Shown in pieces: positions 1 to 64,000 of a DNA stretch of 64,000 nt (positions within the stretch are counted from its first letter, which is position 1; each line of letters opens with the position of its first letter). A model generated the notes under the pieces. That model did not search any database. It worked only from the letters and a program-made list of their open reading frames with translations, and was not told the DNA's origin. The translations under genes and the position numbers were made by a program. Source of the DNA: Pseudarthrobacter sp. NBSH8 (GTDB taxonomy: Bacteria > Actinomycetota > Actinomycetes > Actinomycetales > Micrococcaceae); the NCBI RefSeq assembly GCF_014217545.1, contig NZ_CP043178.1, forward strand, positions 1,240,001 through 1,304,000. The letters are read 5' to 3'.

Positions 1-2
1 CG

Positions 3-2567
3 TCGGAAGCCTTGCACTCCGCCAGCTTCCGTTCCCTGGCCGAAACCCGGAGCTCCTCGCTGGAGCACGAGGTCTCGTGGTGGTCCATCACGTCCCTGGC
101 CACTGACGAGGAGCTGGTGCCGGAGATCGACGTCCTCAACCTCCGCGCCCGGGAACCGCGCGGGTACCAGGGTGATGTGGCCGAGATGATGGACTTCATC
201 GGCTCCCACGTCCGGGACCAGTGGCGGATCGTGGTGGCCACTGAGGGGCCCGGCCCTGCGCAGCGCCTGGCGGAACTGTTCCACGATGCCGATATCCCCT
301 GTGCCCGCGTGGACACCCTTGAGAAGGAACCGCAGGCGGGCATCATCGAGGTGACCACTGCCGCCGTCGGACGCGGTTTTGTCCTGGACAGTCTCAAACT
401 GGGGTTGCTCACCGAAGCGGACCTGCTGGGACGGACATCCGCGGGCTCCACCAAGGACATGCGGCGCATGCCGTCCAAGCGGCGGAACGCCGTGGACCCG
501 CTGCAGTTGGTCAACGGCGATTCCGTGGTGCACGAACAGCACGGCATTGGGCGTTTTGTAGAGCTGATCCAGCGCAAGGTGGCAGGCGGCGGAGACGGTG
601 TCCGCGAATACCTGGTCCTGGAATACGCCCCCTCCAAGCGCGGCGCCCCGGGGGACCGGCTGTTTGTGCCCACCGACCAGCTGGACCAGGTAACCCGGTA
701 TGTCGGCGGAGACACTCCTGTCCTCAGCAAGATGGGCGGCTCCGACTGGGCCAGCACCAAGTCCAAAGCGCGCAAGGCCGTCAAGGAGATCGCCGGCGAA
801 CTCATCCGGCTGTACTCCGCGCGGATGGCTTCAAAGGGCCATGCCTTCGGGCCGGACACCCCGTGGCAGCGTGAGCTTGAGGAGGCCTTCCCATATGTGG
901 AGACGCCGGACCAGCTGACCACCATCAACGAGGTCAAGGCGGACATGGAGCGGGAGATCCCCATGGACCGTCTGGTGTCCGGCGATGTGGGCTACGGCAA
1001 GACCGAGATCGCCGTCCGGGCGGCCTTCAAGGCGGTCCAGGACGGGAAGCAGGTGGCGGTCCTCGTGCCCACCACCCTGCTGGCCCAGCAGCACTACGAA
1101 ACGTTCACGGAACGCTTCTCCGGCTTCCCCCTGCGGGTCAAGGCTCTGTCGCGGTTCCAGGGGACCAAGGAAACCAAAGAGACCGTGGAGGGTGTCAAGA
1201 GCGGCTCCGTTGACGTGGTTATCGGCACGCACCGGCTGCTGTCCAAGGACTTCGCGTTCAAGGACCTGGGCCTGGTGATCGTGGACGAGGAACAGCGCTT
1301 CGGCGTGGAGCACAAGGAAGCGCTGAAGAAGATGCGCACCAACGTGGACGTGCTGGCCATGAGCGCCACCCCGATTCCGCGGACACTGGAGATGTCCCTG
1401 ACGGGCATCCGCGAAACCTCCACGCTGGCCACGCCGCCGGAGGAGCGCCACCCCGTGCTGACCTACGTGGGCCCGTACACGGACAAGCAGTCCTCGGCAG
1501 CGATCCGGCGTGAGCTGATGCGCGAAGGCCAGGTGTTTTTTGTCCACAACCGGGTGTCCACCATCGAACGGACGGCCGCGAAGATCCGTGAACTGGTTCC
1601 GGAAGCGCGGGTGGAGGTGGCGCACGGGCAGATGTCCGAGAGCCGGCTGGAGCAGATCATTGTGGATTTCTGGGAAAAGCGCTTCGACGTCCTGGTGTGC
1701 ACCACCATCATCGAAACCGGCCTGGACATCTCCAACGCAAACACCCTGATCGTGGACGGGGCCGACAAATACGGACTCTCCCAGCTGCACCAGCTCCGCG
1801 GCCGGGTGGGCCGCGGCCGTGAACGCGCCTATGCCTATTTCCTGTACCCGTCCGAGAAGCCCCTGGGCGAGGTGGCCCTGGAACGACTCAAAGCCGTCGC
1901 CACCCACAATGAGCTCGGCGCCGGCATGCAGCTGGCCATGAAGGACCTCGAAATCCGCGGCGCCGGCAACCTGCTGGGCGGCGAGCAGTCCGGCCACATC
2001 CAGGGCGTGGGCTTTGACCTCTACATCCGCCTGGTGGGTGAGGCGGTGGCCGATTTCCGCGGCGACGCCGAGGAAAAGGCCGCCGAAATGAAGATCGAGC
2101 TGCCGGTCAACGCGCACCTCCCGCACGATTATGTGCCGGGGGAGCGGCTCCGCCTGGAGGCCTACCGCAAGCTGGCATCTGCCTTGACGTACGAGGCCAT
2201 CGAGGAGGTGCTGGCCGAGCTTGTGGACCGCTACGGCGAGCCGCCGCTGCCGGTCCAGAACCTCATTGCCGTGGCCCGCTTCCGGGTGGGTGCCCGAGAA
2301 GCCGGCCTGTCCGACGTCGCACTTCAGGGCAACTTCATCAAGTTCTCGCCGGCGCAGCTGCCGGAGTCGAAACTGATGCGGCTGACCCGGATGTACCCGG
2401 GTTCCCAGTCCAAGCCTGCCCTGGACGCGGTGCTGATTCCGAAGCCCAAGACCGCGAGGATCGGCGGCCGGGACCTGCAGGACGCCGAAATCCTCGAATG
2501 GGCCAACGGGGTCATCCGCAACATCTTCTCCGACGCGCCACTCGCCGCTCCGGCAGTAAGCGGTTAG
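3..2567 (+). CDS. mfd: Transcription-repair coupling factor Mfd, 5' end outside the window
   Basis: Mfd is an ATP-driven DNA translocase that removes stalled RNA polymerase from lesions and recruits UvrA. About 855 residues are present against roughly 1200 for the family, so the UvrB-like N-terminus lies upstream of the window and no true start is visible. In order, the sequence shows the end of the N-terminal region, a CarD-like RNA-polymerase-interacting domain (LVNGDSVVHEQHGIGRF), a superfamily 2 helicase core with Walker A SGDVGYGKTE and Walker B VDEEQRFG, the second helicase lobe (QLRGRVGRGRERAYAY) and the C-terminal regulatory domain. The reading frame is intact to its TAG. The next gene starts within 10 bases. 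Confidence 0.97.
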   Translation, partial: SEALHSASFRSLAETRSSSLEHEVSWWSITSLATDEELVPEIDVLNLRAREPRGYQGDVAEMMDFIGSHVRDQWRIVVATEGPGPAQRLAELFHDADIPCARVDTLEKEPQAGIIEVTTAAVGRGFVLDSLKLGLLTEADLLGRTSAGSTKDMRRMPSKRRNAVDPLQLVNGDSVVHEQHGIGRFVELIQRKVAGGGDGVREYLVLEYAPSKRGAPGDRLFVPTDQLDQVTRYVGGDTPVLSKMGGSDWASTKSKARKAVKEIAGELIRLYSARMASKGHAFGPDTPWQRELEEAFPYVETPDQLTTINEVKADMEREIPMDRLVSGDVGYGKTEIAVRAAFKAVQDGKQVAVLVPTTLLAQQHYETFTERFSGFPLRVKALSRFQGTKETKETVEGVKSGSVDVVIGTHRLLSKDFAFKDLGLVIVDEEQRFGVEHKEALKKMRTNVDVLAMSATPIPRTLEMSLTGIRETSTLATPPEERHPVLTYVGPYTDKQSSAAIRRELMREGQVFFVHNRVSTIERTAAKIRELVPEARVEVAHGQMSESRLEQIIVDFWEKRFDVLVCTTIIETGLDISNANTLIVDGADKYGLSQLHQLRGRVGRGRERAYAYFLYPSEKPLGEVALERLKAVATHNELGAGMQLAMKDLEIRGAGNLLGGEQSGHIQGVGFDLYIRLVGEAVADFRGDAEEKAAEMKIELPVNAHLPHDYVPGERLRLEAYRKLASALTYEAIEEVLAELVDRYGEPPLPVQNLIAVARFRVGAREAGLSDVALQGNFIKFSPAQLPESKLMRLTRMYPGSQSKPALDAVLIPKPKTARIGGRDLQDAEILEWANGVIRNIFSDAPLAAPAVSG

Positions 2568-2573
2568 GGCTTG

Positions 2574-3395
2574 ATGGGAGGACACCACGCCGCGTCGGGG
2601 GCCGCGGCGTGGGTGGCTATTGCCTCAACCGGACCGTACACGCTGGGCTGGTATCCGCTGGACGCCACAGGAATCATCATCGGCGGAATGGCGACGGCGG
2701 GGACGGCGCTCGTGTGCGACTGGGACCACCGGCACAGCACCGTGGCAAACTCTTTGCCGCCGCTTTCCAACCTGATTGCGGTGGGTATTGAGAACGCCAG
2801 CGGCGGGCACCGGCAAGGAACCCACTCGGTGCTCGGGGCTGCGTGCTTTGTGCTGCTGGCCATGATGGCCGGCCAGTTCCAGCTGCAGACAGCGTGGGGC
2901 CTGCTGTCCGTGGGTGCCGGCCTGCTGTGCATGTTCATGATCAACATTGCGGCCAAGGCGCTGAAGCTGTTTCCCAAGTCCGGATTTATCAGCAACTGGA
3001 TCTTTGCCCTGGCCATGGCCGGGCTGGTGACCTGGTTCGCGCCGGAGCAGTGGACGTGGCTGCCCGTATCGATGCTGACCGGGGTGGTGGTCCACATCGT
3101 GGGGGACATGATCACCACCGGGGGCGTGCCCCTGCTCTGGCCGATCGTCATCAAGCCACCGAAGTTTCTCCGGAAACTGCCGGTGCTCAATGACGTCTGG
3201 AAAGCCAACGGCGCCTTTTCCCTGCCGTTGCTGGGCCGCGCCGGTTCCAAGCGCGAGTGGCTGGTCCTGATCCCGGTGAGCGCCTACGCGATGGTGGGCA
3301 TGTTCGTGGCGGCGTGGTCGTTGGCCAAAGCCCATTTCCCGGCCGCCATGGCACTCGGTAAGACCGTGGTCAGCCGGCTGCTGGGCGCGGACTGA
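2574..3395 (+). CDS. YdjM-type membrane-bound metal-dependent hydrolase
   Basis: Predicted inner-membrane protein of the YdjM / DUF457 metal-dependent hydrolase family, 273 residues, substrate unknown. The N-terminus has the family's early His motif (GGHHAASGAAAW), followed by CDWDHRHSTVANS and GGHRQGTHSVLG, whose Asp and His residues are likely metal ligands. Several hydrophobic segments follow, and a further histidine motif (VHIVGDMITTGG) lies near residue 180. I chose ATG at 2574 over the TTG one codon upstream. It begins 6 bases after the mfd stop, so co-transcription with mfd is likely. In enterobacteria ydjM is LexA-controlled, but no SOS box is visible here. Confidence 0.8.
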   Translation: MGGHHAASGAAAWVAIASTGPYTLGWYPLDATGIIIGGMATAGTALVCDWDHRHSTVANSLPPLSNLIAVGIENASGGHRQGTHSVLGAACFVLLAMMAGQFQLQTAWGLLSVGAGLLCMFMINIAAKALKLFPKSGFISNWIFALAMAGLVTWFAPEQWTWLPVSMLTGVVVHIVGDMITTGGVPLLWPIVIKPPKFLRKLPVLNDVWKANGAFSLPLLGRAGSKREWLVLIPVSAYAMVGMFVAAWSLAKAHFPAAMALGKTVVSRLLGAD

Positions 3396-3455
3396 CACGG
3401 GATTGACGCGGGCTGTAGGTGAACGGCCAGTCTTTAGCGTTCATGACTCAAAAAG

Positions 3456-3484
3456 CTGCGGCCCCGGAATATCCGGGGCCGCAG
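3456..3484. terminator. Bidirectional intrinsic terminator between convergent genes
   Basis: A 12-13 bp GC-rich perfect stem (arms 3456-3467 and 3473-3484) with a loop of about 3 nt lies between the convergent YdjM-type gene and the small membrane protein gene. Read on the minus strand the stem is followed by CTTTTTGAG, a short U-tract, so it best terminates the minus-strand gene. On the plus strand it is followed only by ACCTTTAAG. Confidence 0.8.
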
Positions 3485-3506
3485 ACCTTTAAGTTGCAGA
3501 GGGTTC

Positions 3507-3752
3507 TTACTTGCCGCCGGCTGAATCGGAGCGACCGGTGATGGTCTGCGGGATCCAGAACGCCAGGAAAAACAGGCCCAGGCAGACGGCCATCGGCCAC
3601 GGGTTGCCGAGCGTGAGGAAGGACAGGGAGTAGATGGAGCCCAGGAACAGCGCCATCATGGATACAAACAGAAGGATGCTGCCCACGAGGCTGTTCTCGT
3701 TCTGGGGGGTTTGTACCGTGGCGTTGCCGGACTCGGTGGTCTTGCTGGACAT
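3507..3752 (-). CDS. Small two-helix membrane protein, unknown function
   Basis: An 81-residue protein that I cannot assign to a named family. The first 20 residues are polar and Ser/Thr/Asn-rich. Two hydrophobic helices follow (about 24-46 and 52-70), and the C-terminal tail is short and polar. A purine-rich ribosome-binding site (AGGAGGAAC on the minus strand) lies about 5 bases before the ATG. The terminator at 3456-3484 lies just downstream. deoC is upstream on the same strand, with a gap of about 50 bases, so the two may be co-transcribed. Its function cannot be inferred. Confidence 0.75.
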   Translation of the reverse strand: MSSKTTESGNATVQTPQNENSLVGSILLFVSMMALFLGSIYSLSFLTLGNPWPMAVCLGLFFLAFWIPQTITGRSDSAGGK

Positions 3753-3804
3753 TTGTTCCTCCTAGGCCCCGCGGGGCTCAAACTGTGGCGGCTCCGGGCC
3801 GGCG

Positions 3805-4530
3805 TCAGTAGCTGGCTGAACCCTGTTCACCCTTGACGATGGCAATGCCGGAGCTGGCACCAATACGTGTTGCACCTGCAGCAATCATAGCCTGCGCGTC
3901 GGCGAGGGAACGTACGCCGCCGGACGCCTTGACGCCGAGATCGGGGCCTACAGTGCGGCGCATCAGTGCGATGTCCTCGGCCGTGGCACCCCCGCCGTTG
4001 AACCCCGTGGACGTCTTGACGAAGTCCGCCCCCGCTTCAACGGACGCAAGGCAGGCAAGGACCTTCTGGTCATCGCTGAGCAACGCGGTTTCGATGATGA
4101 CCTTCAGGATGGCTCCGCCCGCGTGGACCGCGTCCGCGACGGCGGAGATATCGTCCACCAGCGCACCCTTGTCACCGGCGCGGGCGGCCGCGATGTTGAT
4201 GACCATATCGATTTCGTCCGCGCCGTCCAGCACCGCGCCCCGGGCTTCAAATGCCTTCACATCGCTGGGTGTGGCACCCAGGGGAAAGCCGATCACCGAG
4301 CACGTCAGTACCCCGGACCCCTTGAGCGCGGTCTTGACCGTCTTGACCCAGAGGGGATTCACGCAGACTGACTTGAAGTGGTACTCAGCGGCCTCGGCAC
4401 ACACATCGAGGATCTCCGCTTCGCTGGCCTCGGGCTTGAGCAGCGTGTGGTCGATGTAGGCAGCGATGTTGCCCGGTGCTGAGACCGTACCGGCTCCAGT
4501 CAGGTCGGTAGGAGTGGCTGCGTTGCTCAT
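3805..4530 (-). CDS. deoC: Deoxyribose-phosphate aldolase
   Basis: DeoC cleaves 2-deoxyribose 5-phosphate to acetaldehyde and glyceraldehyde 3-phosphate in deoxynucleoside catabolism. The 241-residue TIM barrel has the family signatures YIDHTLLKP near the N-terminus, [10 protein letters not shown] (Asp108), the Schiff-base lysine in DFVKTSTGF (Lys172) and the second catalytic lysine in GVKASGGVR (Lys201). I chose ATG at 4530 because GGAAAGGACC precedes it at good spacing. An in-frame ATG five codons upstream has no such site. A phosphomutase and a purine nucleoside phosphorylase, which act in the same pathway, lie about 7-10 kb away. Confidence 0.96.
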
Positions 4531-4630
4531 GATGGTCCTTTCCATGTGGCCTTGTGGGCCGCCGGAGCCACGCTGTGCGTGGCTGTTCAGGTGACCATCT
4601 TGTCACAGCGGGTGTCACGGCGGCGGACGT

Positions 4631-5515
4631 TTAGGCGGCCGCAGGCACGTGCCCGGCCACACCCGTGGCCGGGGCGTCCGCCGCTGATGTAGCGGTCATC
4701 AGCTGCGCAGCGCAGGCGCCGGCGGCAGAGGCCGCCGCGACCAGCAGTCCCAGCCGCACGCCGTCGAACGCGGCGGCGTCGCCGATGGCCCAGACACCGG
4801 CGACCGATGTCCGGTAGTCCTTGCTGATGGCGATTCCGCCGTTGGGGGCGGTAGCGAGTCCGGCGCTGGCGGCGAGTCCATCGCGGGAGACCCGCTCTTC
4901 GGCCAGGACAACCAGGTCGCCGTTCATGCTGCTGCCGTCGTCGAAGACAACCCCGGAGGCGGTCAGGCCTGAGCCGGCGATGGAGTGCACCACGGCGGCC
5001 GGCCGGACCGTTGTGCGGATAGGCCGGACGCCGCGGGCCCGCAGCACTGCTTCGGCCTGGCCCGCAGCCGCACCGGTTCCCACGAGGATTCCCAGTGGCC
5101 GCCGGCCCAGTTCCCGCGTCACTTCCTTCACGGCGTCGCCGATCCGGGCTGCGTCGTCGATCGTGGAGTAGCTCAGGCAGCGGCCGGCGCCCGCTACCGG
5201 GGACGCGACGGGCGCTGATCCGGTGGCGATGACCAGCTCGTCGTAGCTCAGTTCCATGCCATCGGCGGTGGTAACGGAACGGTTCTCCGCGTCGATGAAG
5301 CTGGCCGGCTGGCCGAAGCGGACTGATACCTGTGGCAGCTCTGCCAGTTCCAGGAGTTCGGCGGGAGCGTCGTCCCGGTTGCTGAGGACGGTGACCGTGC
5401 CGCGGAAGCGTGCACCGTCCAGCTGGCGGACCAGCGCCTGTGCGGCGGGCCCTGCTCCGGCAATGACAATGCGAGGAGCCGGGGAAACTGAGGTGGACGG
5501 TGCCGGAGCGGACAT
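4631..5515 (-). CDS. NirB-like FAD/NAD(P)-dependent oxidoreductase, short form
   Basis: A 294-residue pyridine nucleotide-disulfide oxidoreductase-fold flavoprotein. It starts with an FAD-binding Rossmann motif (RIVIAGAGPAAQALV) and has the late FAD motif VWAIGDAAAF. It resembles the N-terminal flavin domain of NirB (whose motif is RIVVAGGGPAAHRFA) but stops after that domain, with no 2Fe-2S or siroheme region. A second clear nucleotide-binding glycine motif is only partly kept (GILVGTGAAAGQA). ATG at 5515 is preceded by GAAAGGGCC. It is the last gene of the minus-strand nirB siroheme cluster, 141 bases after the NnaR-like gene. A role as an electron-transfer partner for nitrite reduction is inferred only from position and similarity. 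Confidence 0.75.
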   Translation of the reverse strand: MSAPAPSTSVSPAPRIVIAGAGPAAQALVRQLDGARFRGTVTVLSNRDDAPAELLELAELPQVSVRFGQPASFIDAENRSVTTADGMELSYDELVIATGSAPVASPVAGAGRCLSYSTIDDAARIGDAVKEVTRELGRRPLGILVGTGAAAGQAEAVLRARGVRPIRTTVRPAAVVHSIAGSGLTASGVVFDDGSSMNGDLVVLAEERVSRDGLAASAGLATAPNGGIAISKDYRTSVAGVWAIGDAAAFDGVRLGLLVAAASAAGACAAQLMTATSAADAPATGVAGHVPAAA

Positions 5516-5620
5516 GTGCTGGCCCTTTCGCTGGCGGCCGCAGGAGCGGCCGGGACTTCGTGATGAATCCCAGCGTAGGCTGCCCGTTTTTCCACCGTGT
5601 TTCCACATCGTCGCTGCCAT

Positions 5621-5636
5621 TTACCGCCCGGTAACA
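5621..5636. promoter_or_regulatory. Palindromic TTACC-N4-GGTAA element
   Basis: The 16-base sequence TTACCGCCCGGTAACA contains perfect 5-bp arms around a 4-base centre. It lies between the NnaR-like gene and the small flavoprotein gene, about 105 bases before the latter's start. It matches the core of the palindrome at 37440-37463 at 14 of 16 positions, so one regulator could read both. No regulator can be named. Confidence 0.4.
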
Positions 5637-5656
5637 ATAGGAGAGGGCGGGAGGCG

Positions 5657-6811
5657 CTAGACCCGGATCCGGTAACCCCGCTTGACCACCGTCTCCACCA
5701 GGCGGCCGTCCGGCAGCGATGACCGCAGGCGGCTGACCGTCATGTCCAGTGCATGGACCGAGCCCTTCAGCTCCAGCAGTTCCGACAGCGATTCCCGGGA
5801 AAGTACAGCCCCACCGGCCCCCAGGAGGGCACGCAGCAGCAGCAGCGGCGCAGGCGCCAGCTCAACCTGCACTCCGTCGACCCGCAGGCTGCGCCCGCGC
5901 AGCTCAAGGTTACCGGACGCGGTGTCCAGCCTGCGGACATGGTTCAGGGCGAGGTGCTCGCACACCAGCCGGATGAGGGCGCCCATCCGGAACCGCTCCG
6001 GAATGAGCGGCGAGATGCCGGCATCGATCAGGGGCTGGGCGGTGACCGGCCCCACCACTGCCGTCGTGACGTTTGTTTTCAGGCTTTCGATGAGCTGCTT
6101 GTAGACGCCCATCTCGTGGGCGGTACTCCATACGGCATCGACGGCGGGTGCGCTCGTGAAGGTGAGCACGTCCAGGTTGCCGCTGCACACAGCCTCGATG
6201 AGGCGAGGAAGCCGGTCTTCGCCGTCGGGCTTCACCCAGCGGTACGGGGTGACCGTCAGGACCGTGGCGCCGGACATACGCAGGCGTTCCAGCTGCCGGA
6301 CGTCTGTGTAGCCGTGCAGCTGCACGGCCACGGTTTTGCCGCGCACGCCTTCGGCGAGCAGCATGTCCACCAGTGTTGCGGTGGTTTCGTCGCTGCTGAT
6401 TCCTACGTCGGCGAGTCCGGCCGCGCGGACGGCGCCGCGGGCTTTGGGGCCGCGGACGAACATCCGGCATCCGGCGAGGGTTTCCAGCAGCTGCTCACCT
6501 ATCCCAAAGGAGTCGGCGGCTTCGCACCAGCGGCGCATGCCGTACGCCGTGGTGGCGATGCACAGGTCCGGGCGTGCGGCGATGATCGCCTTGGTGTCCT
6601 CGATGAGGCGGAAGTCCTCCTGCACCGGGGCGATCTTGAGGGCCGGGGCATGCAGCACTTCCGCGCCGCGGCGTTCCAGGGCCTCAATGAGGTCCCGGGA
6701 GCGCCGGTGCGAGGTGACTCCGATGCGGAAGCCCTCCAGCGGGGAGTCCGCAGCCTCCGGCCCGGACGTCTCTGCAAGCTGGACGGGTTCAGCTGGTGCC
6801 AGTGCGTTCAT
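5657..6811 (-). CDS. nnaR: NnaR-like regulator: uroporphyrinogen-III synthase domain fused to a winged helix
   Basis: A 384-residue fusion. Residues about 20-270 form a HemD (uroporphyrinogen-III synthase) fold. About 285-384 form an OmpR-type winged-helix DNA-binding domain (LSRESLSELLELKGSVHALDM, ending in VVKRGYRIRV). No receiver domain is present. This architecture is that of NnaR, the nitrate/nitrite assimilation activator of Streptomyces and Mycobacterium, and the position behind nirB and the siroheme methyltransferase fits. I prefer ATG at 6811, preceded by AAAGGA. ATG at 6829 would overlap the upstream stop by 4 bp and is the alternative. Whether the HemD part still makes uroporphyrinogen III cannot be decided here. 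Confidence 0.85.
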   Translation of the reverse strand: MNALAPAEPVQLAETSGPEAADSPLEGFRIGVTSHRRSRDLIEALERRGAEVLHAPALKIAPVQEDFRLIEDTKAIIAARPDLCIATTAYGMRRWCEAADSFGIGEQLLETLAGCRMFVRGPKARGAVRAAGLADVGISSDETTATLVDMLLAEGVRGKTVAVQLHGYTDVRQLERLRMSGATVLTVTPYRWVKPDGEDRLPRLIEAVCSGNLDVLTFTSAPAVDAVWSTAHEMGVYKQLIESLKTNVTTAVVGPVTAQPLIDAGISPLIPERFRMGALIRLVCEHLALNHVRRLDTASGNLELRGRSLRVDGVQVELAPAPLLLLRALLGAGGAVLSRESLSELLELKGSVHALDMTVSRLRSSLPDGRLVETVVKRGYRIRV

Positions 6812-6825
6812 GGGGGTCAATCCTT

Positions 6826-7860
6826 TCATGAACCGAGCAGCGAGGCCGCCAGGCGGTCGAGGTCGGCGGCGGCCTCAGCATGCCCGCGGTTGGCTTCCGC
6901 CACGCGAACCACCTCGCCAATGACGAGCACCGCGGGATTGCTGCACGCGGCAGCGGCGGAGGTGATGGTGCCCAGGTCCGCGATGGTGGTGCGCTGGCCG
7001 GGGCGGTAACCGCGTTCGACGACGGCCATGGGCATGTCGGGTCGCATGCCGGCTTTACGGAGTCCGGCCGCGAGCTGGTGGAGGGTGCCAATGCCCATCA
7101 GGACCACAATGGTGCCGCCCAGTCCGGCCAGGTGGGTGTGTTCCTTTTCGGTCAGGGGCGCGTGGCCGGAGACCACAGTGAACATGTGGCTGACCTCGCG
7201 GTGCGTGACAGGGATGCCGGCGGCCGCCGGCACGGAGATCGCGCTGGTGACGCCGGAGATGACACGGACAGGCACGCACGCTGCCACGCAGGAGGCCACT
7301 TCCTCGCCGCCGCGGCCAAAGACGTAGGGGTCGCCGCCTTTGAGGCGGACCACGTTGTTGCCGGCGAGGGCGCTTTCGACCATGAGCTTCTCGATGTCGG
7401 CCTGGCTCACTTTGTGGTGGCCGGGCTTCTTGCCCACATCCACCAGTTCGGCGGAGGTCAGGTCCGGCAGGTCCTGGCAGGGAGCCAGCCGGTCGAAGAA
7501 CACCACGTCCGCATCGCGGAGAGCCTTCACGGCTGCGACGGTCAGCAGCTCGGTGGTGCCGGGTCCGCCGCCCACCAGGGTGACGTGGCCGACGGGTCCG
7601 GCGGCAGGCTCGGCCGCCACCGGGATGCCGGTGGCGGCGCAGCGCTCGAGCAGGGGCTCCCAGCCGGGCTGGCCGTCGTCGACCGCTGCGACCAGGAACG
7701 GGCGCTCGGGAAGCGGGCCGTCATGCGCTGCGCCCGCAGGGGTGCTGAGGCGGTAGACGACGGCGCCCGCCGCCGCGTAGCGGCGGACCGCCTGGCGGGC
7801 GGCGTGTTCGGAGCCGGTGACCAGGACTTCGCGGCCGGTGAGATCAATGCTGAGCTGCAT
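6826..7860 (-). CDS. cobA: Uroporphyrinogen-III C-methyltransferase (siroheme synthesis)
   Basis: It methylates uroporphyrinogen III at C2 and C7 with S-adenosylmethionine to give precorrin-2, the siroheme precursor needed by nirB. Residues about 98-335 are a complete SUMT domain: VTLVGGGPGTTELLT, VGKKPGHH, VRLKGGDPYVFGRGGEE, PAAAGIPVTHR and VVLMGIG. The first 95 residues resemble a shortened, decayed CysG precorrin-2 dehydrogenase domain (LTGREVLVTGSEHAA), lacking the usual glycine-rich NAD motif. ATG at 7860 lies 2 bases after the nirB stop, with GAGG ahead of it, implying translational coupling. Confidence 0.93.
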   Translation of the reverse strand: MQLSIDLTGREVLVTGSEHAARQAVRRYAAAGAVVYRLSTPAGAAHDGPLPERPFLVAAVDDGQPGWEPLLERCAATGIPVAAEPAAGPVGHVTLVGGGPGTTELLTVAAVKALRDADVVFFDRLAPCQDLPDLTSAELVDVGKKPGHHKVSQADIEKLMVESALAGNNVVRLKGGDPYVFGRGGEEVASCVAACVPVRVISGVTSAISVPAAAGIPVTHREVSHMFTVVSGHAPLTEKEHTHLAGLGGTIVVLMGIGTLHQLAAGLRKAGMRPDMPMAVVERGYRPGQRTTIADLGTITSAAAACSNPAVLVIGEVVRVAEANRGHAEAAADLDRLAASLLGS

Positions 7861-7862
7861 GG

Positions 7863-10508
7863 CTATACCTCGTTCTCGGCGCGGGGCCGCATGGGGATGG
7901 AGGCGCCGATCAGGACTGGCTGTTGGCTGGCGCGCGTCTTTTCCTCCGCAGTGGCAGGGCGCATCTGGCCACGCTCGTCGGAGACGAAGGTGATGGAGTC
8001 GTCCTTTTGGTCGGGTGCGTTCACGAAGGAACGGAACCGGCGCAGGCGCTCGGGGTCCTTGAGGGTGTCCGCCCACTCGTCAACGTAGGTATCGACGTGC
8101 TTGGCCATGGCGGCTTCGAGCTCCTCGGCGATGCCCAGGGTGTCCTTGACCACCACGTCCTCGACGTGCTTGATGCCGCCGTCGAGCTCTTCCTGCCAGC
8201 GTGCGGTGCGCTGCAGGCGGTCCGCGGTGCGGATGTAGTACATGAAGTAGCGGTCGATGTACTTGAGCAGGGTTTCGTCGTCGAGGTCCTTGGCCAACAG
8301 CTGGGCGTGGGCCGGGGTGGCACCGCCGTTGCCGCCGACGTACAGGTTCCAGCCGTCGGCGGTGGCGATCACGCCGACGTCCTTGCCGCGGGCCTCGGCG
8401 CATTCGCGGGCACAGCCGGAGACGCCCATCTTGAGCTTGTGCGGGCTGCGGAGGCCGCGGTACCGGAGTTCGAGCTGGATGGCCATGGCCACGGAGTCCT
8501 GAACGCCGAAACGGCACCAGGTGGAACCGACACAGGACTTCACGGTGCGCAGGCTCTTGCCGTACGCCTGGCCGGATTCGAAGCCGGCGTCCACCAGTTC
8601 CTTCCAGATTTCCGGCAGCTCTTCCAGCCGGGCACCGAACATGTCGATCCGCTGGCCGCCGGTGATCTTGGTGTACAGGTTGTACTTCTCGGCCACGGCG
8701 GCGATAACGCCGAGCTTCTTCGGGGTGATCTCGCCGCCGGCGATGCGGGGGACCACCGAGTAGGTGCCGTCCTTCTGCATGTTCGCGAGGGCGCGGTCGT
8801 TGGTGTCCTGCAGGGTGCCGCGGCCGGCATCCAGGACGTAGGCGCTGTTCTGGCTGGCCAGGATGTTGGCGATGGTGGGCTTGCAGATATCGCAGCCGGC
8901 ACCCGTGCCGTACTTGGCCATGATCTCCTCGAAGGAGGTCAGTTCCAGGACGCGGATGGCGTCGAAGAGTTCCTGACGGGACAGCTCGATGTGCTCGCAG
9001 AGTGCCTTGGAGACCTCGACGCCGGACTTGGTGAGTTCGGTTTCCAGCAGCTTCTTGAGCATCGGCACGCAGGATCCGCAGCTGGTGCCGGCGCGGGTGC
9101 AGCCCTTGAGCTCGCCAAGCTCCTGGACGGGGGCGTTGCCGTCGCAGGCGCCGCAGCCGTTGATGGTGTCGCGGATGGTGCCGGCGGCCACGTTGTTGCA
9201 GGAACAAAGGATGGCGTCGTCCGGGAGTTCGGTGTCCGGGGCGTCGCCGCCGCCGGCCGCCGTGAGGTATGCGCCCGGTTCGGCGCTGAGTTCGCGGCCG
9301 AGCAGCGGGCGCAGGCTCATGTAAGGGGATGCGTCGCCCACGAAGATGCCGCCGAGCAGGGTCTTGGCATCGTCGGTGGTGACGATCTTCTGGTAGACGC
9401 CGCGGGCGGGGTCTGCATAGACAATCTCGAGGGAGTGCTCGGTCCGGGCGAATGCGTCACCGAAGCTGGCAACGTCCACGCCGGAGAGCTTGAGCTTCGT
9501 GGCGGTGTCAAAGCCCGGGAAGGTGGCTGCGCCGCCGTGGAGGCGGTCCGCGACGATCTCGGCCATGGTGTTGGCGGGGGCAACCAGGCCCAGGCACATG
9601 CCCTCAAAGTTGGCCACTTCACCGATTGCCCAGATACCGGGGACTTCTGTGGCGCAGAAGTCGTTGATGACCACGCCGCCGCGCGGGCCCAGGCTGAACT
9701 GCGGCTCCTCGCCTTCGGCTGCGCGGAAGAGTTCGTCACGGGGCTTGACGCCGATGGCCACGATGACGAGGTCGGCGGGGATGATCCGTTCGTCCGCCAT
9801 GAGGACGCCGGTGACTTGTCCGTCGTCGTCGGAAAGGACCTGCGAGGGGAACACACCGCCGTGGACCGTAAAGCCCTTGGCTTCGATGAGGCGGCCCAGC
9901 GACTGGCCCGCGCCTTCGTCCAGCTGGGTGTTCATCAGCCACGGTGCGCCGTTAATAACCACGGGAGTCGCGCCGAGCTGTTCAGTGCCTGCAGCTGACT
10001 CGAGTCCCAGGAGCCCGCCGCCGATGGTCACGGCATTGATCTTGCGGCCCAGCTTTTCCGTGAGCTCCGCGATGGCCTTGTTGATGGCCCAGACGTCCTC
10101 GAGCGTGCGGTAAACATGCACGTGCTCGGCGCCGGGGATGGGCAGGCGCATGGCGTCGGAGCCGGTGGCAACCACCAGGTCATCGTATTCAAAGATGCTG
10201 CCGGCTGCGGTCTCAACCGTCTTCGCTCCGGCATTGATCTTGACCACGCGTTCGCCGGTCTTCAATGACAGGGAAGCGTGGTCCCACATGGAGGCAGAGC
10301 CCAGGGTGAGGTCCACGCTGCTGTCCGTCAGTGCCTTGGACAGAGCCACGCGGTCATAGGGGAGGTGGGCTTCTTCCGTGAGGACCGTGACGTCCCAGCC
10401 CTCAAGGCCCCGGGTGTGCATGGCATCGGCGAAGCGGTGGGCAGCAGGGCCGCCACCGGCGACGACGATCCGGCGCGGTGCCGTCTGGGGTGAAGTCTGT
10501 TCGGTCAC
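7863..10508 (-). CDS. nirB: Assimilatory nitrite reductase (NAD(P)H), large subunit
   Basis: It reduces nitrite to ammonium with NAD(P)H in the cytoplasm. At 881 residues it has the usual NirB order: an N-terminal FAD/NAD domain (IVVAGGGPAAHRF; IWAIGEVANF), a BFD-type 2Fe-2S domain near residues 433-485 (CSCNN, CGACDG, CGSCVP), then the sulfite/nitrite reductase half-domains. Cluster and siroheme cysteines lie at about 657-702 (CVGSTWCRFG; SGCARECAEARGKD). The start is GTG, giving MTEQTS, preceded by GCGAAAGG. It leads a minus-strand operon with cobA, the NnaR-like gene and a small flavoprotein. Unlike the common nirBD order, its small subunit is divergent. Confidence 0.97.
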   Translation of the reverse strand: MTEQTSPQTAPRRIVVAGGGPAAHRFADAMHTRGLEGWDVTVLTEEAHLPYDRVALSKALTDSSVDLTLGSASMWDHASLSLKTGERVVKINAGAKTVETAAGSIFEYDDLVVATGSDAMRLPIPGAEHVHVYRTLEDVWAINKAIAELTEKLGRKINAVTIGGGLLGLESAAGTEQLGATPVVINGAPWLMNTQLDEGAGQSLGRLIEAKGFTVHGGVFPSQVLSDDDGQVTGVLMADERIIPADLVIVAIGVKPRDELFRAAEGEEPQFSLGPRGGVVINDFCATEVPGIWAIGEVANFEGMCLGLVAPANTMAEIVADRLHGGAATFPGFDTATKLKLSGVDVASFGDAFARTEHSLEIVYADPARGVYQKIVTTDDAKTLLGGIFVGDASPYMSLRPLLGRELSAEPGAYLTAAGGGDAPDTELPDDAILCSCNNVAAGTIRDTINGCGACDGNAPVQELGELKGCTRAGTSCGSCVPMLKKLLETELTKSGVEVSKALCEHIELSRQELFDAIRVLELTSFEEIMAKYGTGAGCDICKPTIANILASQNSAYVLDAGRGTLQDTNDRALANMQKDGTYSVVPRIAGGEITPKKLGVIAAVAEKYNLYTKITGGQRIDMFGARLEELPEIWKELVDAGFESGQAYGKSLRTVKSCVGSTWCRFGVQDSVAMAIQLELRYRGLRSPHKLKMGVSGCARECAEARGKDVGVIATADGWNLYVGGNGGATPAHAQLLAKDLDDETLLKYIDRYFMYYIRTADRLQRTARWQEELDGGIKHVEDVVVKDTLGIAEELEAAMAKHVDTYVDEWADTLKDPERLRRFRSFVNAPDQKDDSITFVSDERGQMRPATAEEKTRASQQPVLIGASIPMRPRAENEV

Positions 10509-10587
10509 TGTGGGCCTTTCGCATGTGCCGCAGACGATGTTCTGCGACTTTCTCTGACGAGGTGTCCATCCAGACTAGGTAGCCGCA

Positions 10588-10625
10588 GTTTCGCTTCAGT
10601 TTCCCTTATGTTTCGTAGGCTTAAC
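10588..10625. promoter_or_regulatory. Candidate GlnR-type box between nirB and nirD
   Basis: Four pentamers stand in 11-bp register: GTTTC (10588), GTTTC (10599), GTTTC (10610) and TTAAC (10621), each separated by 6 bases. The actinobacterial GlnR consensus, read on the opposite strand, is GTTTC-N6-GTNAC repeated, so pentamers one and three match exactly, two and four partly. The site lies 80 bases before the nirB start and about 147 before nirD, placed to control both. No other class of operator is evident in this 263-base intergenic stretch. Confidence 0.6.
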
Positions 10626-10771
10626 TTCTGCATCACGAACGCGTTTCCGAGCGGGTGAGGTCTCTTTTACGCGCCGGACACATTCACTGCACGCCTCTGA
10701 AACACCCGTTGCCTAAGTTGTTTGGTACGGCCATAGAGGTGGCCAATAAAGCACGGGGAGAGGAGCCGGAC

Positions 10772-11134
10772 ATGACGGCAACACTGGAACTTGGGGCGCT
10801 CGCCGCCGACACCGCTACCTGGCACCGGGTCTGCGCCGTGGACGAGCTGGAGCTCGCCTGGGGCGAAGCAGCACTCATTGCGGGCCGCCAGGTGGCACTC
10901 TTCCGGACGGGCCCCAGTGAAGTTTTTGCCGTGGCCCACGAAGATCCCGCCACCGGCGCCCACGTGATGGCACGGGGCATCCTGGGTTCACGCGGCACAC
11001 GACCCACCATCGCTTCGCCGCTGCACAAAGAGGTCTACGATCTGGAAACCGGTGAATGCTTCGGAACCGCCGCGGTGCGCCTGGAAACGTTCAGCACCCG
11101 CATTTCAGACGGTTTCATCGAAGTTGAGGTTTAG
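10772..11134 (+). CDS. nirD: Nitrite reductase (NAD(P)H), small subunit
   Basis: A 120-residue Rieske-fold subunit that partners NirB. The fold is recognisable (WHRVCAVDELEL, IASPLHKEVYDLETGECF), but the CxH and CxxH ligand pairs of true Rieske clusters are absent, as is normal for NirD. ATG at 10772 has a strong ribosome-binding site (GGGGAGAGGAG). The gene is transcribed away from nirB across a shared regulatory region rather than lying downstream of it. It converges on the phosphomutase gene with a gap of only 7 bases and no visible terminator. Confidence 0.93.
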   Translation: MTATLELGALAADTATWHRVCAVDELELAWGEAALIAGRQVALFRTGPSEVFAVAHEDPATGAHVMARGILGSRGTRPTIASPLHKEVYDLETGECFGTAAVRLETFSTRISDGFIEVEV

Positions 11135-11141
11135 CGTCCCG

Positions 11142-12911
11142 CTAGAGCCCGAGCGCCTCGCGGACATCACCGAGCACATGGTCCAGGGCGGAACGGGCTG
11201 CCTGCCGGGCTTCGGGCAGTTCGGCAGCTGACTCAACCGGGAGGATGACCTCCAGGTAGCACTTGAGCTTTGGCTCGGTGCCGCTGGGCCGGATGATGAC
11301 CCGGGTGTTGTCCCGGGTCAGATACAGCAGGCCATCGGTGGGCGGCAGGTGCCCGCTCCCTTCGGCCAGGTCCACAAAAGTTTCAACAGCGGACGAACCG
11401 AACGAACCGGGCGGGCTCACCCGGAGCCGGTTCATCATGGCGTCCAGCAGGCCCAGATCCGCCACCCGGATGCTCAGTTGGTCGCCGGCGTGCAGACCGT
11501 GCTGAAGGTAGAGCTCATCCAGGGTGTCGAAGATGGTTTTTCCGTCCGCCTTGGCGGTGGCAGCCATTTCCGCGATGAGGACAGCGGCAGAGATCCCGTC
11601 CTTGTCCCGGACCAGGTCCGGTGCAACGCAATAGCCCAGGGCTTCCTCGTAGCCGTAAACCAGCCCGGGCACCCGGGAAATCCATTTGAACCCGGTCAGT
11701 GTTTCCTCATGCTCGTATCCTGCCGCGGCGGCGATACGGGAGAGCAGGCGCGAGGACACAATCGAGTTGGCGAAGACGCCGGCCCCTTCACCAGTGCCAA
11801 GTTCGTCCGCGCTGCCTGACGCTTGGTGTGGCCCGGCCGCCAGCCGGGCCACAATGTGTGCTCCCAGCAGCGCGCCAACCTCGTCGCCGCGGAGCATACG
11901 CCAAACGCCGGTGTCCGGATCTTTGGCCGCCACTGCAGCGCGGTCCGCATCCGGATCGTTGGCCAGGACAATATCGGCGTCGACGCGGACGGCAGTTTCC
12001 AGGGCCAGGTCCAGCGCGCCGGGTTCTTCCGGATTGGGAAAGCTCACCGTGGGAAAGTCGGGATCCGGCTCAGCCTGTTCAGCCACCAAGGTGACATCGG
12101 CAAAGCCGGCAGAATTAAGCACCGCCACGGCAGTTTCGCCGCCCACACCGTGCATGGGGGTCAGGACAATCCGCAGGTCACGGGACGGGAAGCGGCGCGC
12201 ATCGGCGAGTGCCGCCGTCGCGCGTTCATAATCCGCCGCAACCGACGGGTCCAGGACCGCCCAGCCGTCGGCCGCCAGGGTGATGGATTCCAGGGCGCCC
12301 ACGGCATCGATCCGCGCCGCGATCCTGGCGTCGTAGGGGGCCACGATCTGCGCTCCGCGGCCGCTGCGCTCCACGGCATGACGGCCCAGATACACCTTGT
12401 AGCCGTTGTCCTGCGGGGGATTGTGGCTGGCGGTCACCATCGCACCGCCGTCGCAATTGAGGGCCCGCACAGCGAATGCGAGCAGCGGGGTGGGCAGTGC
12501 GGACGGCATCAGGAACGTTTCGATCCCGGCGGCCGTAAAGATGGCCGCCGTTTCCTCGGCGAAGATGTCGGAGTTGTAGCGGGCGTCATAGCCGACGACG
12601 GCGCGTGGCCGGGTCCCGGGGGCGGCCTCACCCACCGCATCAACCAGGAAGTCGGCGAGGCCGGCGGCGGCGCGGCGCACCACCACGCGGTTCATGCGGT
12701 TCGGCCCTGCGCCCAGGGCGGCGCGGAGGCCTGCGGTGCCGAACTGAAGGGTGCCGTTGAAGCTGTCGGCCAGCTCCTGTGATGCTGCGGGGGAGCCCTC
12801 CTCCGCGAGTTGCAGCAGCTCGGTGAGCTCTGCGGCTGTGGCGGGATCCGGATCTTTGGCCGCCCATTCGCGGGCTTGGCTGAACAAGGAAGCGGCATCG
12901 GAGGACATCAT
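11142..12911 (-). CDS. Phosphoglucomutase/phosphomannomutase family protein
   Basis: An alpha-D-phosphohexomutase of 589 residues with all four domains. It has the phosphoserine loop VTASHNPPQDNGYKVY, the metal-binding loop NDPDADRAA, a sugar-binding loop and the C-terminal phosphate-binding motif RPSGTEPKLKCY. In this context it may interconvert ribose/deoxyribose 1- and 5-phosphates or hexose phosphates. The sequence does not settle which, although deoC and a purine nucleoside phosphorylase nearby favour pentose phosphates. Two consecutive ATG codons start the frame (12911 and 12908). No convincing ribosome-binding site is visible. Confidence 0.9.
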   Translation of the reverse strand: MMSSDAASLFSQAREWAAKDPDPATAAELTELLQLAEEGSPAASQELADSFNGTLQFGTAGLRAALGAGPNRMNRVVVRRAAAGLADFLVDAVGEAAPGTRPRAVVGYDARYNSDIFAEETAAIFTAAGIETFLMPSALPTPLLAFAVRALNCDGGAMVTASHNPPQDNGYKVYLGRHAVERSGRGAQIVAPYDARIAARIDAVGALESITLAADGWAVLDPSVAADYERATAALADARRFPSRDLRIVLTPMHGVGGETAVAVLNSAGFADVTLVAEQAEPDPDFPTVSFPNPEEPGALDLALETAVRVDADIVLANDPDADRAAVAAKDPDTGVWRMLRGDEVGALLGAHIVARLAAGPHQASGSADELGTGEGAGVFANSIVSSRLLSRIAAAAGYEHEETLTGFKWISRVPGLVYGYEEALGYCVAPDLVRDKDGISAAVLIAEMAATAKADGKTIFDTLDELYLQHGLHAGDQLSIRVADLGLLDAMMNRLRVSPPGSFGSSAVETFVDLAEGSGHLPPTDGLLYLTRDNTRVIIRPSGTEPKLKCYLEVILPVESAAELPEARQAARSALDHVLGDVREALGL

Positions 12912-12987
12912 GCGGTCAACGCTATCGTCATTGCTTCAGGAACTGTGCCTGAACACCCACCTGTGACAGCGGAAACCAGTGGAATCC

Positions 12988-13016
12988 TTGCCGTAGATTT
13001 TCTGGACAAGTAATGT
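12988..13016 (+). promoter_or_regulatory. Sigma70-type promoter for a leaderless Rrf2 gene
   Basis: A -35 element TTGCCG (12988-12993) and a -10 element TAATGT (13011-13016) are separated by exactly 17 bases. The Rrf2 ATG begins 8 bases after the -10 ends, where transcription is expected to start, and no ribosome-binding site precedes it. This indicates a leaderless mRNA, common in actinobacteria. Confidence 0.65.
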
Positions 13017-13023
13017 CGCGGAT

Positions 13024-13509
13024 ATGAAACTGGGCCAGGGTGTTGAGTGGGGGCTGCACAGCTGCGTCAACATGTCCTGGACCGTGCCGGGGGAGGCTGT
13101 CAGCAGTGCACGCCTGGCCGAATTTTACAAGCTTTCCGCCGCGTACCTGAACAAACAGCTCCAGGCCCTGGTGCGGGCCGGGATCCTTACCTCGGTGTCC
13201 GGGCCGCGGGGCGGCTTCTCGCTGGCCAGGCGTCCGGACCGGATTTCCGTCCTTGACGTGGTCCTCGCCATCGAAGGAAGTGACCATGCCTTCCGGTGCG
13301 AAGGCATCGCCAAGGACGCCCCGGGCGGGGGCATGGACGCCGACTACGCCCGCACGTGCCTCATCTCCCAGACCATGCGCCACGCCGAAGTCACCTGGCG
13401 GACTGAGCTGTCCCGGCAGAGCATTGCCGGGATCGCCCAGTCCATCGAGCGCCGGTTTCCCGAAGCCCGGGAGGCCACGGTCAGTCAACTTATGGGCACC
13501 AGATCGTGA
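13024..13509 (+). CDS. Rrf2 family transcriptional regulator
   Basis: A 161-residue Rrf2 family regulator. It has an N-terminal winged helix (residues about 1-80: SSARLAEFYKLSAAYLNKQL, then GPRGGFSLAR for the wing) and a C-terminal dimerisation helix. Cysteines lie at 14, 92 and 112. The family often uses three closely placed cysteines for a 2Fe-2S cluster (IscR, NsrR), but here only two lie in that zone, spaced 20 apart, so cluster binding is uncertain. It diverges from the phosphomutase and converges on the nucleoside phosphorylase. Its targets are unknown; a redox or nitric-oxide role near nitrite reduction would be speculation. Confidence 0.88.
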   Translation: MKLGQGVEWGLHSCVNMSWTVPGEAVSSARLAEFYKLSAAYLNKQLQALVRAGILTSVSGPRGGFSLARRPDRISVLDVVLAIEGSDHAFRCEGIAKDAPGGGMDADYARTCLISQTMRHAEVTWRTELSRQSIAGIAQSIERRFPEAREATVSQLMGTRS

Positions 13510-13520
13510 CCAGCCCAGAG

Positions 13521-13585
13521 GCAACGCGGGGTCACTTAGCGCCCGTTACAAGGCCTCGGATGGGCGATAAGTGACCCCGCGTTGC
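13521..13585. repeat. Long inverted repeat between convergent genes
   Basis: Perfect 18-bp arms (13521-13538 and 13568-13585, beginning GCAACGCGGGGTCACTTA) extend inward by six more pairs with one mismatch, leaving a loop of about 17 bases. It sits in the gap between the Rrf2 gene and the nucleoside phosphorylase gene and almost abuts the latter's stop. It has no U-tract, so it could be a structured terminator or a copy of a dispersed intergenic palindrome family. Confidence 0.8.
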
Positions 13586-13586
13586 G

Positions 13587-14405
13587 CTAAAGCTTGGCGA
13601 TGATGCCCGCCAGCAATTTGGAGATCCGCGGTCCGGCGGCCTGGCCGGACTCGATGACTTCCTGGTGGCTCAGCGGCATGGCGCTGATCCCGGCCGCAAG
13701 GTTGGTGACCAGCGAAATTCCGAATACTTCCATGCCTGCGTGGCGGCCGGCGATCGCTTCCAAAGCAGTGGACATGCCCACCAGGTCCGCGCCGATCCGC
13801 TTGGCGTACTGGACCTCGGCCGGCGTTTCGTAGTGCGGCCCGCTGAACTGGGCATAGACGCCCTCGTCCAGCGAGGCGTCCACTTCGCGGGCGAGGGCGC
13901 GGATGCGTGAGCTGTAAAGATCTGTCAGGTCAACAAACGTTGCGCCTTCCAGCGGGGACGTGGCGGTGAGGTTGATGTGATCTTTGATGAGTACCGGGGT
14001 GCCCGGCGTCCAGCTTTCGTTCAGTCCGCCGCAGCCGTTGGTGAGGACCAGGGTTTTGCAGCCGGCGGCCGCGGCGGTGCGGATGCCGTGGACCACGGCG
14101 CGGACGCCTTTGCCTTCGTAGTAGTGCGTCCGTGCACCCAGGACCAGCGCGCGTTTGCCTTCTTTGGTCAGGACCGAGCGGATGGTGCCCACATGGCCCT
14201 CCACCGCCGGGGCATGGAAGCCCGGGACGGTGTCAGCGGTCAGGGTGGCGGTGGTCTCGCCGATGAGGTCGGCGGCTTCGGCCCAGCCTGAGCCCAGGAC
14301 GAGGGCGATGTCGTGGCTGTCAACCCCCGTCTCGCGGGCGATGTAGTCAGCAGCGGAGCGCGCGGCGGCGAAAGGGTCCGTGTTCTGGAAGTCTGTATTA
14401 CTCAC
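13587..14405 (-). CDS. Purine nucleoside phosphorylase, trimeric class
   Basis: It phosphorolyses purine (deoxy)nucleosides to base and (deoxy)ribose 1-phosphate. The 272-residue protein has the hallmarks of the trimeric PNP/MTAP family: LVLGSGWAEAAD for phosphate binding, VEGHVG, LGARTHYYEGKG, VLTNGCGGLN, and the base-binding region YAQFSGPHYETPAEV followed by DLVGMSTALE. With the phosphomutase and DeoC it would feed purine deoxynucleosides into central metabolism. Its start lies 128 bases from that of the divergent lpdA-like gene. Confidence 0.93.
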   Translation of the reverse strand: MSNTDFQNTDPFAAARSAADYIARETGVDSHDIALVLGSGWAEAADLIGETTATLTADTVPGFHAPAVEGHVGTIRSVLTKEGKRALVLGARTHYYEGKGVRAVVHGIRTAAAAGCKTLVLTNGCGGLNESWTPGTPVLIKDHINLTATSPLEGATFVDLTDLYSSRIRALAREVDASLDEGVYAQFSGPHYETPAEVQYAKRIGADLVGMSTALEAIAGRHAGMEVFGISLVTNLAAGISAMPLSHQEVIESGQAAGPRISKLLAGIIAKL

Positions 14406-14495
14406 TGGTACAAGTTATCGTGCTGCTGCCGCTGTGCACAGTGGCAACAGCGGTGCTCCAGGCCGCGGCCGGCACCGTGACGGGCCACTCTTTTA

Positions 14496-14525
14496 TTGGT
14501 GGTCCCTGCGCTGATGCGGGACAAT
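14496..14525 (+). promoter_or_regulatory. Candidate promoter for lpdA
   Basis: TTGGTG (14496-14501) and GACAAT (14520-14525) are 18 bases apart. The GTG start of the flavoprotein lies 9 bases after the -10 begins to end, with no ribosome-binding site between, which suggests a leaderless transcript. The -10 departs from consensus at its first base. Confidence 0.35.
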
Positions 14526-14533
14526 GGTTGATT

Positions 14534-15949
14534 GTGACTACGCACCCTGATTTCAGCTCCCCCCGGATCGCAATCCTCGGAGGTGGCCCCGGCGGATACG
14601 AAGCCGCTATGGTCGCTGCCTCGCTGGGAGCGCAGGTCACCATCATTGAACGCGCGGGCATGGGCGGCTCGGCTGTGCTGACCGACGTCGTGCCTTCCAA
14701 GACCCTGATCGCGACGGCGGACCTGATGACCCGCGTCGGTGAGGCCGGGGAGCTGGGAGTGAAGTTCGACGTCGACGGCGGCGACTTTGTGCCGGCGATG
14801 CGCGCCGACCTCAAACACATCAACGACCGCCTGCTGGGCCTTGCCCGCCAACAGTCCACCGACATCTCCAGTGGGCTGGAGCACCAGAACGTCCGCATCC
14901 TGCTTGGTTCGGGCAAACTCCTGGACAACCACACCATTGAAGTCCTGACAGCTGGCGGCACCGAAATCGTGGAAGCTGACACCATTCTGCTGGCCGTCGG
15001 CGCGCACCCCCGCGAGCTGCCCACCGCGCGGCCGGACGGGGAACGCATCCTGAACTGGGCGCAGATCTACAACCTTGATGAGCTTCCCGAGGATCTGATT
15101 GTGGTGGGCTCCGGTGTGACCGGTGCCGAGTTTGCCTCCGCCTACAACGGCCTTGGCTCCAAGGTCACCCTGATCTCCAGCCGCGACCGGGTGCTGCCCG
15201 GCTCTGACACCGACGCCGCGGAGGTGCTGGAGGAAGTCTTCGAGCGCCGCGGTGTGCGCGTGCTGTCCCGCGCCCGTGCCGAAACCGTCGAACGGACCGA
15301 CGACGGCGTGGTGGTCACCCTCGGTGACGGATCGAAAGTCACCGGCAGCCACTGCCTGGTATGCGTGGGTTCCATCCCGAACACCGCCGGCATCGGCCTT
15401 GAAGAGGCCGGCGTGGCCCTCACCGAGAGCGGCCATATAAAGGTCGACGGCGTCTCCCGCACCACCTCACCGAACATCTACGCCGCGGGCGACTGCACCG
15501 GCGTGCTGGCCTTGGCCTCGGTGGCCGCAATGCAGGGCCGGATCGCGATCGCACATTTCCTGGGCGACAGCGTGATGCCGCTCAAGCTTCACCAGGTGGC
15601 GTCCAACATCTTCACCTCACCCGAGATCGCGAATGTGGGGGTCTCCGAGGCCGAGATCCAGTCCGGCAAATACCAGGGCGACATCGTCAAACTCTCGCTC
15701 AAGAGCAATGCCCGCGCCAAAATGCGCAATCACAAGGACGGCTTCGTTAAGATCTTCGCCCGTAAGGGCTCCGGCACAGTGATTGGCGGCGTTGTGGTGG
15801 GGCCCAACGCTTCCGAGCTGATCTTCGCCATCTCCCTTGCGGTCACCCAGAAGCTCCACGTCGACGACGTAGCCAACACCTTCACGGTCTACCCATCGTT
15901 GAGCGGGTCCATCTCGGAAGCGGCGCGGCGCCTGCACGTCCACATGTAA
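14534..15949 (+). CDS. lpdA: LpdA-type NAD(P)H-quinone reductase (pyridine nucleotide-disulfide family)
   Basis: A 471-residue flavoprotein of the dihydrolipoamide dehydrogenase fold: FAD motif AILGGGPGGYEAA, NAD motif IVVGSGVTGAEFA, FAD motif IYAAGDCTGV, and a C-terminal dimerisation domain. The active-site helix reads GMGGSAVLTDVVPSKTL and lacks both redox cysteines of true lipoamide dehydrogenases. That matches the mycobacterial LpdA (Rv3303c) group, which reduces quinones. GTG at 14534 was chosen because upstream in-frame codons lie in promoter-like sequence. No other pyruvate dehydrogenase gene is nearby. Confidence 0.87.
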   Translation: MTTHPDFSSPRIAILGGGPGGYEAAMVAASLGAQVTIIERAGMGGSAVLTDVVPSKTLIATADLMTRVGEAGELGVKFDVDGGDFVPAMRADLKHINDRLLGLARQQSTDISSGLEHQNVRILLGSGKLLDNHTIEVLTAGGTEIVEADTILLAVGAHPRELPTARPDGERILNWAQIYNLDELPEDLIVVGSGVTGAEFASAYNGLGSKVTLISSRDRVLPGSDTDAAEVLEEVFERRGVRVLSRARAETVERTDDGVVVTLGDGSKVTGSHCLVCVGSIPNTAGIGLEEAGVALTESGHIKVDGVSRTTSPNIYAAGDCTGVLALASVAAMQGRIAIAHFLGDSVMPLKLHQVASNIFTSPEIANVGVSEAEIQSGKYQGDIVKLSLKSNARAKMRNHKDGFVKIFARKGSGTVIGGVVVGPNASELIFAISLAVTQKLHVDDVANTFTVYPSLSGSISEAARRLHVHM

Positions 15950-15973
15950 ATGAGTTGCGGTAGCGTGGGGGGC

Positions 15974-16159
15974 ATGACTACAGCTCTGGAGCGGCCACGC
16001 CGTGGAAAAATCATCGGTGGCGTTTGTGCCGCCCTGTCAGCCCGGTTCGGGCTCCCGAAGTTCCTGGTCAGGCTCGGTTTTGTGATCTTTGGCCTGGTGG
16101 GAATCGGGGAGCTGGTCTACATCGCCCTGTGGATTATGATCCCCAAGGCCCCGGCCTGA
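15974..16159 (+). CDS. PspC domain small membrane protein
   Basis: A 61-residue PspC-domain protein. It begins with the typical basic stretch and GGVCAALSARFGLPKFLVRL, followed by one transmembrane helix ending in YIALWIMIPK. PspC proteins act in envelope stress responses in other bacteria; in actinobacteria such short forms are mostly uncharacterised. ATG at 15974 follows a G-rich run (GGGGGG). It begins 24 bases after the lpdA stop and is probably co-transcribed with it. Confidence 0.88.
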   Translation: MTTALERPRRGKIIGGVCAALSARFGLPKFLVRLGFVIFGLVGIGELVYIALWIMIPKAPA

Positions 16160-16187
16160 AGACCGCCCGGATTCCCGGCCCCGACGC

Positions 16188-16883
16188 CTAAGCCAGGGCG
16201 TAGGGCGGTACAGTGCTCCCGGCTGCAAACGGGGTGAACCAGCCCTTGATACTGAGGTTCCCGGCGTCGATTTCCGGAAGGTCGGGGCAGTCCGAGTAGA
16301 GGGCTGGACTATCGGCTTCTTCCAACAGGACTTCCTCGACCTGCGCCCGCCAGTCTTCCGGGAGATCGAGTTCATAGATGTCCTCGGTGATTTCCGCCTG
16401 ATCGAGCAGGCAGCGGACGGCGAGTTCGGCTGCGAGGCATCCGGGGGCTGTCCAGCCGCGGACCAGCGATGCCGTTACATCGGAAGCCACCACGATGAAC
16501 CTTTGGGTGAACTTGGCGTCGTAGCTGGCGGCGAACCGAGGCGGCAGCGAGGACAGCACAGAGGTCCCGGCGACGTCAGACGGAGTAACCGCATCCAGGG
16601 CGGTCAGGGTCCCCAGATCGCGGAAGAGCTGGTCAACGAGAACGCCCGACGAGTTCCACAGGAGTCCTGCCAGCACGAGTGTCTGGCTCACGGCTGTTTT
16701 CCGGTCTTCCGGCGAGACCGCGGCCATTTCGTCCAGGTCTTCGGGTTCGAACTGCAGCCGCTGCTCCGGCGTCATGTCATCCGGGTGCGGGTCAAGACCC
16801 AACAATTCCAGGCTCAGCCCCGTCAGTTTTCTGGCGTCGGCCAGCAGCTCTTCGGTGATGTCGTCTTCTTCGTCGGCATTCAT
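16188..16883 (-). CDS. Conserved hypothetical acidic protein
   Basis: A 231-residue cytoplasmic protein I do not recognise. The N-terminal half is strongly acidic (DEEDDITEELLADA; PDDMTPEQRLQFEPEDLDEMA). The middle and C-terminal parts are mixed helical with no clear motif, no membrane segment and no signal peptide. ATG at 16883 and GTG at 16889 are both possible starts. Neighbours are a convergent PspC gene and, upstream on the same strand, the nitrate reductase flavoprotein gene. The gap of about 80 bases to that gene neither requires nor excludes co-transcription. Confidence 0.7.
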   Translation of the reverse strand: MNADEEDDITEELLADARKLTGLSLELLGLDPHPDDMTPEQRLQFEPEDLDEMAAVSPEDRKTAVSQTLVLAGLLWNSSGVLVDQLFRDLGTLTALDAVTPSDVAGTSVLSSLPPRFAASYDAKFTQRFIVVASDVTASLVRGWTAPGCLAAELAVRCLLDQAEITEDIYELDLPEDWRAQVEEVLLEEADSPALYSDCPDLPEIDAGNLSIKGWFTPFAAGSTVPPYALA

Positions 16884-16965
16884 GGCCACGATGTTACCTG
16901 CCGCCCGCGGTCGTCCCCGATTCGCGTTACGCGGACATGTCCGGGCTTCCCGGCTTCAGGACGAC

Positions 16966-18528
16966 TCAGGCGGCGGGAGCCGCCTGGAAGTGTTTTTCGA
17001 TGAGCCCCTTGATGTCCTCGTGGCAGCCGCCGCAGCCGGTGCCGGCGCGGGTCGCCTTGGACACCTCGGCCACGGTGGAGCAGCCATCCGCCACGGCACC
17101 CTGGATCTTGGTGCCGCTGACACCGGCGCAGCGGCATACGGTTTCTTCCGGGTCCGCGGGACCGGATGCGGCCAGCTGGTCCGGACCGTCCAGCCGCAGC
17201 AGCAGGGACCTGTCGGCCGGCAGTTCCGCGCCGCGCTCAAACAGTCCCACGAGCTCGGCGGCGGTCCGCGGCATGCCCACGGCCACCAGGCCTTCCAGCA
17301 CTCCGCCGCGGGTGGTCATCTTGACGTAGCGGCCGTGTTCCGGATCTGCCCACTGGGCGATCTGCAGCCGCGGCCGGCCGTTCACGGCACCAGCGGTGAG
17401 GGCTTCTTCATCCCACGGCTCGGCACCGTTGTCCCCGGCCACCGCCATGTTCATGCCGCGGGCCTTGAGCACAATCACGCCGGCCTGTTCCTGGGGCAGC
17501 TCCTGCAGCGCGTCGGCCTGCTCCTGTGTGCCGGTGGCCAGCCTGGTCAGGTATTCGGCCAGCCATTCGGCCTGCCGCCACCCGGGACCCACCAGGCCGG
17601 ACGGGCCCTTCGCCGTGCGGCATTCACCGCAGGCTGGGTCCGGGCAACGGACTTCGGCGCAGTCGCCGATCGCGAAGATGTGCGGCTCGTGGTGGGCCCG
17701 CAGCCGGTGGTCCACCAGGATGCCGATGCCGGTGGACAGACCGCAGCCTTCGGCGAGCTCGGTCCTGGGACGGACGCCGCAGGAGAGGACCAGGAGGTCG
17801 CCGTCGATCGCCGAACCGTCATTGAGCAGCAGCGCCGAGAACCCGCCGTCGGGCGCGTTGTGCTCCACCCCGGTGGACCGGGCATTGCCGGCCATTCGGA
17901 CGCCGCACCGGCGCAGGCTGGCCGCGAGGACCGCTCCGCCGCCGCGGTCGATGGTGCGGCCCAGGGGGTGCGGCCCGTTGTGTACCACCGTGACGGTGGC
18001 GCCTTCCTCGGCAGCGGCGAGGGCTGTTTCGAGGCCAAGGACGCCGCCGCCGAGCACCACAACGCGCTTGCCGCCGTCGACGGCCTGCTTGAGCACGGCA
18101 GCGTCCCGGAGGTCCCGGAGCGCGGTCACGCCGGCCGGAAGGACGGGGGAAGCGGGATCGGGGTTGATGCCGGTCAGGTTGGGGATAACGGGCCGGGAAC
18201 CGGTGGCGAAGACCAGCCGCTCATAGTGGATGGAGGTGCCGTCGGTGAGAAGTACCTGCTGGCGGGCCCGGTCCACACGGCGGACGCGCACACCGAGCCG
18301 GACGTCCACGCCGTCGGCGGCCAGGGCTGCCGCGTCGGAGAGGGCCAGGGCGTCGGCGGTGGTGCGTCCGACGCCGAGGTCGGCCACCAGCACACGGTTG
18401 TACGCGGCCTCTGCCTCTTCGCCCACGACGGTCAGGCTGACGTGCCCGTCGCGGACCGCGGGCAGCAGTTCATCGATCAGGCGGGCAGCCACCGGGCCGA
18501 AACCAACAACGACAATCTGCTCACTCAT
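16966..18528 (-). CDS. Assimilatory nitrate reductase electron-transfer subunit (FAD, 2Fe-2S)
   Basis: A 520-residue flavoprotein that probably passes electrons from NAD(P)H to the nitrate reductase catalytic subunit encoded just upstream. It opens with an FAD motif (IVVVGFGPVAARLI), has a nucleotide-binding motif RVVVLGGGVLGLETA and a late FAD motif HIFAIGDCAEV, and ends with a BFD-type 2Fe-2S domain (CRCAGVSG; CGGCHEDIKGL). An additional cysteine group, CPDPACGEC, follows the FAD motif. The ATG at 18528 overlaps the stop of the catalytic subunit by 4 bp. It lacks the NirB siroheme domains, so it is not a second nitrite reductase. Confidence 0.85.
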   Translation of the reverse strand: MSEQIVVVGFGPVAARLIDELLPAVRDGHVSLTVVGEEAEAAYNRVLVADLGVGRTTADALALSDAAALAADGVDVRLGVRVRRVDRARQQVLLTDGTSIHYERLVFATGSRPVIPNLTGINPDPASPVLPAGVTALRDLRDAAVLKQAVDGGKRVVVLGGGVLGLETALAAAEEGATVTVVHNGPHPLGRTIDRGGGAVLAASLRRCGVRMAGNARSTGVEHNAPDGGFSALLLNDGSAIDGDLLVLSCGVRPRTELAEGCGLSTGIGILVDHRLRAHHEPHIFAIGDCAEVRCPDPACGECRTAKGPSGLVGPGWRQAEWLAEYLTRLATGTQEQADALQELPQEQAGVIVLKARGMNMAVAGDNGAEPWDEEALTAGAVNGRPRLQIAQWADPEHGRYVKMTTRGGVLEGLVAVGMPRTAAELVGLFERGAELPADRSLLLRLDGPDQLAASGPADPEETVCRCAGVSGTKIQGAVADGCSTVAEVSKATRAGTGCGGCHEDIKGLIEKHFQAAPAA

Positions 18529-20753
18529 GAGGCCTCCGATGTCTGAAGAACACTGTTCTGAAGTCCGGTTGCGACCGCCCGGACCCACACCTTGTTGAAC
18601 TTGAATTCGGGCATCCCGGAAATGGGATCCGTTGCCGCCTCGGTGAGGCGGTTCGCGCTTTCCAGTTCCGGAAAATGGAACGGCAGGAAGACTGTCTCGG
18701 GACGGATCGCGGTGCTGAGTTCCGCCCGGCACACCACCTCGCCGCGTTCATTGGCCACCGAGACAAATGCACCCTCGGTGATGCCCATGGCGGCAGCGGC
18801 AGCGGGGTGGATCTGCATTTTCGCTTCAGGCTGGCTGGCCAGCAGCTCAGACACCCGCCGGGTCTGAGCTCCGGACTGGTAGTGCTCCAGGAGGCGGCCG
18901 GTGATCAGGGTCATGGTTTTCGCGGCCGGGTCCGGATTGGCGTCCGGCGTACGACGGCGGCGGGGCGTCACCGGGGTCATGACCGCCATGCCGCCGGCGT
19001 GGGCGAACGTATCCAGGAAGAGCCGGGGCGTGCCGGTGCTCCCCGCAGGGTAGGGCCAGTAGGCGGCTTCGCCGCGGTCCAGCATGGCGTAGTCGATGCC
19101 GGAGTAGTCGGCGTGCCCGCCGGCGGAGGCCAGCCGCAGTTCCTCAAAGACCGTTTCCGGATCTTCGCTATACGTGGACGGGGCTTCGAGGGCTTCGGCG
19201 AGCCGGGCCATGATCCACAGTTCGCTGCGCGCCCCGGCGGGCGGCTGCAGGGCGCGGCGGCGGCGGAGCACGCGTCCCTCCAGGTTGGTGAGCGTGCCCT
19301 CCTCCTCGGCCCACTGCAGGACCGGGAGGATGAGGTCGGCTTCGGCGGCCGTCTCGGACATAAAGAAGTCGCAGACCACCAGGAAGTCCAGGCTGCGGAG
19401 CCCGGCAATGACGGCGTTCGCGTCGGGGGAGGCCACCGCGATGTTGGAGGCGTGCACAAAAAGGCACCGGACGCCGTCGGGCTGCCCCAGCGACTTCAGC
19501 AACTGGACGGCGGGCAGCCCGGGCCCGGGAATGGTTTCCTCCGGGACGCCCCAGACGCCGGCCATATGGGCGCGGGCCGCGGGATCGGTGATCTTGCGGT
19601 AGCCGGGGAGCTGGTCGGCCTTCTGGCCGTGCTCGCGGCCGCCCTGGCCGTTGCCCTGGCCGGTCAGGGTGCCGTAGCCGCTGCGGCGTGAGCCGGGCAG
19701 TCCCAGCAGGAGGCTGAGGTTGATCGCGGCGGTGGCGGTGTCCGTGCCGTCCACGTGCTGTTCCACGCCGCGGCCGGTCAGGATGTAGCTCCCGCCCTTG
19801 CCCGCGCCGTCGGCAAGCCTGCGGGCGGTTTCCCGGATGAGCTCCGCCGGGACGCCGGTGAGGGACTGGACACGTTCGGGCCAGAACGAGTTGACGCTGC
19901 GGACCACGGCCTCATAGCCGGTGGTGCGTGCCGCGATGAAGTCCTGGTCGGCAAGGCCTTCGTGGATGATCACGTGTGAGAGGCCCAGTAGGAGGGTGAG
20001 GTCGGTGCCCGGCAGGGGCTGGAGGTGGAGGCCGCCGCCGTCGGCCGTGAACTTCGCCGTGGCTGAACGGCGGGGATCCACCACGATCAGCCCGCCGGCG
20101 TCGCGGGCGCCCTGGAGGTGCTGCACAAACGGCGGCATGGTTTCGGCGACGTTGGAGCCGAGCATCATGATGGTGCTGGCGGAGTCCAGGTCTGCCAGCG
20201 GGAACGGGAGGCCGCGGTCCAGGCCGAAGGCACGCATCCCGGCGGCCGCGGCGGAGGACATGCAGAAACGGCCGTTGTAGTCGATGCGCGAGGTGCCCAG
20301 GGCCAGGCGGGCGAACTTGCCCAGCATGTAGGCCTTCTCGTTGGTGAGGCCACCGCCGCCGAAAACCCCGACGGCGTCCTTGCCGTAGCGTGCCTGTGTG
20401 TCCTTCACGGCGGTGCTGACCAGCGCCAGCGCCTGGTCCCAGCCGATGGGGTGATGGACGCCGTCGGCCCCCTTGAGCAGCGGTTCGGTGACCCGTCCGG
20501 GGTGGTTCAGGAGCGTGGCGGAGGTCCAGCCTTTGCGGCAGAGGCCGCCGCGGTTGGTGGGGAAGTCCCGGCCGCTTACTTCGAGGAGGGGGGCCTTCAG
20601 GAGGGAGGCGTCTGCAGCGGCCAGCGCTGCGGATTCAGCCGGCACGGGGACTGACCCCGGCTCGGAAGCCGGGGTCAGTTCCGCTGGTGACGTGAGCGTC
20701 ATGGCGCACTGCAGGGCGCAGTAAGGGCAGTGCGTGTCGGCGCTTTTGGTCAT
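18525..20753 (-). CDS. nasA: Assimilatory nitrate reductase, molybdopterin catalytic subunit
   Basis: It reduces nitrate to nitrite in the cytoplasm. A 742-residue bis-MGD oxidoreductase. The N-terminal 4Fe-4S cysteines are Cys9, Cys12, Cys16 and Cys72 ([14 protein letters not shown]), and the likely molybdenum ligand is the Cys in [11 protein letters not shown]. Between Cys16 and Cys72 is an Ala/Pro/Ser-rich insertion of about 30 residues. There is no Tat signal and no C-terminal BFD domain; that function is supplied by the downstream flavoprotein. It starts 1 base after the narK stop, so narK, nasA and the flavoprotein gene form one operon. Confidence 0.95.
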
Positions 20754-20754
20754 G

Positions 20755-22227
20755 TTAGACGTGTCCCATCGCGTTTCGGTTGGCGTTGCGGATGTAGAAG
20801 AACCAGCAGACCGCCAGCATCACTACGTAGGCTCCGACGAATCCGTAGAAGGCCGGGGTGTAGGAACCGCTGGCCGTGTTGGAAGCGTTCAGGACCTGCG
20901 GGATAACGAAGCCGCCATAAGCGCCGATGGCCGAGATGAGTCCGAGAGCAGACGACGCGAGCCGCTGGGTCTGCACGGTGCTGGCACCGGACATTGCTGC
21001 CCGGCTGGACGTGGCGAAGATGATGGGGATCATCCGGTAGGTTGCGCCGTTGCCGAAGCCGCTGGCGGTGAAGAGCATCAGGAACAGGACCAGGAAGAGC
21101 CAGAAGTTCTTCAGCGGCAGGGTCCAGATCATGGTCAGGGTGATGACGGCCATCGCGGCAAAGGCTGCGACAGTCATCCGTGCCCCGCCCATGCGGTCAG
21201 CCATGCGTCCGCCGTAGGGGCGGGCGAGTGAACCGACCAGCGGGCCGAGGAAGGCCAGCGAGAGTGCCACGGTGCCGACTCCGATGGAGGAGAACGCCGG
21301 GAAGTAGTCCTTGATGAGCTTGGGGAACACTCCGGCGAAGCCGATGAACGAACCGAAGGTACCGATGTACAGCAGCGCCATGATCCACAGGTGCGGTTCC
21401 TTCAGTGCTGCGACCGAGCCGGCCACGTCACCCTTGGCGCTGGTGAGGTTGTCCATGTACTTCCAGGCACCGAAGGCGGCGATCAGGATGAAGGGGATCC
21501 ACATCCAGCCGGCCATGGGCAGGTTGACGCTGCCGACGGCCACCAGTGTGATCACAATCGGGACGGCGAGCTGTGCAACGGCTGCACCCATGTTGCCGCC
21601 TGCGGCGTTCAGGCCCAGGGCCCAGCCCTTCTCCCGTGCCGGGTAGAAGAACGTGATGTTGGCCATCGAGCTGGCGAAGTTGCCGCCGCCGAAGCCTGCC
21701 AGTGCTGCCACGAAGAGCATGACGCCGAACGGGGTTTCCGGGTTGGAGACGCAGAGTCCCAGGCCGACGGAGGGGATCAGGAGGAGGAGCGCCGACACGA
21801 TGGTCCAGTTCCGGCCGCCGAAGCGGGGGACCATAAAGGTGTAGGGGATCCGGAGCGTGGCGCCTACCAGGCTGGGCATCGAGATCAGCCAGAAGATTTC
21901 CGAGGTGGTGAACGTGAAGCCGGCTGCAGGAAGCTGGACCACCACGATGGACCAGAGCTGCCAGACCACAAAGCCGAGGAACTCGGCGAAGATGGACCAG
22001 TTCAGGTTGCGGCGGGCGATGGTCCGGCCGCCGGACTCCCACTGCTCTTTGTTCTCGGCGTTCCAGTTGGCGATCCAGCGGCCTGGACGGAACTCAAGGG
22101 CGGGGGCGTCGGTTGTACTGGTGGAGGGCTGCGGGCTGGCGGATGAGGACACGCCTCCGTGCAGCGGGTCGGTGTCAATATCTACGGAATTGCCGGGGCC
22201 GGCATTTGCGCTGCGGTCAACAGTCAC
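20755..22227 (-). CDS. narK: Nitrate/nitrite MFS transporter NarK
   Basis: A 490-residue major facilitator of the nitrate/nitrite porter family with about 12 membrane segments. Signature sequences include GFGGGNFASSMANITFF and GFGNGATYRMIPIIF, the two glycine-rich nitrate signature helices of NarK proteins. I chose GTG at 22227 rather than the in-frame ATG at 22242, because AGGAGG (minus strand, 22234-22239) lies exactly 6 bases before the GTG and overlaps the second and third codons of the longer form. It is the first gene of the narK-nasA-flavoprotein operon. Confidence 0.95.
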   Translation of the reverse strand: MTVDRSANAGPGNSVDIDTDPLHGGVSSSASPQPSTSTTDAPALEFRPGRWIANWNAENKEQWESGGRTIARRNLNWSIFAEFLGFVVWQLWSIVVVQLPAAGFTFTTSEIFWLISMPSLVGATLRIPYTFMVPRFGGRNWTIVSALLLLIPSVGLGLCVSNPETPFGVMLFVAALAGFGGGNFASSMANITFFYPAREKGWALGLNAAGGNMGAAVAQLAVPIVITLVAVGSVNLPMAGWMWIPFILIAAFGAWKYMDNLTSAKGDVAGSVAALKEPHLWIMALLYIGTFGSFIGFAGVFPKLIKDYFPAFSSIGVGTVALSLAFLGPLVGSLARPYGGRMADRMGGARMTVAAFAAMAVITLTMIWTLPLKNFWLFLVLFLMLFTASGFGNGATYRMIPIIFATSSRAAMSGASTVQTQRLASSALGLISAIGAYGGFVIPQVLNASNTASGSYTPAFYGFVGAYVVMLAVCWFFYIRNANRNAMGHV

Positions 22228-22276
22228 GGTGGACCTCCTCATGGGGGATGTTGTTCTTCCAAGGTAGAGAAGGCGC

Positions 22277-22314
22277 GTTTCGTGGACGGTCGCGGTTTGT
22301 TAACGCGCTGTGAC
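22277..22314. promoter_or_regulatory. Possible GlnR-type box upstream of narK
   Basis: Four pentamers in 11-bp register: GTTTC (22277), GGTCG (22288), GTTAA (22299) and GTGAC (22310). The first and last match the GlnR half-site forms (GTTTC and GTNAC). The two inner ones are poor. It lies 50-87 bases before the narK start. Confidence 0.35.
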
Positions 22315-22375
22315 ATTTGCCTATCGGCAGCCATCCGGCGGCGTGAGGAGAGTTAACGGACCAAAGGATGAGACG

Positions 22376-22420
22376 TGGACCACGGGTCCATATGATGGAC
22401 CTTTTGTCCATTGACTGGAC
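22376..22420. promoter_or_regulatory. Array of alternating TGGAC(C)/GGTCCA half-sites
   Basis: Five half-sites occur within 45 bases: TGGACC (22376), GGTCCA (22385), TGGACC (22396), GTCCA (22406) and TGGAC (22416), with spacers of 3, 5, 4-5 and 5 bases. Adjacent pairs form perfect palindromes of alternating polarity. The array lies 79-123 bases before the MHS transporter start, in the intergenic region shared with narK. The regulator is unknown. Confidence 0.55.
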
Positions 22421-22498
22421 GGCCGGAACTAATATTGAGCTCTAACTACTGCATGCCGGACCTTACCGGGCCCGGCCGGTCCTCAGGAAAGTGCTCAT

Positions 22499-23911
22499 AT
22501 GTCATCCAGTCAAACCACCGCGGAGCCAAAATCCCCCAAGGCGGTGAACTCACGCGGCCGCGTGATTGTGGCCAGCCTGATCGGCACCACCGTTGAGTTC
22601 TACGATTTCTACGTCTACGCGACCGCCGCCGTGCTGGTCTTCCCGTCACTGTTCTTCCCCAACCAGAACGAGACCACCCAGCTGCTGAGCTCCTTCGCTG
22701 TCTTTGGTGTGGCCTTTGTTGCCCGCCCGCTGGGATCCATCGTCTTTGGCCACTTCGGCGACAAATTCGGCCGCAAGGGCACCCTGGTGGCCTCGTTGCT
22801 GACCATGGGCATTGCCACGTTCCTGATCGGCTGCCTGCCCACTGCACTGGTCCCCGGCTGGCAATTCTGGGCCCCGGCACTGCTCGTTGTTATGCGCTTC
22901 GCCCAGGGCCTCGCCCTTGGCGGCGAATGGAGCGGCGCTGCCCTCCTGGCCACCGAAAACGCCCCGGCCAACAAGCGCGCAATCTACGGCACGTTCCCGC
23001 AGCTCGGAGCACCCATAGGCTTCATCATCGCGAACGTGATCTTCCTGGTGGCCAGCTACACGCTGACGCCGGCCGACTTCCTGGCCTGGGGCTGGCGCGT
23101 GCCGTTCCTGCTCAGCGCCGTCATGGTGATCATCGGCCTGTACGTCCGCCTGAAACTGATCGAAACCCCTGCCTTTACCAAGGTGCTCGAATCCAACGAG
23201 GTGGCCAAGTTGCCGCTGGCCCGGGTCTTCAAGTCCAGTGGCCGTCCGCTCATCCTGGGCACGTTCATCATGCTCGCCACGTACGTTCTCTTCTACCTGA
23301 TGACCACGTTCACGCTGACTTACGGAACCCGCGCCTCCAACCTGGATGCCGCCAAGGCTGCCGCCGAGAAGGCCGGCAAACCAATGTCCGAGGCCGCAGC
23401 GGCAGCGTTTGTTCCCGGCCTGGGCTTCAACCGCAACGACTTCCTCTGGATGCTGATTGCCGGCGTCGTCTTCTTCGGCATCTTCACCCTGGTTTCAGGG
23501 CCGCTGGCGGAGAAGTACGGCCGCCGCAAGATGCTGCTGACCGTCACAGGTGGCATCTTCGTCTTCGGCCTGCTGTTCGTTCCGCTGTTCAGCGGCGGCT
23601 TTGTGGGCACCATGGCCCTGCTGATCATCGGCTTCTCGCTGATGGGCCTTACCTTCGGCCCCATGGGTGCGCTGCTGCCCGAACTGTTCCCAACCAACGT
23701 GCGCTACACGGGCTCCGCCGTCAGTTACAACGTGTCCAGCATCCTGGGTGCTGCGGTGGCTCCGTTTATCGCCGTCGCGCTTTGGGAGCTGGCTGACGGC
23801 AGCCCTGTCCTGGTGGGTGTCTACCTGACCGCGATGTCGGTACTGACGCTGATCGCGCTGTTCGTCAGCAAGGAAACCCGCGACCTGGACTACGAGAACA
23901 ACGTAGCCTGA
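22499..23911 (+). CDS. MHS family MFS transporter (organic acid or osmolyte/H+ symporter)
   Basis: A 470-residue metabolite:H+ symporter family protein with about 12 helices. It has the opening family motif GTTVEFYDFYVYATAA, the loop motif GHFGDKFGRKGTLV, GLALGGEWSGAALLATE, and the repeat of the loop motif later (GPLAEKYGRRKMLL). A soluble loop rich in Ala/Lys lies between the halves. Family members carry shikimate, alpha-ketoglutarate, proline/betaine and similar solutes; the substrate cannot be told from sequence. The ATG is preceded by AGGAAAG at slightly long spacing. The TGGACC operator-like array precedes it. Confidence 0.9.
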   Translation: MSSSQTTAEPKSPKAVNSRGRVIVASLIGTTVEFYDFYVYATAAVLVFPSLFFPNQNETTQLLSSFAVFGVAFVARPLGSIVFGHFGDKFGRKGTLVASLLTMGIATFLIGCLPTALVPGWQFWAPALLVVMRFAQGLALGGEWSGAALLATENAPANKRAIYGTFPQLGAPIGFIIANVIFLVASYTLTPADFLAWGWRVPFLLSAVMVIIGLYVRLKLIETPAFTKVLESNEVAKLPLARVFKSSGRPLILGTFIMLATYVLFYLMTTFTLTYGTRASNLDAAKAAAEKAGKPMSEAAAAAFVPGLGFNRNDFLWMLIAGVVFFGIFTLVSGPLAEKYGRRKMLLTVTGGIFVFGLLFVPLFSGGFVGTMALLIIGFSLMGLTFGPMGALLPELFPTNVRYTGSAVSYNVSSILGAAVAPFIAVALWELADGSPVLVGVYLTAMSVLTLIALFVSKETRDLDYENNVA

Positions 23912-23953
23912 CGCTCCGCCGTCGGGCGTTCCAGCCCGGTTGCTGACGGAACT

Positions 23954-23993
23954 GCCCGGCATGTTCCCCGTTATTGCGGGGAACATGCCGGGC
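23954..23993. terminator. Strong palindromic terminator between convergent genes
   Basis: A perfect stem of 17 bp (arms 23954-23970 and 23977-23993, GCCCGGCATGTTCCCCG and its complement) closes a 6-base loop. It lies between the convergent MHS transporter and GATase genes. No long U-tract follows on either strand. Confidence 0.75.
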
Positions 23994-24073
23994 ATTGCTG
24001 TGTCCGGGGCAGGCGCACCTGCGCAGGACACAGTGGAACGCGCGACGGCGGCGCCCGCCTACCAGCGCGGAGC

Positions 24074-24805
24074 TCAGCCGGCGTAGCGGGCCACGAAGTT
24101 CTTCAGAATGGTCATGGGCTCGGTGACGGTGAAGGTACGGGCGGCTGCCATCAGTTCCTCGGCGGATTCCGGCGGGAAGTAGCCGGCATGCCGGTAGATG
24201 TCGATCCTGGTGACCAGGCCCTCCGCGTCCAGCTCAGGGTGGAACTGCGTGGCGTACAGGTTCTGCTTGATCCGGAACATGTGGACGGGGCACGCCAAGG
24301 AGGATGCCAGCAGCACGGCGTGGGAGGGCAGCGATGAACAGGCTTCCTTGTGTCCGGTGAAGGCGGTGAAGCGGCGTGGCATCCCGCGCAGGAGCGGATC
24401 CGCGAGCCCTGCCTGCGTCAGCTCGATTTCCACCCCGCCCAACTGTTCGCCGAAGGTCCTGTCGATGACGGCGCCCTGGTGCCTTCCCAGTGTCCCAACC
24501 CCGTAGCAGGCGCCCAGGAAGGGAAAGTCCTGTTCCACGATCCGGTCCAACAGCCCGGCCAGCTCACGCTCTACGCGGTGCTGGGTGGCGCTTTTCTTCT
24601 CCGCGGGGTCGCTGGAGGTAAACGGACTGCCGCCCACAATCACGCCTGAGTATTCGGCCAGGTCAAGGTGCGGCAGGGGCGCGGCTTCAAGCCGGACGCG
24701 CCGTAGCTGCTCCGGCACCAGGCCGCCGTACCTCAGGTACGCGGCGTACTCGTCTTCAGCGGCGGCGTCTTCGGCCCGGGAGGCCAGGAGCAGGAAAGGC
24801 TTCAC
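24074..24805 (-). CDS. Class I glutamine amidotransferase-like protein
   Basis: A 243-residue stand-alone class I GATase domain resembling the glutaminase part of GMP synthase. The nucleophile elbow FLGACYGVG (Cys100) and the His189-Glu191 pair (QFHPELD) complete the catalytic triad, and GVIVGGSPFTSSD forms the oxyanion region. There is no synthetase domain. Such orphans include GMP-synthase-like and gamma-glutamyl-polyamine hydrolase-like proteins, and the true substrate is unknown. The start is GTG at 24805. It is convergent with the MHS transporter across the terminator at 23954. Confidence 0.88.
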   Translation of the reverse strand: MKPFLLLASRAEDAAAEDEYAAYLRYGGLVPEQLRRVRLEAAPLPHLDLAEYSGVIVGGSPFTSSDPAEKKSATQHRVERELAGLLDRIVEQDFPFLGACYGVGTLGRHQGAVIDRTFGEQLGGVEIELTQAGLADPLLRGMPRRFTAFTGHKEACSSLPSHAVLLASSLACPVHMFRIKQNLYATQFHPELDAEGLVTRIDIYRHAGYFPPESAEELMAAARTFTVTEPMTILKNFVARYAG

Positions 24806-24919
24806 ACGCTAAGTGTGCCTTTGGCCCCAGCCCGGCGCCAGAGCATCCCCGGCTCCAGAGCACTGTCCGGCGCCGGCGTGCCACTCAGGCCGGAGCACAG
24901 CCCAGGCGCCGGGGTGATG

Positions 24920-25360
24920 TCAGTGGCCGGCAGGCTGCACGAACGATCGCCGGGACTGCGGCTGTGCGGCCGGGTCTGCGTGGCGGTGGACCAGCTTCCA
25001 GTAGCCTTCTTCGCGCCGGAAGATGCTGGTCACGCGGAGCGCGAATTCCTCCGGCGCCGCGGCGCTCTCGAGGCGGGCACGGAAGTGTTCCGTTTCCACC
25101 AGGAAGGCCGTGTCACGTGCGGTGTAGGACGTGATGGTGTCGAATCCGAGCATCTCGCCGTCCTGGAACTGGCGGGACGCCTGGTCCAGCCGGGCCTCCA
25201 CTTGGGCCCAACCGCGTGCGATGCCGCCGAACGGGTTGGCCAGCGTGACGTCGTCGAGCCTGGAATACAGGTCCTTGACGGCACCGGGATTCCCGCGGGT
25301 GATTTCCGGAACCGCCAGGTGGTAGCGGTCTACTTCTTCTTCAAAACTGGGTGCAAGCAT
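24920..25360 (-). CDS. NTF2-like (SnoaL/DUF4440-type) protein
   Basis: A 146-residue protein with the pattern of the NTF2-like cone fold: an amphipathic helix with FEEEVDRYHLAVPEITRGNP and LYSRLDDVTLANPFGG, followed by beta strands ending in RREEGYWKLVHRHADP. Family members are isomerases, cyclases or ligand carriers, and no catalytic set is obvious here. It lies 20 bases downstream of the biotin carboxylase subunit gene on the same strand and may be in its transcript. Confidence 0.75.
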   Translation of the reverse strand: MLAPSFEEEVDRYHLAVPEITRGNPGAVKDLYSRLDDVTLANPFGGIARGWAQVEARLDQASRQFQDGEMLGFDTITSYTARDTAFLVETEHFRARLESAAAPEEFALRVTSIFRREEGYWKLVHRHADPAAQPQSRRSFVQPAGH

Positions 25361-25380
25361 AGGGGGGCCTCCGGCAGGGT

Positions 25381-27201
25381 CTAGTCTTCGATCGTGGCGA
25401 TGACGGCGCCGGCCGAAACCGTCTCACCGGCCGCTGCGGTGAGTCCGGTGATGGTGCCGGAGCGGTGTGCGGTCAGGGGCTGTTCCATCTTCATCGCTTC
25501 AAGAACCACCACCAGGTCGCCCTCGGCCACAACGTCGCCGTTGGCCACGGCAACCTTAACGATGGTGCCCTGCATCGGGGAGGTCAGCGCGTCCCCGGCG
25601 GCGGCCGCTGCCACGCCGCCTGAACGGAGGCGCTTCTTGGACTTGCCGGCCTTGGCTCCGGAACCGGCGGTGGAGCCCGCCCCGATCGAACCTAGGGAGG
25701 CGGGCAGGACAACCTCTAGGCGCTTGCCGCCTACTTCAACCACCACACGCTGGCGTTCACCGGCGTCGCCGCCGGCGTCAGCGGTTCCGTCCGGCGTCCA
25801 GGCAGGAATGGTGTTGACGAATTCGGTTTCAATCCAGCGGGTGTGGATGCTGAAGGGCCCTTCCTCGGGCGCAAAAGCGGGGTCCGATACAACGGCGAGG
25901 TCGAAGGGGATAACGGTGGGGATTCCTCCCACCACCATTTCCTCCAAAGCGCGTCGCGAACGCTGCAGGGCCTGGGCGCGGGTGGCGCCGGTGACGATCA
26001 GCTTGGAGAGCATCGAGTCGAAGTTGCCGCTGATGACATCGCCCTCCTCCACGCCGGAATCGATCCGGATGCCGGGGCCCGTGGGGTTCTTCAGGGTGGT
26101 GATGGTGCCGGGGGCGGGCATGAAGTTGCGGCCGGGATCCTCGCCGGTGATGCGGAATTCGAAGGAGTGGCCGCGGACCTCGGGGTCGCCGTAGCCAAGC
26201 TCCTCGCCGCGCGCCAGCCGGAACTGTTCGCGGACGAGGTCGATGCCCGTGACTTCCTCAGAGACGCAGTGCTCCACCTGCAGGCGGGTGTTGACCTCGA
26301 GGAAGGAGATGGTGCCGTCCTGGCCCACCAGGAACTCGCAGGTTCCGGCGCCCTGGTAGCCGGCTTCCTTCAGGATCGCCTTGGAGGATTCGTAGAGGCG
26401 GCGGTTCTGCTCTTCCGTGAGGAACGGGGCAGGCGCTTCTTCAACGAGCTTCTGGTTGCGGCGCTGCAGCGAGCAGTCACGCGTGGAGATGACCACGACG
26501 TTGCCATGGGCGTCCGCGAGGCACTGCGTTTCGACGTGGCGCGGGGCGTCCAGGAAGCGTTCGATGAAGCACTCGCCGCGGCCAAAGGCCGCCACAGCCT
26601 CACGCACGGCAGACTCGAAGAGCTCCGGGATTTCTTCGCGGTTGCGGGCCACCTTGATGCCGCGTCCGCCGCCGCCGAAGGCTGCCTTGATGGCCACGGG
26701 CAGGCCGAACTTGTCCACGAACTCGAGGATTTCCTCGGCGGACTCCACAGGATCGGCGGTGCCGGGAACCTGGGGCGCGCCGACCTTTTCGGCGATGTGC
26801 CGGGCCTGCACCTTGTCGCCCAAAGCGGAAATTGCGGCAGGGGAAGGGCCGATCCAGGTGATGCCTGCGTCGATGACCTTCGCGGCGAACTCGGCGTTTT
26901 CGGCGAGGAAGCCGTAGCCGGGATGGATGCCGTCGGCGCCGGACTGGCGGGCCACGTCAATGATCTTGTCCATCACCAGGTAGGACTCCGCGGCGGTGTT
27001 GCCACCCAGGGAGTAGGCTTCGTCGGCAAGCCTGACATGGAGCGCGTCGCGGTCCGGATCGGCGTAGACCGCCACGGAGGCAATGCCTTCGTCGCGGGCC
27101 GCGCGGATGATGCGCACTGCGATTTCGCCCCGGTTTGCGATCAGTACCTTGGTGAGGTTCGACTGCACGGGACTAGCGGACTGCTCCAAATTTGCTGACA
27201 A
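25381..27201 (-). CDS. Acyl-CoA carboxylase alpha subunit: biotin carboxylase with BCCP
   Basis: A 606-residue AccA3/AccBC-type subunit. Residues about 17-460 are biotin carboxylase ([21 protein letters not shown] begins it; ATP-grasp glycine loop [22 protein letters not shown]). An Ala/Gly/Lys-rich linker with [10 protein letters not shown] follows, then a biotinyl domain whose attachment lysine is in EAMKMEQPL. It carboxylates biotin for the acetyl- or propionyl-CoA carboxylase made with the beta and epsilon subunits encoded 8 kb away. The start is TTG at 27201, chosen because AAGGAG precedes it at 5 bases. A palindrome shared with the beta subunit locus lies about 100 bases upstream. Confidence 0.95.
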
Positions 27202-27292
27202 GGCGTCTCCTTCTTTCCTTCAGGGAGCCTAGCGCGATTTTGTGGGTTCCGCCGATATTACTTGCGGTTTCCGCGTGTAAACGGGCGCGGCT

Positions 27293-27309
27293 TTGTAGGG
27301 AACCTACAA
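27293..27309. promoter_or_regulatory. TTGTAGG-N3-CCTACAA palindrome upstream of the biotin carboxylase gene
   Basis: Perfect 7-bp arms (27293-27299 and 27303-27309) flank GAA, 92-108 bases before the TTG start of the acyl-CoA carboxylase alpha subunit. Nearly the same sequence, TGTAGAAAACCTACAA, stands at 37398-37413 before the beta subunit gene. It is a candidate operator for coordinated control. Confidence 0.6.
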
Positions 27310-27330
27310 CTGGCCGGAAAATCGCCGAAA

Positions 27331-28017
27331 TTATTCGGCGGACCACAGCTCCGTGATGCGTACGTTTGCGTGCGCGAGGAGACTGCGCAGGGTGGAGACT
27401 GACAGCCCCACAACGGCGTGCGGGTCCCCGTCCACCTTCAGGATGAACGCGCCGCCCAGGCCGTCGATGGTGAAGGAGCCGGCGCAGTGAAGCGGTTCGC
27501 CCGTGGCGATGTACGCGTCGATCTCTTCCGGATCCATGTCCGTGAAGTGGACCTCGGCGGAGGCGACCGCCCCGAGCGTGGCGCCGGATCCCGGTGCTGG
27601 GGCGCCGTCGTCGGGCGCCCCAGCCGCGATCTCCTCGTCGGGCTCGTCATCGGCTGCCGTTGCGCGGCAATCCACCAGCCAGTGGCCGGTGTGCAGGACC
27701 CCGCTGTTGCCGCTCATCCGCAGCATCCGTTGGCGGGCGACGGCGGCCGTGTACGGTTTGCCGTGCGCCTCGCCGTCGAATTCGAAGACGGAGTCGCAGC
27801 CGATGACCAGTGCGCCGTCCGCTTCCGGCAACGCGGCCACCGCCTCGGCCTTGGCGCGTGCCAGCAGCAGCGCGGTATCGTGCGGATCCGTAACGCCGTA
27901 GCGGGCCTGGACCGCGTCCTCGTCCACGTCGGAGACCAGCACGGAGTGCCGGATGCCGGCGTCGGCCAGGAGCTTGGTGCGGGCGGGGGACTGGGAGGCG
28001 AGGATGAGGCGGGTCAC
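27331..28017 (-). CDS. maf: Maf-type nucleoside triphosphate pyrophosphatase
   Basis: Maf proteins hydrolyse non-canonical or modified NTPs. The 228-residue protein opens with LILASQSPARTKLLADAGI and has the conserved GCDSVFEFDGEAHGKP and IATGEPLHCAGSFTIDGLGG motifs. Between the WLVDCRA strand and VHFTDMDPEEIDAYI lies an acidic, Gly/Ala/Pro-rich insertion of about 30 residues (ADDEPDEEIAAGAPDDGAP). The start is GTG at 28017, 9 bases after the MMPL transporter stop, so it may be translated from that operon. Confidence 0.93.
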   Translation of the reverse strand: MTRLILASQSPARTKLLADAGIRHSVLVSDVDEDAVQARYGVTDPHDTALLLARAKAEAVAALPEADGALVIGCDSVFEFDGEAHGKPYTAAVARQRMLRMSGNSGVLHTGHWLVDCRATAADDEPDEEIAAGAPDDGAPAPGSGATLGAVASAEVHFTDMDPEEIDAYIATGEPLHCAGSFTIDGLGGAFILKVDGDPHAVVGLSVSTLRSLLAHANVRITELWSAE

Positions 28018-28026
28018 TGTTTCAGC

Positions 28027-30552
28027 CTAATGGACGGGCTCGGCCCGCTTCTGCGGCTCGTTTTCGCGGCGTTCCAGCCGGGCGCCCTCCACATCCACAT
28101 CAGGCAGGATCCGGTCCAGCCACTTCGGCAGCCACCAGGTCTTTTCGCCGAGGAGGTACATTACGGCCGGGACGATGGTCATGCGGACCACAAAGGCATC
28201 CAGCAGCACACCGAACGCCATGGCGAAGCCCAACGGCCGGACCATGGTCAGGTGGCTGAAGATGAAGCCGGCGAACACACTGACCATGATGATCGCAGCG
28301 GCGGTCACCACGGTGCCGGCGTGGCTGAAGCCGATGCGAACGGCCTTTTTGGCCGGGGCGCCATGCATGTAGGCCTCGCGCATGCCGGAGGCGATGAACA
28401 CCTGGTAGTCCATGGCCAGGCCGAACAGCACACCGATCAGGATGATCGGGAGGAAGCTCAGGACCGCGCCGGGATTGGCGACGTCGAACACGCCGCCCAG
28501 CCAGCCCCACTGGTAGACGGCCACCACCAGGCCGAACGCTGCGGCCAGGGACAGCAGGAAACCGCCGGTTGCCAGGAGGGGAACCACAATGGAGCGGAAC
28601 ACCAGCAGCAGCAGGATGAGGGAGAGCCCGACGACGATCGCCAGGTACGGGGGCAGGGCGTCGCCGAGTTTTGAGGAGACGTCGATGTTGCCGGCCGTCT
28701 GTCCGGTCAGGCCGATGGTGACCCCCGTTTCGGCCTGGATCTGCGTGCCGCGTTCGCGGAGTTCGCTCACCACCTGCACGGTGCCGGCCTTGGCGGGCCC
28801 CTCCTCCGGGATGACCTGGAAGACGGCTGTGCGGCGGTCTTCACTCAGTGCTACCGGTACTGTCGCCACCACGTTGTCCACGCCCCGGATCAGTTCCGCG
28901 ACGTCATACTGCAGTTTTTGGGCCTGGGTTTCGTCCAGGCCGGCCGGGAATTCACCCACCACCACAATGGGTCCGGTGACGCCTTCGCCGAAGCTGCGCG
29001 CGGTGACGTCATAGGCCTGGTAGGCCTCGGAGTCCACCGGTTCGGAGCCGCCGTCGGGCAGTGCGAGCTGAAGCTGAGCGGCAGGCAGGGCCAGCGTCCC
29101 CAGTAGGAGCACGCCGGAGACGAGCGCCACGATGGGGTGCCTGGTGACCATGCCGCCCCAGCCCCGGGTGCTCTTTTCCTCGTCACTGGCCTGGTCCGCA
29201 ACCTCGTGGCCGGCCTCGGCATTGTGGGCATCGGCCTTGGCCCAGGCCCGCCGGGAAATGATGCGCCGGCCGATCAGGGACAGCAAGGCGGGAGTCAGGG
29301 TGAGTGCCACCAGGACGGCCACCGCGACGGTGCCGGCCGCGGCCAGGCCCATCACGCTCAGGAACGGCAGGCCGGGCACCACCAGGGCAGCCAGGGCAAT
29401 GATGACCGTCAGGCCGGCAAAAAGCACCGCGTTGCCCGAGGTTCCGGTGGCGCGCGCCACGGATTCTTCGGGGTCCATACCCGCCTGCAGCTGGGTCCGG
29501 TGCCGGTTGACGATGAACAGGGAGTAGTCGATGCCCACCGCGAGGCCCAGCATCAGCGCGAGCATGGGCGAGATGGAACTCATCTCGAAGGCGCCGGACA
29601 GGGCGAACGTGATGCCTACGCCGACGCCAACGCCGATGACGGCCATCAGCAGTGGCAGGCCCGCGGCGATGAGCGTGCCGAGCATCAGGATCAGGACCAG
29701 GGCCGCGACCCCGATGCCGATGATTTCTGCGGTGCCGAAGAGTTCTGAAATGTCCTCGGTGATTTCCTTGCTGGCCAGGGCCGTCACCCCGGCGGACGAA
29801 GCCTCATGCGCGATGTCCTGCACCTGCTGGCGCACCGCCGGTGTGAGGGCATTGATGGAGGTGTTGAACTGCACCTGTGCCACGGCTGCCTGACCGTCCG
29901 TAGAGACGAAGCGGATCCCGGCCGAAGCTTCCGCCTGCCGCTTGCCCAGGTCAAGCTTGGCCTTGGCAGCCTGCAGTTCCTGGGTGCCGGCCTCGAGCTG
30001 CGCCTTGCCCTGTGCGAGGGCGGCCTTCTGGACTCCGAGCCGGGCTTCGATCATGGCTGGGGTGGCGCCGCCGGCAGCGAGCTGCTGCTCAGCGGCGCTC
30101 AGCTGCGCGGCGCCGGCGTCGAGTTCGGCGCGTGAGGCATCCAGGCGGGCCTGGCCCGCGGCAAGCTGCTGCTCGCCGTCGGCGATGGCCTGCCCGGCCT
30201 GGTCCAGCCCGGCCTGTGTGGCGAATGGATCCACCGTGGCCTTGACGTCCGGCAGGTCACCAAGCTTGGTCAGCGCGGCTGTGACGGCGGCGCGGCTCCG
30301 GTCGGTAAAGCCGCCTTCCGGGGCTTCAAAGACAATCGTCGCAGAACCGCCCGACGCTGCCGGCAGTTCCTGCTTCAGCTTGTCCGCGACCCGCTGGGTC
30401 TCGGTGCCTGGAATCTGGAAGTTGTTGGACAGCGTGCCGTGGAAGGCGGCTGCGGAACCGCCCACGGCCACCAGCGCCGCGAGCCAGAGGGAAATGACCA
30501 GCCAACGGTGGCGGTAGGAGAACTTGCCGAGGCGGTAGAGCAGCAGGGCCAT
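28027..30552 (-). CDS. MMPL family (RND-like) membrane transporter
   Basis: An 841-residue protein with the two-repeat RND architecture. One N-terminal helix (WLVISLWLAALVAVGG) precedes a large outer domain rich in Ala/Gln/Leu coiled-coil heptads (residues about 150-260), then five helices, a cytoplasmic loop, a second outer domain and five more helices. MMPL motifs GIDYSLFIVNRHRTQ and AMDYQVFIASGMRE mark the proton-relay helices. Likely substrates are lipids or drugs. ATG at 30552 lies 1 base after the stop of the TetR gene, and the MALLLYRLGKF start is typical. An in-frame upstream start would overlap the TetR gene and was rejected. Confidence 0.92.
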   Translation of the reverse strand: MALLLYRLGKFSYRHRWLVISLWLAALVAVGGSAAAFHGTLSNNFQIPGTETQRVADKLKQELPAASGGSATIVFEAPEGGFTDRSRAAVTAALTKLGDLPDVKATVDPFATQAGLDQAGQAIADGEQQLAAGQARLDASRAELDAGAAQLSAAEQQLAAGGATPAMIEARLGVQKAALAQGKAQLEAGTQELQAAKAKLDLGKRQAEASAGIRFVSTDGQAAVAQVQFNTSINALTPAVRQQVQDIAHEASSAGVTALASKEITEDISELFGTAEIIGIGVAALVLILMLGTLIAAGLPLLMAVIGVGVGVGITFALSGAFEMSSISPMLALMLGLAVGIDYSLFIVNRHRTQLQAGMDPEESVARATGTSGNAVLFAGLTVIIALAALVVPGLPFLSVMGLAAAGTVAVAVLVALTLTPALLSLIGRRIISRRAWAKADAHNAEAGHEVADQASDEEKSTRGWGGMVTRHPIVALVSGVLLLGTLALPAAQLQLALPDGGSEPVDSEAYQAYDVTARSFGEGVTGPIVVVGEFPAGLDETQAQKLQYDVAELIRGVDNVVATVPVALSEDRRTAVFQVIPEEGPAKAGTVQVVSELRERGTQIQAETGVTIGLTGQTAGNIDVSSKLGDALPPYLAIVVGLSLILLLLVFRSIVVPLLATGGFLLSLAAAFGLVVAVYQWGWLGGVFDVANPGAVLSFLPIILIGVLFGLAMDYQVFIASGMREAYMHGAPAKKAVRIGFSHAGTVVTAAAIIMVSVFAGFIFSHLTMVRPLGFAMAFGVLLDAFVVRMTIVPAVMYLLGEKTWWLPKWLDRILPDVDVEGARLERRENEPQKRAEPVH

Positions 30553-30553
30553 G

Positions 30554-31243
30554 TCAAAGCCGTTCTTTGAGGAGGGGGGTTGTGGCAGTTGTGGGAGTCG
30601 CGGCGGGGCCGGCTGCTGGAAGAGGGCTGCCGAAACCGGAGCCGAGGTGGCCCATGGCGTCAATGAGCAGTTGCCGCAGGACAGCGAGCGATGCGGGGGA
30701 GAGATCGGCGCCGCACTGGACGAACCATACGTCCATGGCCGCCTTCCCGCAGGAGATGACGGAGCCTGCAAGGGCGCGCAGGTACAGTTCGTCGACGGCG
30801 GCGCCCGGCGTTCTGGCGAAGCGCTCCCTGGCCGCGCTGATGATCTCTTCGGTGCAGTGGTCCCACGCTTCGAGTTCGGACCGGGACAGGACCGCGTTGT
30901 CCTGGGTGAGTGTGAAGAGCTCAGCCAGCGGTGCCACGGTCATGGGGTCGGCGAGTTGCATCAGGGCCGCGCGGGCGGACTCCAGAACCGGCTCGTTTGC
31001 GGGGCGCAGCCGGAACTGCTGAAGGGCGCTGTCCAGGAACCCGTGCGTCACTGAGGCCAGGGCGGCTTCGATGCTGCTGAAGTAATTGAAGAACGTGCGG
31101 CGCGATATCCCGGCTGATTCGGCGATATCCTCCGCCGTGAAATTCCCTGGGCCGTTCGCACGCAGCAGGGTCAAAGCGGCGTCGGTGATGGCCTGGCGGG
31201 TGGCGGCTTTGTTCAGCTCACGGCGCGAGAGAAGTTCGGGCAT
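30554..31243 (-). CDS. TetR family transcriptional regulator
   Basis: A 229-residue TetR regulator. It has an N-terminal helix-turn-helix (residues about 12-60: FTAEDIAESAGISRRTFFNYF), then an all-helical ligand domain ending in a low-complexity Ala/Pro/Thr tail. It is the first gene of a two- or three-gene unit with the MMPL transporter and possibly maf, an arrangement typical of self-regulated efflux. A palindrome suited to a TetR dimer lies 14 bases upstream of its ATG. Confidence 0.93.
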   Translation of the reverse strand: MPELLSRRELNKAATRQAITDAALTLLRANGPGNFTAEDIAESAGISRRTFFNYFSSIEAALASVTHGFLDSALQQFRLRPANEPVLESARAALMQLADPMTVAPLAELFTLTQDNAVLSRSELEAWDHCTEEIISAARERFARTPGAAVDELYLRALAGSVISCGKAAMDVWFVQCGADLSPASLAVLRQLLIDAMGHLGSGFGSPLPAAGPAATPTTATTPLLKERL

Positions 31244-31256
31244 GAAATTACCCTAC

Positions 31257-31270
31257 GTGCAAGTTTGCAC
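31257..31270. promoter_or_regulatory. Candidate TetR operator
   Basis: GTGCAA-N2-TTGCAC (31257-31262 and 31265-31270) is a perfect palindrome 14 bases before the TetR start, where it would overlap the promoter. Position and symmetry suggest autoregulation of the tetR-MMPL unit. The divergent small secreted protein gene is 130 bases away and could share it. Confidence 0.5.
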
Positions 31271-31402
31271 ACGAGGCAAATTTATTCACAGGAAGATGAA
31301 AGGTTCCCGACAGCTCCCCCTGATGCTGCCGCCGGAGACTGGGAGAGTTCCCAGAGGGACACACGACCAGCCGTCACCTGACGGCAGATCCAGGAGACAG
31401 AA

Positions 31403-31987
31403 ATGGTACGGACAAAGAGAATCACCCTCGGCCTGACGGCCACCGCCCTAGCTCTCGGTGCTGGAATCGGCATAGCCGGAGTCGCCTCGGCAACCACAAC
31501 GCCGACCCCGACCCCGAGCGCCAGCTCGAGCACGTCGGCGGACGGCAGCACCAGTGCCGCGACCGCCGACGGCAAGGGCATGCGAGGCGGTCACGGCCAC
31601 GGCGGCTTCCGCGGCGTCGAGGCCGCGGAACTGGCCACGAAGCTGGGCGTGGATGAAGCCAAGGTGACGGAGGCCCTGAAGGCCTACCGTGACGCCAACA
31701 AGCCACCCACCCCGCCGGCCGACGGAACAAAAACTGAAGGAACCCGACCGGACCCGGCCGCGAAGCAGGCTGAACTGGCGAAGTCCCTCGCGGCGACGCT
31801 GGGCATCGACGAGGCAAAGGTCACAGCGGCGCTTGAAGAGCTGCGTACTGCCGAACAGGCGGATCGCGCCGCGGCTCTGAAAACGCGCCTGGATGCAGCC
31901 GTCACTGACGGCAAGCTGACCCAGGCCGAGGCGGACGCCGTGACCAAGGCTGTCCAGAGCGGAGTCATCGGAGGTGGCGGTCGCTAG
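31403..31987 (+). CDS. Small secreted protein with two helical repeats
   Basis: A 194-residue exported protein. Residues 1-30 are a signal peptide (KR near the start, a hydrophobic core, AVASA-type end before TTTPTPTP). A Ser/Thr/Pro-rich linker follows, then a Gly/His patch (MRGGHGHGGFRG) and two related helical repeats: ELATKLGVDEAKVTEALK (76-93) and LAATLGIDEAKVTAALEEL (129-147). The C-terminal part adds DGKLTQAEADAV. I cannot name a family. The His-rich patch could bind metal, but nothing proves it. A ribosome-binding site, CAGGAGACAG, precedes the ATG. Confidence 0.8.
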   Translation: MVRTKRITLGLTATALALGAGIGIAGVASATTTPTPTPSASSSTSADGSTSAATADGKGMRGGHGHGGFRGVEAAELATKLGVDEAKVTEALKAYRDANKPPTPPADGTKTEGTRPDPAAKQAELAKSLAATLGIDEAKVTAALEELRTAEQADRAAALKTRLDAAVTDGKLTQAEADAVTKAVQSGVIGGGGR

Positions 31988-32009
31988 CAAAAGGGCACCC
32001 CGCCCCCGA

Positions 32010-32072
32010 AGAGTTTTTGTCCAGATAATGCCCCTTTAAGCGTTTCCTGGGCGCATTATCTGGACAAAAACT
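32010..32072. repeat. Long inverted repeat/bidirectional terminator between convergent genes
   Basis: Perfect 21-bp arms (32010-32030 and 32052-32072; left arm begins GAGTTTTTGTCCAGATAATG) with imperfect GC-rich extensions outward to about 31995 and 32083. It lies between the secreted protein gene and the dicarboxylate symporter gene, which converge. T-runs occur within the arms rather than after the stem. It resembles the palindrome at 13521-13585 in position and size. Confidence 0.8.
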
Positions 32073-32110
32073 CGGGGTGGGGTGTTGCGGGGTGTGGCTG
32101 CGGCTGTGCG

Positions 32111-33574
32111 TCAGGCCTTCGCGTCGGCCAGCTCGCGTCCGGCTTCCGAAGAGTCGGTAGCCCCGGTGATGGCGGAGGGATCCGCGGTGGACGAGTCGGC
32201 GTCGTCGTCCACAAACGGAGTGCCGTTCCGGGGCGCGTTGTAGAGCGCCTCGTCAAGGATGCCCTGGCGCTTGGCCACGATGGTGGGCACCAGGGCCTGG
32301 CCTGCAACGTTGACCGCGGTGCGGCCCATGTCCAGGATGGGATCGATCGCCAGCAGGAGTCCGACGCCGGCCAGGGGCAGGCCCAGCGTGGAGAGCGTCA
32401 GGGTGAGCATTACGACGGCGCCGGTGGTGCCGGCCGTTGCGGCGGAACCGAGGACCGAGACGAGGGCGATGAGCAGGTAATGGCTGGCGTCCAGCGGGAC
32501 GCCGAAGAACTGGGCCACGAAGATGGCGGAGATCGCGGGGTAGATCGCGGCGCAGCCGTCCATCTTGGTGGTGGCGCCCAAGGGCACGGCGAAGGAAGCG
32601 TAGGCGCGGGGAACACCCAGGCTGCGCTCCGTGACGCGCTGGGTCAGCGGCAAGGTTCCGATCGAGGAGCGGGACACAAACGCCAGCTGCACGGCAGGCC
32701 AGACGCCGGAGAAGTACTGCTTCACGGACAGGCCATGGGAGCGGATGAGGGCCGGGTAAACAACAAACAGCACCAGGGCAAGGCCCACGTAAATGGCGAA
32801 GGTGAACTTGCCGAGCGCGCCGATGGTGTCCCAGCCGTAGACGGCCGCGGCGTTGCCGATCAGGCCAACAGTGCCGAGCGGGGCGATCCGGATGATCCAC
32901 CAGAGGACCTTCTGGATGACGGCCAGCGCCGAAGCGTTGAGGTTCAGGAACGGCTCGGCAGCTTTGCCCACCTTGAGGGCGGCGACGCCGACGGCGATGG
33001 CAATCACCAGGATCTGGAGCACGTTGAAGCTGACAGAGGTGGCGACCGTTGTGGCTGCGGTGGCGCTTTCAGTCACGGTGGAGCTGGCGCCGAGGCCAAG
33101 GAAGTTCTTGGGGAACAGCCCGATCAGGAAGGACCACCAGTCACCGGACTTGCCGGCGTACTTGGCTTCCTGGGTGATGCCGGTGTTGGCGCCGGGCTGC
33201 AGGAACACGCCGAGGCCGATTCCGATCACCACAGCGATCAGGGACGTGATGGCGAACCAGAGCAGGGTGTTCCAGGCCAGCTTGGCGGCGTTGGAGACCT
33301 GGCGCAGGTTCGAGATGGAGCTGACCACGGCGGTGAAGATCAGCGGAACCACCGCGGTCTGCAGCAGCGAAACGTAGCTGGAGCCGATGGTCTGCAGCGT
33401 GGCGCCGAGGCCGTTGGGGATCTCCTTGGTGCTGCCGGTGTACTTGGCCAGCAGGCCGAGGCCCAGCCCGACAATGAGGGCGGCGATGATCTGGAAACCG
33501 AACGAGCCAGCCCACTTGGGCAGCTGGAAGCCGGTCGTTCCTGCGGATTCTGGGGTGCGGGTTTGAGTGCTCAC
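32111..33574 (-). CDS. Dicarboxylate/amino acid:cation symporter (DAACS family)
   Basis: A 487-residue GltP/DctA-type symporter that takes up glutamate, aspartate or C4-dicarboxylates with H+ or Na+. It has eight helices with the serine-rich re-entrant loop (FVSRSSIGTLPLTQ), the substrate- and cation-binding helix with KMDGCAAIYPAISAIF, and a second re-entrant loop (SAATAGTTGAVVMLT). The C-terminal tail is acidic and polar. The start is GTG at 33574 with GTTCTG upstream and no strong ribosome-binding site. The exact substrate is not decidable. Confidence 0.92.
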   Translation of the reverse strand: MSTQTRTPESAGTTGFQLPKWAGSFGFQIIAALIVGLGLGLLAKYTGSTKEIPNGLGATLQTIGSSYVSLLQTAVVPLIFTAVVSSISNLRQVSNAAKLAWNTLLWFAITSLIAVVIGIGLGVFLQPGANTGITQEAKYAGKSGDWWSFLIGLFPKNFLGLGASSTVTESATAATTVATSVSFNVLQILVIAIAVGVAALKVGKAAEPFLNLNASALAVIQKVLWWIIRIAPLGTVGLIGNAAAVYGWDTIGALGKFTFAIYVGLALVLFVVYPALIRSHGLSVKQYFSGVWPAVQLAFVSRSSIGTLPLTQRVTERSLGVPRAYASFAVPLGATTKMDGCAAIYPAISAIFVAQFFGVPLDASHYLLIALVSVLGSAATAGTTGAVVMLTLTLSTLGLPLAGVGLLLAIDPILDMGRTAVNVAGQALVPTIVAKRQGILDEALYNAPRNGTPFVDDDADSSTADPSAITGATDSSEAGRELADAKA

Positions 33575-33740
33575 CAGAACACGCTAGGCCCGGGCTTCTT
33601 ATCACAGCGAACAAATGTTGAGAAATGTTACGCCACCACCAATCCCATTAAAGCCCTGTATCCCCGGAAATCCAGCTCCACTCAAGGCAATTGTGAAGTT
33701 ATTCCCGCCGTCATTGTGCCAAACGTCACCCCGGACCTGG

Positions 33741-35426
33741 CTAATCCAGCAGCGCCCGCCGGAGGGTGTCGAGGCCTACGGAGCCGACGTTCAGTGCCTT
33801 GGTGTGGAACGCCTTGAGGTCGAAGCCTGGCCGGGTTTCGAGGTCGGCGCGGATCTGTTCCCAGAGGCGCTGTCCCACTTTGTAGGAGGGTGCCTGGCCG
33901 GGCCAGCCGAGGTACCGGGTGAATTCGAATTTGAGCTGGCCTTCGCTGATGGGCAGGTTCTCCTTGAGGAAGTCGTAGCCCGCCTCCGGGGTCCACGTTC
34001 CGGTGCCCCAGCGTTCGGGGATCTTGAGTTCCAGGTGGACGCCGATGTCGAACACCACGCGGGCCGCCCGCATCCGCTGCATGTCCAGCATGCCCAGGTG
34101 GTCGCCGGGATCGGCCAGGTAGCCGAGTTCCTGCATGAGCTTTTCGGCGTACAGGGCCCAACCTTCGCCGTGGCCGGACGTCCAGCAGATGTTGCGCCGC
34201 CACTTGTTCAGCAGTTCCCGCCGGTAGATGGCGGTGGCCACCTGCAGGTGGTGGCCGGGGACGCCTTCATGGAAGACCGTGGTGGTTTCGGCCCAGGTGG
34301 TGAAGGTGTCTTCGCCGGCAGGAACTGACCACCACATCCGGCCCGGGCGTGAGAAGTCGTCAGAGGGGCCGGTGTAGTAAATGCCGCCCTCGTCGGTCGG
34401 GGCGATGAGGCATTCGAGCTTCTTCATTACGTCCGGGATCTCGAAGTGCACCCCGGCAAGTTCGGCAACTGCCTTGTCCGAGAGTTCCTGCATCCACGCT
34501 TTGAGGGCCTCCGTGCCCTTGAGCTGGCGTGCCGGGTCATTGTTGAGGAGGTCCTTGGCCTCCGCGATGCTGGCCCCGGGCTTGATGCGGGACGCGACAT
34601 TTTCCTGCTCGGCGATGAGCCGGTCCAGTTCCTGGACGCCCCAGGCGTAGGTCTCTTCGAGGTCGACGGCGGCGCCCAGGAAGGATCGCGAAGCCAGTGC
34701 GTAGCGTTCCCGGCCGACGGCGTCCTGCTGCGGGGCGGCAGGCAGCAGCTCCGTGCGCAGGAACTTCGCGAGGTCCCGGTAGGCACCACGGGCGGCGGCA
34801 GCACCGGCGTCGAGCCTTCCCCGGGTTTCGACCGGCAGCGGACCACCGGCAGTCCGGGCCCTGGCGGCGAGCTTGGCGAAGAAGCCGTCGTTGGCGGCGT
34901 ATTTGGTGGTCTGCTCGATGACGATGGACACCTGGCGTCCGGCCGCGACCTTGCCCGCGTCCCGGGCCTGGCGCAGGGATTCCATGTAGCCGCGGAGAGC
35001 CCCAGGGACGTTAAGGGCGCGGCCGGCGATGTGCTCCCAATGTTCAGCGGTTTCGGTGGGCATCAGGTCGAAAATGGCCCGGATGTCCTGTGCAGGGGAG
35101 GCGATGTTGTTCAGCTCCGCCTCGTCCCAGCCCGATTCGTGGATTTCCAGCTGGAGGCCCAGCCGTTCCCGCATCGCGTCCAGGGTGACGGCGTCAACGT
35201 CGTCCTGGGGCACCAGGTCCGCCAGGGCCGCGAGGGCATTCCGGGCTTCCGCTGCAAAGCCGGCGATGCCGGCGGGGGAGTAATCCGGGTACTCGGACTC
35301 GTGCCCCGGCAGCCCCAGCGTGGTGGCAAGCGACGGGTTCAGCCGGATGAGTGTGTCGGTATAGTCATCCGCCACGGCATCGATGGCGGAGTGCGGGCGG
35401 GCGGCGGGGACGGCTTCGGTAGTCAC
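33741..35426 (-). CDS. DUF885 family protein, probable metallohydrolase
   Basis: A 561-residue DUF885 protein. The family is all-helical and resembles M32-type metallopeptidases. The likely zinc site is the HEGVPGHHLQ motif at about residue 390, with further conserved parts CWTSGHGEGWALYAEKLM and RAARVVFDIGVH. No signal peptide is present, so it is cytoplasmic. The start is GTG at 35426. The epsilon subunit gene lies 9 bases upstream on the same strand, so it may be read from the carboxylase transcript. The substrate is unknown. Confidence 0.87.
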   Translation of the reverse strand: MTTEAVPAARPHSAIDAVADDYTDTLIRLNPSLATTLGLPGHESEYPDYSPAGIAGFAAEARNALAALADLVPQDDVDAVTLDAMRERLGLQLEIHESGWDEAELNNIASPAQDIRAIFDLMPTETAEHWEHIAGRALNVPGALRGYMESLRQARDAGKVAAGRQVSIVIEQTTKYAANDGFFAKLAARARTAGGPLPVETRGRLDAGAAAARGAYRDLAKFLRTELLPAAPQQDAVGRERYALASRSFLGAAVDLEETYAWGVQELDRLIAEQENVASRIKPGASIAEAKDLLNNDPARQLKGTEALKAWMQELSDKAVAELAGVHFEIPDVMKKLECLIAPTDEGGIYYTGPSDDFSRPGRMWWSVPAGEDTFTTWAETTTVFHEGVPGHHLQVATAIYRRELLNKWRRNICWTSGHGEGWALYAEKLMQELGYLADPGDHLGMLDMQRMRAARVVFDIGVHLELKIPERWGTGTWTPEAGYDFLKENLPISEGQLKFEFTRYLGWPGQAPSYKVGQRLWEQIRADLETRPGFDLKAFHTKALNVGSVGLDTLRRALLD

Positions 35427-35435
35427 GCCACGAGC

Positions 35436-35666
35436 CTAACCCCGGCTCCGCCTCCACGCGCCGGGACCCGGCGTCGGGGCGAGCCGCAGCTGCTGGCGGC
35501 GCACCCAGTCGCGGGCGGTGGGCTTCCCGGCGGCCACGGCGTCGGCGCTGCCCAGGGAAAGCACGACGGCGGTCAGCGCCGCGAGCTCCTCGGCCGACGG
35601 GTGGCCCTTGACAACTGAGATTAGGGGGAGTGCGGCTTCGGCCACCGGCTCGTCGGTGGGGATCAC
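35436..35666 (-). CDS. Acyl-CoA carboxylase epsilon subunit
   Basis: A 76-residue actinobacterial AccE/PccE-type subunit that stabilises the alpha-beta carboxylase complex. It has the family layout: [21 protein letters not shown], an Ala/Gly linker, a single Trp (ARDWVRR), and the C-terminal [11 protein letters not shown]. The start is GTG at 35666, overlapping the beta-subunit stop by 4 bp (GTGA), which couples translation of the two. Confidence 0.87.
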
Positions 35667-37246
35667 AGCGGGATGTTCCCGTGCTTCTTGGTGGGCAGGC
35701 TCGCCCGCTTGTCACGGAGGGCACGGAGGCCCTTGATGATCTGGCCCCGGGTATCTGACGGTGCGATAACCGCGTCCACGTAGCCCAGCTGGGCGGCCTG
35801 GTAGGGGTTCAGCAGCTCTTCTTCATACTGCTTGATGACCTCGGCGCGCCTGGCCTCAACGTCTCCGCCGGCCTCGGCAACGGCGGCCAGGTCGCGGCGG
35901 TACAGGATGTTGACGGCGCCCTGGGCGCCCATCACGCCAATCTGCGCCGTGGGCCACGCCACGTTCAGGTCCGCGCCGAGCTTCTTGGAGCCCATCACGA
36001 TGTACGCGCCGCCGTAGGCCTTGCGGGTGATGACCGTCAGCTTGGGGACGGTGGCTTCGGCGTAGGCGTACAGCAGCTTGGCGCCGCGGCGGATGATGCC
36101 CTGGAACTCCTGGTCCTTGCCCGGCAGGAAGCCGGGGACATCCACAAGGGTGATGATGGGGATGTTGAAGGCATCGCAGTTCCGGACGAAGCGGGCGGCC
36201 TTCTCCGAGGCTGCGATGTCCAGCGTGCCGGCGAACTGCAGCGGCTGGTTGGCCACAATCCCTACGGTGTGGCCCTCGACCCGGCCGTAGCCGATGATGA
36301 TGTTGGGGGCATAGAGGGACTGCATCTCCAGGAAATGGGCGTCGTCAACGATCTGCTCGATGACGGTGCGCATGTCGTACGGCTGGTTGGCAGAGTCCGG
36401 TACGAGCGTGTCCAGGGCGAGGTCGTCGTCGTTGATCTCCAGCTCCTGCTGGTGCTCCAGCACCGGGGCCTCGGCGAGGTTGTTGGACGGCAGGAAGTCC
36501 AGCAGTTCGCGGACGAACTCGATGGCATCGGCTTCGTCGGAGGCCAGGTAAGTGGACGTGCCCGTGTTGGCATTATGCTGGCGGGCGCCGCCGAGGGTTT
36601 CCATGTCCACGTCTTCGCCGGTGACGGTCTTGATGACGTCCGGTCCCGTGATGAACATGTGCGAGGTCTTGTCCACCATCACCACGTAGTCCGTGAGGGC
36701 GGGGGAGTAGGCCGCGCCGCCGGCGGACGGGCCCATGATGAGCGAAATCTGCGGCACCACACCGGACGCGTGGACGTTATTGCGGAAGATGTCGGCAAAC
36801 ATGGCCAGGGAGGCCACGCCTTCCTGGATGCGGGCACCGCCGCCGTCCAGGATGCCTACCACAGGGCAGCCGTTGCGCAGGGCGAATTCCTGGACCTTGA
36901 CGATCTTCTCGCCGTTGACCTGGCTCAGCGATCCGCCGTACACCGAAAAGTCCTGGCTGTAGACGGCTACGGGACGCCCGTCCACTGTGCCGTAGCCGGA
37001 GACCAGCCCGTCGCCCAGCGGCTTCTTCTTTTCCATCCCGAAAGCGGTGGAGCGGTGCACTGCCAGAGCGTCAAGTTCCACAAACGAGCCCTCGTCCAGC
37101 AGCAGGTCCACGCGCTCGCGGGCGGTGTTTTTGCCGCGGGCGTGCTGCTTCTCGATGGCTTCGGGGCCGGAGGGTTGTTCTGCACGGGCCTGGCGGTCGC
37201 GGAAATCGGCGATCTTTCCTGCTGTCGTTGTCAGATCGTGGCTCAT
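35663..37246 (-). CDS. Acyl-CoA carboxylase beta subunit (carboxyltransferase)
   Basis: A 527-residue AccD/PccB-type carboxyltransferase that moves the carboxyl group from biotin to acetyl- or propionyl-CoA. It has the two crotonase-like halves, with [30 protein letters not shown] and, in the C-terminal half, [13 protein letters not shown] and [19 protein letters not shown] chose ATG at 37246 because GGAG stands 7 bases before it; a TTG one codon upstream is less suited. The upstream region carries the TGTAG-CTACAA palindrome shared with the alpha-subunit gene. Confidence 0.95.
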
Positions 37247-37397
37247 CAAGTGTCTCCGGCTCTGTAGCAGATTAGTGCTGTAACAATGTGGTGCTGGGTG
37301 CGGTGGTGGCGGGCAGGCCGGGCGCGGGATTTAAGTAGCTTCCACACAATGGACGAACCCTGCTGGCTAGTCTAATGACGCATCTGCGTGGGACGAC

Positions 37398-37413
37398 TGT
37401 AGAAAACCTACAA
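37398..37413. promoter_or_regulatory. TGTAG-N5-CTACA palindrome in the carboxylase beta/SDR intergenic region
   Basis: TGTAGAAAACCTACAA has perfect 5-bp arms around AAAAC. It lies 152-167 bases before the carboxyltransferase start and 69 before the divergent SDR gene. It differs from the 27294-27309 element only in the two bases after TGTAG. The shared element suggests common control of the carboxylase genes, although it could also serve the SDR gene. Confidence 0.55.
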
Positions 37414-37439
37414 TTTTCCGCACTTTCCAGCGGTCAGCC

Positions 37440-37463
37440 GTATGTTACCGGCCAGTAACATAC
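37440..37463. promoter_or_regulatory. 24-bp perfect palindrome overlapping the SDR promoter
   Basis: GTATGTTAC-N6-GTAACATAC has perfect 9-bp arms. A -10-like TACAGT (37470-37475) lies 7 bases before the SDR ATG, so the palindrome would cover the -35 region, a classic repressor position. Its core, TTACCGGCCAGTAACA, is nearly the element at 5621-5636. Confidence 0.65.
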
Positions 37464-37481
37464 CTCGGCTACAGTGGAGCC

Positions 37482-38411
37482 ATGACTTCCAGCAACGATC
37501 CCGCGACTCCGTACCGGGCCGCCGCCGCAACGCCCTACCAGGCCGCCGGGTCCCTTCGGGGCCGCACCATTCTGATGTCCGGCGGCAGCCGCGGGATCGG
37601 GCTGGCCATTGCCACCCGGGCCGCGCAGGACGGTGCCAATATTGTCCTGATGGCCAAGACCGGTCAGCCCCATGCCAAGCTGGCAGGCACTGTCTTCACC
37701 GCCGCCGAGCAGGTGGAAGCCGCCGGGGGCCAGGCCCTGGCCATCGTGGGTGACGTGCGCAGTGACGACGACGTCGTCGGAGCCGTGGCGGCCGCCGTCG
37801 AGCGTTTCGGCGGGATCGACATCGTCCTCAACAACGCGTCCGCGATTGATCTCTCCTCCACCGACGACGTGGACATGAAGCGCTACGACCTGATGCAGGA
37901 CATCAACGTCCGCGGGACATTCCTGCTGTCCAAGCTGTCGCTGCCGGCGCTGCGTAAATCGGCCCACGCGCACATCCTGACGCTCTCGCCGCCCTTGAAT
38001 CTTGACCCCTACTGGGCAGGCAAGCATCTGGCGTACACGATGGCCAAATACGGGATGAGCCTCACGACGCTTGGCCTTGCCGAAGAACTCAAGGCCGACG
38101 GCGTCAACGTCAACTCACTCTGGCCGTGCACCCTCATCGATACCGCGGCCATCCGGAACATGCCCGGCGGCCAGGAAATCGTCCGCGCTGCCCGCGGACC
38201 GCAGGTCATGGCCGACGCAGCCCATGCCGTCCTGACCGGCAGCCACCTGGCCGGCGCGCACGGGGCCGGCAATGACGGGGGTAGTGCGGGTTCCCCCAGT
38301 GGCAACTTCTACACGGACGAAGAGGTGCTTCGCGCGGCGGGTGTCACTGATTTCCGTCCGTACAGCCTCGGGGCGGCGGAGGATCGGCTGGTTCCGGACA
38401 TATTCCTCTAG
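37482..38411 (+). CDS. Short-chain dehydrogenase/reductase, HSDL2-like
   Basis: A 309-residue SDR enzyme. It has an NAD(P) Rossmann motif in MSGGSRGIGLAIATRA, a DVRSDDDV acidic loop, the structural NNASAI motif, and the catalytic YTMAKYGMS (Tyr and Lys of YxxxK), with a preceding Ser in LTLSPP. The C-terminal part (GPQVMADAAHAVL; GNFYTDEEVLRAAGVTDF) is typical of the HSDL2-like subgroup, which lacks the sterol-carrier domain in bacteria. The substrate is unknown, probably lipid or acyl-chain related. A GGAG precedes the ATG, and a strong palindrome covers its promoter. Confidence 0.87.
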   Translation: MTSSNDPATPYRAAAATPYQAAGSLRGRTILMSGGSRGIGLAIATRAAQDGANIVLMAKTGQPHAKLAGTVFTAAEQVEAAGGQALAIVGDVRSDDDVVGAVAAAVERFGGIDIVLNNASAIDLSSTDDVDMKRYDLMQDINVRGTFLLSKLSLPALRKSAHAHILTLSPPLNLDPYWAGKHLAYTMAKYGMSLTTLGLAEELKADGVNVNSLWPCTLIDTAAIRNMPGGQEIVRAARGPQVMADAAHAVLTGSHLAGAHGAGNDGGSAGSPSGNFYTDEEVLRAAGVTDFRPYSLGAAEDRLVPDIFL

Positions 38412-38479
38412 AGCCGCGGTTCCAGTCGTGTGGCTGCGGGAACGGCCAGTGGCGGCGCTTGAGTCGATAGGATTCAACC

Positions 38480-39388
38480 ATGGATGACGCACACACCCCA
38501 GGAAATCCGTTGAATCGCGGGGCCTTGGCGGACCAGGATTTCCTTGCGGCCACGGGCATCGCCAAGGTGGTGGTAGTTGACTCCACCGGCTCCACCAACG
38601 CCGACCTCCTGCGCTCGGTGACCGTTGAACCCAAAGAGTGGCCGGACCTGTCAGTGCTGACTGCCGAGTACCAGACCGCCGCCCGGGGACGCCTGGACCG
38701 GCGTTGGGAGGCGCCTCCGATGAGCTCGGTGTCGGTGTCACTCGTCCTGCGGCCCGCTAACGCAGAGGGCAGGCCGCTGCCCACCCAAACGTATTCGTGG
38801 CTGTCACTGCTGGGCGCACTCGCGCTGCGGGAGACGCTGACCGAGGCCGCAGGGATTCCGGCCGAGCTCAAGTGGCCCAATGACGTTCTGGTCCGTGGCC
38901 GCAAGATCGCCGGCATCCTGGCCCAGCTGGGGCCAATGGGGGACGGTTCCGTTCCGCCGGTTATTTTGGGGACCGGCCTGAACGTGACTTTGACCGCATC
39001 AGAACTCCCGGTGCCCACAGCGACGTCGGTTGCCCTGGAAGAGCCGCTGACTGTTGATAGGACCCTACTGCTCAAGAGCTACCTCGCCCATTTCACAGTG
39101 CTCTACCGCAGCTTCTGCAATGCCGACGGCGACCCCACCGCCGGGATTGCCGGCGGCGCGTCGCTCCACAAACGGGTGGAGTCCGTCATGGTGACGCTGG
39201 GCAAGCAAGTGCGTGCGCAGCTGCCCGGTGACCACGAGATCATCGGGCACGCTTCGAGGCTGGACGAGTACGGCTCACTCCTGGTGGTGGACAAGGACCG
39301 CCGGGAACATGTGGTCACCGCCGGCGATGTAGTCCATCTGCGCCCGTGGGCCCCGCCCGGCCAGGGCACCGAAAGCGGCTATGCGTAA
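38480..39388 (+). CDS. birA: Biotin--[acetyl-CoA-carboxylase] ligase
   Basis: It attaches biotin to the BCCP lysine of the acyl-CoA carboxylase. The 302-residue protein has the BPL catalytic domain, with DSTGSTNADLLR, the biotinyl-AMP loop ARGRLDRRWEAP, LKWPNDVLV and GILAQLG, and a C-terminal SH3-like domain. The N-terminal DNA-binding domain of E. coli BirA is missing, so this is a non-regulatory form. AGGATTCAACC precedes the ATG. It lies close to the carboxylase beta and epsilon genes. Confidence 0.94.
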   Translation: MDDAHTPGNPLNRGALADQDFLAATGIAKVVVVDSTGSTNADLLRSVTVEPKEWPDLSVLTAEYQTAARGRLDRRWEAPPMSSVSVSLVLRPANAEGRPLPTQTYSWLSLLGALALRETLTEAAGIPAELKWPNDVLVRGRKIAGILAQLGPMGDGSVPPVILGTGLNVTLTASELPVPTATSVALEEPLTVDRTLLLKSYLAHFTVLYRSFCNADGDPTAGIAGGASLHKRVESVMVTLGKQVRAQLPGDHEIIGHASRLDEYGSLLVVDKDRREHVVTAGDVVHLRPWAPPGQGTESGYA

Positions 39389-39980
39389 AGGCCTCGTGCC
39401 GGGCGAGCAGGTCATTACGATCACCCGCCCGCAGCCGAGGAAGCTGGCCGGCCCTGCCGCAGCCTTTATTGCGGCGCCGGCCGCGGCAGCCTTCGCCTGT
39501 GCCTGGACCGTGCGCGGCGAGGCGACCCGACTAATGCCCGTGGCTTCCGCTGACTGGACGCCGTGGATCGTCCTGGCATGCGTCCTGGCCGCAGCGTGGA
39601 TATGGTTGGCATATTGCCTGCCTCGGCTCCTGCGGTGGCAGGCAACCCGGTACGTCCTCACGAGCCGACGGATTGTTGCCCGCTATGGCATGGTGCGGCG
39701 CCGGGACGAGCAGGTCAACCTCGCGTCGATCCGCCACGTCACGGTCCACCAGTCGGTGCTGCAGCGCATATTGCGCTCCGGGAATATATCCTTGGAAACC
39801 GGGTACCAAGGTGTGGTGAGCATCCAGGACGTCCCGGAAGCAGTACGGTTCCGGGACTTCGTGCTGGATGCAATAGACGAACTGCCCGCGGGCGGGGACC
39901 CGGGGACCGGTGAGGTATCGGATTATACAAACCAGGCGCTGCCGTGGGAGTTGAGAGAAGGTGGAGACGATGAACGATGA
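39381..39980 (+). CDS. PH domain (bPH2, YdbS-like) membrane protein
   Basis: A 199-residue membrane protein. Two hydrophobic helices (residues about 23-45 and 60-80) precede a bacterial PH-like domain: TRYVLTSRRIVARYGMVRRRDEQVNLASIRHVTVHQSVLQR in its core, ending near FRDFVLDAIDEL. Such proteins are widespread but mostly unassigned. It overlaps the end of birA by 8 bp and the start of the cyclase gene, so the three genes form one translational unit. Confidence 0.82.
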   Translation: MRKGLVPGEQVITITRPQPRKLAGPAAAFIAAPAAAAFACAWTVRGEATRLMPVASADWTPWIVLACVLAAAWIWLAYCLPRLLRWQATRYVLTSRRIVARYGMVRRRDEQVNLASIRHVTVHQSVLQRILRSGNISLETGYQGVVSIQDVPEAVRFRDFVLDAIDELPAGGDPGTGEVSDYTNQALPWELREGGDDER

Positions 39981-41094
39981 GGACCAGCGGGACGAAGCGG
40001 ACCTGCCGGCTCCCGCCGTGCCTGAAACTGCCCACCCGGCAACAGGCACACTGTCTCCCGAGCGAGTGGCTGCCAAGGCGCTCGAGGCCAGGCTGTTGGG
40101 CGGCGAACGGAAGCTGCGGCGCCGTGAGGTGGCCGCCGGGGCAGGGCTGTCCCTCCTGTCGGCGCGGAAGCTGTGGCGTGCCCTCGGCTTTCCGAACTTC
40201 GGCGACGAAGACGTCGCCTTCACCGAACGGGATCAGGCGGCGCTGTCCACGGTGGTTGACCTGGTCCGCACCGGGGTGCTGACCGAAGAAGCCGCCATCT
40301 CCGTGACCCGGTCCATCGGACAGATGACAGACCGCATGGTGGTCTGGCAGATCGAGGCTCTGGTGGAGGACATGGTCCACGAGCAGGGCGTCACGGACGC
40401 CGTGGCCCGCAAGCGCCTGGTGAAGGAACTGCCCTCCTTGCTGGACGCACTGGAGGAGATGCTGGTTTATTCGTGGCGGAGGCAACTCAATGCCGGCGTT
40501 CAACGCCTGGCCGTGCGGGCCGAGGCTGGCTTGCAGGCCAGCGAAGAAGGCCGCGATGGCGATGAAGACGATGCCCCGCTGCCGTTGGCCCGCGCCGTCG
40601 GTTTTGCTGACCTGGTGTCCTATACGAGTCTCTCCCGCCGGATGAACGAAAAGACCCTGGCCCGGCTGGTCCAGCGCTTTGAGAACAAATGCGCCGAAAT
40701 CATTTCCGTGGGCGGCGGGCGGCTGGTCAAGACAGTAGGCGATGAAGTCCTGTATATCGCCGAAACGCCGGCAGCCGGAGCGGAGATCTCGCTGGCGCTG
40801 GCACAGGCGTTCACCGAAGACGAGATCCTGCCGGAAGCGCGGGTGGCGATGGTCTGGGGCCGGATACTGTCCCGGCTGGGTGACGTCTACGGCCCGACGG
40901 TCAACCTCGCCGCCCGGCTGACCACCTTGGCGGAGCCGGGAACGGTCCTGATCGACTCCATGACAGCTTCCGCGCTGGACCAGGACAAACGCTTCATTCT
41001 CGTTCCGAAGGCCGCCGAAAATGTCCGCGGGTTCGGCGAAATCCACCCGGTACTCCTGGCGCGCGGCCAAGGAAAAGGCCTGGTCCTCGACTAG
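39970..41094 (+). CDS. Class III adenylate cyclase, Rv1264-like
   Basis: A 374-residue soluble class III nucleotide cyclase. The N-terminal 200 residues are helical (KLRRREVAAGAGLSLLSARKLW onwards) and resemble the autoinhibitory, pH-sensing module of mycobacterial Rv1264. The catalytic domain keeps both metal aspartates (FADLVSYTSLS, about 214; KTVGDEVLYIA, about 258), the substrate lysine next to the latter, and the transition-state pair Asn/Arg in VNLAARLTTLA, so it should be active. I chose ATG at 39970; GTG at 39961 is the alternative. It overlaps the PH-domain gene by 11 bp. Confidence 0.87.
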   Translation: MNDEDQRDEADLPAPAVPETAHPATGTLSPERVAAKALEARLLGGERKLRRREVAAGAGLSLLSARKLWRALGFPNFGDEDVAFTERDQAALSTVVDLVRTGVLTEEAAISVTRSIGQMTDRMVVWQIEALVEDMVHEQGVTDAVARKRLVKELPSLLDALEEMLVYSWRRQLNAGVQRLAVRAEAGLQASEEGRDGDEDDAPLPLARAVGFADLVSYTSLSRRMNEKTLARLVQRFENKCAEIISVGGGRLVKTVGDEVLYIAETPAAGAEISLALAQAFTEDEILPEARVAMVWGRILSRLGDVYGPTVNLAARLTTLAEPGTVLIDSMTASALDQDKRFILVPKAAENVRGFGEIHPVLLARGQGKGLVLD

Positions 41095-41138
41095 GGCGTT
41101 GCCGCCCCCGCATTTATCCAGTTGTTGGCGTATCGCGC

Positions 41139-41144
41139 TATAGT
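41139..41144 (+). promoter_or_regulatory. Possible -10 element of the large operon
   Basis: TATAGT at 41139-41144 is the best -10 candidate in the 211-base gap before the giant Ig/FN3 gene. No convincing -35 stands at 16-18 bases. The rest of the gap contains a palindrome-rich stretch (GGGGAGCGCTCCCC near 41190), then GGGAATAG just before the GTG start. Confidence 0.3.
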
Positions 41145-41305
41145 CGACCGTGGCGGGCTCCCCGTCGCGCAGGACCAGGGGAGCGCTCCCCATCGCCGCA
41201 GCTGCAATGCTTCGGTAGGCTGACCCCGGGAACAGAGAGCCCGGTATCGGGTCCTTGGAGGGGGCGCCACGGGGGCAGCCACACAATTGAGGGAATAGTA
41301 ACGCT

Positions 41306-44300
41306 GTGACATCACTGCTGGGGAAGTTCGGTCTCAAGAAACGCCACAATAAGATCGTGACGGGTTCGGCCTTTGCCGCGGCCGCCGCCGTGTTGGTCGC
41401 CGGCGCGATCATTTATCCGGGGTTCAAGACCACTGAGGTGGAGTTGAACGACGGCGGTGTGTGGGTAGTCAGCAAGTCCAAGAATGCGGTGGGGCGGCTG
41501 AATTATCCGTCGCGCGTACTCGATGGTGCCGTCACGCCGGCGAGTACTACTTTCGATATTCTCCAGAATGCCGGGGATGTGTTTGTGGATGATGAGACGG
41601 GTTCAACGCTGAACCAGGTTTCTCCGGCGAATATGCGCCTGGGCGGGGACAAGCAGTTGCCGGGTTCGGCGGATGTGAGCTTCGGCGCCAGCGTGATCTC
41701 GGTGACGGACGCGGCATCCGGCAAGGTCTGGGCCGTCTCGCCGACCACCGTTAACGGTTTTGACCAGGAAGCATCCGAACCTGTGATGGTCGGTTCCGAA
41801 GGTCTGGTCTCCGCGGTTGGCGCCGATGACCGGATCTACAGTGCCGACCCCAAATCTGGCGCGGTGACTGTAACGGCGGTGGACGCGAACGGCGAAGTCG
41901 TGTCCAGCGATTCCAGTACGTGGGGTGAGTTGAGGGGCGCTGGTGATCTGCAGATCACGGTGGTGGGGGATAAGCCGGTGGTGTTGGATGCTGCTGCGGG
42001 GAAGATGTTCCTGCCCGGTGGTAAGCGGTTGCAGTTGGATAATGCGCGGGATGCGAAGCTGCAGCAGGGCGGTCCGGCGAGTGATTTTGTGGCGGTTTCG
42101 ACGCAGAAGGCGTTGTTGAAGCAGCCGTTGGATGGTTCGACGGCGAAGACGGTGGCCTTTGATGGTGAGGGTGTGCCGGCGGCTCCGGTGCAGCTGGCCG
42201 GGTGTGTGCACGCTGCGTGGTCCGGGGCGAACAAGTACGTCCGGGACTGTGTCAATGATGCTGATGATAAGAACGTTGATGTGCCTAAGGCGAGTGCGTC
42301 GCCGTCGTATGTTTTCCGGGTGAACCGGGACCTGGTGGTCCTGAACGATGTGAATTCCGGGAATGTGTGGCTGGTGAACCAGAACATGCAGCTCGTGAAC
42401 AACTGGGACGATGTGGTTCCGCCAAAAAACGAATCCGACGAGCAGGACCAGGAATCGGCGGACAACAACACCGTCAACGTCCTGCCGGACCGTACCAAAC
42501 CCAACCGGCCGCCGGAAACCAAACCTGACTCCCTGGGCGTTCGCCCGGGACGGACCACCATCCTCAGCGTCCTGGACAACGATTCGGATCCCGACGGCGA
42601 CGTCCTGACCGCCGCGGTCGGCAGTTCAGGGCCCAAAGCCGGAACGCTGGAAAGCATCTACGGCGGCACCGCATTCCAGATCTCCGTTCCCGCGGACGCC
42701 AGGCCAGGCGCCGAGACATTCAGCTACAACGCCGCGGACGGGCGGGGACTTTCAGCCGGCGGACAGGTCACCCTCAACGTGGTGGGACCTGATGAGAATA
42801 AGGCGCCTGTCTTCAAGCGCGGGGGAGACTCCACCACCATGCTGGTGGAACAGGGCAAAACCGTCAGCCAGAACATCCTCACCGACTGGGTGGATCCCGA
42901 CGGCGACGACCTCGTCCTGCTGGACGCCAAGGCAGACAACGACCAGGACCAAGTCAAAGTCCGCCGGGACGGGCTGCTCACGTTCCAGGACTCCGGCGCC
43001 ACCGCCGGCAAGAAAAATGTCCAAGTCACCATCTGGGACGGCCGGGCAACTGTCACTGGCAAAGTTGTAGTGAACGTCCAGCCGCCGGGTGCCCTGGCAC
43101 CTGTGGTCAACGCCGATCACGTCACTGCCGTGGTGGGCCAGGACCTGGTGATCGCGCCCCTGAAAAACGACGTCGATCCCAACGGCGGAGCCCTCCGCCT
43201 TGCACAGGTGGAGGCCAACGGTCCTGCCGAACTCGGCCCCGTCACCGACGGCGGCACGTTCACGTTCCGGAGCACCACTCCAGGACCCGTCTACCTGACC
43301 TACATCGCCAGTAACGGCCCGCAAAGCAGCCAGGGCCTGATCCGGGTTGACGTGGAGTCCGGCAAGGACGCCGGTGACCCCGTGGCCGTCCATGACGTTG
43401 CGCTTATGCCCACCGGAGGCAGCGTGCTGCTGGATCCGCTGGCCAACGACTCCGATCCTTCCGGCGGCGTGCTGGTGCTGCAGTCCGTGAAACTCCCGGA
43501 CAACATCACGGCCTCGGTCAGCGTGATCGACCACAGCGTCCTGCGCATCACCGATGTGCTGGGCACCAAGGACCCGTTCCTTTTTGAGTACACCATGTCC
43601 AGCGGCAAGAAATCAGCCACCGGCAGCGTCTCGGTGGTCCCGGTCCCGGCTCCCGCCGTCGTTGAGGCGCCCCAGCCCAAACCCGACGAAGTGAACGTCC
43701 GGGTCAACGACGTCGTCACCATCCCGGTGCTAAACAACGACACGCACCCGCAGGGCCTGGAGCTGAGTGTGGACCCCGTGCTGCCGCAGGCCGTGGAAGC
43801 AGTGGACGGCAAGAGCTTCGTCTCGGAAAACACCCTGCGCTTTATCGCTGGCCCGCAGCCCAAGACAGTGCGGGCCATCTACAACGCCGTGGACCCGCAG
43901 GGCCAGAAGAGCGCCGCCGCCGTCACCATCCACATCCTTCCCTTGGAAGGCGCGGAGAACTCGCGGCCCCAGCCCCAGAATCTGACCGCCCGTGTGGTTG
44001 CCGCGGGAACGGTGCGCGTTCCCGTCCCGCTGGACGGCATCGATCCCGACGGTGACTCCGTGCAGCTGACCGGGGTCGACAGCACTCCCGCCATGGGAAC
44101 CGCCACCGTGGGCAGCAACTTCATCGACTTCACCGCAGCCGGCGACGGCGCCGGAACCGACACCTTCCGCTACAAGGTGGTGGACCGCCAAGGTGCCGTC
44201 AACACCGGAACCGTGACCGTCGGCATCGCCCCGCGTGGCGAAACGAACCAGAACCCCACCCCCGTCGATGACGAGGTCAAGGTCCGGCCGGGACGGCAGA

Positions 44301-47300
44301 TCGCCGTCGACGCCACCGGCAACGACACCGATCCCGACGGCGACATCATCCGCATCCTCACAGACGGTATCGAGGCTGACGATGCCCTCCAGGCCACCGT
44401 CAGCAAGACAAGCGGCCGCATCATCCTGACTGCTCCCGGCGCTGCCGGGACGGTCAACGTCCGCTACACCATCGCCGACGACCGCGACGCCACCGCCCAA
44501 GCCACCATCCGCGTGGTGGTGGACAACGAGGTTCCGCTCAAGGCACCCATTGCCCGCGACGACCGCGTCACCTCGGCCCAGGCGATGGGCAAAACTGCCG
44601 TGGACGTGCCGGTCCTCAAGAACGATGAAGACCCCGACGGTGTCGGCGAGAACCTCAAACTCAGTACCGAGTCACTCACCGCACGCCCGGGACCCGACGG
44701 GACCATGATCGTGGACCTGACCGAACAGCCGCAGCTGATCCCGTACACCGTCGAGGACGTGGACGGCCAGAAGTCCACCGCCATCATCTGGGCGCCAGGG
44801 CTGGGGCAGCAGGTTCCCACCCTTGCCAAGGACGAGGTTATTGAGGTCATTGCCGGCCAATCCGTGAACGTCGATCTCAAGGAATGGGTCAAGGTCCGGG
44901 AAGGCCGCACGCCGCGGTTGACCCAGACGGACCGGATCAAACTCATCGGTTCGGATGGCAGCAACCCGGTTTCCGGTGACGGAACGGCACTGAAGTACAC
45001 GGCCGGCGCTGACTACGTTGGCCCGGGCTCGCTGAGCTTTGAGGTCACCGACGGCACCGCCGTCGACGATCCTGCCGGGCTGAAATCCACTCTGAGCATC
45101 CGCACGAAGGTGCTGCCTGACCCCAACCGGAACAACCCGCCGGAACTCCTGGGCGCGAACGTTGACGTGCCGAAGGGCGAGTCTGCGGACCTGGACCTGG
45201 GCAAACTGACCTCTGACCCGGACCGGGACGATCTGGAGAACATGAAGTACGAACTGGTCGGCGGCAGCCCGGCCAGTTTCAACGCCAGGATCGATGGCAA
45301 GGTGCTCAAGACATCCGTGGACGGCGCCACTGCCACCGGCACTACCGGTGCGGTCCAGGTGAAGGCCAAGGACTCCCGCGGGCTGGAGGCAACGGCCACC
45401 TTCCAGCTGGCCGTCACGGCCTCCAACCGGCCCAAGCCCATTGCCAACGACGACATTGAACCCAGCGCGGCCGCCGGGAAGCCGGTCACCGTAAAAGTCC
45501 TGGCCAACGACTCGAATCCGTTCCCCGAAACTGCCTTGAAGATCATTGCTGCCGGCACCGAAACCGGGAGCGGGAACGTGGATGTTTCCGGCGACTCAGT
45601 TGTAGTGACCCCCGCGCCCGGTTTCACCGGGACGATGGTGGTGTCCTACACAGTGGCTGACAAGACGGAGGAATCTTCGCGGCAGGCGACAGCCCGCATC
45701 CGGCTCACCGTCAAGGACAAGCCGCTGGCCCCGGCCACCCCGCAGGCCCAGAGCGTCGGAGACCGGACAGCACTTCTGAACTGGACCGCGCCTGCCGACC
45801 GAGGCTCACCCATCACCAAATACACGGTATACGGCGCGGGCTTCAGGCAGGAATGCCCCGCCAATACCTGCACGCTGACCGGACTGGTCAACAACACCAA
45901 ATATCTGTTCGAGGTGACGGCCACCAACGAGTTCGGCGAGTCAGACCGTTCACCCGCCTCGGCGGAGGTCAGGCCCGACGTCAAACCGGATACACCCCTG
46001 GCGCCGACCCTTAAGTTCGGCGACAAGCAGCTTGCGGTGAACTGGGTGGCTCCGGCCAGCAAGGGATCGCCGGTGAAGTCCTACGACCTGGAGATTTCGC
46101 CCCCGCCCGCGGGACAGAACGCCCAGATCCAGAACCTGACTGCTGTCAGCTACGTCTGGAAAGGACTGCAAAACGGCGTTTCCTATAAAGTACGCGTCCT
46201 GGCCCGGAATGATGCCAAGGAACCGTCCGAATGGAGCGCATACTCGGCGGCGGAAGTACCTGCCGGTGTCCCGGCCACCCCGTCCGCGCCAACTGCGTCG
46301 CAGGCTGGGGCTGTGGGCGCGCAAAGCCAGCTCAAGGTCAGCTGGACCGCGCCGAACAACAACGGTGACGCGATCTCCTCGTACACCCTCACCACCCTGC
46401 ACGGCGGCGCAGTAGTTGCCACCCAACCGGTACCTTCAGGTACGACGCAGAACGTCACCGTGGACAACTCAGAGTCCAACTACACCTTCACCGTCTCCGC
46501 CACCAATAAGGCCGGAACCAGTGGGACCAGTGCCCCTTCCGCAGCCATCCGGGCCGCGGGAAAACCCGGTCAGGTGAGCAGCGGGACGGTGGCTGACACC
46601 GGTACCAGCGGCCAGCTCCGGGTGACGTTTACGCCGCTGACGCAGGCTCAGCGGAACGGATCAACGGAGACGGAGATCCAGTACAGTTACAACGCGGACG
46701 GCAAGTCGGGAAGTATTGCCGCCGGCGGTGGGACCATCGGAGGACTTACCAATGGCCGGGACATCACGGTCACCATTATCGCCACGTCCACCAAGAACAA
46801 CGTATCTGGGGACGCCAAAGCCATCGGTACCGGCAACCCCTACGGTCCGCCCAATGCACCCAACGTTGACGGAAAGACCTCGGCCAAGGGTGACGGCGAC
46901 GTTCACTGGACCTGGAACAACCCGGCCGTCAATGGACGCCCGCTGGATCACTTCGAGATCAGCTACGAAGGCGGCGCCTGGACCAGTGTTGGCCTGGCAA
47001 ACCGCTATGACCGTCCGGCCGGCGGCTGGGACCAGGTCCGAACCCTGAAAGTCCGTGCCGTCACTGCTGCAGTGGGTCCTGCCGGCCAGGCGAACTCGCG
47101 TTCCGGAGCGGACCCCACACCACCGCCGCCCACGTCGTGGTCCATCACGGCGTCACCCGTCCGAAGTTGCACTGAACCGCGCAAGGGCACTGACAGCTAC
47201 CGCGAAGGTAACCCGTCCTCGTGCGTGGGCGAAGGTAAATGGCTTGACGCCGGCGCCGGCTCACAATCGGACCGCTACCAGGTCTGGTACAAGACGTCGG

Positions 47301-47416
47301 ACAACCCGACGGGCATCTGGTATCACCTGACCAGCGGCATGGCCGCCGGCAACTGGCTCCGCTGCGACACGTCCAACCTGGGTTGTAACCCGCCGAACGG
47401 AATGCCCAACCGCTAG
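41306..47416 (+). CDS. Giant membrane-anchored Ig-like/fibronectin type III surface protein
   Basis: A 2036-residue envelope protein. A short basic N-terminus (FGLKKRHNKIVTG) and one helix (about 16-37) anchor it with the bulk outside. Residues about 40-375 are beta-rich with propeller-like features (VWVVSKSKNAVGRLNY; VWLVNQN). An acidic linker follows, then about ten Ig-like repeats of 95-100 residues (about 405-1470), most bearing NDxDPDGD-type loops (DNDSDPDGD, GNDTDPDGD). About five FN3 domains follow (1470-1945). The C-terminal 90 residues carry four cysteines (SCTEP, SSCVG, RCDT, LGCNP). The start is GTG. It heads the kinase/EssC-like operon, so a role as adhesin or secretion-linked wall protein is inferred. 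Codon use shifts near 41.9-42.4 kb. Confidence 0.88.
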   Translation: MTSLLGKFGLKKRHNKIVTGSAFAAAAAVLVAGAIIYPGFKTTEVELNDGGVWVVSKSKNAVGRLNYPSRVLDGAVTPASTTFDILQNAGDVFVDDETGSTLNQVSPANMRLGGDKQLPGSADVSFGASVISVTDAASGKVWAVSPTTVNGFDQEASEPVMVGSEGLVSAVGADDRIYSADPKSGAVTVTAVDANGEVVSSDSSTWGELRGAGDLQITVVGDKPVVLDAAAGKMFLPGGKRLQLDNARDAKLQQGGPASDFVAVSTQKALLKQPLDGSTAKTVAFDGEGVPAAPVQLAGCVHAAWSGANKYVRDCVNDADDKNVDVPKASASPSYVFRVNRDLVVLNDVNSGNVWLVNQNMQLVNNWDDVVPPKNESDEQDQESADNNTVNVLPDRTKPNRPPETKPDSLGVRPGRTTILSVLDNDSDPDGDVLTAAVGSSGPKAGTLESIYGGTAFQISVPADARPGAETFSYNAADGRGLSAGGQVTLNVVGPDENKAPVFKRGGDSTTMLVEQGKTVSQNILTDWVDPDGDDLVLLDAKADNDQDQVKVRRDGLLTFQDSGATAGKKNVQVTIWDGRATVTGKVVVNVQPPGALAPVVNADHVTAVVGQDLVIAPLKNDVDPNGGALRLAQVEANGPAELGPVTDGGTFTFRSTTPGPVYLTYIASNGPQSSQGLIRVDVESGKDAGDPVAVHDVALMPTGGSVLLDPLANDSDPSGGVLVLQSVKLPDNITASVSVIDHSVLRITDVLGTKDPFLFEYTMSSGKKSATGSVSVVPVPAPAVVEAPQPKPDEVNVRVNDVVTIPVLNNDTHPQGLELSVDPVLPQAVEAVDGKSFVSENTLRFIAGPQPKTVRAIYNAVDPQGQKSAAAVTIHILPLEGAENSRPQPQNLTARVVAAGTVRVPVPLDGIDPDGDSVQLTGVDSTPAMGTATVGSNFIDFTAAGDGAGTDTFRYKVVDRQGAVNTGTVTVGIAPRGETNQNPTPVDDEVKVRPGRQIAVDATGNDTDPDGDIIRILTDGIEADDALQATVSKTSGRIILTAPGAAGTVNVRYTIADDRDATAQATIRVVVDNEVPLKAPIARDDRVTSAQAMGKTAVDVPVLKNDEDPDGVGENLKLSTESLTARPGPDGTMIVDLTEQPQLIPYTVEDVDGQKSTAIIWAPGLGQQVPTLAKDEVIEVIAGQSVNVDLKEWVKVREGRTPRLTQTDRIKLIGSDGSNPVSGDGTALKYTAGADYVGPGSLSFEVTDGTAVDDPAGLKSTLSIRTKVLPDPNRNNPPELLGANVDVPKGESADLDLGKLTSDPDRDDLENMKYELVGGSPASFNARIDGKVLKTSVDGATATGTTGAVQVKAKDSRGLEATATFQLAVTASNRPKPIANDDIEPSAAAGKPVTVKVLANDSNPFPETALKIIAAGTETGSGNVDVSGDSVVVTPAPGFTGTMVVSYTVADKTEESSRQATARIRLTVKDKPLAPATPQAQSVGDRTALLNWTAPADRGSPITKYTVYGAGFRQECPANTCTLTGLVNNTKYLFEVTATNEFGESDRSPASAEVRPDVKPDTPLAPTLKFGDKQLAVNWVAPASKGSPVKSYDLEISPPPAGQNAQIQNLTAVSYVWKGLQNGVSYKVRVLARNDAKEPSEWSAYSAAEVPAGVPATPSAPTASQAGAVGAQSQLKVSWTAPNNNGDAISSYTLTTLHGGAVVATQPVPSGTTQNVTVDNSESNYTFTVSATNKAGTSGTSAPSAAIRAAGKPGQVSSGTVADTGTSGQLRVTFTPLTQAQRNGSTETEIQYSYNADGKSGSIAAGGGTIGGLTNGRDITVTIIATSTKNNVSGDAKAIGTGNPYGPPNAPNVDGKTSAKGDGDVHWTWNNPAVNGRPLDHFEISYEGGAWTSVGLANRYDRPAGGWDQVRTLKVRAVTAAVGPAGQANSRSGADPTPPPPTSWSITASPVRSCTEPRKGTDSYREGNPSSCVGEGKWLDAGAGSQSDRYQVWYKTSDNPTGIWYHLTSGMAAGNWLRCDTSNLGCNPPNGMPNR

Positions 47417-47496
47417 CGCAATACCGCCCGCACCAACACAGCGCCGGGGCTCCCGGCCCGACCAACCAGCACCAAATATTGAAAAGGATTCCCTTC

Positions 47497-48468
47497 ATGA
47501 CCATGACCACCGAGCAGGCCGAATGGTTTGCAGGCACTTTCGACAAGCTCGTCGCCAATGTGGGACAGGCGGTGCTCGGCAAGGACCACGTCATCCGGCT
47601 CACCTTCACCGCGATGCTGGCGGAGGGCCATGTGCTGTTCGAGGATGCTCCCGGCACTGGCAAGACCATGCTGGCCCGGGCCATGGCCGCCACGGTGCAG
47701 GGGTCCAATAACCGCATCCAGTTCACCCCCGACCTCCTCCCCTCGGACGTCACGGGCGTGACCATCTACGACCAGAAAACGCAGAAGTTCGAGTTCCACA
47801 AGGGACCGATCTTCAACAACATCGTCCTGGCCGACGAGATCAACCGTGCTTCGCCGAAGACCCAGTCGGCCCTGCTGGAGGTCATGGAGGAATCCCGGGT
47901 CACCGTGGACGGCGTCACCTACGAGGCCGGCCGGCCGTTTATGGTGATGGCCACCCAGAACCCGATCGAGCAGGCCGGTACGTACCGCCTGCCCGAAGCG
48001 CAGCTGGACCGCTTCCTGATCAAGACCTCCATCGGCTACCCGGACCACGCCTCCACGGTCCAGCTGCTCGGTGGCTCGAACCTGAAGGACCGCTCGAAAG
48101 AGATCTCCGCAGTGATCACCACCCAAGCCGTGGCGGACATGGCCGACCTCGCTGCCACCGTGCACGTGGACACGGCGGTCCTTGAATACATTTCCCGGCT
48201 CTGCGAGGAGACCCGCAGCGCGCCTGAGACCCGGCTGGGCGTTTCCGTTCGTGGCGCCATCGCCATGGTCCGCGCCGCCAAGGTATGGGCCGCGGGGCAG
48301 GGACGGAACTTCGTCCTGCCGGACGACATCAAGGAACTGGCGTCCGTTGTGTGGACGCACCGGTTTGTGATGGACGCGGAGGCTGAGTTCTCCGGCGCCA
48401 CCGCCGAGGCTGTCCTGGCGCGGGTTCTCTCTGACCTCGCGGCACCGCAGCAGCGCGCCGCCGTCTGA
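47497..48468 (+). CDS. MoxR family AAA+ ATPase
   Basis: A 323-residue MoxR ATPase, probably a chaperone for assembly of neighbouring membrane proteins. It has Walker A DAPGTGKTM (about 50-58), Walker B ADEINRASP (about 110), sensor 1 ATQNPIEQAGTY and the arginine-finger region LPEAQLDRF, followed by the lid domain. ATG at 47497 was chosen because GAAAAGGA stands about 8 bases upstream; a TTG-initiated form starting at 47479 would include that site in the coding region. MoxR, DUF58 and transglutaminase-like genes in this order are a recurrent bacterial set. Confidence 0.95.
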   Translation: MTMTTEQAEWFAGTFDKLVANVGQAVLGKDHVIRLTFTAMLAEGHVLFEDAPGTGKTMLARAMAATVQGSNNRIQFTPDLLPSDVTGVTIYDQKTQKFEFHKGPIFNNIVLADEINRASPKTQSALLEVMEESRVTVDGVTYEAGRPFMVMATQNPIEQAGTYRLPEAQLDRFLIKTSIGYPDHASTVQLLGGSNLKDRSKEISAVITTQAVADMADLAATVHVDTAVLEYISRLCEETRSAPETRLGVSVRGAIAMVRAAKVWAAGQGRNFVLPDDIKELASVVWTHRFVMDAEAEFSGATAEAVLARVLSDLAAPQQRAAV

Positions 48469-48522
48469 CGCTCCGACGGAGCTCCAGACCACCAACTGAC
48501 CAGCGCGAACAAAGGCACGTTT

Positions 48523-49854
48523 ATGTCCAGCAGCACTCCGTTGACCCGGCTTGCTGAACGTCTCCGGCAACCCTCCCACCGGAACGGCAGACCCACCAGG
48601 GTGCATCCCTCATCCGTCTGGGCCGAAGCCACCGGCACCGCCGCACTCGCCCTCACACCCGCATGGGAGAAGGTCCGCGGCCTGTGGCTGCGCTACGTGT
48701 GGCCGGTCCTGTCGGTGGTCAGTGTCCTGGGCTGGTCGGTTCTGGCCGCCTCCATCCTGCTGTGGATCGCCGGCCAGGCCTTCGGTTGGCAAGAGGCCAA
48801 AGCCGCGGCCATCGCGGCGTTTGTCCTTTTCCTGATTGCCATCGGGTTCATCCTGGGCCGGTCCTCGTACGGCGTGATCCTGGACCTTGCCCGGACCCGC
48901 GTAGCCGTGGGGGACAGTGCGGTCGGAAGCATCGCCGTCTCCAACACCTCGGCCCGGCCCCTGCTTCCGGCCGCCCTGGAACTGCCGGTGGGCAACGCCA
49001 CCGCGGTCTTCCACCTGCCCAGGATGAAGCCCGCGCAGGTGCACGAGGACCTTTTCACCATTCCGACCGCCCGCCGCGCCGTCATCGTGGTGGGCCCTGT
49101 CCGCTCCGTCCGGGCCGACCCCCTGCACCTCCTCCGCCGCCAGGTGCTGTGGACGGAACCGGAGGACCTGTTTGTGCACCCGAAGACGGTGGCCCTGGCC
49201 GGTTCCGCCGCCGGATTCATCCGCGACCTCGAGGGCATGCCCACCACTGACTTGTCCAGCGCGGACGTGTCCTTCCATGCCCTCCGTGACTACGTACCGG
49301 GCGATGACCGGCGGCACATCCACTGGAAGACCACCGCCCGGACCAACAAGCTGATGGTGCGCCAGTTCGAGGAGACCCGGCGCGCCCACCTGGCCATCTC
49401 GCTGTCCATCAACACGGACGAGTACGCGTCAGAGCAGGAATTCGAAATGGCCATCTCCGCGGCTGCCTCGATCGGCCGGCAGGCCATCCGGGAACAGCGC
49501 GAACTGGACGTCCTGACCCAAAACGGGCCGCTACGCTGCGAAACCGGACGGAACATGCTGGACGACATGACGCGGATCGCCGGGGCACCCATGCGCCGGA
49601 CCGCCGTCGACCTCGCCCGGACCCTGGCCGACACCGTCCCCAACGCGTCCGTAGTCTTTTTTGTTGTCGGCAGCAACGTGACACCCGCCCAGCTCCGTTC
49701 GGCCGCGGCCTCCGTGCCGCTCGGCGTCAGGAGTCTGGCCGTTCGCCTCCAAATCGGTGCCGCCCCGGGCCGCGCGAACATCGCGGACCTGACAGTGCTG
49801 ACGCTCGGCGACCTCGCTGACCTCGCCATCGTCCTCAGAAAGGCGGCCGCATGA
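48523..49854 (+). CDS. DUF58 domain membrane protein
   Basis: A 443-residue protein with two adjacent membrane helices (about 58-78 and 85-108) followed by a cytosolic or periplasmic beta-rich segment and the DUF58 signature YVPGDDRRHIHWKTTAR near residue 265. The rest has a von Willebrand A-like pattern (HLAISLSINTDEYASE), with MIDAS residues not clearly complete. DUF58 proteins partner MoxR ATPases. Its stop overlaps the ATG of the transglutaminase-like gene by 4 bp. Confidence 0.9.
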   Translation: MSSSTPLTRLAERLRQPSHRNGRPTRVHPSSVWAEATGTAALALTPAWEKVRGLWLRYVWPVLSVVSVLGWSVLAASILLWIAGQAFGWQEAKAAAIAAFVLFLIAIGFILGRSSYGVILDLARTRVAVGDSAVGSIAVSNTSARPLLPAALELPVGNATAVFHLPRMKPAQVHEDLFTIPTARRAVIVVGPVRSVRADPLHLLRRQVLWTEPEDLFVHPKTVALAGSAAGFIRDLEGMPTTDLSSADVSFHALRDYVPGDDRRHIHWKTTARTNKLMVRQFEETRRAHLAISLSINTDEYASEQEFEMAISAAASIGRQAIREQRELDVLTQNGPLRCETGRNMLDDMTRIAGAPMRRTAVDLARTLADTVPNASVVFFVVGSNVTPAQLRSAAASVPLGVRSLAVRLQIGAAPGRANIADLTVLTLGDLADLAIVLRKAAA

Positions 49855-52451
49855 GCTCCGCACCGGATCTCCGGCCGCGCCCGCAGCAGCGGCAGTACGA
49901 ATCATCGTTCGCCGACGGCCGTCCGGTCTGGCATTTTGTGCTCGACGCCGGCGCCCTCACCGTTCTGCTGGGGTTGGGCCTGTTGGGCTTCAGCCTCAGC
50001 TTCGGCGGTGACCCCTACTACTTGGTCTCGGGCTCCGGCGGTATCCTCCTGGGCCTCGGCATCGCCGCCGCCAACGCGCACCTTCGCCTGGGGTTACTGA
50101 TCACCACGGCCCTCGCGCTCGGCGCATACCTCGTGTTCGGCACGCTCCTCGCAGTCCCGGATGCGGCGATCGCAGGCTTTGTTCCCAGCCTTGACTCCTT
50201 GCGGACCCTGCTCCTGGGCGTTGTGTTCGCCTGGAAGGACATGCTCACGGTGGGCGTTCCGGTGGGGTCTGCCGGCGGCGTCCTGATCGTCCCGTTCCTG
50301 AGTTCGCTGCTTACTGCATTGGTGTCCGGCATCCTCACATGGCGCCTGAAATCCCCATACTGGCCGCTGCTTCCCGTTCTGGTGCTATTCATTACAGGTA
50401 TCGCGTTCAGCACCACCGCCGCCTTCCTCACGGTGGAACGCGGCATCGGGCTTACCGTCATAGGGATCGCCTGGGCCACGTTCCGCCGCGACGCGCTGCG
50501 GCGCAGCGACACCCGCAAAGTGTCGGTCAACCGTCCGCAGACCGATGCCGCCACGGCCCAGCGGGCCAAGCTCCGCCGGCTGGGCACCGCAGCCGCCGTG
50601 ATCGCCGCAAGCGTCGCCGTTACCGCGGTGGCGGCGCCCCTGGTCACCGCCGGCGGTGACCGGAAGGTCCTGCGCAACGTGGTGGTCCCGCCGTTCGACC
50701 CCAAGGACTACATCACACCCCTGGCCAGCTTCCGGACGTTCGTCAAGGACAAAAAAGACGACACCCTGTTTGTAGTCAAAGGACTGCCCAGGGAAGGCCG
50801 GGTCAGGCTGGGGGCCCTGGATGCCTTCAACGGAACCAACTACAACATGGACCCCCACGGCTCCGGCAGCTTCAGCAAAGTGGGGGACACCGAATCCATC
50901 AACACCCTGGCCGACACCTCGGGCATCGTCCCGTCGAATGACTACTCCATTGACATCACCATCGGGGACTACCAGGGCTATTTTGTCCCGGGCGGCCGGA
51001 AGACCACCGGCCTGAGCTTTGACCAGAGTGCTTCCGCGGCGGCGTCGGGTCTCTACTTCAACGCTGGCACCGACACCGCTGTGACCACACAGGGCCTTTC
51101 CAAAGGCGACACCTACAGCGTCCAGGTGTCCGATCCGGTGAAGCTCGAACACGGCCAGCTGACCCAGTACGACTTCGCGAAGATCACGATGCCGGACGCC
51201 GTCGAGGTCCCTCCGGTGGTGGGGTCACAGGCCAACGACCTCTCAGCCGATGCGTCCACCGCGATTGACCGGGTCCGCCAGATCGAGGCACATTTCCAAA
51301 AGACGGGTGCCTTCAGCAACGGCCTGGTCGCTGACGGCCAGCTGCCCAGTGTGTCCGGCCACAGCTCGTCGCGGATCAGGAACCTCCTGACCGCCAAGCA
51401 GATGCTCGGCGATGACGAGCAGTATGCCGTGTCCATGTCGCTGATGCTCCGCCACCTGGGGATCCCGTCACGGGTGGTCATGGGCTTCTACCCCGATCCG
51501 ACCAGCCCGGAGAACGGTGCCGGTGAGGTAAAGATCACCGGCAAGGACGTCCACGCCTGGGTTGAGGTGGCGTTCGACCGGGTGGGGTGGGTCAGCTTCG
51601 ACCCCACGCCTCCCAAGGACAATGTCCCCATCCCGCCGGACCCCGAAAACAAGTCCAAACCCAAGCCGCAGGTGCTGCAGCCGCCGCCCCCGCCGCAGGA
51701 ACCGGCCGACCTGCCGCCGGATTCCTCGCCGGACGCCCTGGACGCCGACGAAAAGAAGAATAATCCATGGCTCTTCTGGGGTGCCCTTCTGGGGGCCCTG
51801 GGCATTGCCCTTATCCCGCTGTCCATCCTGGCGCTGCCGCTGCTGCTGATCGCGCTCCTGAAATCACGGCGCCGGAAGGCCCGCCTCACCGAGGGGCACC
51901 CTGCACAGCGGGTGGGAGGCGGCTGGAACGAGATGGTGAGCCTCGCCACGGACATGGGTGCCGGCATCGACACGCGTGCAACCCGTCGTGAAAGCGCGGT
52001 GGTGCTCGCTGACTCGTTCCCGGCCACCGGTCAGACCACCACCATGCTCGCGCACCGTGCGGATGCCTCCATCTTCGGCGCCGGCCAGCCCAGCGAGGAG
52101 GAAGTTCAGGAATACTGGACCATCGTGGACGGCTCGCTGAAGGAGATGACCGGGACTGTAGGGTTCTGGCGGCGCCAGCAGGCCCGCTTCTCGCCCCGGT
52201 CGCTGCTGGCCGATGGCCGCAACGCCCTTAAGCTGCGTGGCGCCAGGCTTGGGATAGGTCCGCTGGTGCGTCCTTCCGGCCACGGTTCCACCGGATGGCG
52301 GTCCGCCACCGGTAGGGTGGAGACCGGTCCGGACACTGCCCAAAATCCGAATCCGGCAGTTCAGGAAAGCGGAGCCGGGACCGCGGCGTCTCAGCCTGAT
52401 GAGTCCACCGTTCTCCGGAACCCTGGCAGGAAGAACCCCACTGAATCATGA
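49851..52451 (+). CDS. Transglutaminase-like (TgpA-type) membrane protein with Asp in place of the catalytic Cys
   Basis: An 866-residue protein. Six or so helices occupy residues about 25-270, followed by an extracytoplasmic transglutaminase-core domain, a Pro-rich stretch, one more helix (WLFWGALLGALGIALIPLSI) with a basic stop (KSRRRK), and a cytosolic tail. The core has GDDEQYAVSMSLMLRHLGIP, where the family normally has Cys at the third position (GxCE), so the nucleophile is Asp. The His (DVHAWVEV) and Asp (FDPTPP) of the triad remain. The tail ends with DESTVLRNPG (Thr853), a putative phosphorylation/FHA site. It overlaps both neighbours by 4 bp. Confidence 0.88.
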   Translation: MSSAPDLRPRPQQRQYESSFADGRPVWHFVLDAGALTVLLGLGLLGFSLSFGGDPYYLVSGSGGILLGLGIAAANAHLRLGLLITTALALGAYLVFGTLLAVPDAAIAGFVPSLDSLRTLLLGVVFAWKDMLTVGVPVGSAGGVLIVPFLSSLLTALVSGILTWRLKSPYWPLLPVLVLFITGIAFSTTAAFLTVERGIGLTVIGIAWATFRRDALRRSDTRKVSVNRPQTDAATAQRAKLRRLGTAAAVIAASVAVTAVAAPLVTAGGDRKVLRNVVVPPFDPKDYITPLASFRTFVKDKKDDTLFVVKGLPREGRVRLGALDAFNGTNYNMDPHGSGSFSKVGDTESINTLADTSGIVPSNDYSIDITIGDYQGYFVPGGRKTTGLSFDQSASAAASGLYFNAGTDTAVTTQGLSKGDTYSVQVSDPVKLEHGQLTQYDFAKITMPDAVEVPPVVGSQANDLSADASTAIDRVRQIEAHFQKTGAFSNGLVADGQLPSVSGHSSSRIRNLLTAKQMLGDDEQYAVSMSLMLRHLGIPSRVVMGFYPDPTSPENGAGEVKITGKDVHAWVEVAFDRVGWVSFDPTPPKDNVPIPPDPENKSKPKPQVLQPPPPPQEPADLPPDSSPDALDADEKKNNPWLFWGALLGALGIALIPLSILALPLLLIALLKSRRRKARLTEGHPAQRVGGGWNEMVSLATDMGAGIDTRATRRESAVVLADSFPATGQTTTMLAHRADASIFGAGQPSEEEVQEYWTIVDGSLKEMTGTVGFWRRQQARFSPRSLLADGRNALKLRGARLGIGPLVRPSGHGSTGWRSATGRVETGPDTAQNPNPAVQESGAGTAASQPDESTVLRNPGRKNPTES

Positions 52452-53941
52452 TGAACGAGGCCGAGCGCTGCCAGCGGTGCCAGCAACTGATCCGGGGCGG
52501 CGCCACGTTCTGCACGGCATGCGGTGCTCCGCTGCCCAACAGGGCGGCACGCAGCGGACTCAACGTGGACCACGCGCAGCGGGCTGTGATGGACCGTTCG
52601 GCGGCGCACGCCAGCCAGAATCCCGGTACTATCCCGGTAGTACAAACGGCTCCAGGGGGAGGAACGGGAATGGCAGCCAATCTTGAGCTTGCTCCGGCCA
52701 CGGCGGGGAAACGGCTCGGCGCAGCAGTGCTCGACTGGCTGGCCCCCGTCGCGGTCCTGGTGGTGACTTTCGCCATCGGGTTCGCGGGAATCACCCGCAC
52801 GCAAAGCAGCGGCTTCGTCATCTATGACACCGGCTCGCTGGTCCTGTTCGGCAGCATCGGCCTGGGGCTGACGCTGGTGTATTTGGTGGTGCTGATGGGC
52901 ATGGAGGCCCGCTCCGGGAAGACCCTCGGCAACCATGTCATGGGCATCCGCAGCGCTGACAAGGATGGTTACGCCCCCGGCGGCGGAGGTGTGTTCCTGC
53001 GCGGCGTCATCACAGGCGCGGGCATCATCCTGGCGCTCCTGGCCGCACTGGCTGTCGTCATCTTCAAATGGTTCGATGTGGCCGTCTTCATCCTCGGCCC
53101 GCTGCTGTCGATCGGCGCCGTGTGGGCCGTACTTGTGGTGGTTTCCAACACGTGGGACCGCAACGGCAGGCTCCGCGGCTGGCATGACACCGCTGCCAAA
53201 ACACTGGTGTTCGACGTCAAGGACGGCCGCAACCCCATCACCTCCGGCGGCATCCAGGGACCGTACAGTTTCGCGCCCCTGGACCTCCCTCCTGTCCAGC
53301 ACGTCGCCTCGCCAGTCGCGGGGGCAGCAAAGCCGCCCCAGGTTGTGAACGCCCAGGCGCCCGTCGCCCAGCCACCGGTGCAGCCATGGCAGCCGCCGGC
53401 CCAACAACCCGTGCAGCCGTACGCGCCGCAGCCGTCCGCACAGCCGTCCTTCGCACCCCAGCCGTACGCGCCGCCGTCGTCCGCTCCTTTTCAGACGCCG
53501 CACGCGCAGACTGCCGCCCCGGCGGTTCCCACGACGGCCGCCCAGTCCCAACCCGATGACGACCTCGACCGTACGCAGATGCGCGGCGGCGCAATGTATG
53601 AGGCGCCCGTCGCCGTGCTGCGGATAAAGCTCGACGACGGCCGGGACTTCCAGCTCGACCGCAATGTCCTGGTGGGCAGGAACCCCGTGGGCCAGACAGG
53701 GGAGCAGCAGGCCCAGCTGCTGGCGATCAGTGATCCCGGCCGCTCGATCTCCAAGACACACCTCCACCTGCTAACCGACGGTGCCGGCATTTGGGTGACT
53801 GACCGGAACTCCACCAACGGCAGCGCCGTCACCACGCCGGACGGCCTGCGCACGCCGCTGCCGCCGGGTGTGCCCGCTTTTGTCAGCCCGGGATCCACTG
53901 TCCACTTTGGTGACCGTTCCTTCCACCTAGGACAGGCATGA
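52448..53941 (+). CDS. Zinc-ribbon/RDD membrane/FHA domain protein
   Basis: A 497-residue protein. A zinc ribbon (Cys8, Cys11, Cys22, Cys25) lies at the N-terminus. An RDD membrane domain spans about 85-235 (GKRLGAAVLDWLAP; SGKTLGNHVMGIR), then come a Pro/Gln/Ala-rich linker (about 270-365) and a C-terminal FHA domain (about 395-490) with an apparently intact phosphothreonine pocket (VLVGRNP, RSISKTHLHL, RNSTNGS). Before the FHA is the acidic motif DDLDRTQMRGG, with Thr376 as a putative phospho-site. It may recruit the operon's proteins to the membrane by phospho-dependent binding. ATGA overlaps join it to both neighbours. Confidence 0.88.
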   Translation: MMNEAERCQRCQQLIRGGATFCTACGAPLPNRAARSGLNVDHAQRAVMDRSAAHASQNPGTIPVVQTAPGGGTGMAANLELAPATAGKRLGAAVLDWLAPVAVLVVTFAIGFAGITRTQSSGFVIYDTGSLVLFGSIGLGLTLVYLVVLMGMEARSGKTLGNHVMGIRSADKDGYAPGGGGVFLRGVITGAGIILALLAALAVVIFKWFDVAVFILGPLLSIGAVWAVLVVVSNTWDRNGRLRGWHDTAAKTLVFDVKDGRNPITSGGIQGPYSFAPLDLPPVQHVASPVAGAAKPPQVVNAQAPVAQPPVQPWQPPAQQPVQPYAPQPSAQPSFAPQPYAPPSSAPFQTPHAQTAAPAVPTTAAQSQPDDDLDRTQMRGGAMYEAPVAVLRIKLDDGRDFQLDRNVLVGRNPVGQTGEQQAQLLAISDPGRSISKTHLHLLTDGAGIWVTDRNSTNGSAVTTPDGLRTPLPPGVPAFVSPGSTVHFGDRSFHLGQA

Positions 53942-54840
53942 ACTCCCAGCCCGCCAGTGACCCAGCTGACGCAGACCACGGAACCGGCCTCAGCCTGAGT
54001 TACGGCTACGGTACGGACCGTGGGCTGCGCCGCGAATTGAACGAGGATTCCTTCATCGCCTCCGACCCCGTCTTCGCCGTGGCAGACGGCATGGGCGGAC
54101 ACGAAGCCGGCGAGATTGCCAGCGGCATGTGCGTGCGCGCCCTCGCTGCCATGCCGCAGCTCGCCACCGGGGAGCGGAGTGTCACGGCGGCAGTGCTCCA
54201 GCAATACCTGCTCCGCGCCGACAGCTCCATCCGGGAAGTGACCGGCGCCCGGGCCGGGACCACGCTCACCGGTGCCGTTGTGGTGGAACAGATGGGCATG
54301 CCGTACTGGCTGGTCATGAACATCGGGGATTCCCGCACGTACCGGCTGAGCCAAGGGCACTTTGAACAAGTCAGCGTGGACCATTCGGAGGTCCAGGAGC
54401 TCGTGGATGCCGGTGAAATCACGCCGGAGCAGGCCACCGTCCATCCCCGCCGCCACGTGGTGACGAGGGCGCTGGGCACCGGGGACGAGATCGAAGCTGA
54501 TTACTGGCTCCTGCCCGTTGAGGAGGGCGACCGGATCATGGTCTGCTCCGACGGACTCAATGGCGAACTCACGGACGAGCACATCTCCCGGATCCTGGGC
54601 ACCGTGGGACATCCGCAAGACGCCGTGGATGCCCTGATCCAGGCTGCGCTCCGCAATGGCGGAAGGGACAACGTCACCGTCATTGTGGTGGACGCCAGGA
54701 ACGTGATGAACGACGGCGGCGTCGCGATCACTGCGCCCCGCCCCGCCGCTGATGCTGCGGAGGAAGTCACACTGCCCCGGGGACAGATTGTTGACGCCAG
54801 CCGGCCGGCCGGCCAGGACGACGGAAGGGGGGAACGCTGA
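53938..54840 (+). CDS. PP2C family Ser/Thr protein phosphatase
   Basis: A 300-residue PstP/Stp1-type phosphatase that would reverse the action of the Ser/Thr kinase encoded downstream. All metal-binding motifs are present: NEDSF, VADGMGGHEAG, GTTLTGAVV, NIGDSRTYRL, CSDGLNGEL and GGRDNVTVIVVD. There is no membrane helix, unlike PstP. The C-terminal tail after residue 255 is disordered-like and contains EEVTLPRG (Thr278), which fits the Thr-X-X-Arg pattern of its neighbours. Its ATG overlaps the preceding stop by 4 bp. Confidence 0.93.
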   Translation: MNSQPASDPADADHGTGLSLSYGYGTDRGLRRELNEDSFIASDPVFAVADGMGGHEAGEIASGMCVRALAAMPQLATGERSVTAAVLQQYLLRADSSIREVTGARAGTTLTGAVVVEQMGMPYWLVMNIGDSRTYRLSQGHFEQVSVDHSEVQELVDAGEITPEQATVHPRRHVVTRALGTGDEIEADYWLLPVEEGDRIMVCSDGLNGELTDEHISRILGTVGHPQDAVDALIQAALRNGGRDNVTVIVVDARNVMNDGGVAITAPRPAADAAEEVTLPRGQIVDASRPAGQDDGRGER

Positions 54841-54841
54841 C

Positions 54842-56548
54842 ATGGCAACAGCAACATACAGTGCGGGCACGTGGCTGGGCGTTGTCCGGGCCAACACAGT
54901 TGTCCTCCTGGGGCCCGGGACCCCGCCCGCCCTGGTCCAGTCCCTGTGGGAGCTGCTGGAGCATGCCCCGGAAGTCCACGAAGTACTTCACGCCGTCACC
55001 AGCAGTTTCGGCGTTTCGCTGGCGCAGATACCGTCGTTCGGGATAGTCGATTCGGGCGACGCGCTCCGGGTCTTCCTTCGCGGCGACCTGGACCTGACCG
55101 TGCAGTTGCCCGGCGGCTCCCTGGACCTGAACGGGCGGGACGTCACCACCTGGACGGAGCGCCGGCTGGACACCCCCGCGTGGTACCGCATCACTGTAGC
55201 CGGGGACGGCCAGCCCGGGGACGTGTTGCCGCTCAGCGAAGGAGTGGTCCTGCTGGAGTCGCTGACAGTGTCGCTCACTGGAAGTCCGGTGGATGAAGCC
55301 ATGGCCCCGTCCGGCCTGCCCGCTGAGGACGGGGCACCCACCCTCGCCGTCGCCGTCGTCGTTGGAGCGGATGCTGAACCTGGGTCTGAACCAGCGCCCG
55401 TACATGGCCGGGAGGTCTCGACCGAAACCGTGATGGGGCTCATGGACGATGACGCCAACTTTGCTGCCGAAGCGCCGGAGCCCGGGCCGGACCAGGAGCC
55501 CGCTCCGGAGACCCCCGCCCATCCTGATCAGGTCCCGGCCCACGAAATGACCGGCAGCTATGACCACCTCTGGGAACGGACTGTTGTCCGCCGCATCGAG
55601 GACGCGGCGGTCCGGGACGAGCCCGAGGAAGATCACGGTGCCCCTGCGGCACCAGCCGACGCGGTGGTGGCACCGGTCGATGCGGCAGAGGCGAATGCAC
55701 CAGGGCAGTTGGAGGCAGCGGCCAGCCTGGCCCCTGCACAGCCGGCCAGCGAACCGGCAGGTCCACCCGTCACGCCGGCAGCAGCCGCGCCGCCTGCAGC
55801 CGCAGCCGCCGCCCGGATGATCGGCGGGCTCATCGACTCGGTCCCGTGGCGGACCGGCGGGAGCACACCTGCGACCCAGGCACCGCTGCCGTCCAAGCTG
55901 CCGGAGTTGAATCTGCCGCCGTCGAATCTGTCCCCTTCGAATCCGCCCACGGCGGACGTGCCGGCAGAAGTCCAAGCGGCAGACCCGGCTGCCTTGGACG
56001 GGGACCACGACGGCCACACGATCATGAAGAGCGACCTCACCGGAATGGCCGCGCATCCGGCCCCCGTTCCCGGGCCGGATTCCGCCGCCGGCCCGCTGGT
56101 GCTGGCCCGGGTCTGCGACCAGGGACACGCCAACCCGCCCACCCATGCGCGGTGCACTGCCTGCGGTTCGCCGTTGCCCGCCGATGCCGTCCAGGTGGCC
56201 CGGCCACGACTGGGCCGGATGCGGGTCTCGACGGGTGCACTGGTGGAACTTGACCAGTCGCTGGTCATTGGGCGGCAGCCGTCCGTTTCCCGGGTGCACG
56301 GTGGTGTTATGCCGAGGCTGGTCCAGGTGGCCAGCCCCAGCGGAGACATCTCGCGCTCCCACGTGGAAGTGCGGCTGGAGGGCTGGCACGTGATGCTCTG
56401 CGATCTTAAGGCCACAAACGGCACGGTCCTGGTCCGCGATGGCCAGCAGCCCCGCCGCCTGGCCCAGAACGAGATGGCTATCCTGCTCGACGGCGACGTC
56501 GCCGAATTGGGTGACGACATCTCATTGCGTTTTGAGGAGATTCCTTGA
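54842..56548 (+). CDS. FHA domain protein with zinc ribbon and long disordered linker
   Basis: A 568-residue protein. The first 150 residues form a compact alpha/beta domain without a recognised family (GTWLGVVRANTVVLLGPG). Residues about 175-415 are Ala/Pro/Glu-rich and disordered-like. A zinc ribbon follows (Cys425, Cys438, Cys441, with His429 a possible fourth ligand), then an FHA domain (about 470-560) with its pocket residues present (VIGRQPSVSR, ISRSHVEV, KATNGT). Two Thr-X-X-Arg/Lys motifs lie in the linker: ERTVVRRI (Thr247) and DGHTIMKSD (Thr393). ATG at 54842 lies 1 base after the PP2C stop, after AGGGGGGAAC. Likely a phospho-dependent adaptor. Confidence 0.85.
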   Translation: MATATYSAGTWLGVVRANTVVLLGPGTPPALVQSLWELLEHAPEVHEVLHAVTSSFGVSLAQIPSFGIVDSGDALRVFLRGDLDLTVQLPGGSLDLNGRDVTTWTERRLDTPAWYRITVAGDGQPGDVLPLSEGVVLLESLTVSLTGSPVDEAMAPSGLPAEDGAPTLAVAVVVGADAEPGSEPAPVHGREVSTETVMGLMDDDANFAAEAPEPGPDQEPAPETPAHPDQVPAHEMTGSYDHLWERTVVRRIEDAAVRDEPEEDHGAPAAPADAVVAPVDAAEANAPGQLEAAASLAPAQPASEPAGPPVTPAAAAPPAAAAAARMIGGLIDSVPWRTGGSTPATQAPLPSKLPELNLPPSNLSPSNPPTADVPAEVQAADPAALDGDHDGHTIMKSDLTGMAAHPAPVPGPDSAAGPLVLARVCDQGHANPPTHARCTACGSPLPADAVQVARPRLGRMRVSTGALVELDQSLVIGRQPSVSRVHGGVMPRLVQVASPSGDISRSHVEVRLEGWHVMLCDLKATNGTVLVRDGQQPRRLAQNEMAILLDGDVAELGDDISLRFEEIP

Positions 56549-58299
56549 GTTCCAAACGGCCGGTTGCGCCGCCGCCCCCCATCCCGGGGTTTACGTACAT
56601 CAGCCTGCTCGGCTCCGGCGGGTTCTCAGACGTCTACCTCTACGAACAGGACCGGCCGCGCCGGAAAGTGGCCGTCAAGGTCCTTCTGTCGGACCTGAAG
56701 ACCGAAGGTGCCCGGCGCAGGTTTGAGTCCGAGGCCAACCTGATGGCCCAGCTCTCCTCGCACCCGTACATCGTGACCATCTTCGAGGCGGAGGTCACCG
56801 AGGCAGGCCACTCCTACCTGGCCATGGAGTACTGCTCGAGGCCCAGCCTGGACGTCCGGTACCGCCGTCAGCGCTTCAGCGTTGATGAGGTTCTGGCCGT
56901 CGGCATCCAGGTGGCCTCCGCCGTCGAGACCGCGCACCGGGCCGGCATCGCCCACCGGGACATCAAGCCCGCGAACATCCTCGTGACCGACTACAACCGG
57001 CCGGCCCTGACGGACTTTGGGATCTCGGGCACCCTGGGCGGCGACGCCGACGACGACGCCGGGATGTCCATTCCGTGGTCCCCGCCGGAACAGTTCGCGG
57101 ATGGCCCCGTGGACGGCGTGATGGTGGATGTCTGGGCACTGGGCGCCACGCTGTACACACTGCTGGCCGGCAGGTCGCCGTTCGTGATGCCCGGTACTGA
57201 TAACTCCCAGCGCGAACTGATCTCGCGGATCACCAGCGCGGCATTGCCGCGCCTGGGCCGGGCCGACGTTCCAGAGTCACTGGAGCGGGCACTGTCCACG
57301 GCAATGGCCAAGTCTGCGGCGTCCCGGTACTCCTCAGCCCACGCGTTTGCCCTCGCCCTGCAGCGGATCCAGGCCGAACTGAACCTTTCGGTCACGCCCT
57401 TCGAGGTATTCGAAGAGCCGCAACTGGATGAAAACCACCCCGATGATGGCTTCGAGGAAACCCGCGTCCGGAGCATCGCGGCCATCGATCCGGAGCGGAC
57501 CGGCAGCGCCCCTACTTTCCCGGCACGTACCCGGCCCCAGGTTCCGGCCAACCTCTTTGCCGGCCAGCTGGCCGGCCAACAGGAGGGCCAGCGGGTGGGC
57601 GGCAGCCCGGACGGTAGCAGCCCCGCGGGCGAGTGGGCCCAGGCCACGATGCTCCGCGGCAGTGCACCGGCGGCGGGATACGGGTCCGTGCCGGACGCAA
57701 CTGTCCAGCGCCCAAGGCTCCTTCCTGCACATTCCGGACAGCAGTCCGGACAGCAGGCCGGCCTGTCGGCCGCGCCCGGCCACCGGGCGGCGGGGGCCGA
57801 GCCCGAGATCGACGCGACGATCAGCCGTCCCGCCCCGGTCGCCGAAGCCGCCCCCGAGGCGGCGCCCGACCACGGCAAGCGCAACGTGTGGCTCGCCGCG
57901 GCGGGCGGAACGCTGCTGGTCCTCGCCATCGTTGTCGGAATCGTGCTGGCGTCCTCAGCTCCGGCACCGAAGGTCGAAGAGCCCGGCCAAGTCAGCAAAC
58001 CCCCGGCGGATGCCCTCGACAATGGGACAGTCCCCGACGTCGCGGACCTGGCGGGGACCGTGGACGCTACCGGCAAGGCGACGTTCAGGTGGACTAATCC
58101 GCAGCCGAAGTCGGGCGACGCCTATAAGTGGCGGGTCTACGCGTTGGGCAACAACGGCGAGTACCAGTCCGCTGCCGAGCCAACCGCCCAGGTTGCGTTG
58201 AATCCGACGGAACCCACCTGTATCCAGGTGATGATCGTCAGGAGCGACGGCGCGTTCTCGCCTTTGGAAGAAGACTCGATCGCCTGCATCCGCAAGTGA
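56545..58299 (+). CDS. Transmembrane Ser/Thr protein kinase (PknB-like)
   Basis: A 584-residue Hanks-type kinase. The catalytic domain (about 18-280) has the glycine loop LGSGGFSDVYLY, the lysine in VAVKVLL, HRDIKPANIL and DFGIS, followed by SIPWSPPEQF in place of the usual GTPxYMAPE. A juxtamembrane region of about 165 residues carries four Thr-X-X-Arg sites (Thr306, Thr368, Thr386, Thr425). A helix at about 450-470 leads to an external domain of about 115 residues with FN3-like spacing (FRWTNPQP, YKWRVYALG) and no PASTA repeats. The start is TTG, preceded by GAGGAG, and overlaps the FHA gene's stop. Confidence 0.93.
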   Translation: MSSKRPVAPPPPIPGFTYISLLGSGGFSDVYLYEQDRPRRKVAVKVLLSDLKTEGARRRFESEANLMAQLSSHPYIVTIFEAEVTEAGHSYLAMEYCSRPSLDVRYRRQRFSVDEVLAVGIQVASAVETAHRAGIAHRDIKPANILVTDYNRPALTDFGISGTLGGDADDDAGMSIPWSPPEQFADGPVDGVMVDVWALGATLYTLLAGRSPFVMPGTDNSQRELISRITSAALPRLGRADVPESLERALSTAMAKSAASRYSSAHAFALALQRIQAELNLSVTPFEVFEEPQLDENHPDDGFEETRVRSIAAIDPERTGSAPTFPARTRPQVPANLFAGQLAGQQEGQRVGGSPDGSSPAGEWAQATMLRGSAPAAGYGSVPDATVQRPRLLPAHSGQQSGQQAGLSAAPGHRAAGAEPEIDATISRPAPVAEAAPEAAPDHGKRNVWLAAAGGTLLVLAIVVGIVLASSAPAPKVEEPGQVSKPPADALDNGTVPDVADLAGTVDATGKATFRWTNPQPKSGDAYKWRVYALGNNGEYQSAAEPTAQVALNPTEPTCIQVMIVRSDGAFSPLEEDSIACIRK

Positions 58300-58360
58300 C
58301 GGCAGAGCAGACCGGAAGCGGTAGTGAACGCGGGCACTGCCCAACGAGGAGGCACGGAAA

Positions 58361-59065
58361 ATGGGGGATCTAGCAATAGATTTCTGTGGTGAATGGTACG
58401 AACCGTCCGATGAGGAAATCTTCAACATCGGCCGGGAAGGCGATCTTGAAGTGGACGACAACCCGTACCTTCACCGCCAGTTCCTGCAGGTGGCCCGCTA
58501 CGACGGGATCTGGTGGCTGAGCAATGTGGGCGGGATGCTTTCCGCCACGGTTGCCGACGGTTCCGGCGGGATGCAGGCCTGGCTGTCGCCGGGTGCGCGG
58601 ATCCCGCTGGTGTTCAGCCACACAAACGTCATTTTCACCGCCGGTCCCACCACATATGAGTTCGCCGTCCACCTCAAGACGCCGTCGTTCCGCCAGGAAT
58701 CACGGGAGGACGACAGCAACGGCGACACCACAATCGGCCCCGTGGTCTTCACTGACTCCCAGCGGGCCCTCATTGTGGCTCTCGCCGAACCCATGCTCCG
58801 GCGGGAAGGGACCGGGTTCAGCGCCATCCCGTCCTCGGCTGCAGCGGCAAAGACCCTGGGCTGGGCACTCACCCGGTTCAACCGGAAGCTGGATAATGTC
58901 TGCGACAAACTTGACCGCGTGGGCGTGGTGGGCCTGCGCGGCGGCGGCGGGAAACTGGCCACCAACCGGCGCGCGAGGCTCGTCGAGCACGCCGTCACGT
59001 CCCACCTGGTCACGCCCGACGATTTGTACTTACTGGAAAAGATGAGGGGCGTGGACGAAGGATGA
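58361..59065 (+). CDS. FHA-like/winged-helix protein, unknown function
   Basis: A 234-residue cytoplasmic protein that I cannot place in a named family. The N-terminal 110 residues follow an FHA pattern (FNIGREGDLEVDD, YLHRQFLQV, WWLSNVGGML): the pocket Arg, His and Asn appear present, but the usual Ser before the histidine is replaced. Residues about 130-234 look like a winged helix (FTDSQRALIVALAEPML; LGWALTRFNRKLDNVCDKL; GVVGLRGGGGKLATNRRARL). It could be a transcription factor responding to the kinase, or an adaptor. AGGAGG precedes the ATG by 8 bases. Its stop overlaps the EssC-like gene's ATG by 4 bp. Confidence 0.78.
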   Translation: MGDLAIDFCGEWYEPSDEEIFNIGREGDLEVDDNPYLHRQFLQVARYDGIWWLSNVGGMLSATVADGSGGMQAWLSPGARIPLVFSHTNVIFTAGPTTYEFAVHLKTPSFRQESREDDSNGDTTIGPVVFTDSQRALIVALAEPMLRREGTGFSAIPSSAAAAKTLGWALTRFNRKLDNVCDKLDRVGVVGLRGGGGKLATNRRARLVEHAVTSHLVTPDDLYLLEKMRGVDEG

Positions 59066-62000
59066 GGATCCGGCTGACACTCCGCCGGGACCCGGCGGAA
59101 ACCAAGGACCTGGCCGTGACCGTCGACGGCCTGGCCACGGTGGCGGATATCGCCACCCAGCTTTGGGTCGCGGACCCCGACCGCAAGGGATCGCCGGCAC
59201 CGGAGAACCTTTCGCTTCGCATCGACGAGGCATTTGTGGGCGGCGGCATGCGCGGCAGCGTCCTGACCCGCGCGGACAACCTCCTGGAATCGGGCCTGCG
59301 CCCGGGCTCCGTGGTGTCCCTGACCGAGGTCAGCGAACTTTTCAACGCCCCCGGCGCCCACCGCGGACCCGCCGCAGCCACCTTGCGGATCCTCTCCGGG
59401 CCCGACGTCGGCCAGGAGTTTTCGCTGCCTTCCGGCACCAGCTACATCGGCCGGGACCGGGACGTGGACATCCGGCTCACGGACCCGCTGACCTCCAAAC
59501 GCCACGCGCGCATCACCGTGGGCGAGAGCGTGGAGATCGTGGACACGAACTCCGCCAACGGCCTCCTGATGGACGGCCTGCCGGTCACTCGGGCCACCCT
59601 GAACTCATCCGATACGGTGACGCTGGGGGAGACCACCGTCACGGTGGTGCCGCTGGGCCGCAACCAGGCGGCAGCACCGACGTCGCCCCTTGTCGATTTC
59701 AACCGCTCCCCGCGGGTGGTTCCCCGCTTTGAGGCGCCCAAGCGCGTGCCGCCGGCCGGACCCAAACGTCCGGACCACCAGCCGTTCCCGTACATCATGC
59801 TGATGGCGCCGCTGCTCATGGGCGGCATCATGTTCGCGGTCACGCGAAACATCCTGTCGGTGGTGTTCATGATGATGATGCCGCTGTTCATTGTGGGTCA
59901 TTATGTTGACCACAAGATGCAGACCAGGCGCCAACAGAAGGAACAGCTCAAACAGTTCCGGGAGTCCATGGCTGCGTTCCGCCAGGACATCACCGAACTG
60001 CAGCACGTCGAACGCGCAGTCCGCCTGCAGGAAGCGCCTTCCGTCAGTGACACCGTGGATTCCATCTACAAACTCGGTCCGCTGCTGTGGACCCACCGCC
60101 CCGAGCACCCCGGTTTCCTGGGCCTGCGGTTCGGGCTCGGCACCGGTACATCGCGCATCCTGTTCGAGGAACCCAACAGCAACGACACCGAAGCTGAGTT
60201 CATGCGCGAGATCCAGGACTGCCTGAAGCAGTTCAGGGACATCGAGGGTGTCCCCGTGGTCTCCCAGCTGCGCACCGCCGGGTCCTTCGGCGTGGCCGGG
60301 GCCCGGGGCCTGGTGGACGACGTTGCCCGCGGCATGGTCCTGCAGTTTGTGGGGCTGCATTCGCCCGCGGAGGCCGTGGTGACAGCCATTACGTCGGCGC
60401 AGTCCCGGCAGCGCTGGGACTGGCTGCAGTGGCTGCCCCACGTGGGCTCCGGCCACAGCCCCCTCAACGGCGACCACCTCGCTGCCGGTTCAGCCAGCGG
60501 CTCCTCCCTCGTGGCCAGGCTCGAGGACCTGCTCGACGCACGCGAAGCCATGGCCAAGCGCTCCACCCCCGAACACCGCGGATCTGTGGACCCGGCCAAG
60601 GACGAAATCCCGGCGCCGGTGCTGCCGGCGGTCCTGGTCATCGTCGAGGACGACGCTCCGGTGGACCGGGGCAGGCTGACCCGCCTCGCCGAGCGAGGGC
60701 CGGATTCCGGCGTCCACGTCATGTGGGTGGCCACCGACATCCAGGCGCTCCCTGCCGCCTGCCGGGACTTTATGGTGGTGGACGGCGAAAACGGCACCAC
60801 CACCGGGCAGGTGCGGCTGGGACGGCACACGTACCCCGTGAGCTGCGAAAGCCTCGACGCCGAAGTGGCCGCGCAGCTGGCCCGGATGCTGGCGCCCGTG
60901 GTGGACGTTGGCAAGCCTGTCAGCGACGACTCCGACCTGCCGCGTGCGGTGTCCTACGCCACCCTGATCGGCAAGGACTTCCTGGACAACCCGCAGGCCG
61001 TGGCGGAGCGCTGGGTCGAGAACAATTCAGTCCATGCCTCCGCGGTTCCCAACCGGAAGGACAACGGGACCCTCCGGGCGCTGGTGGGTTCCAAGGGGAT
61101 AGAGCCGCTCTACCTGGACCTGAAGAACGAGGGCCCGCACGCGCTGGTCGGCGGCACCACCGGCGCCGGCAAATCAGAGTTCCTGCAGTCCTGGGTCATG
61201 GGCATGGCCGCCGCGTACAGCCCGGACCGCGTGAGCTTCCTGTTTGTGGACTACAAGGGCGGGGCGGCGTTCGCCGATTGCCTCAGCCTGCCCCACACCG
61301 TGGGCCTGGTCACCGACCTGTCCCAGCACCTGGTCCGCCGTGCCCTGACCTCCCTCCGTGCCGAGCTGCACTATCGCGAGCACCTGCTGAACCGCAAGAA
61401 GGCCAAGGACCTGCTCGGGCTCCAGCGCGAAGCCGACCCGGAAGCACCGCCCTACCTCATTATCGCTGTGGACGAATTTGCGGCGCTGGCCACCGAGGTC
61501 CCCGAATTTGTGGACGGCGTAGTGGATGTTGCTGCCCGTGGCCGGTCCCTGGGCCTGCACCTGATCCTGGCCACGCAGCGTCCCGCCGGTGTCATCAAGG
61601 ACAGCCTGCGCGCCAACACCAACCTCCGGGTGGCCCTGCGCATGGCGGATGAGGATGACGCCACCGACATCCTCGGCGTGCCTGATGCGGCATACTTCGA
61701 CCCGTCCATCCCGGGCCGCGGCGCCGCCAAGACCGGGCCCGGCCGCATCCAGGGGTTCCAGACCGGCTATGCCGGCGGCTGGACCACGGAGAAGCCCCAG
61801 CGTCCGCAGATCGACATCGTGGAAATGGCCTTCGGGTCAGGGCCCAGCTGGGAGGCTCCTGCGCCGGAAAAACCCGTCAAGGAAGCCCCGGCCGGCCCCA
61901 ACGACATCGCCAGGATGACCACCAACATCGTCCGGGCAGCGGAATCGCTGGCCATCAGGCCGCCGCGCAAACCGTGGCTGGACGAGCTGGCCAAGACGTA

Positions 62001-63507
62001 CGACTTCTCCAAGCTCCCGAACCCCCGGACGGACGAACGGCTGCTGCTGGGCGTGGCCGATGATCCTGCCCGCCAGGAACAGCCCACTGTGTTCTACGAG
62101 CCGGACCAGGACGGCAACATGGCCGTCTACGGCACGGGCGGCTCCGGAAAGTCCGCTGCCCTGCGCGGCATTGCGATTGCCGCCGCCGTCACGCCCCGGG
62201 GCGGGCCCGTGCACATCTACGGGATAGATTGCGGTTCCTCCGGACTGAAGATGCTCGAAGAGTTGCCGCACGTCGGCGAGATCATCAACGGTGACGACGT
62301 CGAACGCGTGGGCCGGCTGCTTCGCCTGCTCCGGGACATCGCCGACGAGAGGTCCGCCCGGTTCGCCGAGGTCAGGGCCTCCACCATCGTGGAATACCGG
62401 ACCCTGGCCAACCGCCCGGACGAGAAGCGGATCTTCGTGCTGCTGGACGGCATCTCGGCGTTCCGCGAGACGTACGAATTCAGCCGCCTGTCCGCGCTCT
62501 GGGATATCTTCCTGCAGCTGGCCACCGACGGCCGTCCCCTGGGGATCCACCTGGTCGTCACCGGTGACCGGCCCAACGCTGTACCGGCGACGTTGCTGGC
62601 CTCCATCCAGCGCCGGCTGGTGCTGCGGCTGACGTCCGAGGACGACTACATGTCCATGGACGTCGCCAAGGACGTCCTCACCAGCTCCTCACCGCCCGGG
62701 CGCGGCATGCTGGGCGGCTACGAGGTCCAGCTGGCCGTCCTGGGAGGTAACTCCAACCTGGCGCTTCAGGCCCGCGAACTCCACAAGCTCAGCCAGGCGA
62801 TGCTGCGCCAGGGGCTGGAATCGGCACCCAAAATCCAGCGGCTTCCCGAACTGGTGGACTTGGATGTGCTGCCTGCCGGCAGCCCGGACCTGCCCGTCAT
62901 CGGTGTCGACGACGAAACCCTGCAGCCGGCCGGGATCATGGCCCAGGGACCGCTGCTGCTGGCCGGACCGCCAGGCGCCGGCAGGACGGTGGCGCTGGTG
63001 ACCCTGGCGTACGCGCTGCGCCGCTCCAATCCGGACACAGAGCTGGTGTACATCGGCTCGCGCCGGTCCGCGGTGGCGTCGCTGCCGCTCTGGAACCGTT
63101 CGGTGGTGGGTGCCGATGACCTGGCCGAGATCATCGAGGACCTCACAGAGCACTCTTCCGGGAACCCCGGGAAGCTGGCGATCTTCATCGAGGGCCTGAC
63201 CGAGTTCACGGATACCGTGGCGGAATCAGGCGTGTCGCAGCTCGTGTCGGCGTCCATCAAAGCCGATCAGTGGGTCATCGGGGAATCGGAAACGTCAACC
63301 TGGTCCTCGGCCTGGTCCCTGGCCCAGCCTTTCAAATCCGGACGCCGGGGCCTGCTCATCAACCCGGGCGACATCGAAGGGGACAGCCTGCTCAACACGT
63401 CGCTGGGGCGCGTCAGCCCGGAATTCATACCTGGCCGCGGCTACATCGTGGGACGCGGCAAGGCGCGGAAACTGCAGATCGCCCTGCCGCCGGAAAACAG
63501 GGGCTGA
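59062..63507 (+). CDS. EssC/EccC-like FtsK/SpoIIIE ATPase with FHA domain (type VII secretion motor)
   Basis: A 1481-residue membrane ATPase with EssC length and order. Residues 1-95 form a small beta-rich, possibly ubiquitin-like domain. About 105-200 is an FHA domain (YIGRDRDVD with Arg131, SKRHARI with His148, SANG). Two helices lie at about 235-280, then a coiled segment and three FtsK-type ATPase domains. Their Walker A loops are GGTTGAGKS (697-705), GTGGSGKS (1024-1031) and GPPGAGRT (1302-1309, Lys replaced by Arg). Only the first has a full Walker B (IIAVDEFAAL); the others read VLLDGISAF and IFIEGLTEF. In the family such motors export WXG100 and related proteins. None is seen before the window ends. 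Confidence 0.93.
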   Translation: MRIRLTLRRDPAETKDLAVTVDGLATVADIATQLWVADPDRKGSPAPENLSLRIDEAFVGGGMRGSVLTRADNLLESGLRPGSVVSLTEVSELFNAPGAHRGPAAATLRILSGPDVGQEFSLPSGTSYIGRDRDVDIRLTDPLTSKRHARITVGESVEIVDTNSANGLLMDGLPVTRATLNSSDTVTLGETTVTVVPLGRNQAAAPTSPLVDFNRSPRVVPRFEAPKRVPPAGPKRPDHQPFPYIMLMAPLLMGGIMFAVTRNILSVVFMMMMPLFIVGHYVDHKMQTRRQQKEQLKQFRESMAAFRQDITELQHVERAVRLQEAPSVSDTVDSIYKLGPLLWTHRPEHPGFLGLRFGLGTGTSRILFEEPNSNDTEAEFMREIQDCLKQFRDIEGVPVVSQLRTAGSFGVAGARGLVDDVARGMVLQFVGLHSPAEAVVTAITSAQSRQRWDWLQWLPHVGSGHSPLNGDHLAAGSASGSSLVARLEDLLDAREAMAKRSTPEHRGSVDPAKDEIPAPVLPAVLVIVEDDAPVDRGRLTRLAERGPDSGVHVMWVATDIQALPAACRDFMVVDGENGTTTGQVRLGRHTYPVSCESLDAEVAAQLARMLAPVVDVGKPVSDDSDLPRAVSYATLIGKDFLDNPQAVAERWVENNSVHASAVPNRKDNGTLRALVGSKGIEPLYLDLKNEGPHALVGGTTGAGKSEFLQSWVMGMAAAYSPDRVSFLFVDYKGGAAFADCLSLPHTVGLVTDLSQHLVRRALTSLRAELHYREHLLNRKKAKDLLGLQREADPEAPPYLIIAVDEFAALATEVPEFVDGVVDVAARGRSLGLHLILATQRPAGVIKDSLRANTNLRVALRMADEDDATDILGVPDAAYFDPSIPGRGAAKTGPGRIQGFQTGYAGGWTTEKPQRPQIDIVEMAFGSGPSWEAPAPEKPVKEAPAGPNDIARMTTNIVRAAESLAIRPPRKPWLDELAKTYDFSKLPNPRTDERLLLGVADDPARQEQPTVFYEPDQDGNMAVYGTGGSGKSAALRGIAIAAAVTPRGGPVHIYGIDCGSSGLKMLEELPHVGEIINGDDVERVGRLLRLLRDIADERSARFAEVRASTIVEYRTLANRPDEKRIFVLLDGISAFRETYEFSRLSALWDIFLQLATDGRPLGIHLVVTGDRPNAVPATLLASIQRRLVLRLTSEDDYMSMDVAKDVLTSSSPPGRGMLGGYEVQLAVLGGNSNLALQARELHKLSQAMLRQGLESAPKIQRLPELVDLDVLPAGSPDLPVIGVDDETLQPAGIMAQGPLLLAGPPGAGRTVALVTLAYALRRSNPDTELVYIGSRRSAVASLPLWNRSVVGADDLAEIIEDLTEHSSGNPGKLAIFIEGLTEFTDTVAESGVSQLVSASIKADQWVIGESETSTWSSAWSLAQPFKSGRRGLLINPGDIEGDSLLNTSLGRVSPEFIPGRGYIVGRGKARKLQIALPPENRG

Positions 63508-63520
63508 GCCGTTGCCTTAC

Positions 63521-63555
63521 ACGGGTCCGTAAATCCATTGGATTTGCGGGCCCGT
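63521..63555. terminator. Hairpin after the EssC-like gene
   Basis: Seventeen-base arms (63521-63537 and 63539-63555) pair with two G-U wobbles around a tight loop, 13 bases after the stop. No U-tract follows, so it may attenuate rather than stop transcription into the secreted protein gene. Confidence 0.5.
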
Positions 63556-63629
63556 GGGCGTTGTAGGAGACTACCGGAAACACTGTTCGCTGCGGCAAGG
63601 GGGTGCCGCGCGCTGTCGAAAAGGTGACC

Positions 63630-64000
63630 ATGATCCGATCTTCATCCGTGCTCCGCGACGTGTCCGCTGCTGCGGCCGCTGCGGTGCTGGCGCTTCTGGT
63701 TGGCCTTTCTGCGGCGGCCCCGGCGCAGGCCGACAACGGTGAAAATGGCAAAATGCCCTGTTTGGTGCTGTGTGGCCCGGCCGACGACCCGACGCCGCCC
63801 AGTCCGGGCAAACCAACGGAGACGCCCTCGCCGCCGGCCCCAGTGATCGAGCCCCCGGCACCGCCGCCCGCGCCCGTGGTGCCCGCCCCGGAACCGGTTC
63901 CCACCCTCGCCCCGGAACCGAGCGTTTCGCCGGCTGAGGAATCGACGTCGGCCGCGCCCAGCACCACCATCGCCAGCCCGCCGTCGTCGTCCGCAGGCCC
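63630..64000 (+). CDS. Secreted proline-rich protein, 3' end outside the window
   Basis: The first 123 codons of an exported protein. Residues 1-34 form a signal peptide (RSSSVLRD, a long Ala/Val/Leu core, ending APAQA before DNGENG). A short segment with two cysteines (MPCLVLCG) follows. Beyond this the protein is almost wholly Pro/Ala/Ser/Thr/Glu-rich (PAPPPAPVVPAPEPVPT), as in wall-spanning linkers. ATG at 63630 is preceded by GAAAAGG; a GTG two codons upstream is possible. There is no stop before the window ends, so length and C-terminal anchoring are unknown. It follows the EssC-like gene by 122 bases. Confidence 0.75.
   Translation, partial: MIRSSSVLRDVSAAAAAAVLALLVGLSAAAPAQADNGENGKMPCLVLCGPADDPTPPSPGKPTETPSPPAPVIEPPAPPPAPVVPAPEPVPTLAPEPSVSPAEESTSAAPSTTIASPPSSSAG

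Follow-up and report, generated by a model that had tools for sequence, protein, structure and literature searches.

Operon organization and relation to known systems

The operon studied here raises the question of whether short Thr-x-x-Arg/Lys motifs, repeated in the tails of five of its products, form a local phospho-code, i.e. one written by the operon's kinase, read by its FHA domains and erased by its phosphatase, as an initial annotation had proposed. It lies within a 64,000-nucleotide stretch of the Pseudarthrobacter sp. NBSH8 genome (hereafter, the window; all features given below are on its forward strand). The upstream part encodes an Ig/Fn3 surface protein, a MoxR ATPase, a DUF58 protein and a transglutaminase-like membrane protein (41306–52451). 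These genes are followed by: (i) RDD-FHA (52448–53941), whose FHA domain (53669–53911) scored 20.6 bits, just below the cut-off of 20.7, and exceeded the cut-off in another search, (ii) a PP2C phosphatase, the proposed eraser (53938–54840), (iii) ZnR-FHA (54842–56548), (iv) a Ser/Thr kinase (56545–58299), whose catalytic domain (PF00069; 56596–57333) is the proposed writer, (v) orf9 (58361–59065), with an FHA fold devoid of the usual Ser/Asn phosphate contacts and a helical C-terminal part, and (vi) an FtsK/SpoIIIE-type ATPase (59062–63507) with an FHA domain of its own (59446–59628).

The operon is of a known, PFNA/T7SSd-like kind. The PFNA cluster of bifidobacteria has the order pkb2-fn3-aaa-duf58-tgm-prpC-hypothetical-fha, and phosphorylation of its MoxR protein by the kinase Pkb2 has been reported (PMC8430577). 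Comparison by gene content and order revealed that the fn3, MoxR-type AAA, DUF58 and transglutaminase genes are contiguous and in the same order here (41306–52451), and that PP2C (prpC) and FHA genes, found in the PFNA clusters of only some bifidobacteria (PMC8430577), are also present. The PFNA kinase gene directly precedes fn3, whereas the one analyzed here is placed downstream, near the operon end (56545–58299); in some relatives (e.g. L104–L106, L129–L131, L133, L178–L180 and L183) it does adjoin and precede the Fn3 gene. The RDD-FHA, ZnR-FHA, orf9 and FtsK genes are additions relative to PFNA. With T7SSd (TsdA, C, D, H, I), which comprises a membrane FtsK-type ATPase with an N-terminal FHA domain, a Ser/Thr kinase and a long Ig-domain protein (PMC11217815), the operon shares, by domain content, the FHA-bearing FtsK/EssC-type ATPase, the kinase and the long Ig-domain protein. 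The difference is that FtsK is optional among the relatives of this operon; moreover, no WXG100 (TsdA) gene was found at the locus, the two matches in the genome (C1:769620 and C1:3987695) being far from the window. The authors of the T7SSd study suggested that Thr phosphorylation may control that system (PMC11217815). The available portion of their text describes no Thr motif, and that of the PFNA source (PMC8430577) describes neither a Thr motif nor an FHA docking code.

Conservation of the threonine motifs

All nine motifs of the initial annotation were found at the residues and in the frames given there, each with an acidic residue within five positions before the Thr. Their cytosolic placement agrees with simple hydropathy for the kinase, RDD-FHA, PP2C, ZnR-FHA and transglutaminase segments: the kinase motifs (residues 306–425) lie between the kinase domain and the single hydrophobic segment (446–477), T376 of RDD-FHA is flanked by the RDD segments and the FHA domain, T853 is C-terminal of the last hydrophobic segment (639–673) of the transglutaminase-like protein, and PP2C and ZnR-FHA have no hydrophobic segments.

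Conservation was followed in family alignments of Micrococcaceae operons, for which 64 of 68 regions were kept (L104–L107, kinase 40–43% identical, were left out); the 64 include genes cut by contig ends or doubtfully assigned, e.g. RDD in L082, L091, L092 and L095. A second set, the best 80 loci of a search with the orf9 alignment, consists of close relatives, nearly all Arthrobacter/Pseudarthrobacter-like, and therefore shares members with the family set, so that the two are not independent. Across the phylum, ZnR-FHA relatives turned up in 19 of 296 genomes.

The expectation that the threonines are conserved within otherwise variable linkers held for most sites and failed for T853 of the transglutaminase-like protein and T368 of the kinase, so the nine sites cannot be treated as equal. 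Kinase T306, ZnR-FHA T393, RDD-FHA T376 and PP2C T278 are near-invariant among the 64 operons, and kinase T386, kinase T425 and ZnR-FHA T247 are partly conserved; the mean identity to the window of the linkers around the near-invariant Thr and Arg+3 is 0.24–0.28.

Kinase Thr306 (FEETRVR; 57460–57462), the first such site past the kinase domain, has both the Thr and the Arg at +3 in 65 of 65 rows of the family alignment, and the site was present in 79 of the best 80 loci of the orf9 search. Farther along the tail, Thr386 (DATVQR; 57700–57702) is Thr in 45 of 65 loosely aligned rows, Thr425 (DATISR; 57817–57819) is Thr in 45 and Ser in 6 of 65, and Thr368 (AQATMLR; 57646–57648) is not conserved in position. 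In PP2C, Thr278 (EEVTLPR; 54769–54771) is Thr in 56 and Ser in 4 of 64 rows (R/K at +3 in 47). A similar site overlooked in the initial annotation, Thr265 (AITAPR; 54730–54732; nearest acid at -6 in the window), is Thr in 57 of 64 rows, with Arg at +3 in 52. The kinase and PP2C motif is spread over the order: in other families, 27 of 35 kinases have acid-T[RK]x[RK], and 26 of 34 PP2C proteins have a tail of the acid-TxPR/K type.

The sites of the two FHA proteins do not retain their pattern outside the Micrococcaceae, which speaks against a uniform code. RDD-FHA Thr376 (DRTQMR; 53573–53575), located between the RDD and FHA domains, is Thr in 60 of 64 family rows (Arg at +3 in 47), and its pattern was found in none of the 21 RDD-FHA loci of other families. 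ZnR-FHA Thr247 (HLWERTVVR; 55580–55582) is Thr in 44 of 65 rows, with R/K at +3 in 29; its strict pattern occurs in 19 of 64 family loci, and the similar [HDL]L[WF]xxT[VIL]x[RK] in 11 of 40 loci of other families and in 61 of 79 among the best-80 orf9-search loci. ZnR-FHA Thr393 (DHDGHTIMK; 56018–56020) is Thr in 63 and has R/K at +3 in 58 of 65 rows, and its pattern is found in 74 of 79 loci among the same best 80. In other families, DHDGxT is retained in both FHA classes, with and without the acid two residues before the phosphate-binding Ser, mostly without R/K at +3, the position being taken by Ser, Val, Ala or Gly (Arg in 1 of 32 sites from 30 loci). Since Arg at +3 is not the conserved part of DHDGxT outside the Micrococcaceae, T393 may have another or older role.

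As to transglutaminase Thr853 (DESTVLR; 52407–52409), Thr occupies this position in only 2 of 60 alignment rows and the T[VIL]xR form occurs in 9 of 76 loci among the best-80 orf9-search loci, and judging from the sequences it is probably outside the code. The sequences partly support the local phospho-code of the initial annotation, for the kinase, PP2C and, in the Micrococcaceae, both FHA proteins, and do not support it for T853 and T368.

Over-representation of the acid-Thr-x-x-Arg/Lys pattern

In the window alone, the five linkers contain 9 sites (4+2+1+1+1 under the rule of an acid within five positions), versus approximately 1.1 expected from summed shuffle means. Taken singly, the excess is clear for the kinase linker (4 sites vs 0.27 expected; reached in 0 of 2000 shuffles), weak for ZnR-FHA (p 0.028) and not significant by shuffling for the remaining three (p 0.10, 0.15 and 0.28). 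The initial annotation had also asked whether unrelated disordered regions would carry the motif at the same rate; they do not, with 9 sites per 708 aa of operon linker. In a sample of the same genome, disorder-like segments have 25 per 14,269 aa, and all mechanically called ORFs, some of them possibly spurious, have 181 per 87,646 aa.

Across the family, kinase linkers contain 189 sites versus 35.3 ± 5.6 after shuffling, i.e. an approximately fivefold excess. Over the same linkers, the Ser form (9 vs 29.5) and an acid at +3 (29 vs 67.0) are depleted, and a basic residue at +2 shows no excess (31 vs 34.2). Where no acid precedes it, T..[RK] shows no enrichment in the kinase (19 vs 27.5), ZnR-FHA (15 vs 17.6), RDD (12 vs 19.7) or PP2C (9 vs 5.6) linkers. 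In a motif-free scan, R/K at +3 stood out above all other enriched features near linker Thr (log2 1.66 and 1.50) and was depleted near linker Ser (-0.90 and -0.65). Counting against the code, two further patterns are elevated: a basic residue at +4 (52 vs 34.9 in kinase tails and 36 vs 15.6 in PP2C tails) and T..[RK] with an upstream basic residue (e.g. 25 vs 8.7 in RDD), the latter overlapping the acid sites. The preference for Thr over Ser, the choice of +3 and the need for an upstream acid are all supported at the sequence level.

The pattern is not common to actinobacterial kinase tails at large: within the same genome, the cluster of PknA/PknB-PstP-FHA type has scattered matches only, and at the position two residues before the phosphate-binding Ser (Ser-2) its two FHA domains carry Gly and Tyr. 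Against the code, an acid (Glu) does stand at Ser-2 in one (L003) of the genome's five other FHA domains.

The FHA domains and the residue at Ser-2

FHA domains are described as highly specific for pThr (PMC3146460), and in Rad53 FHA1 Asp at +3 is preferred because of Arg83, although pThr+3 rules have been called controversial (PMC4037201). The FHA domain of ZnR-FHA (56273–56512; Arg478, Ser504 and Asn526; PF00498 match 496–557), the proposed main reader, has Asp502 (56345–56347) at the Rad53 Arg83 position, two residues before the phosphate-binding Ser. The Arg, Ser and Asn phosphate contacts are present in 124 of 124 homologues, of which 106 have an acid at Ser-2 (Asp in 104, Glu in 2); among the best-80 orf9-search loci, Asp is found in 79 of 79. 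Between T393 and this domain lies a zinc-ribbon-like cluster of C425, H429, C438 and C441 (56114–56164), each conserved in 65 of 65 rows and presumably binding zinc. Both Thr376 and Thr393 precede the FHA domains of their own chains; the AlphaFold model of the C-terminal part of ZnR-FHA is of low confidence (pLDDT 45.6).

The RDD-FHA and FtsK-FHA domains also retain the Arg, Ser and Asn of the pThr site. Their Ser-2 residues are Ser (80), Thr (8) or Ala (1) in the 89 RDD-FHA matches read, and Leu (18), Met (18) or Gln (2) in the 38 FtsK-FHA domains read. The three FHA domains, put forward together as readers in the initial annotation, are therefore not equal candidates, as only ZnR-FHA has an acidic Ser-2 fitting Arg at +3.

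A usable same-strand kinase was available for 109 of the 124 FHA loci. The kinase core motif, T[RKNSTV][LVIFA][RK] after an acid and at most 75 residues from the kinase domain end (a pattern defined after the data were seen), was present in 99 of 101 loci with an acid at ZnR-FHA Ser-2, including the two with Glu, versus 1 of 8 without; the PP2C tail motif was present in 94 of 102 versus 0 of 6. In the kinase count, L104–L106 were placed outside the Micrococcaceae although assigned to them. On the kinase tree (67 of 109 kinases, with every third Micrococcaceae row kept), loci with and without the acid are separated by a single split (100/98), and so the co-occurrence amounts to one evolutionary event, which the Fisher p calculated for the contrast does not take into account. 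An acidic Ser-2 fits the R/K at +3 of the kinase and PP2C sites in a possible Rad53-type complementarity that comes from this one contrast and is not extended to DHDGxT elsewhere, which mostly lacks R/K+3.

A candidate docking code

The explanation we favour, and consider somewhat probable on sequence evidence, is that the tails of the kinase and the phosphatase bear a pThr-x-x-Arg docking code, with ZnR-FHA as its main reader. In this view, [D/E]-x(0-4)-Thr-x-(V/L/I/M/P)-Arg/Lys would be a phosphothreonine docking site repeated in the disordered cytosolic tails of one operon. The membrane kinase would phosphorylate itself, at juxtamembrane Thr306 and elsewhere in the tail, as well as the matching sites of PP2C and, in the Micrococcaceae, those of RDD-FHA and ZnR-FHA. 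The FHA domain of ZnR-FHA would then bind these sites, with Arg478, Ser504 and Asn526 holding the phosphate and Asp502 contacting the arginine at +3. We infer as the outcome a membrane-tethered, multivalent kinase/adaptor/phosphatase assembly, which may control the upstream-encoded MoxR-DUF58-transglutaminase-Ig/Fn3 envelope machine and which PP2C, recruited via its own tail, would dismantle.

Control of an FHA protein by Thr phosphorylation by an actinobacterial kinase is known from the GarA/OdhI FHA switches and from FhaA-MviN; unlike in those systems, the motif described here is acid-Thr-x-x-Arg and is spread over several proteins, including the phosphatase and the kinase. As in Rad53 FHA1, a charged residue of the conserved-Ser loop would decide +3 (PMC4037201), but with the charge predicted to be reversed, the domain supplying Asp/Glu and the peptide Arg/Lys. 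In the T6SS of Agrobacterium, the kinase PpkA, phosphorylated TssL (pThr14) and the reader Fha cooperate in one system (PMC3953482), which is a different machine with one site in one protein. A more far-reaching version of the code is put forward tentatively, as plausible rather than probable: a self-contained, operon-private code of reversed polarity, in which the kinase writes acid-pThr-x-x-Arg on itself, the phosphatase and the adaptors, and one FHA domain reads it through the acidic Ser-2 (mirroring Rad53 Arg83-Asp+3). The motif of the writer and the residue of the reader would have arisen or disappeared jointly in a single lineage, and the reader's own, older DHDGxT site would have joined the code in the Micrococcaceae by gaining Arg/Lys at +3.

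Alternative explanations

The motif could be solely the substrate consensus of the operon kinase, with phosphorylation acting directly and no FHA domain reading +3, which we regard as unlikely. The upstream acids match the known preference of actinobacterial kinases: PknA-dependent sites of M. tuberculosis have acidic residues at -1 and -3 to -6 and, like the PP2C sites, Pro at +2, but the published pattern continues with a hydrophobic +3 and a basic +4 rather than Arg at +3 (PMC7164672). As mycobacterial phosphosites are most often pThr (PMC6554272), Ser avoidance cannot separate this reading from FHA docking. A substrate consensus alone does not explain why the motif goes with the ZnR-FHA Ser-2 acid, although the kinase changed on the same branch as that acid.

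That the sites, or at least part of them (e.g. T393), are read chiefly by another FHA domain (FtsK or RDD-FHA) is similarly improbable. Both have intact pThr-binding residues, the T7SSd authors proposed that the FHA domains of TsdC may link to the kinase TsdD (PMC11217815), and DHDGxT without Arg at +3 in other families would need a different +3 preference. Against this stand their non-acidic Ser-2 residues and the missing Ser/Asn pair of orf9. FtsK was rejected as a needed reader: its gene is often absent, 29 of 64 family loci having it, and among the 35 lacking it 34 retain the kinase site (contig ends truncate some loci).

A non-phosphorylated short linear motif, i.e. an acidic-Thr-hydrophobic-Arg peptide binding its partner constitutively, with Thr kept for another reason, seems less likely still. 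Phosphorylation of the sites is a prediction, kinase TRVR is so invariant that it may have a structural role near the kinase domain, and DHDGxT without Arg at +3 resembles a separate motif. However, T306 is never replaced in 65 rows and Ser versions number 0 or 1 per motif pattern among the best-80 orf9-search loci; the other motif copies shift position within their linkers, and the kinase, phosphatase and FHA genes share one operon.

Chance in low-complexity sequence, suggested by the window linkers (three of five not significant alone, one weak), has a negligible probability and was rejected for the conserved sites on the basis of background density and of conservation and enrichment over 64 family regions and, for the kinase and PP2C, also 40 regions of other families; it is likely to remain the explanation for T853 and T368.

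Significance

FHA domains are numerous in actinobacteria and, to our knowledge, few of them have known targets. For the docking code proposed here, a motif recognisable by eye, conserved in the kinase and phosphatase tails of several families and accompanied by a candidate specificity residue, turns the question of FHA targets into a peptide-binding test. We know of no paper on a pThr-x-x-Arg class of +3 recognition by FHA domains, and no description was found in the accessible texts of the open-licence literature searched (a scope that leaves out most subscription papers); if such binding is true, it would be an additional +3 class of FHA recognition. The MoxR-DUF58-transglutaminase-Ig/Fn3 operons would, in consequence of such a code, gain a concrete control circuit.

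Genetic organization of the operon

The window (C1:1240001-1304000 of a 4.06-Mb genome, whose best-scoring named matches are from Pseudarthrobacter/Arthrobacter) contains a tight run of 10 genes on the forward strand (41306-63507), with overlapping stop and start codons at several junctions. These encode, in order: an Ig/Fn3 surface protein, a MoxR ATPase, a DUF58 protein, a transglutaminase-like membrane protein, an RDD-FHA protein, a PP2C phosphatase, ZnR-FHA (a zinc-ribbon-like and FHA protein), a Ser/Thr kinase, orf9 and an FHA-bearing FtsK-type ATPase (FtsK identity assigned by eye). A DNA-ligase-like gene (also by eye) lies downstream. The FtsK-FHA gene (59062-63507) looks like an optional module of the operon: of the 64 family loci, among them some cut by contig ends, it was detected in 29. 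At L104-L106 and several of L129-L183 (loci of relatives), ZnR-FHA and the kinase stand immediately ahead of Ig/Fn3-MoxR-DUF58, which is nearer the bifidobacterial PFNA order.

The strongly conserved orf9 (58361-59065, forward strand, 234 aa) gave no match in a Pfam search. Its structure model (pLDDT 79.5) contains about 105 residues matching FHA domains, e.g. Rv1747 FHA-1 (E 7e-5), and therefore orf9 is the operon's fourth FHA fold, probably of a non-phosphate-binding kind. The phosphate-contact Ser and Asn are absent (by eye), and the C-terminal part is modelled as helices, possibly a winged-helix.

A threonine motif in the linkers

The initial annotation had listed nine Thr-x-x-Arg/Lys sites in the tails of five operon proteins, all nine of which were found at the residues named, at a density above that of other disorder-like sequence. 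With an acidic residue required among the five positions preceding Thr, the operon linkers hold 9 sites per 708 aa vs 25 per 14,269 aa in disorder-like segments of a genome sample; across all sampled ORFs of the NBSH8 genome, the same rule gave 181 sites per 87,646 aa.

Since alignment rows are kin, the motif counts that follow (observed vs shuffles) measure over-representation and are not independent trials. In kinase linkers, acid-T-x-x-[RK] occurred 189 times vs 35.3 ± 5.6, its Ser counterpart 9 vs 29.5 and the form with an acid replacing the basic residue at +3 29 vs 67.0, while a basic residue at +2 or +4 gave 31 vs 34.2 and 52 vs 34.9, respectively. The motif was also in excess in the linkers of PP2C (95 vs 15.9; basic +4 also raised, 36 vs 15.6), RDD-FHA (61 vs 12.2) and ZnR-FHA (90 vs 27.6), with little or no excess in transglutaminase linkers (17 vs 12.2). 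T..[RK] without an upstream acid was unenriched in the kinase (19 vs 27.5), ZnR-FHA (15 vs 17.6) and RDD-FHA (12 vs 19.7), and slightly in excess in PP2C (9 vs 5.6). Sites with an upstream basic residue, a class overlapping the acid one as a site may carry both, were raised as well (kinase 30 vs 20.2, ZnR-FHA 21 vs 9.1, RDD-FHA 25 vs 8.7, PP2C 18 vs 6.4). In a count that took no motif for granted, no positive feature near Thr was stronger than R/K at +3; near Ser, R/K at +3 was depleted.

Conservation in Micrococcaceae

Strong kinase matches (E below 1e-60) were present in 69 of 149 family genomes, NBSH8 counted; regions were fetched from the other 68 and 64 of these were aligned together with the window. 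The predicted conservation of the threonines within variable linkers held in part: T306, T393, T376 and T278 are kept, and kinase T368 and transglutaminase T853 are not. Kinase Thr306 with Arg at +3 is present in 65/65 rows, ZnR-FHA Thr393 in 63/65 (R/K at +3 in 58), RDD-FHA Thr376 in 60/64 (R at +3 in 47) and PP2C Thr278 in 56/64 (Ser in 4; R/K at +3 in 47). PP2C Thr265, additional to the nine, is found in 57/64 rows (R at +3 in 52). ZnR-FHA Thr247 is T in 44/65 rows. Kinase Thr386 and Thr425 are T in 45/65 each, in a region of unsure alignment. Every kinase carries at least one site (1-7, mean 2.9).

The linkers are indeed variable (per-column mean identity to the window only 0.24-0.28), and the motif threonines are among the few columns conserved above 85%. 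The other such columns comprise Pro-rich positions, IxxxPW in ZnR-FHA and TPFEV directly after the kinase domain. The latter (Thr284-Val288, 57394-57408) includes Thr284, T in 65/65 rows without Arg at +3, a candidate further site or structural cap. ZnR-FHA residues 330-336 (LIDSVPW, 55829-55849) form a second linear motif, a short conserved stretch within the variable linker.

In a second set, the best 80 loci of named organisms (overlapping the 64-region set), the kinase site was found in 79/80, DHDGxT[VIL]x[RK] in 74/79, the PP2C TLPR type in 73/78, the RDD-FHA site in 64/78, the HL[WF] site in 61/79 and the transglutaminase site in 9/76; Ser replaced Thr in these patterns in 0 or 1 cases.

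ZnR-FHA as the candidate reader

In FHA domains the phosphate is held by Arg, Ser and Asn, and in Rad53 FHA1 Arg83, on the conserved-Ser loop, sets the Asp preference at pThr+3 (PMC4037201). ZnR-FHA contains the stretch Asp502-Ile-Ser504-Arg-Ser-His. We take Rad53 Arg83 to lie two residues before the Ser and on this basis equate Asp502 with it, which places an acid at the Arg83 position (Ser-2). Of 124 ZnR-FHA homologues, 104 carry D and 2 carry E at Ser-2; in the best named loci this residue is D in 79/79.

A usable kinase was available at 109 loci, and among these the core motif (T[RKNSTV][LVIFA][RK] after an acid, at most 75 residues past the kinase domain end; set after seeing the data) occurred in 99/101 kinases accompanied by D or E at Ser-2 vs 1/8 of those without. 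Total tail sites numbered 258 vs 53.7 expected in the D/E class and 3 vs 3.1 expected in the non-acid class, and the PP2C tail motif was found in 94/102 vs 0/6. A single branch of the kinase tree (67 rows) divides the two classes (100/98), so the co-occurrence of acid and motif represents one joint change.

No acid was found at Ser-2 of RDD-FHA (S 80, T 8, A 1) or FtsK-FHA (L 18, M 18, Q 2). At the loci L162 and L168-L172 (all of family label f15), which encode a long FHA protein, Ser-2 is Gln, and the operon kinase was not found within the fetched stretch. Five further FHA domains were read in the NBSH8 genome; one of them, in a 1354-aa open frame (L003, G000:C1:2738632), has Glu at Ser-2, and the +3 rule might hold for its targets too.

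Distribution beyond the family

ZnR-FHA homologues were detected in 144/297 genomes across the order and in 19/296 sampled across the phylum. In 40 regions from other families, acid-T-[RK]-x-[RK] was present in 27/35 kinases (strict TR[VLI]R in 23), acid-T-x-P-[RK] in 26/34 PP2C tails and [HDL]L[WF]xxT[VIL]x[RK] in 11/40 ZnR-FHA proteins; the RDD-FHA pattern was found in 0/21. DHDGxT (slightly loose pattern) occurred in ZnR-FHA at 32 sites in 30 loci outside the 64, acid-less class included. R stood at +3 only once there, against S 9 times, V 7, A 5 and G 3; in the family set, +3 was R 39, K 13 and other 5 (pattern absent in 7). The ZnR-FHA DHDGHT (56003-56020) thus belongs to a DHDGxT[VI] kept in many families and both FHA classes, whatever the +3 residue.

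Based on these other-family counts and +3 residues, the candidate pThr-x-x-Arg type in kinase and phosphatase tails spans the order, and T393 is, judged by sequence, an older conserved site that bears Arg/Lys at +3 in Micrococcaceae. DHDGxT is much older than its Arg/Lys at +3, and its role is not explained by an Arg+3 code.

Proposed mechanism and relation to known systems

In the simplest account, the kinase would mark both the phosphatase and its own juxtamembrane tail, the adaptor would read the mark, and the phosphatase would be eraser and client together; with several marks on each kinase tail, recruitment would be multivalent and graded. Thr376 and Thr393 each lie N-terminal to the FHA domain within the same protein, an arrangement that would permit a putative GarA/OdhI-like closed form. 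Pkb2, a bifidobacterial kinase, is reported to phosphorylate its cluster's MoxR protein (PMC8430577), which by analogy points to the MoxR-DUF58-transglutaminase part as a candidate output.

The operon itself is not new: it resembles the bifidobacterial PFNA cluster and has parts in common with T7SSd, whose authors already raised the possibility of control through Thr phosphorylation (PMC11217815). No WXG100 gene, a T7SSd criterion, was found at the operon locus, which therefore does not qualify as that type. The PknA-dependent sites described for M. tuberculosis share the acidic lead and Pro+2 with the motif, but are hydrophobic at +3 and basic at +4 (PMC7164672). What is new is the motif and its presence across kinase, phosphatase and adaptors, together with the additional PP2C site Thr265 and a candidate matching residue in the FHA domain.
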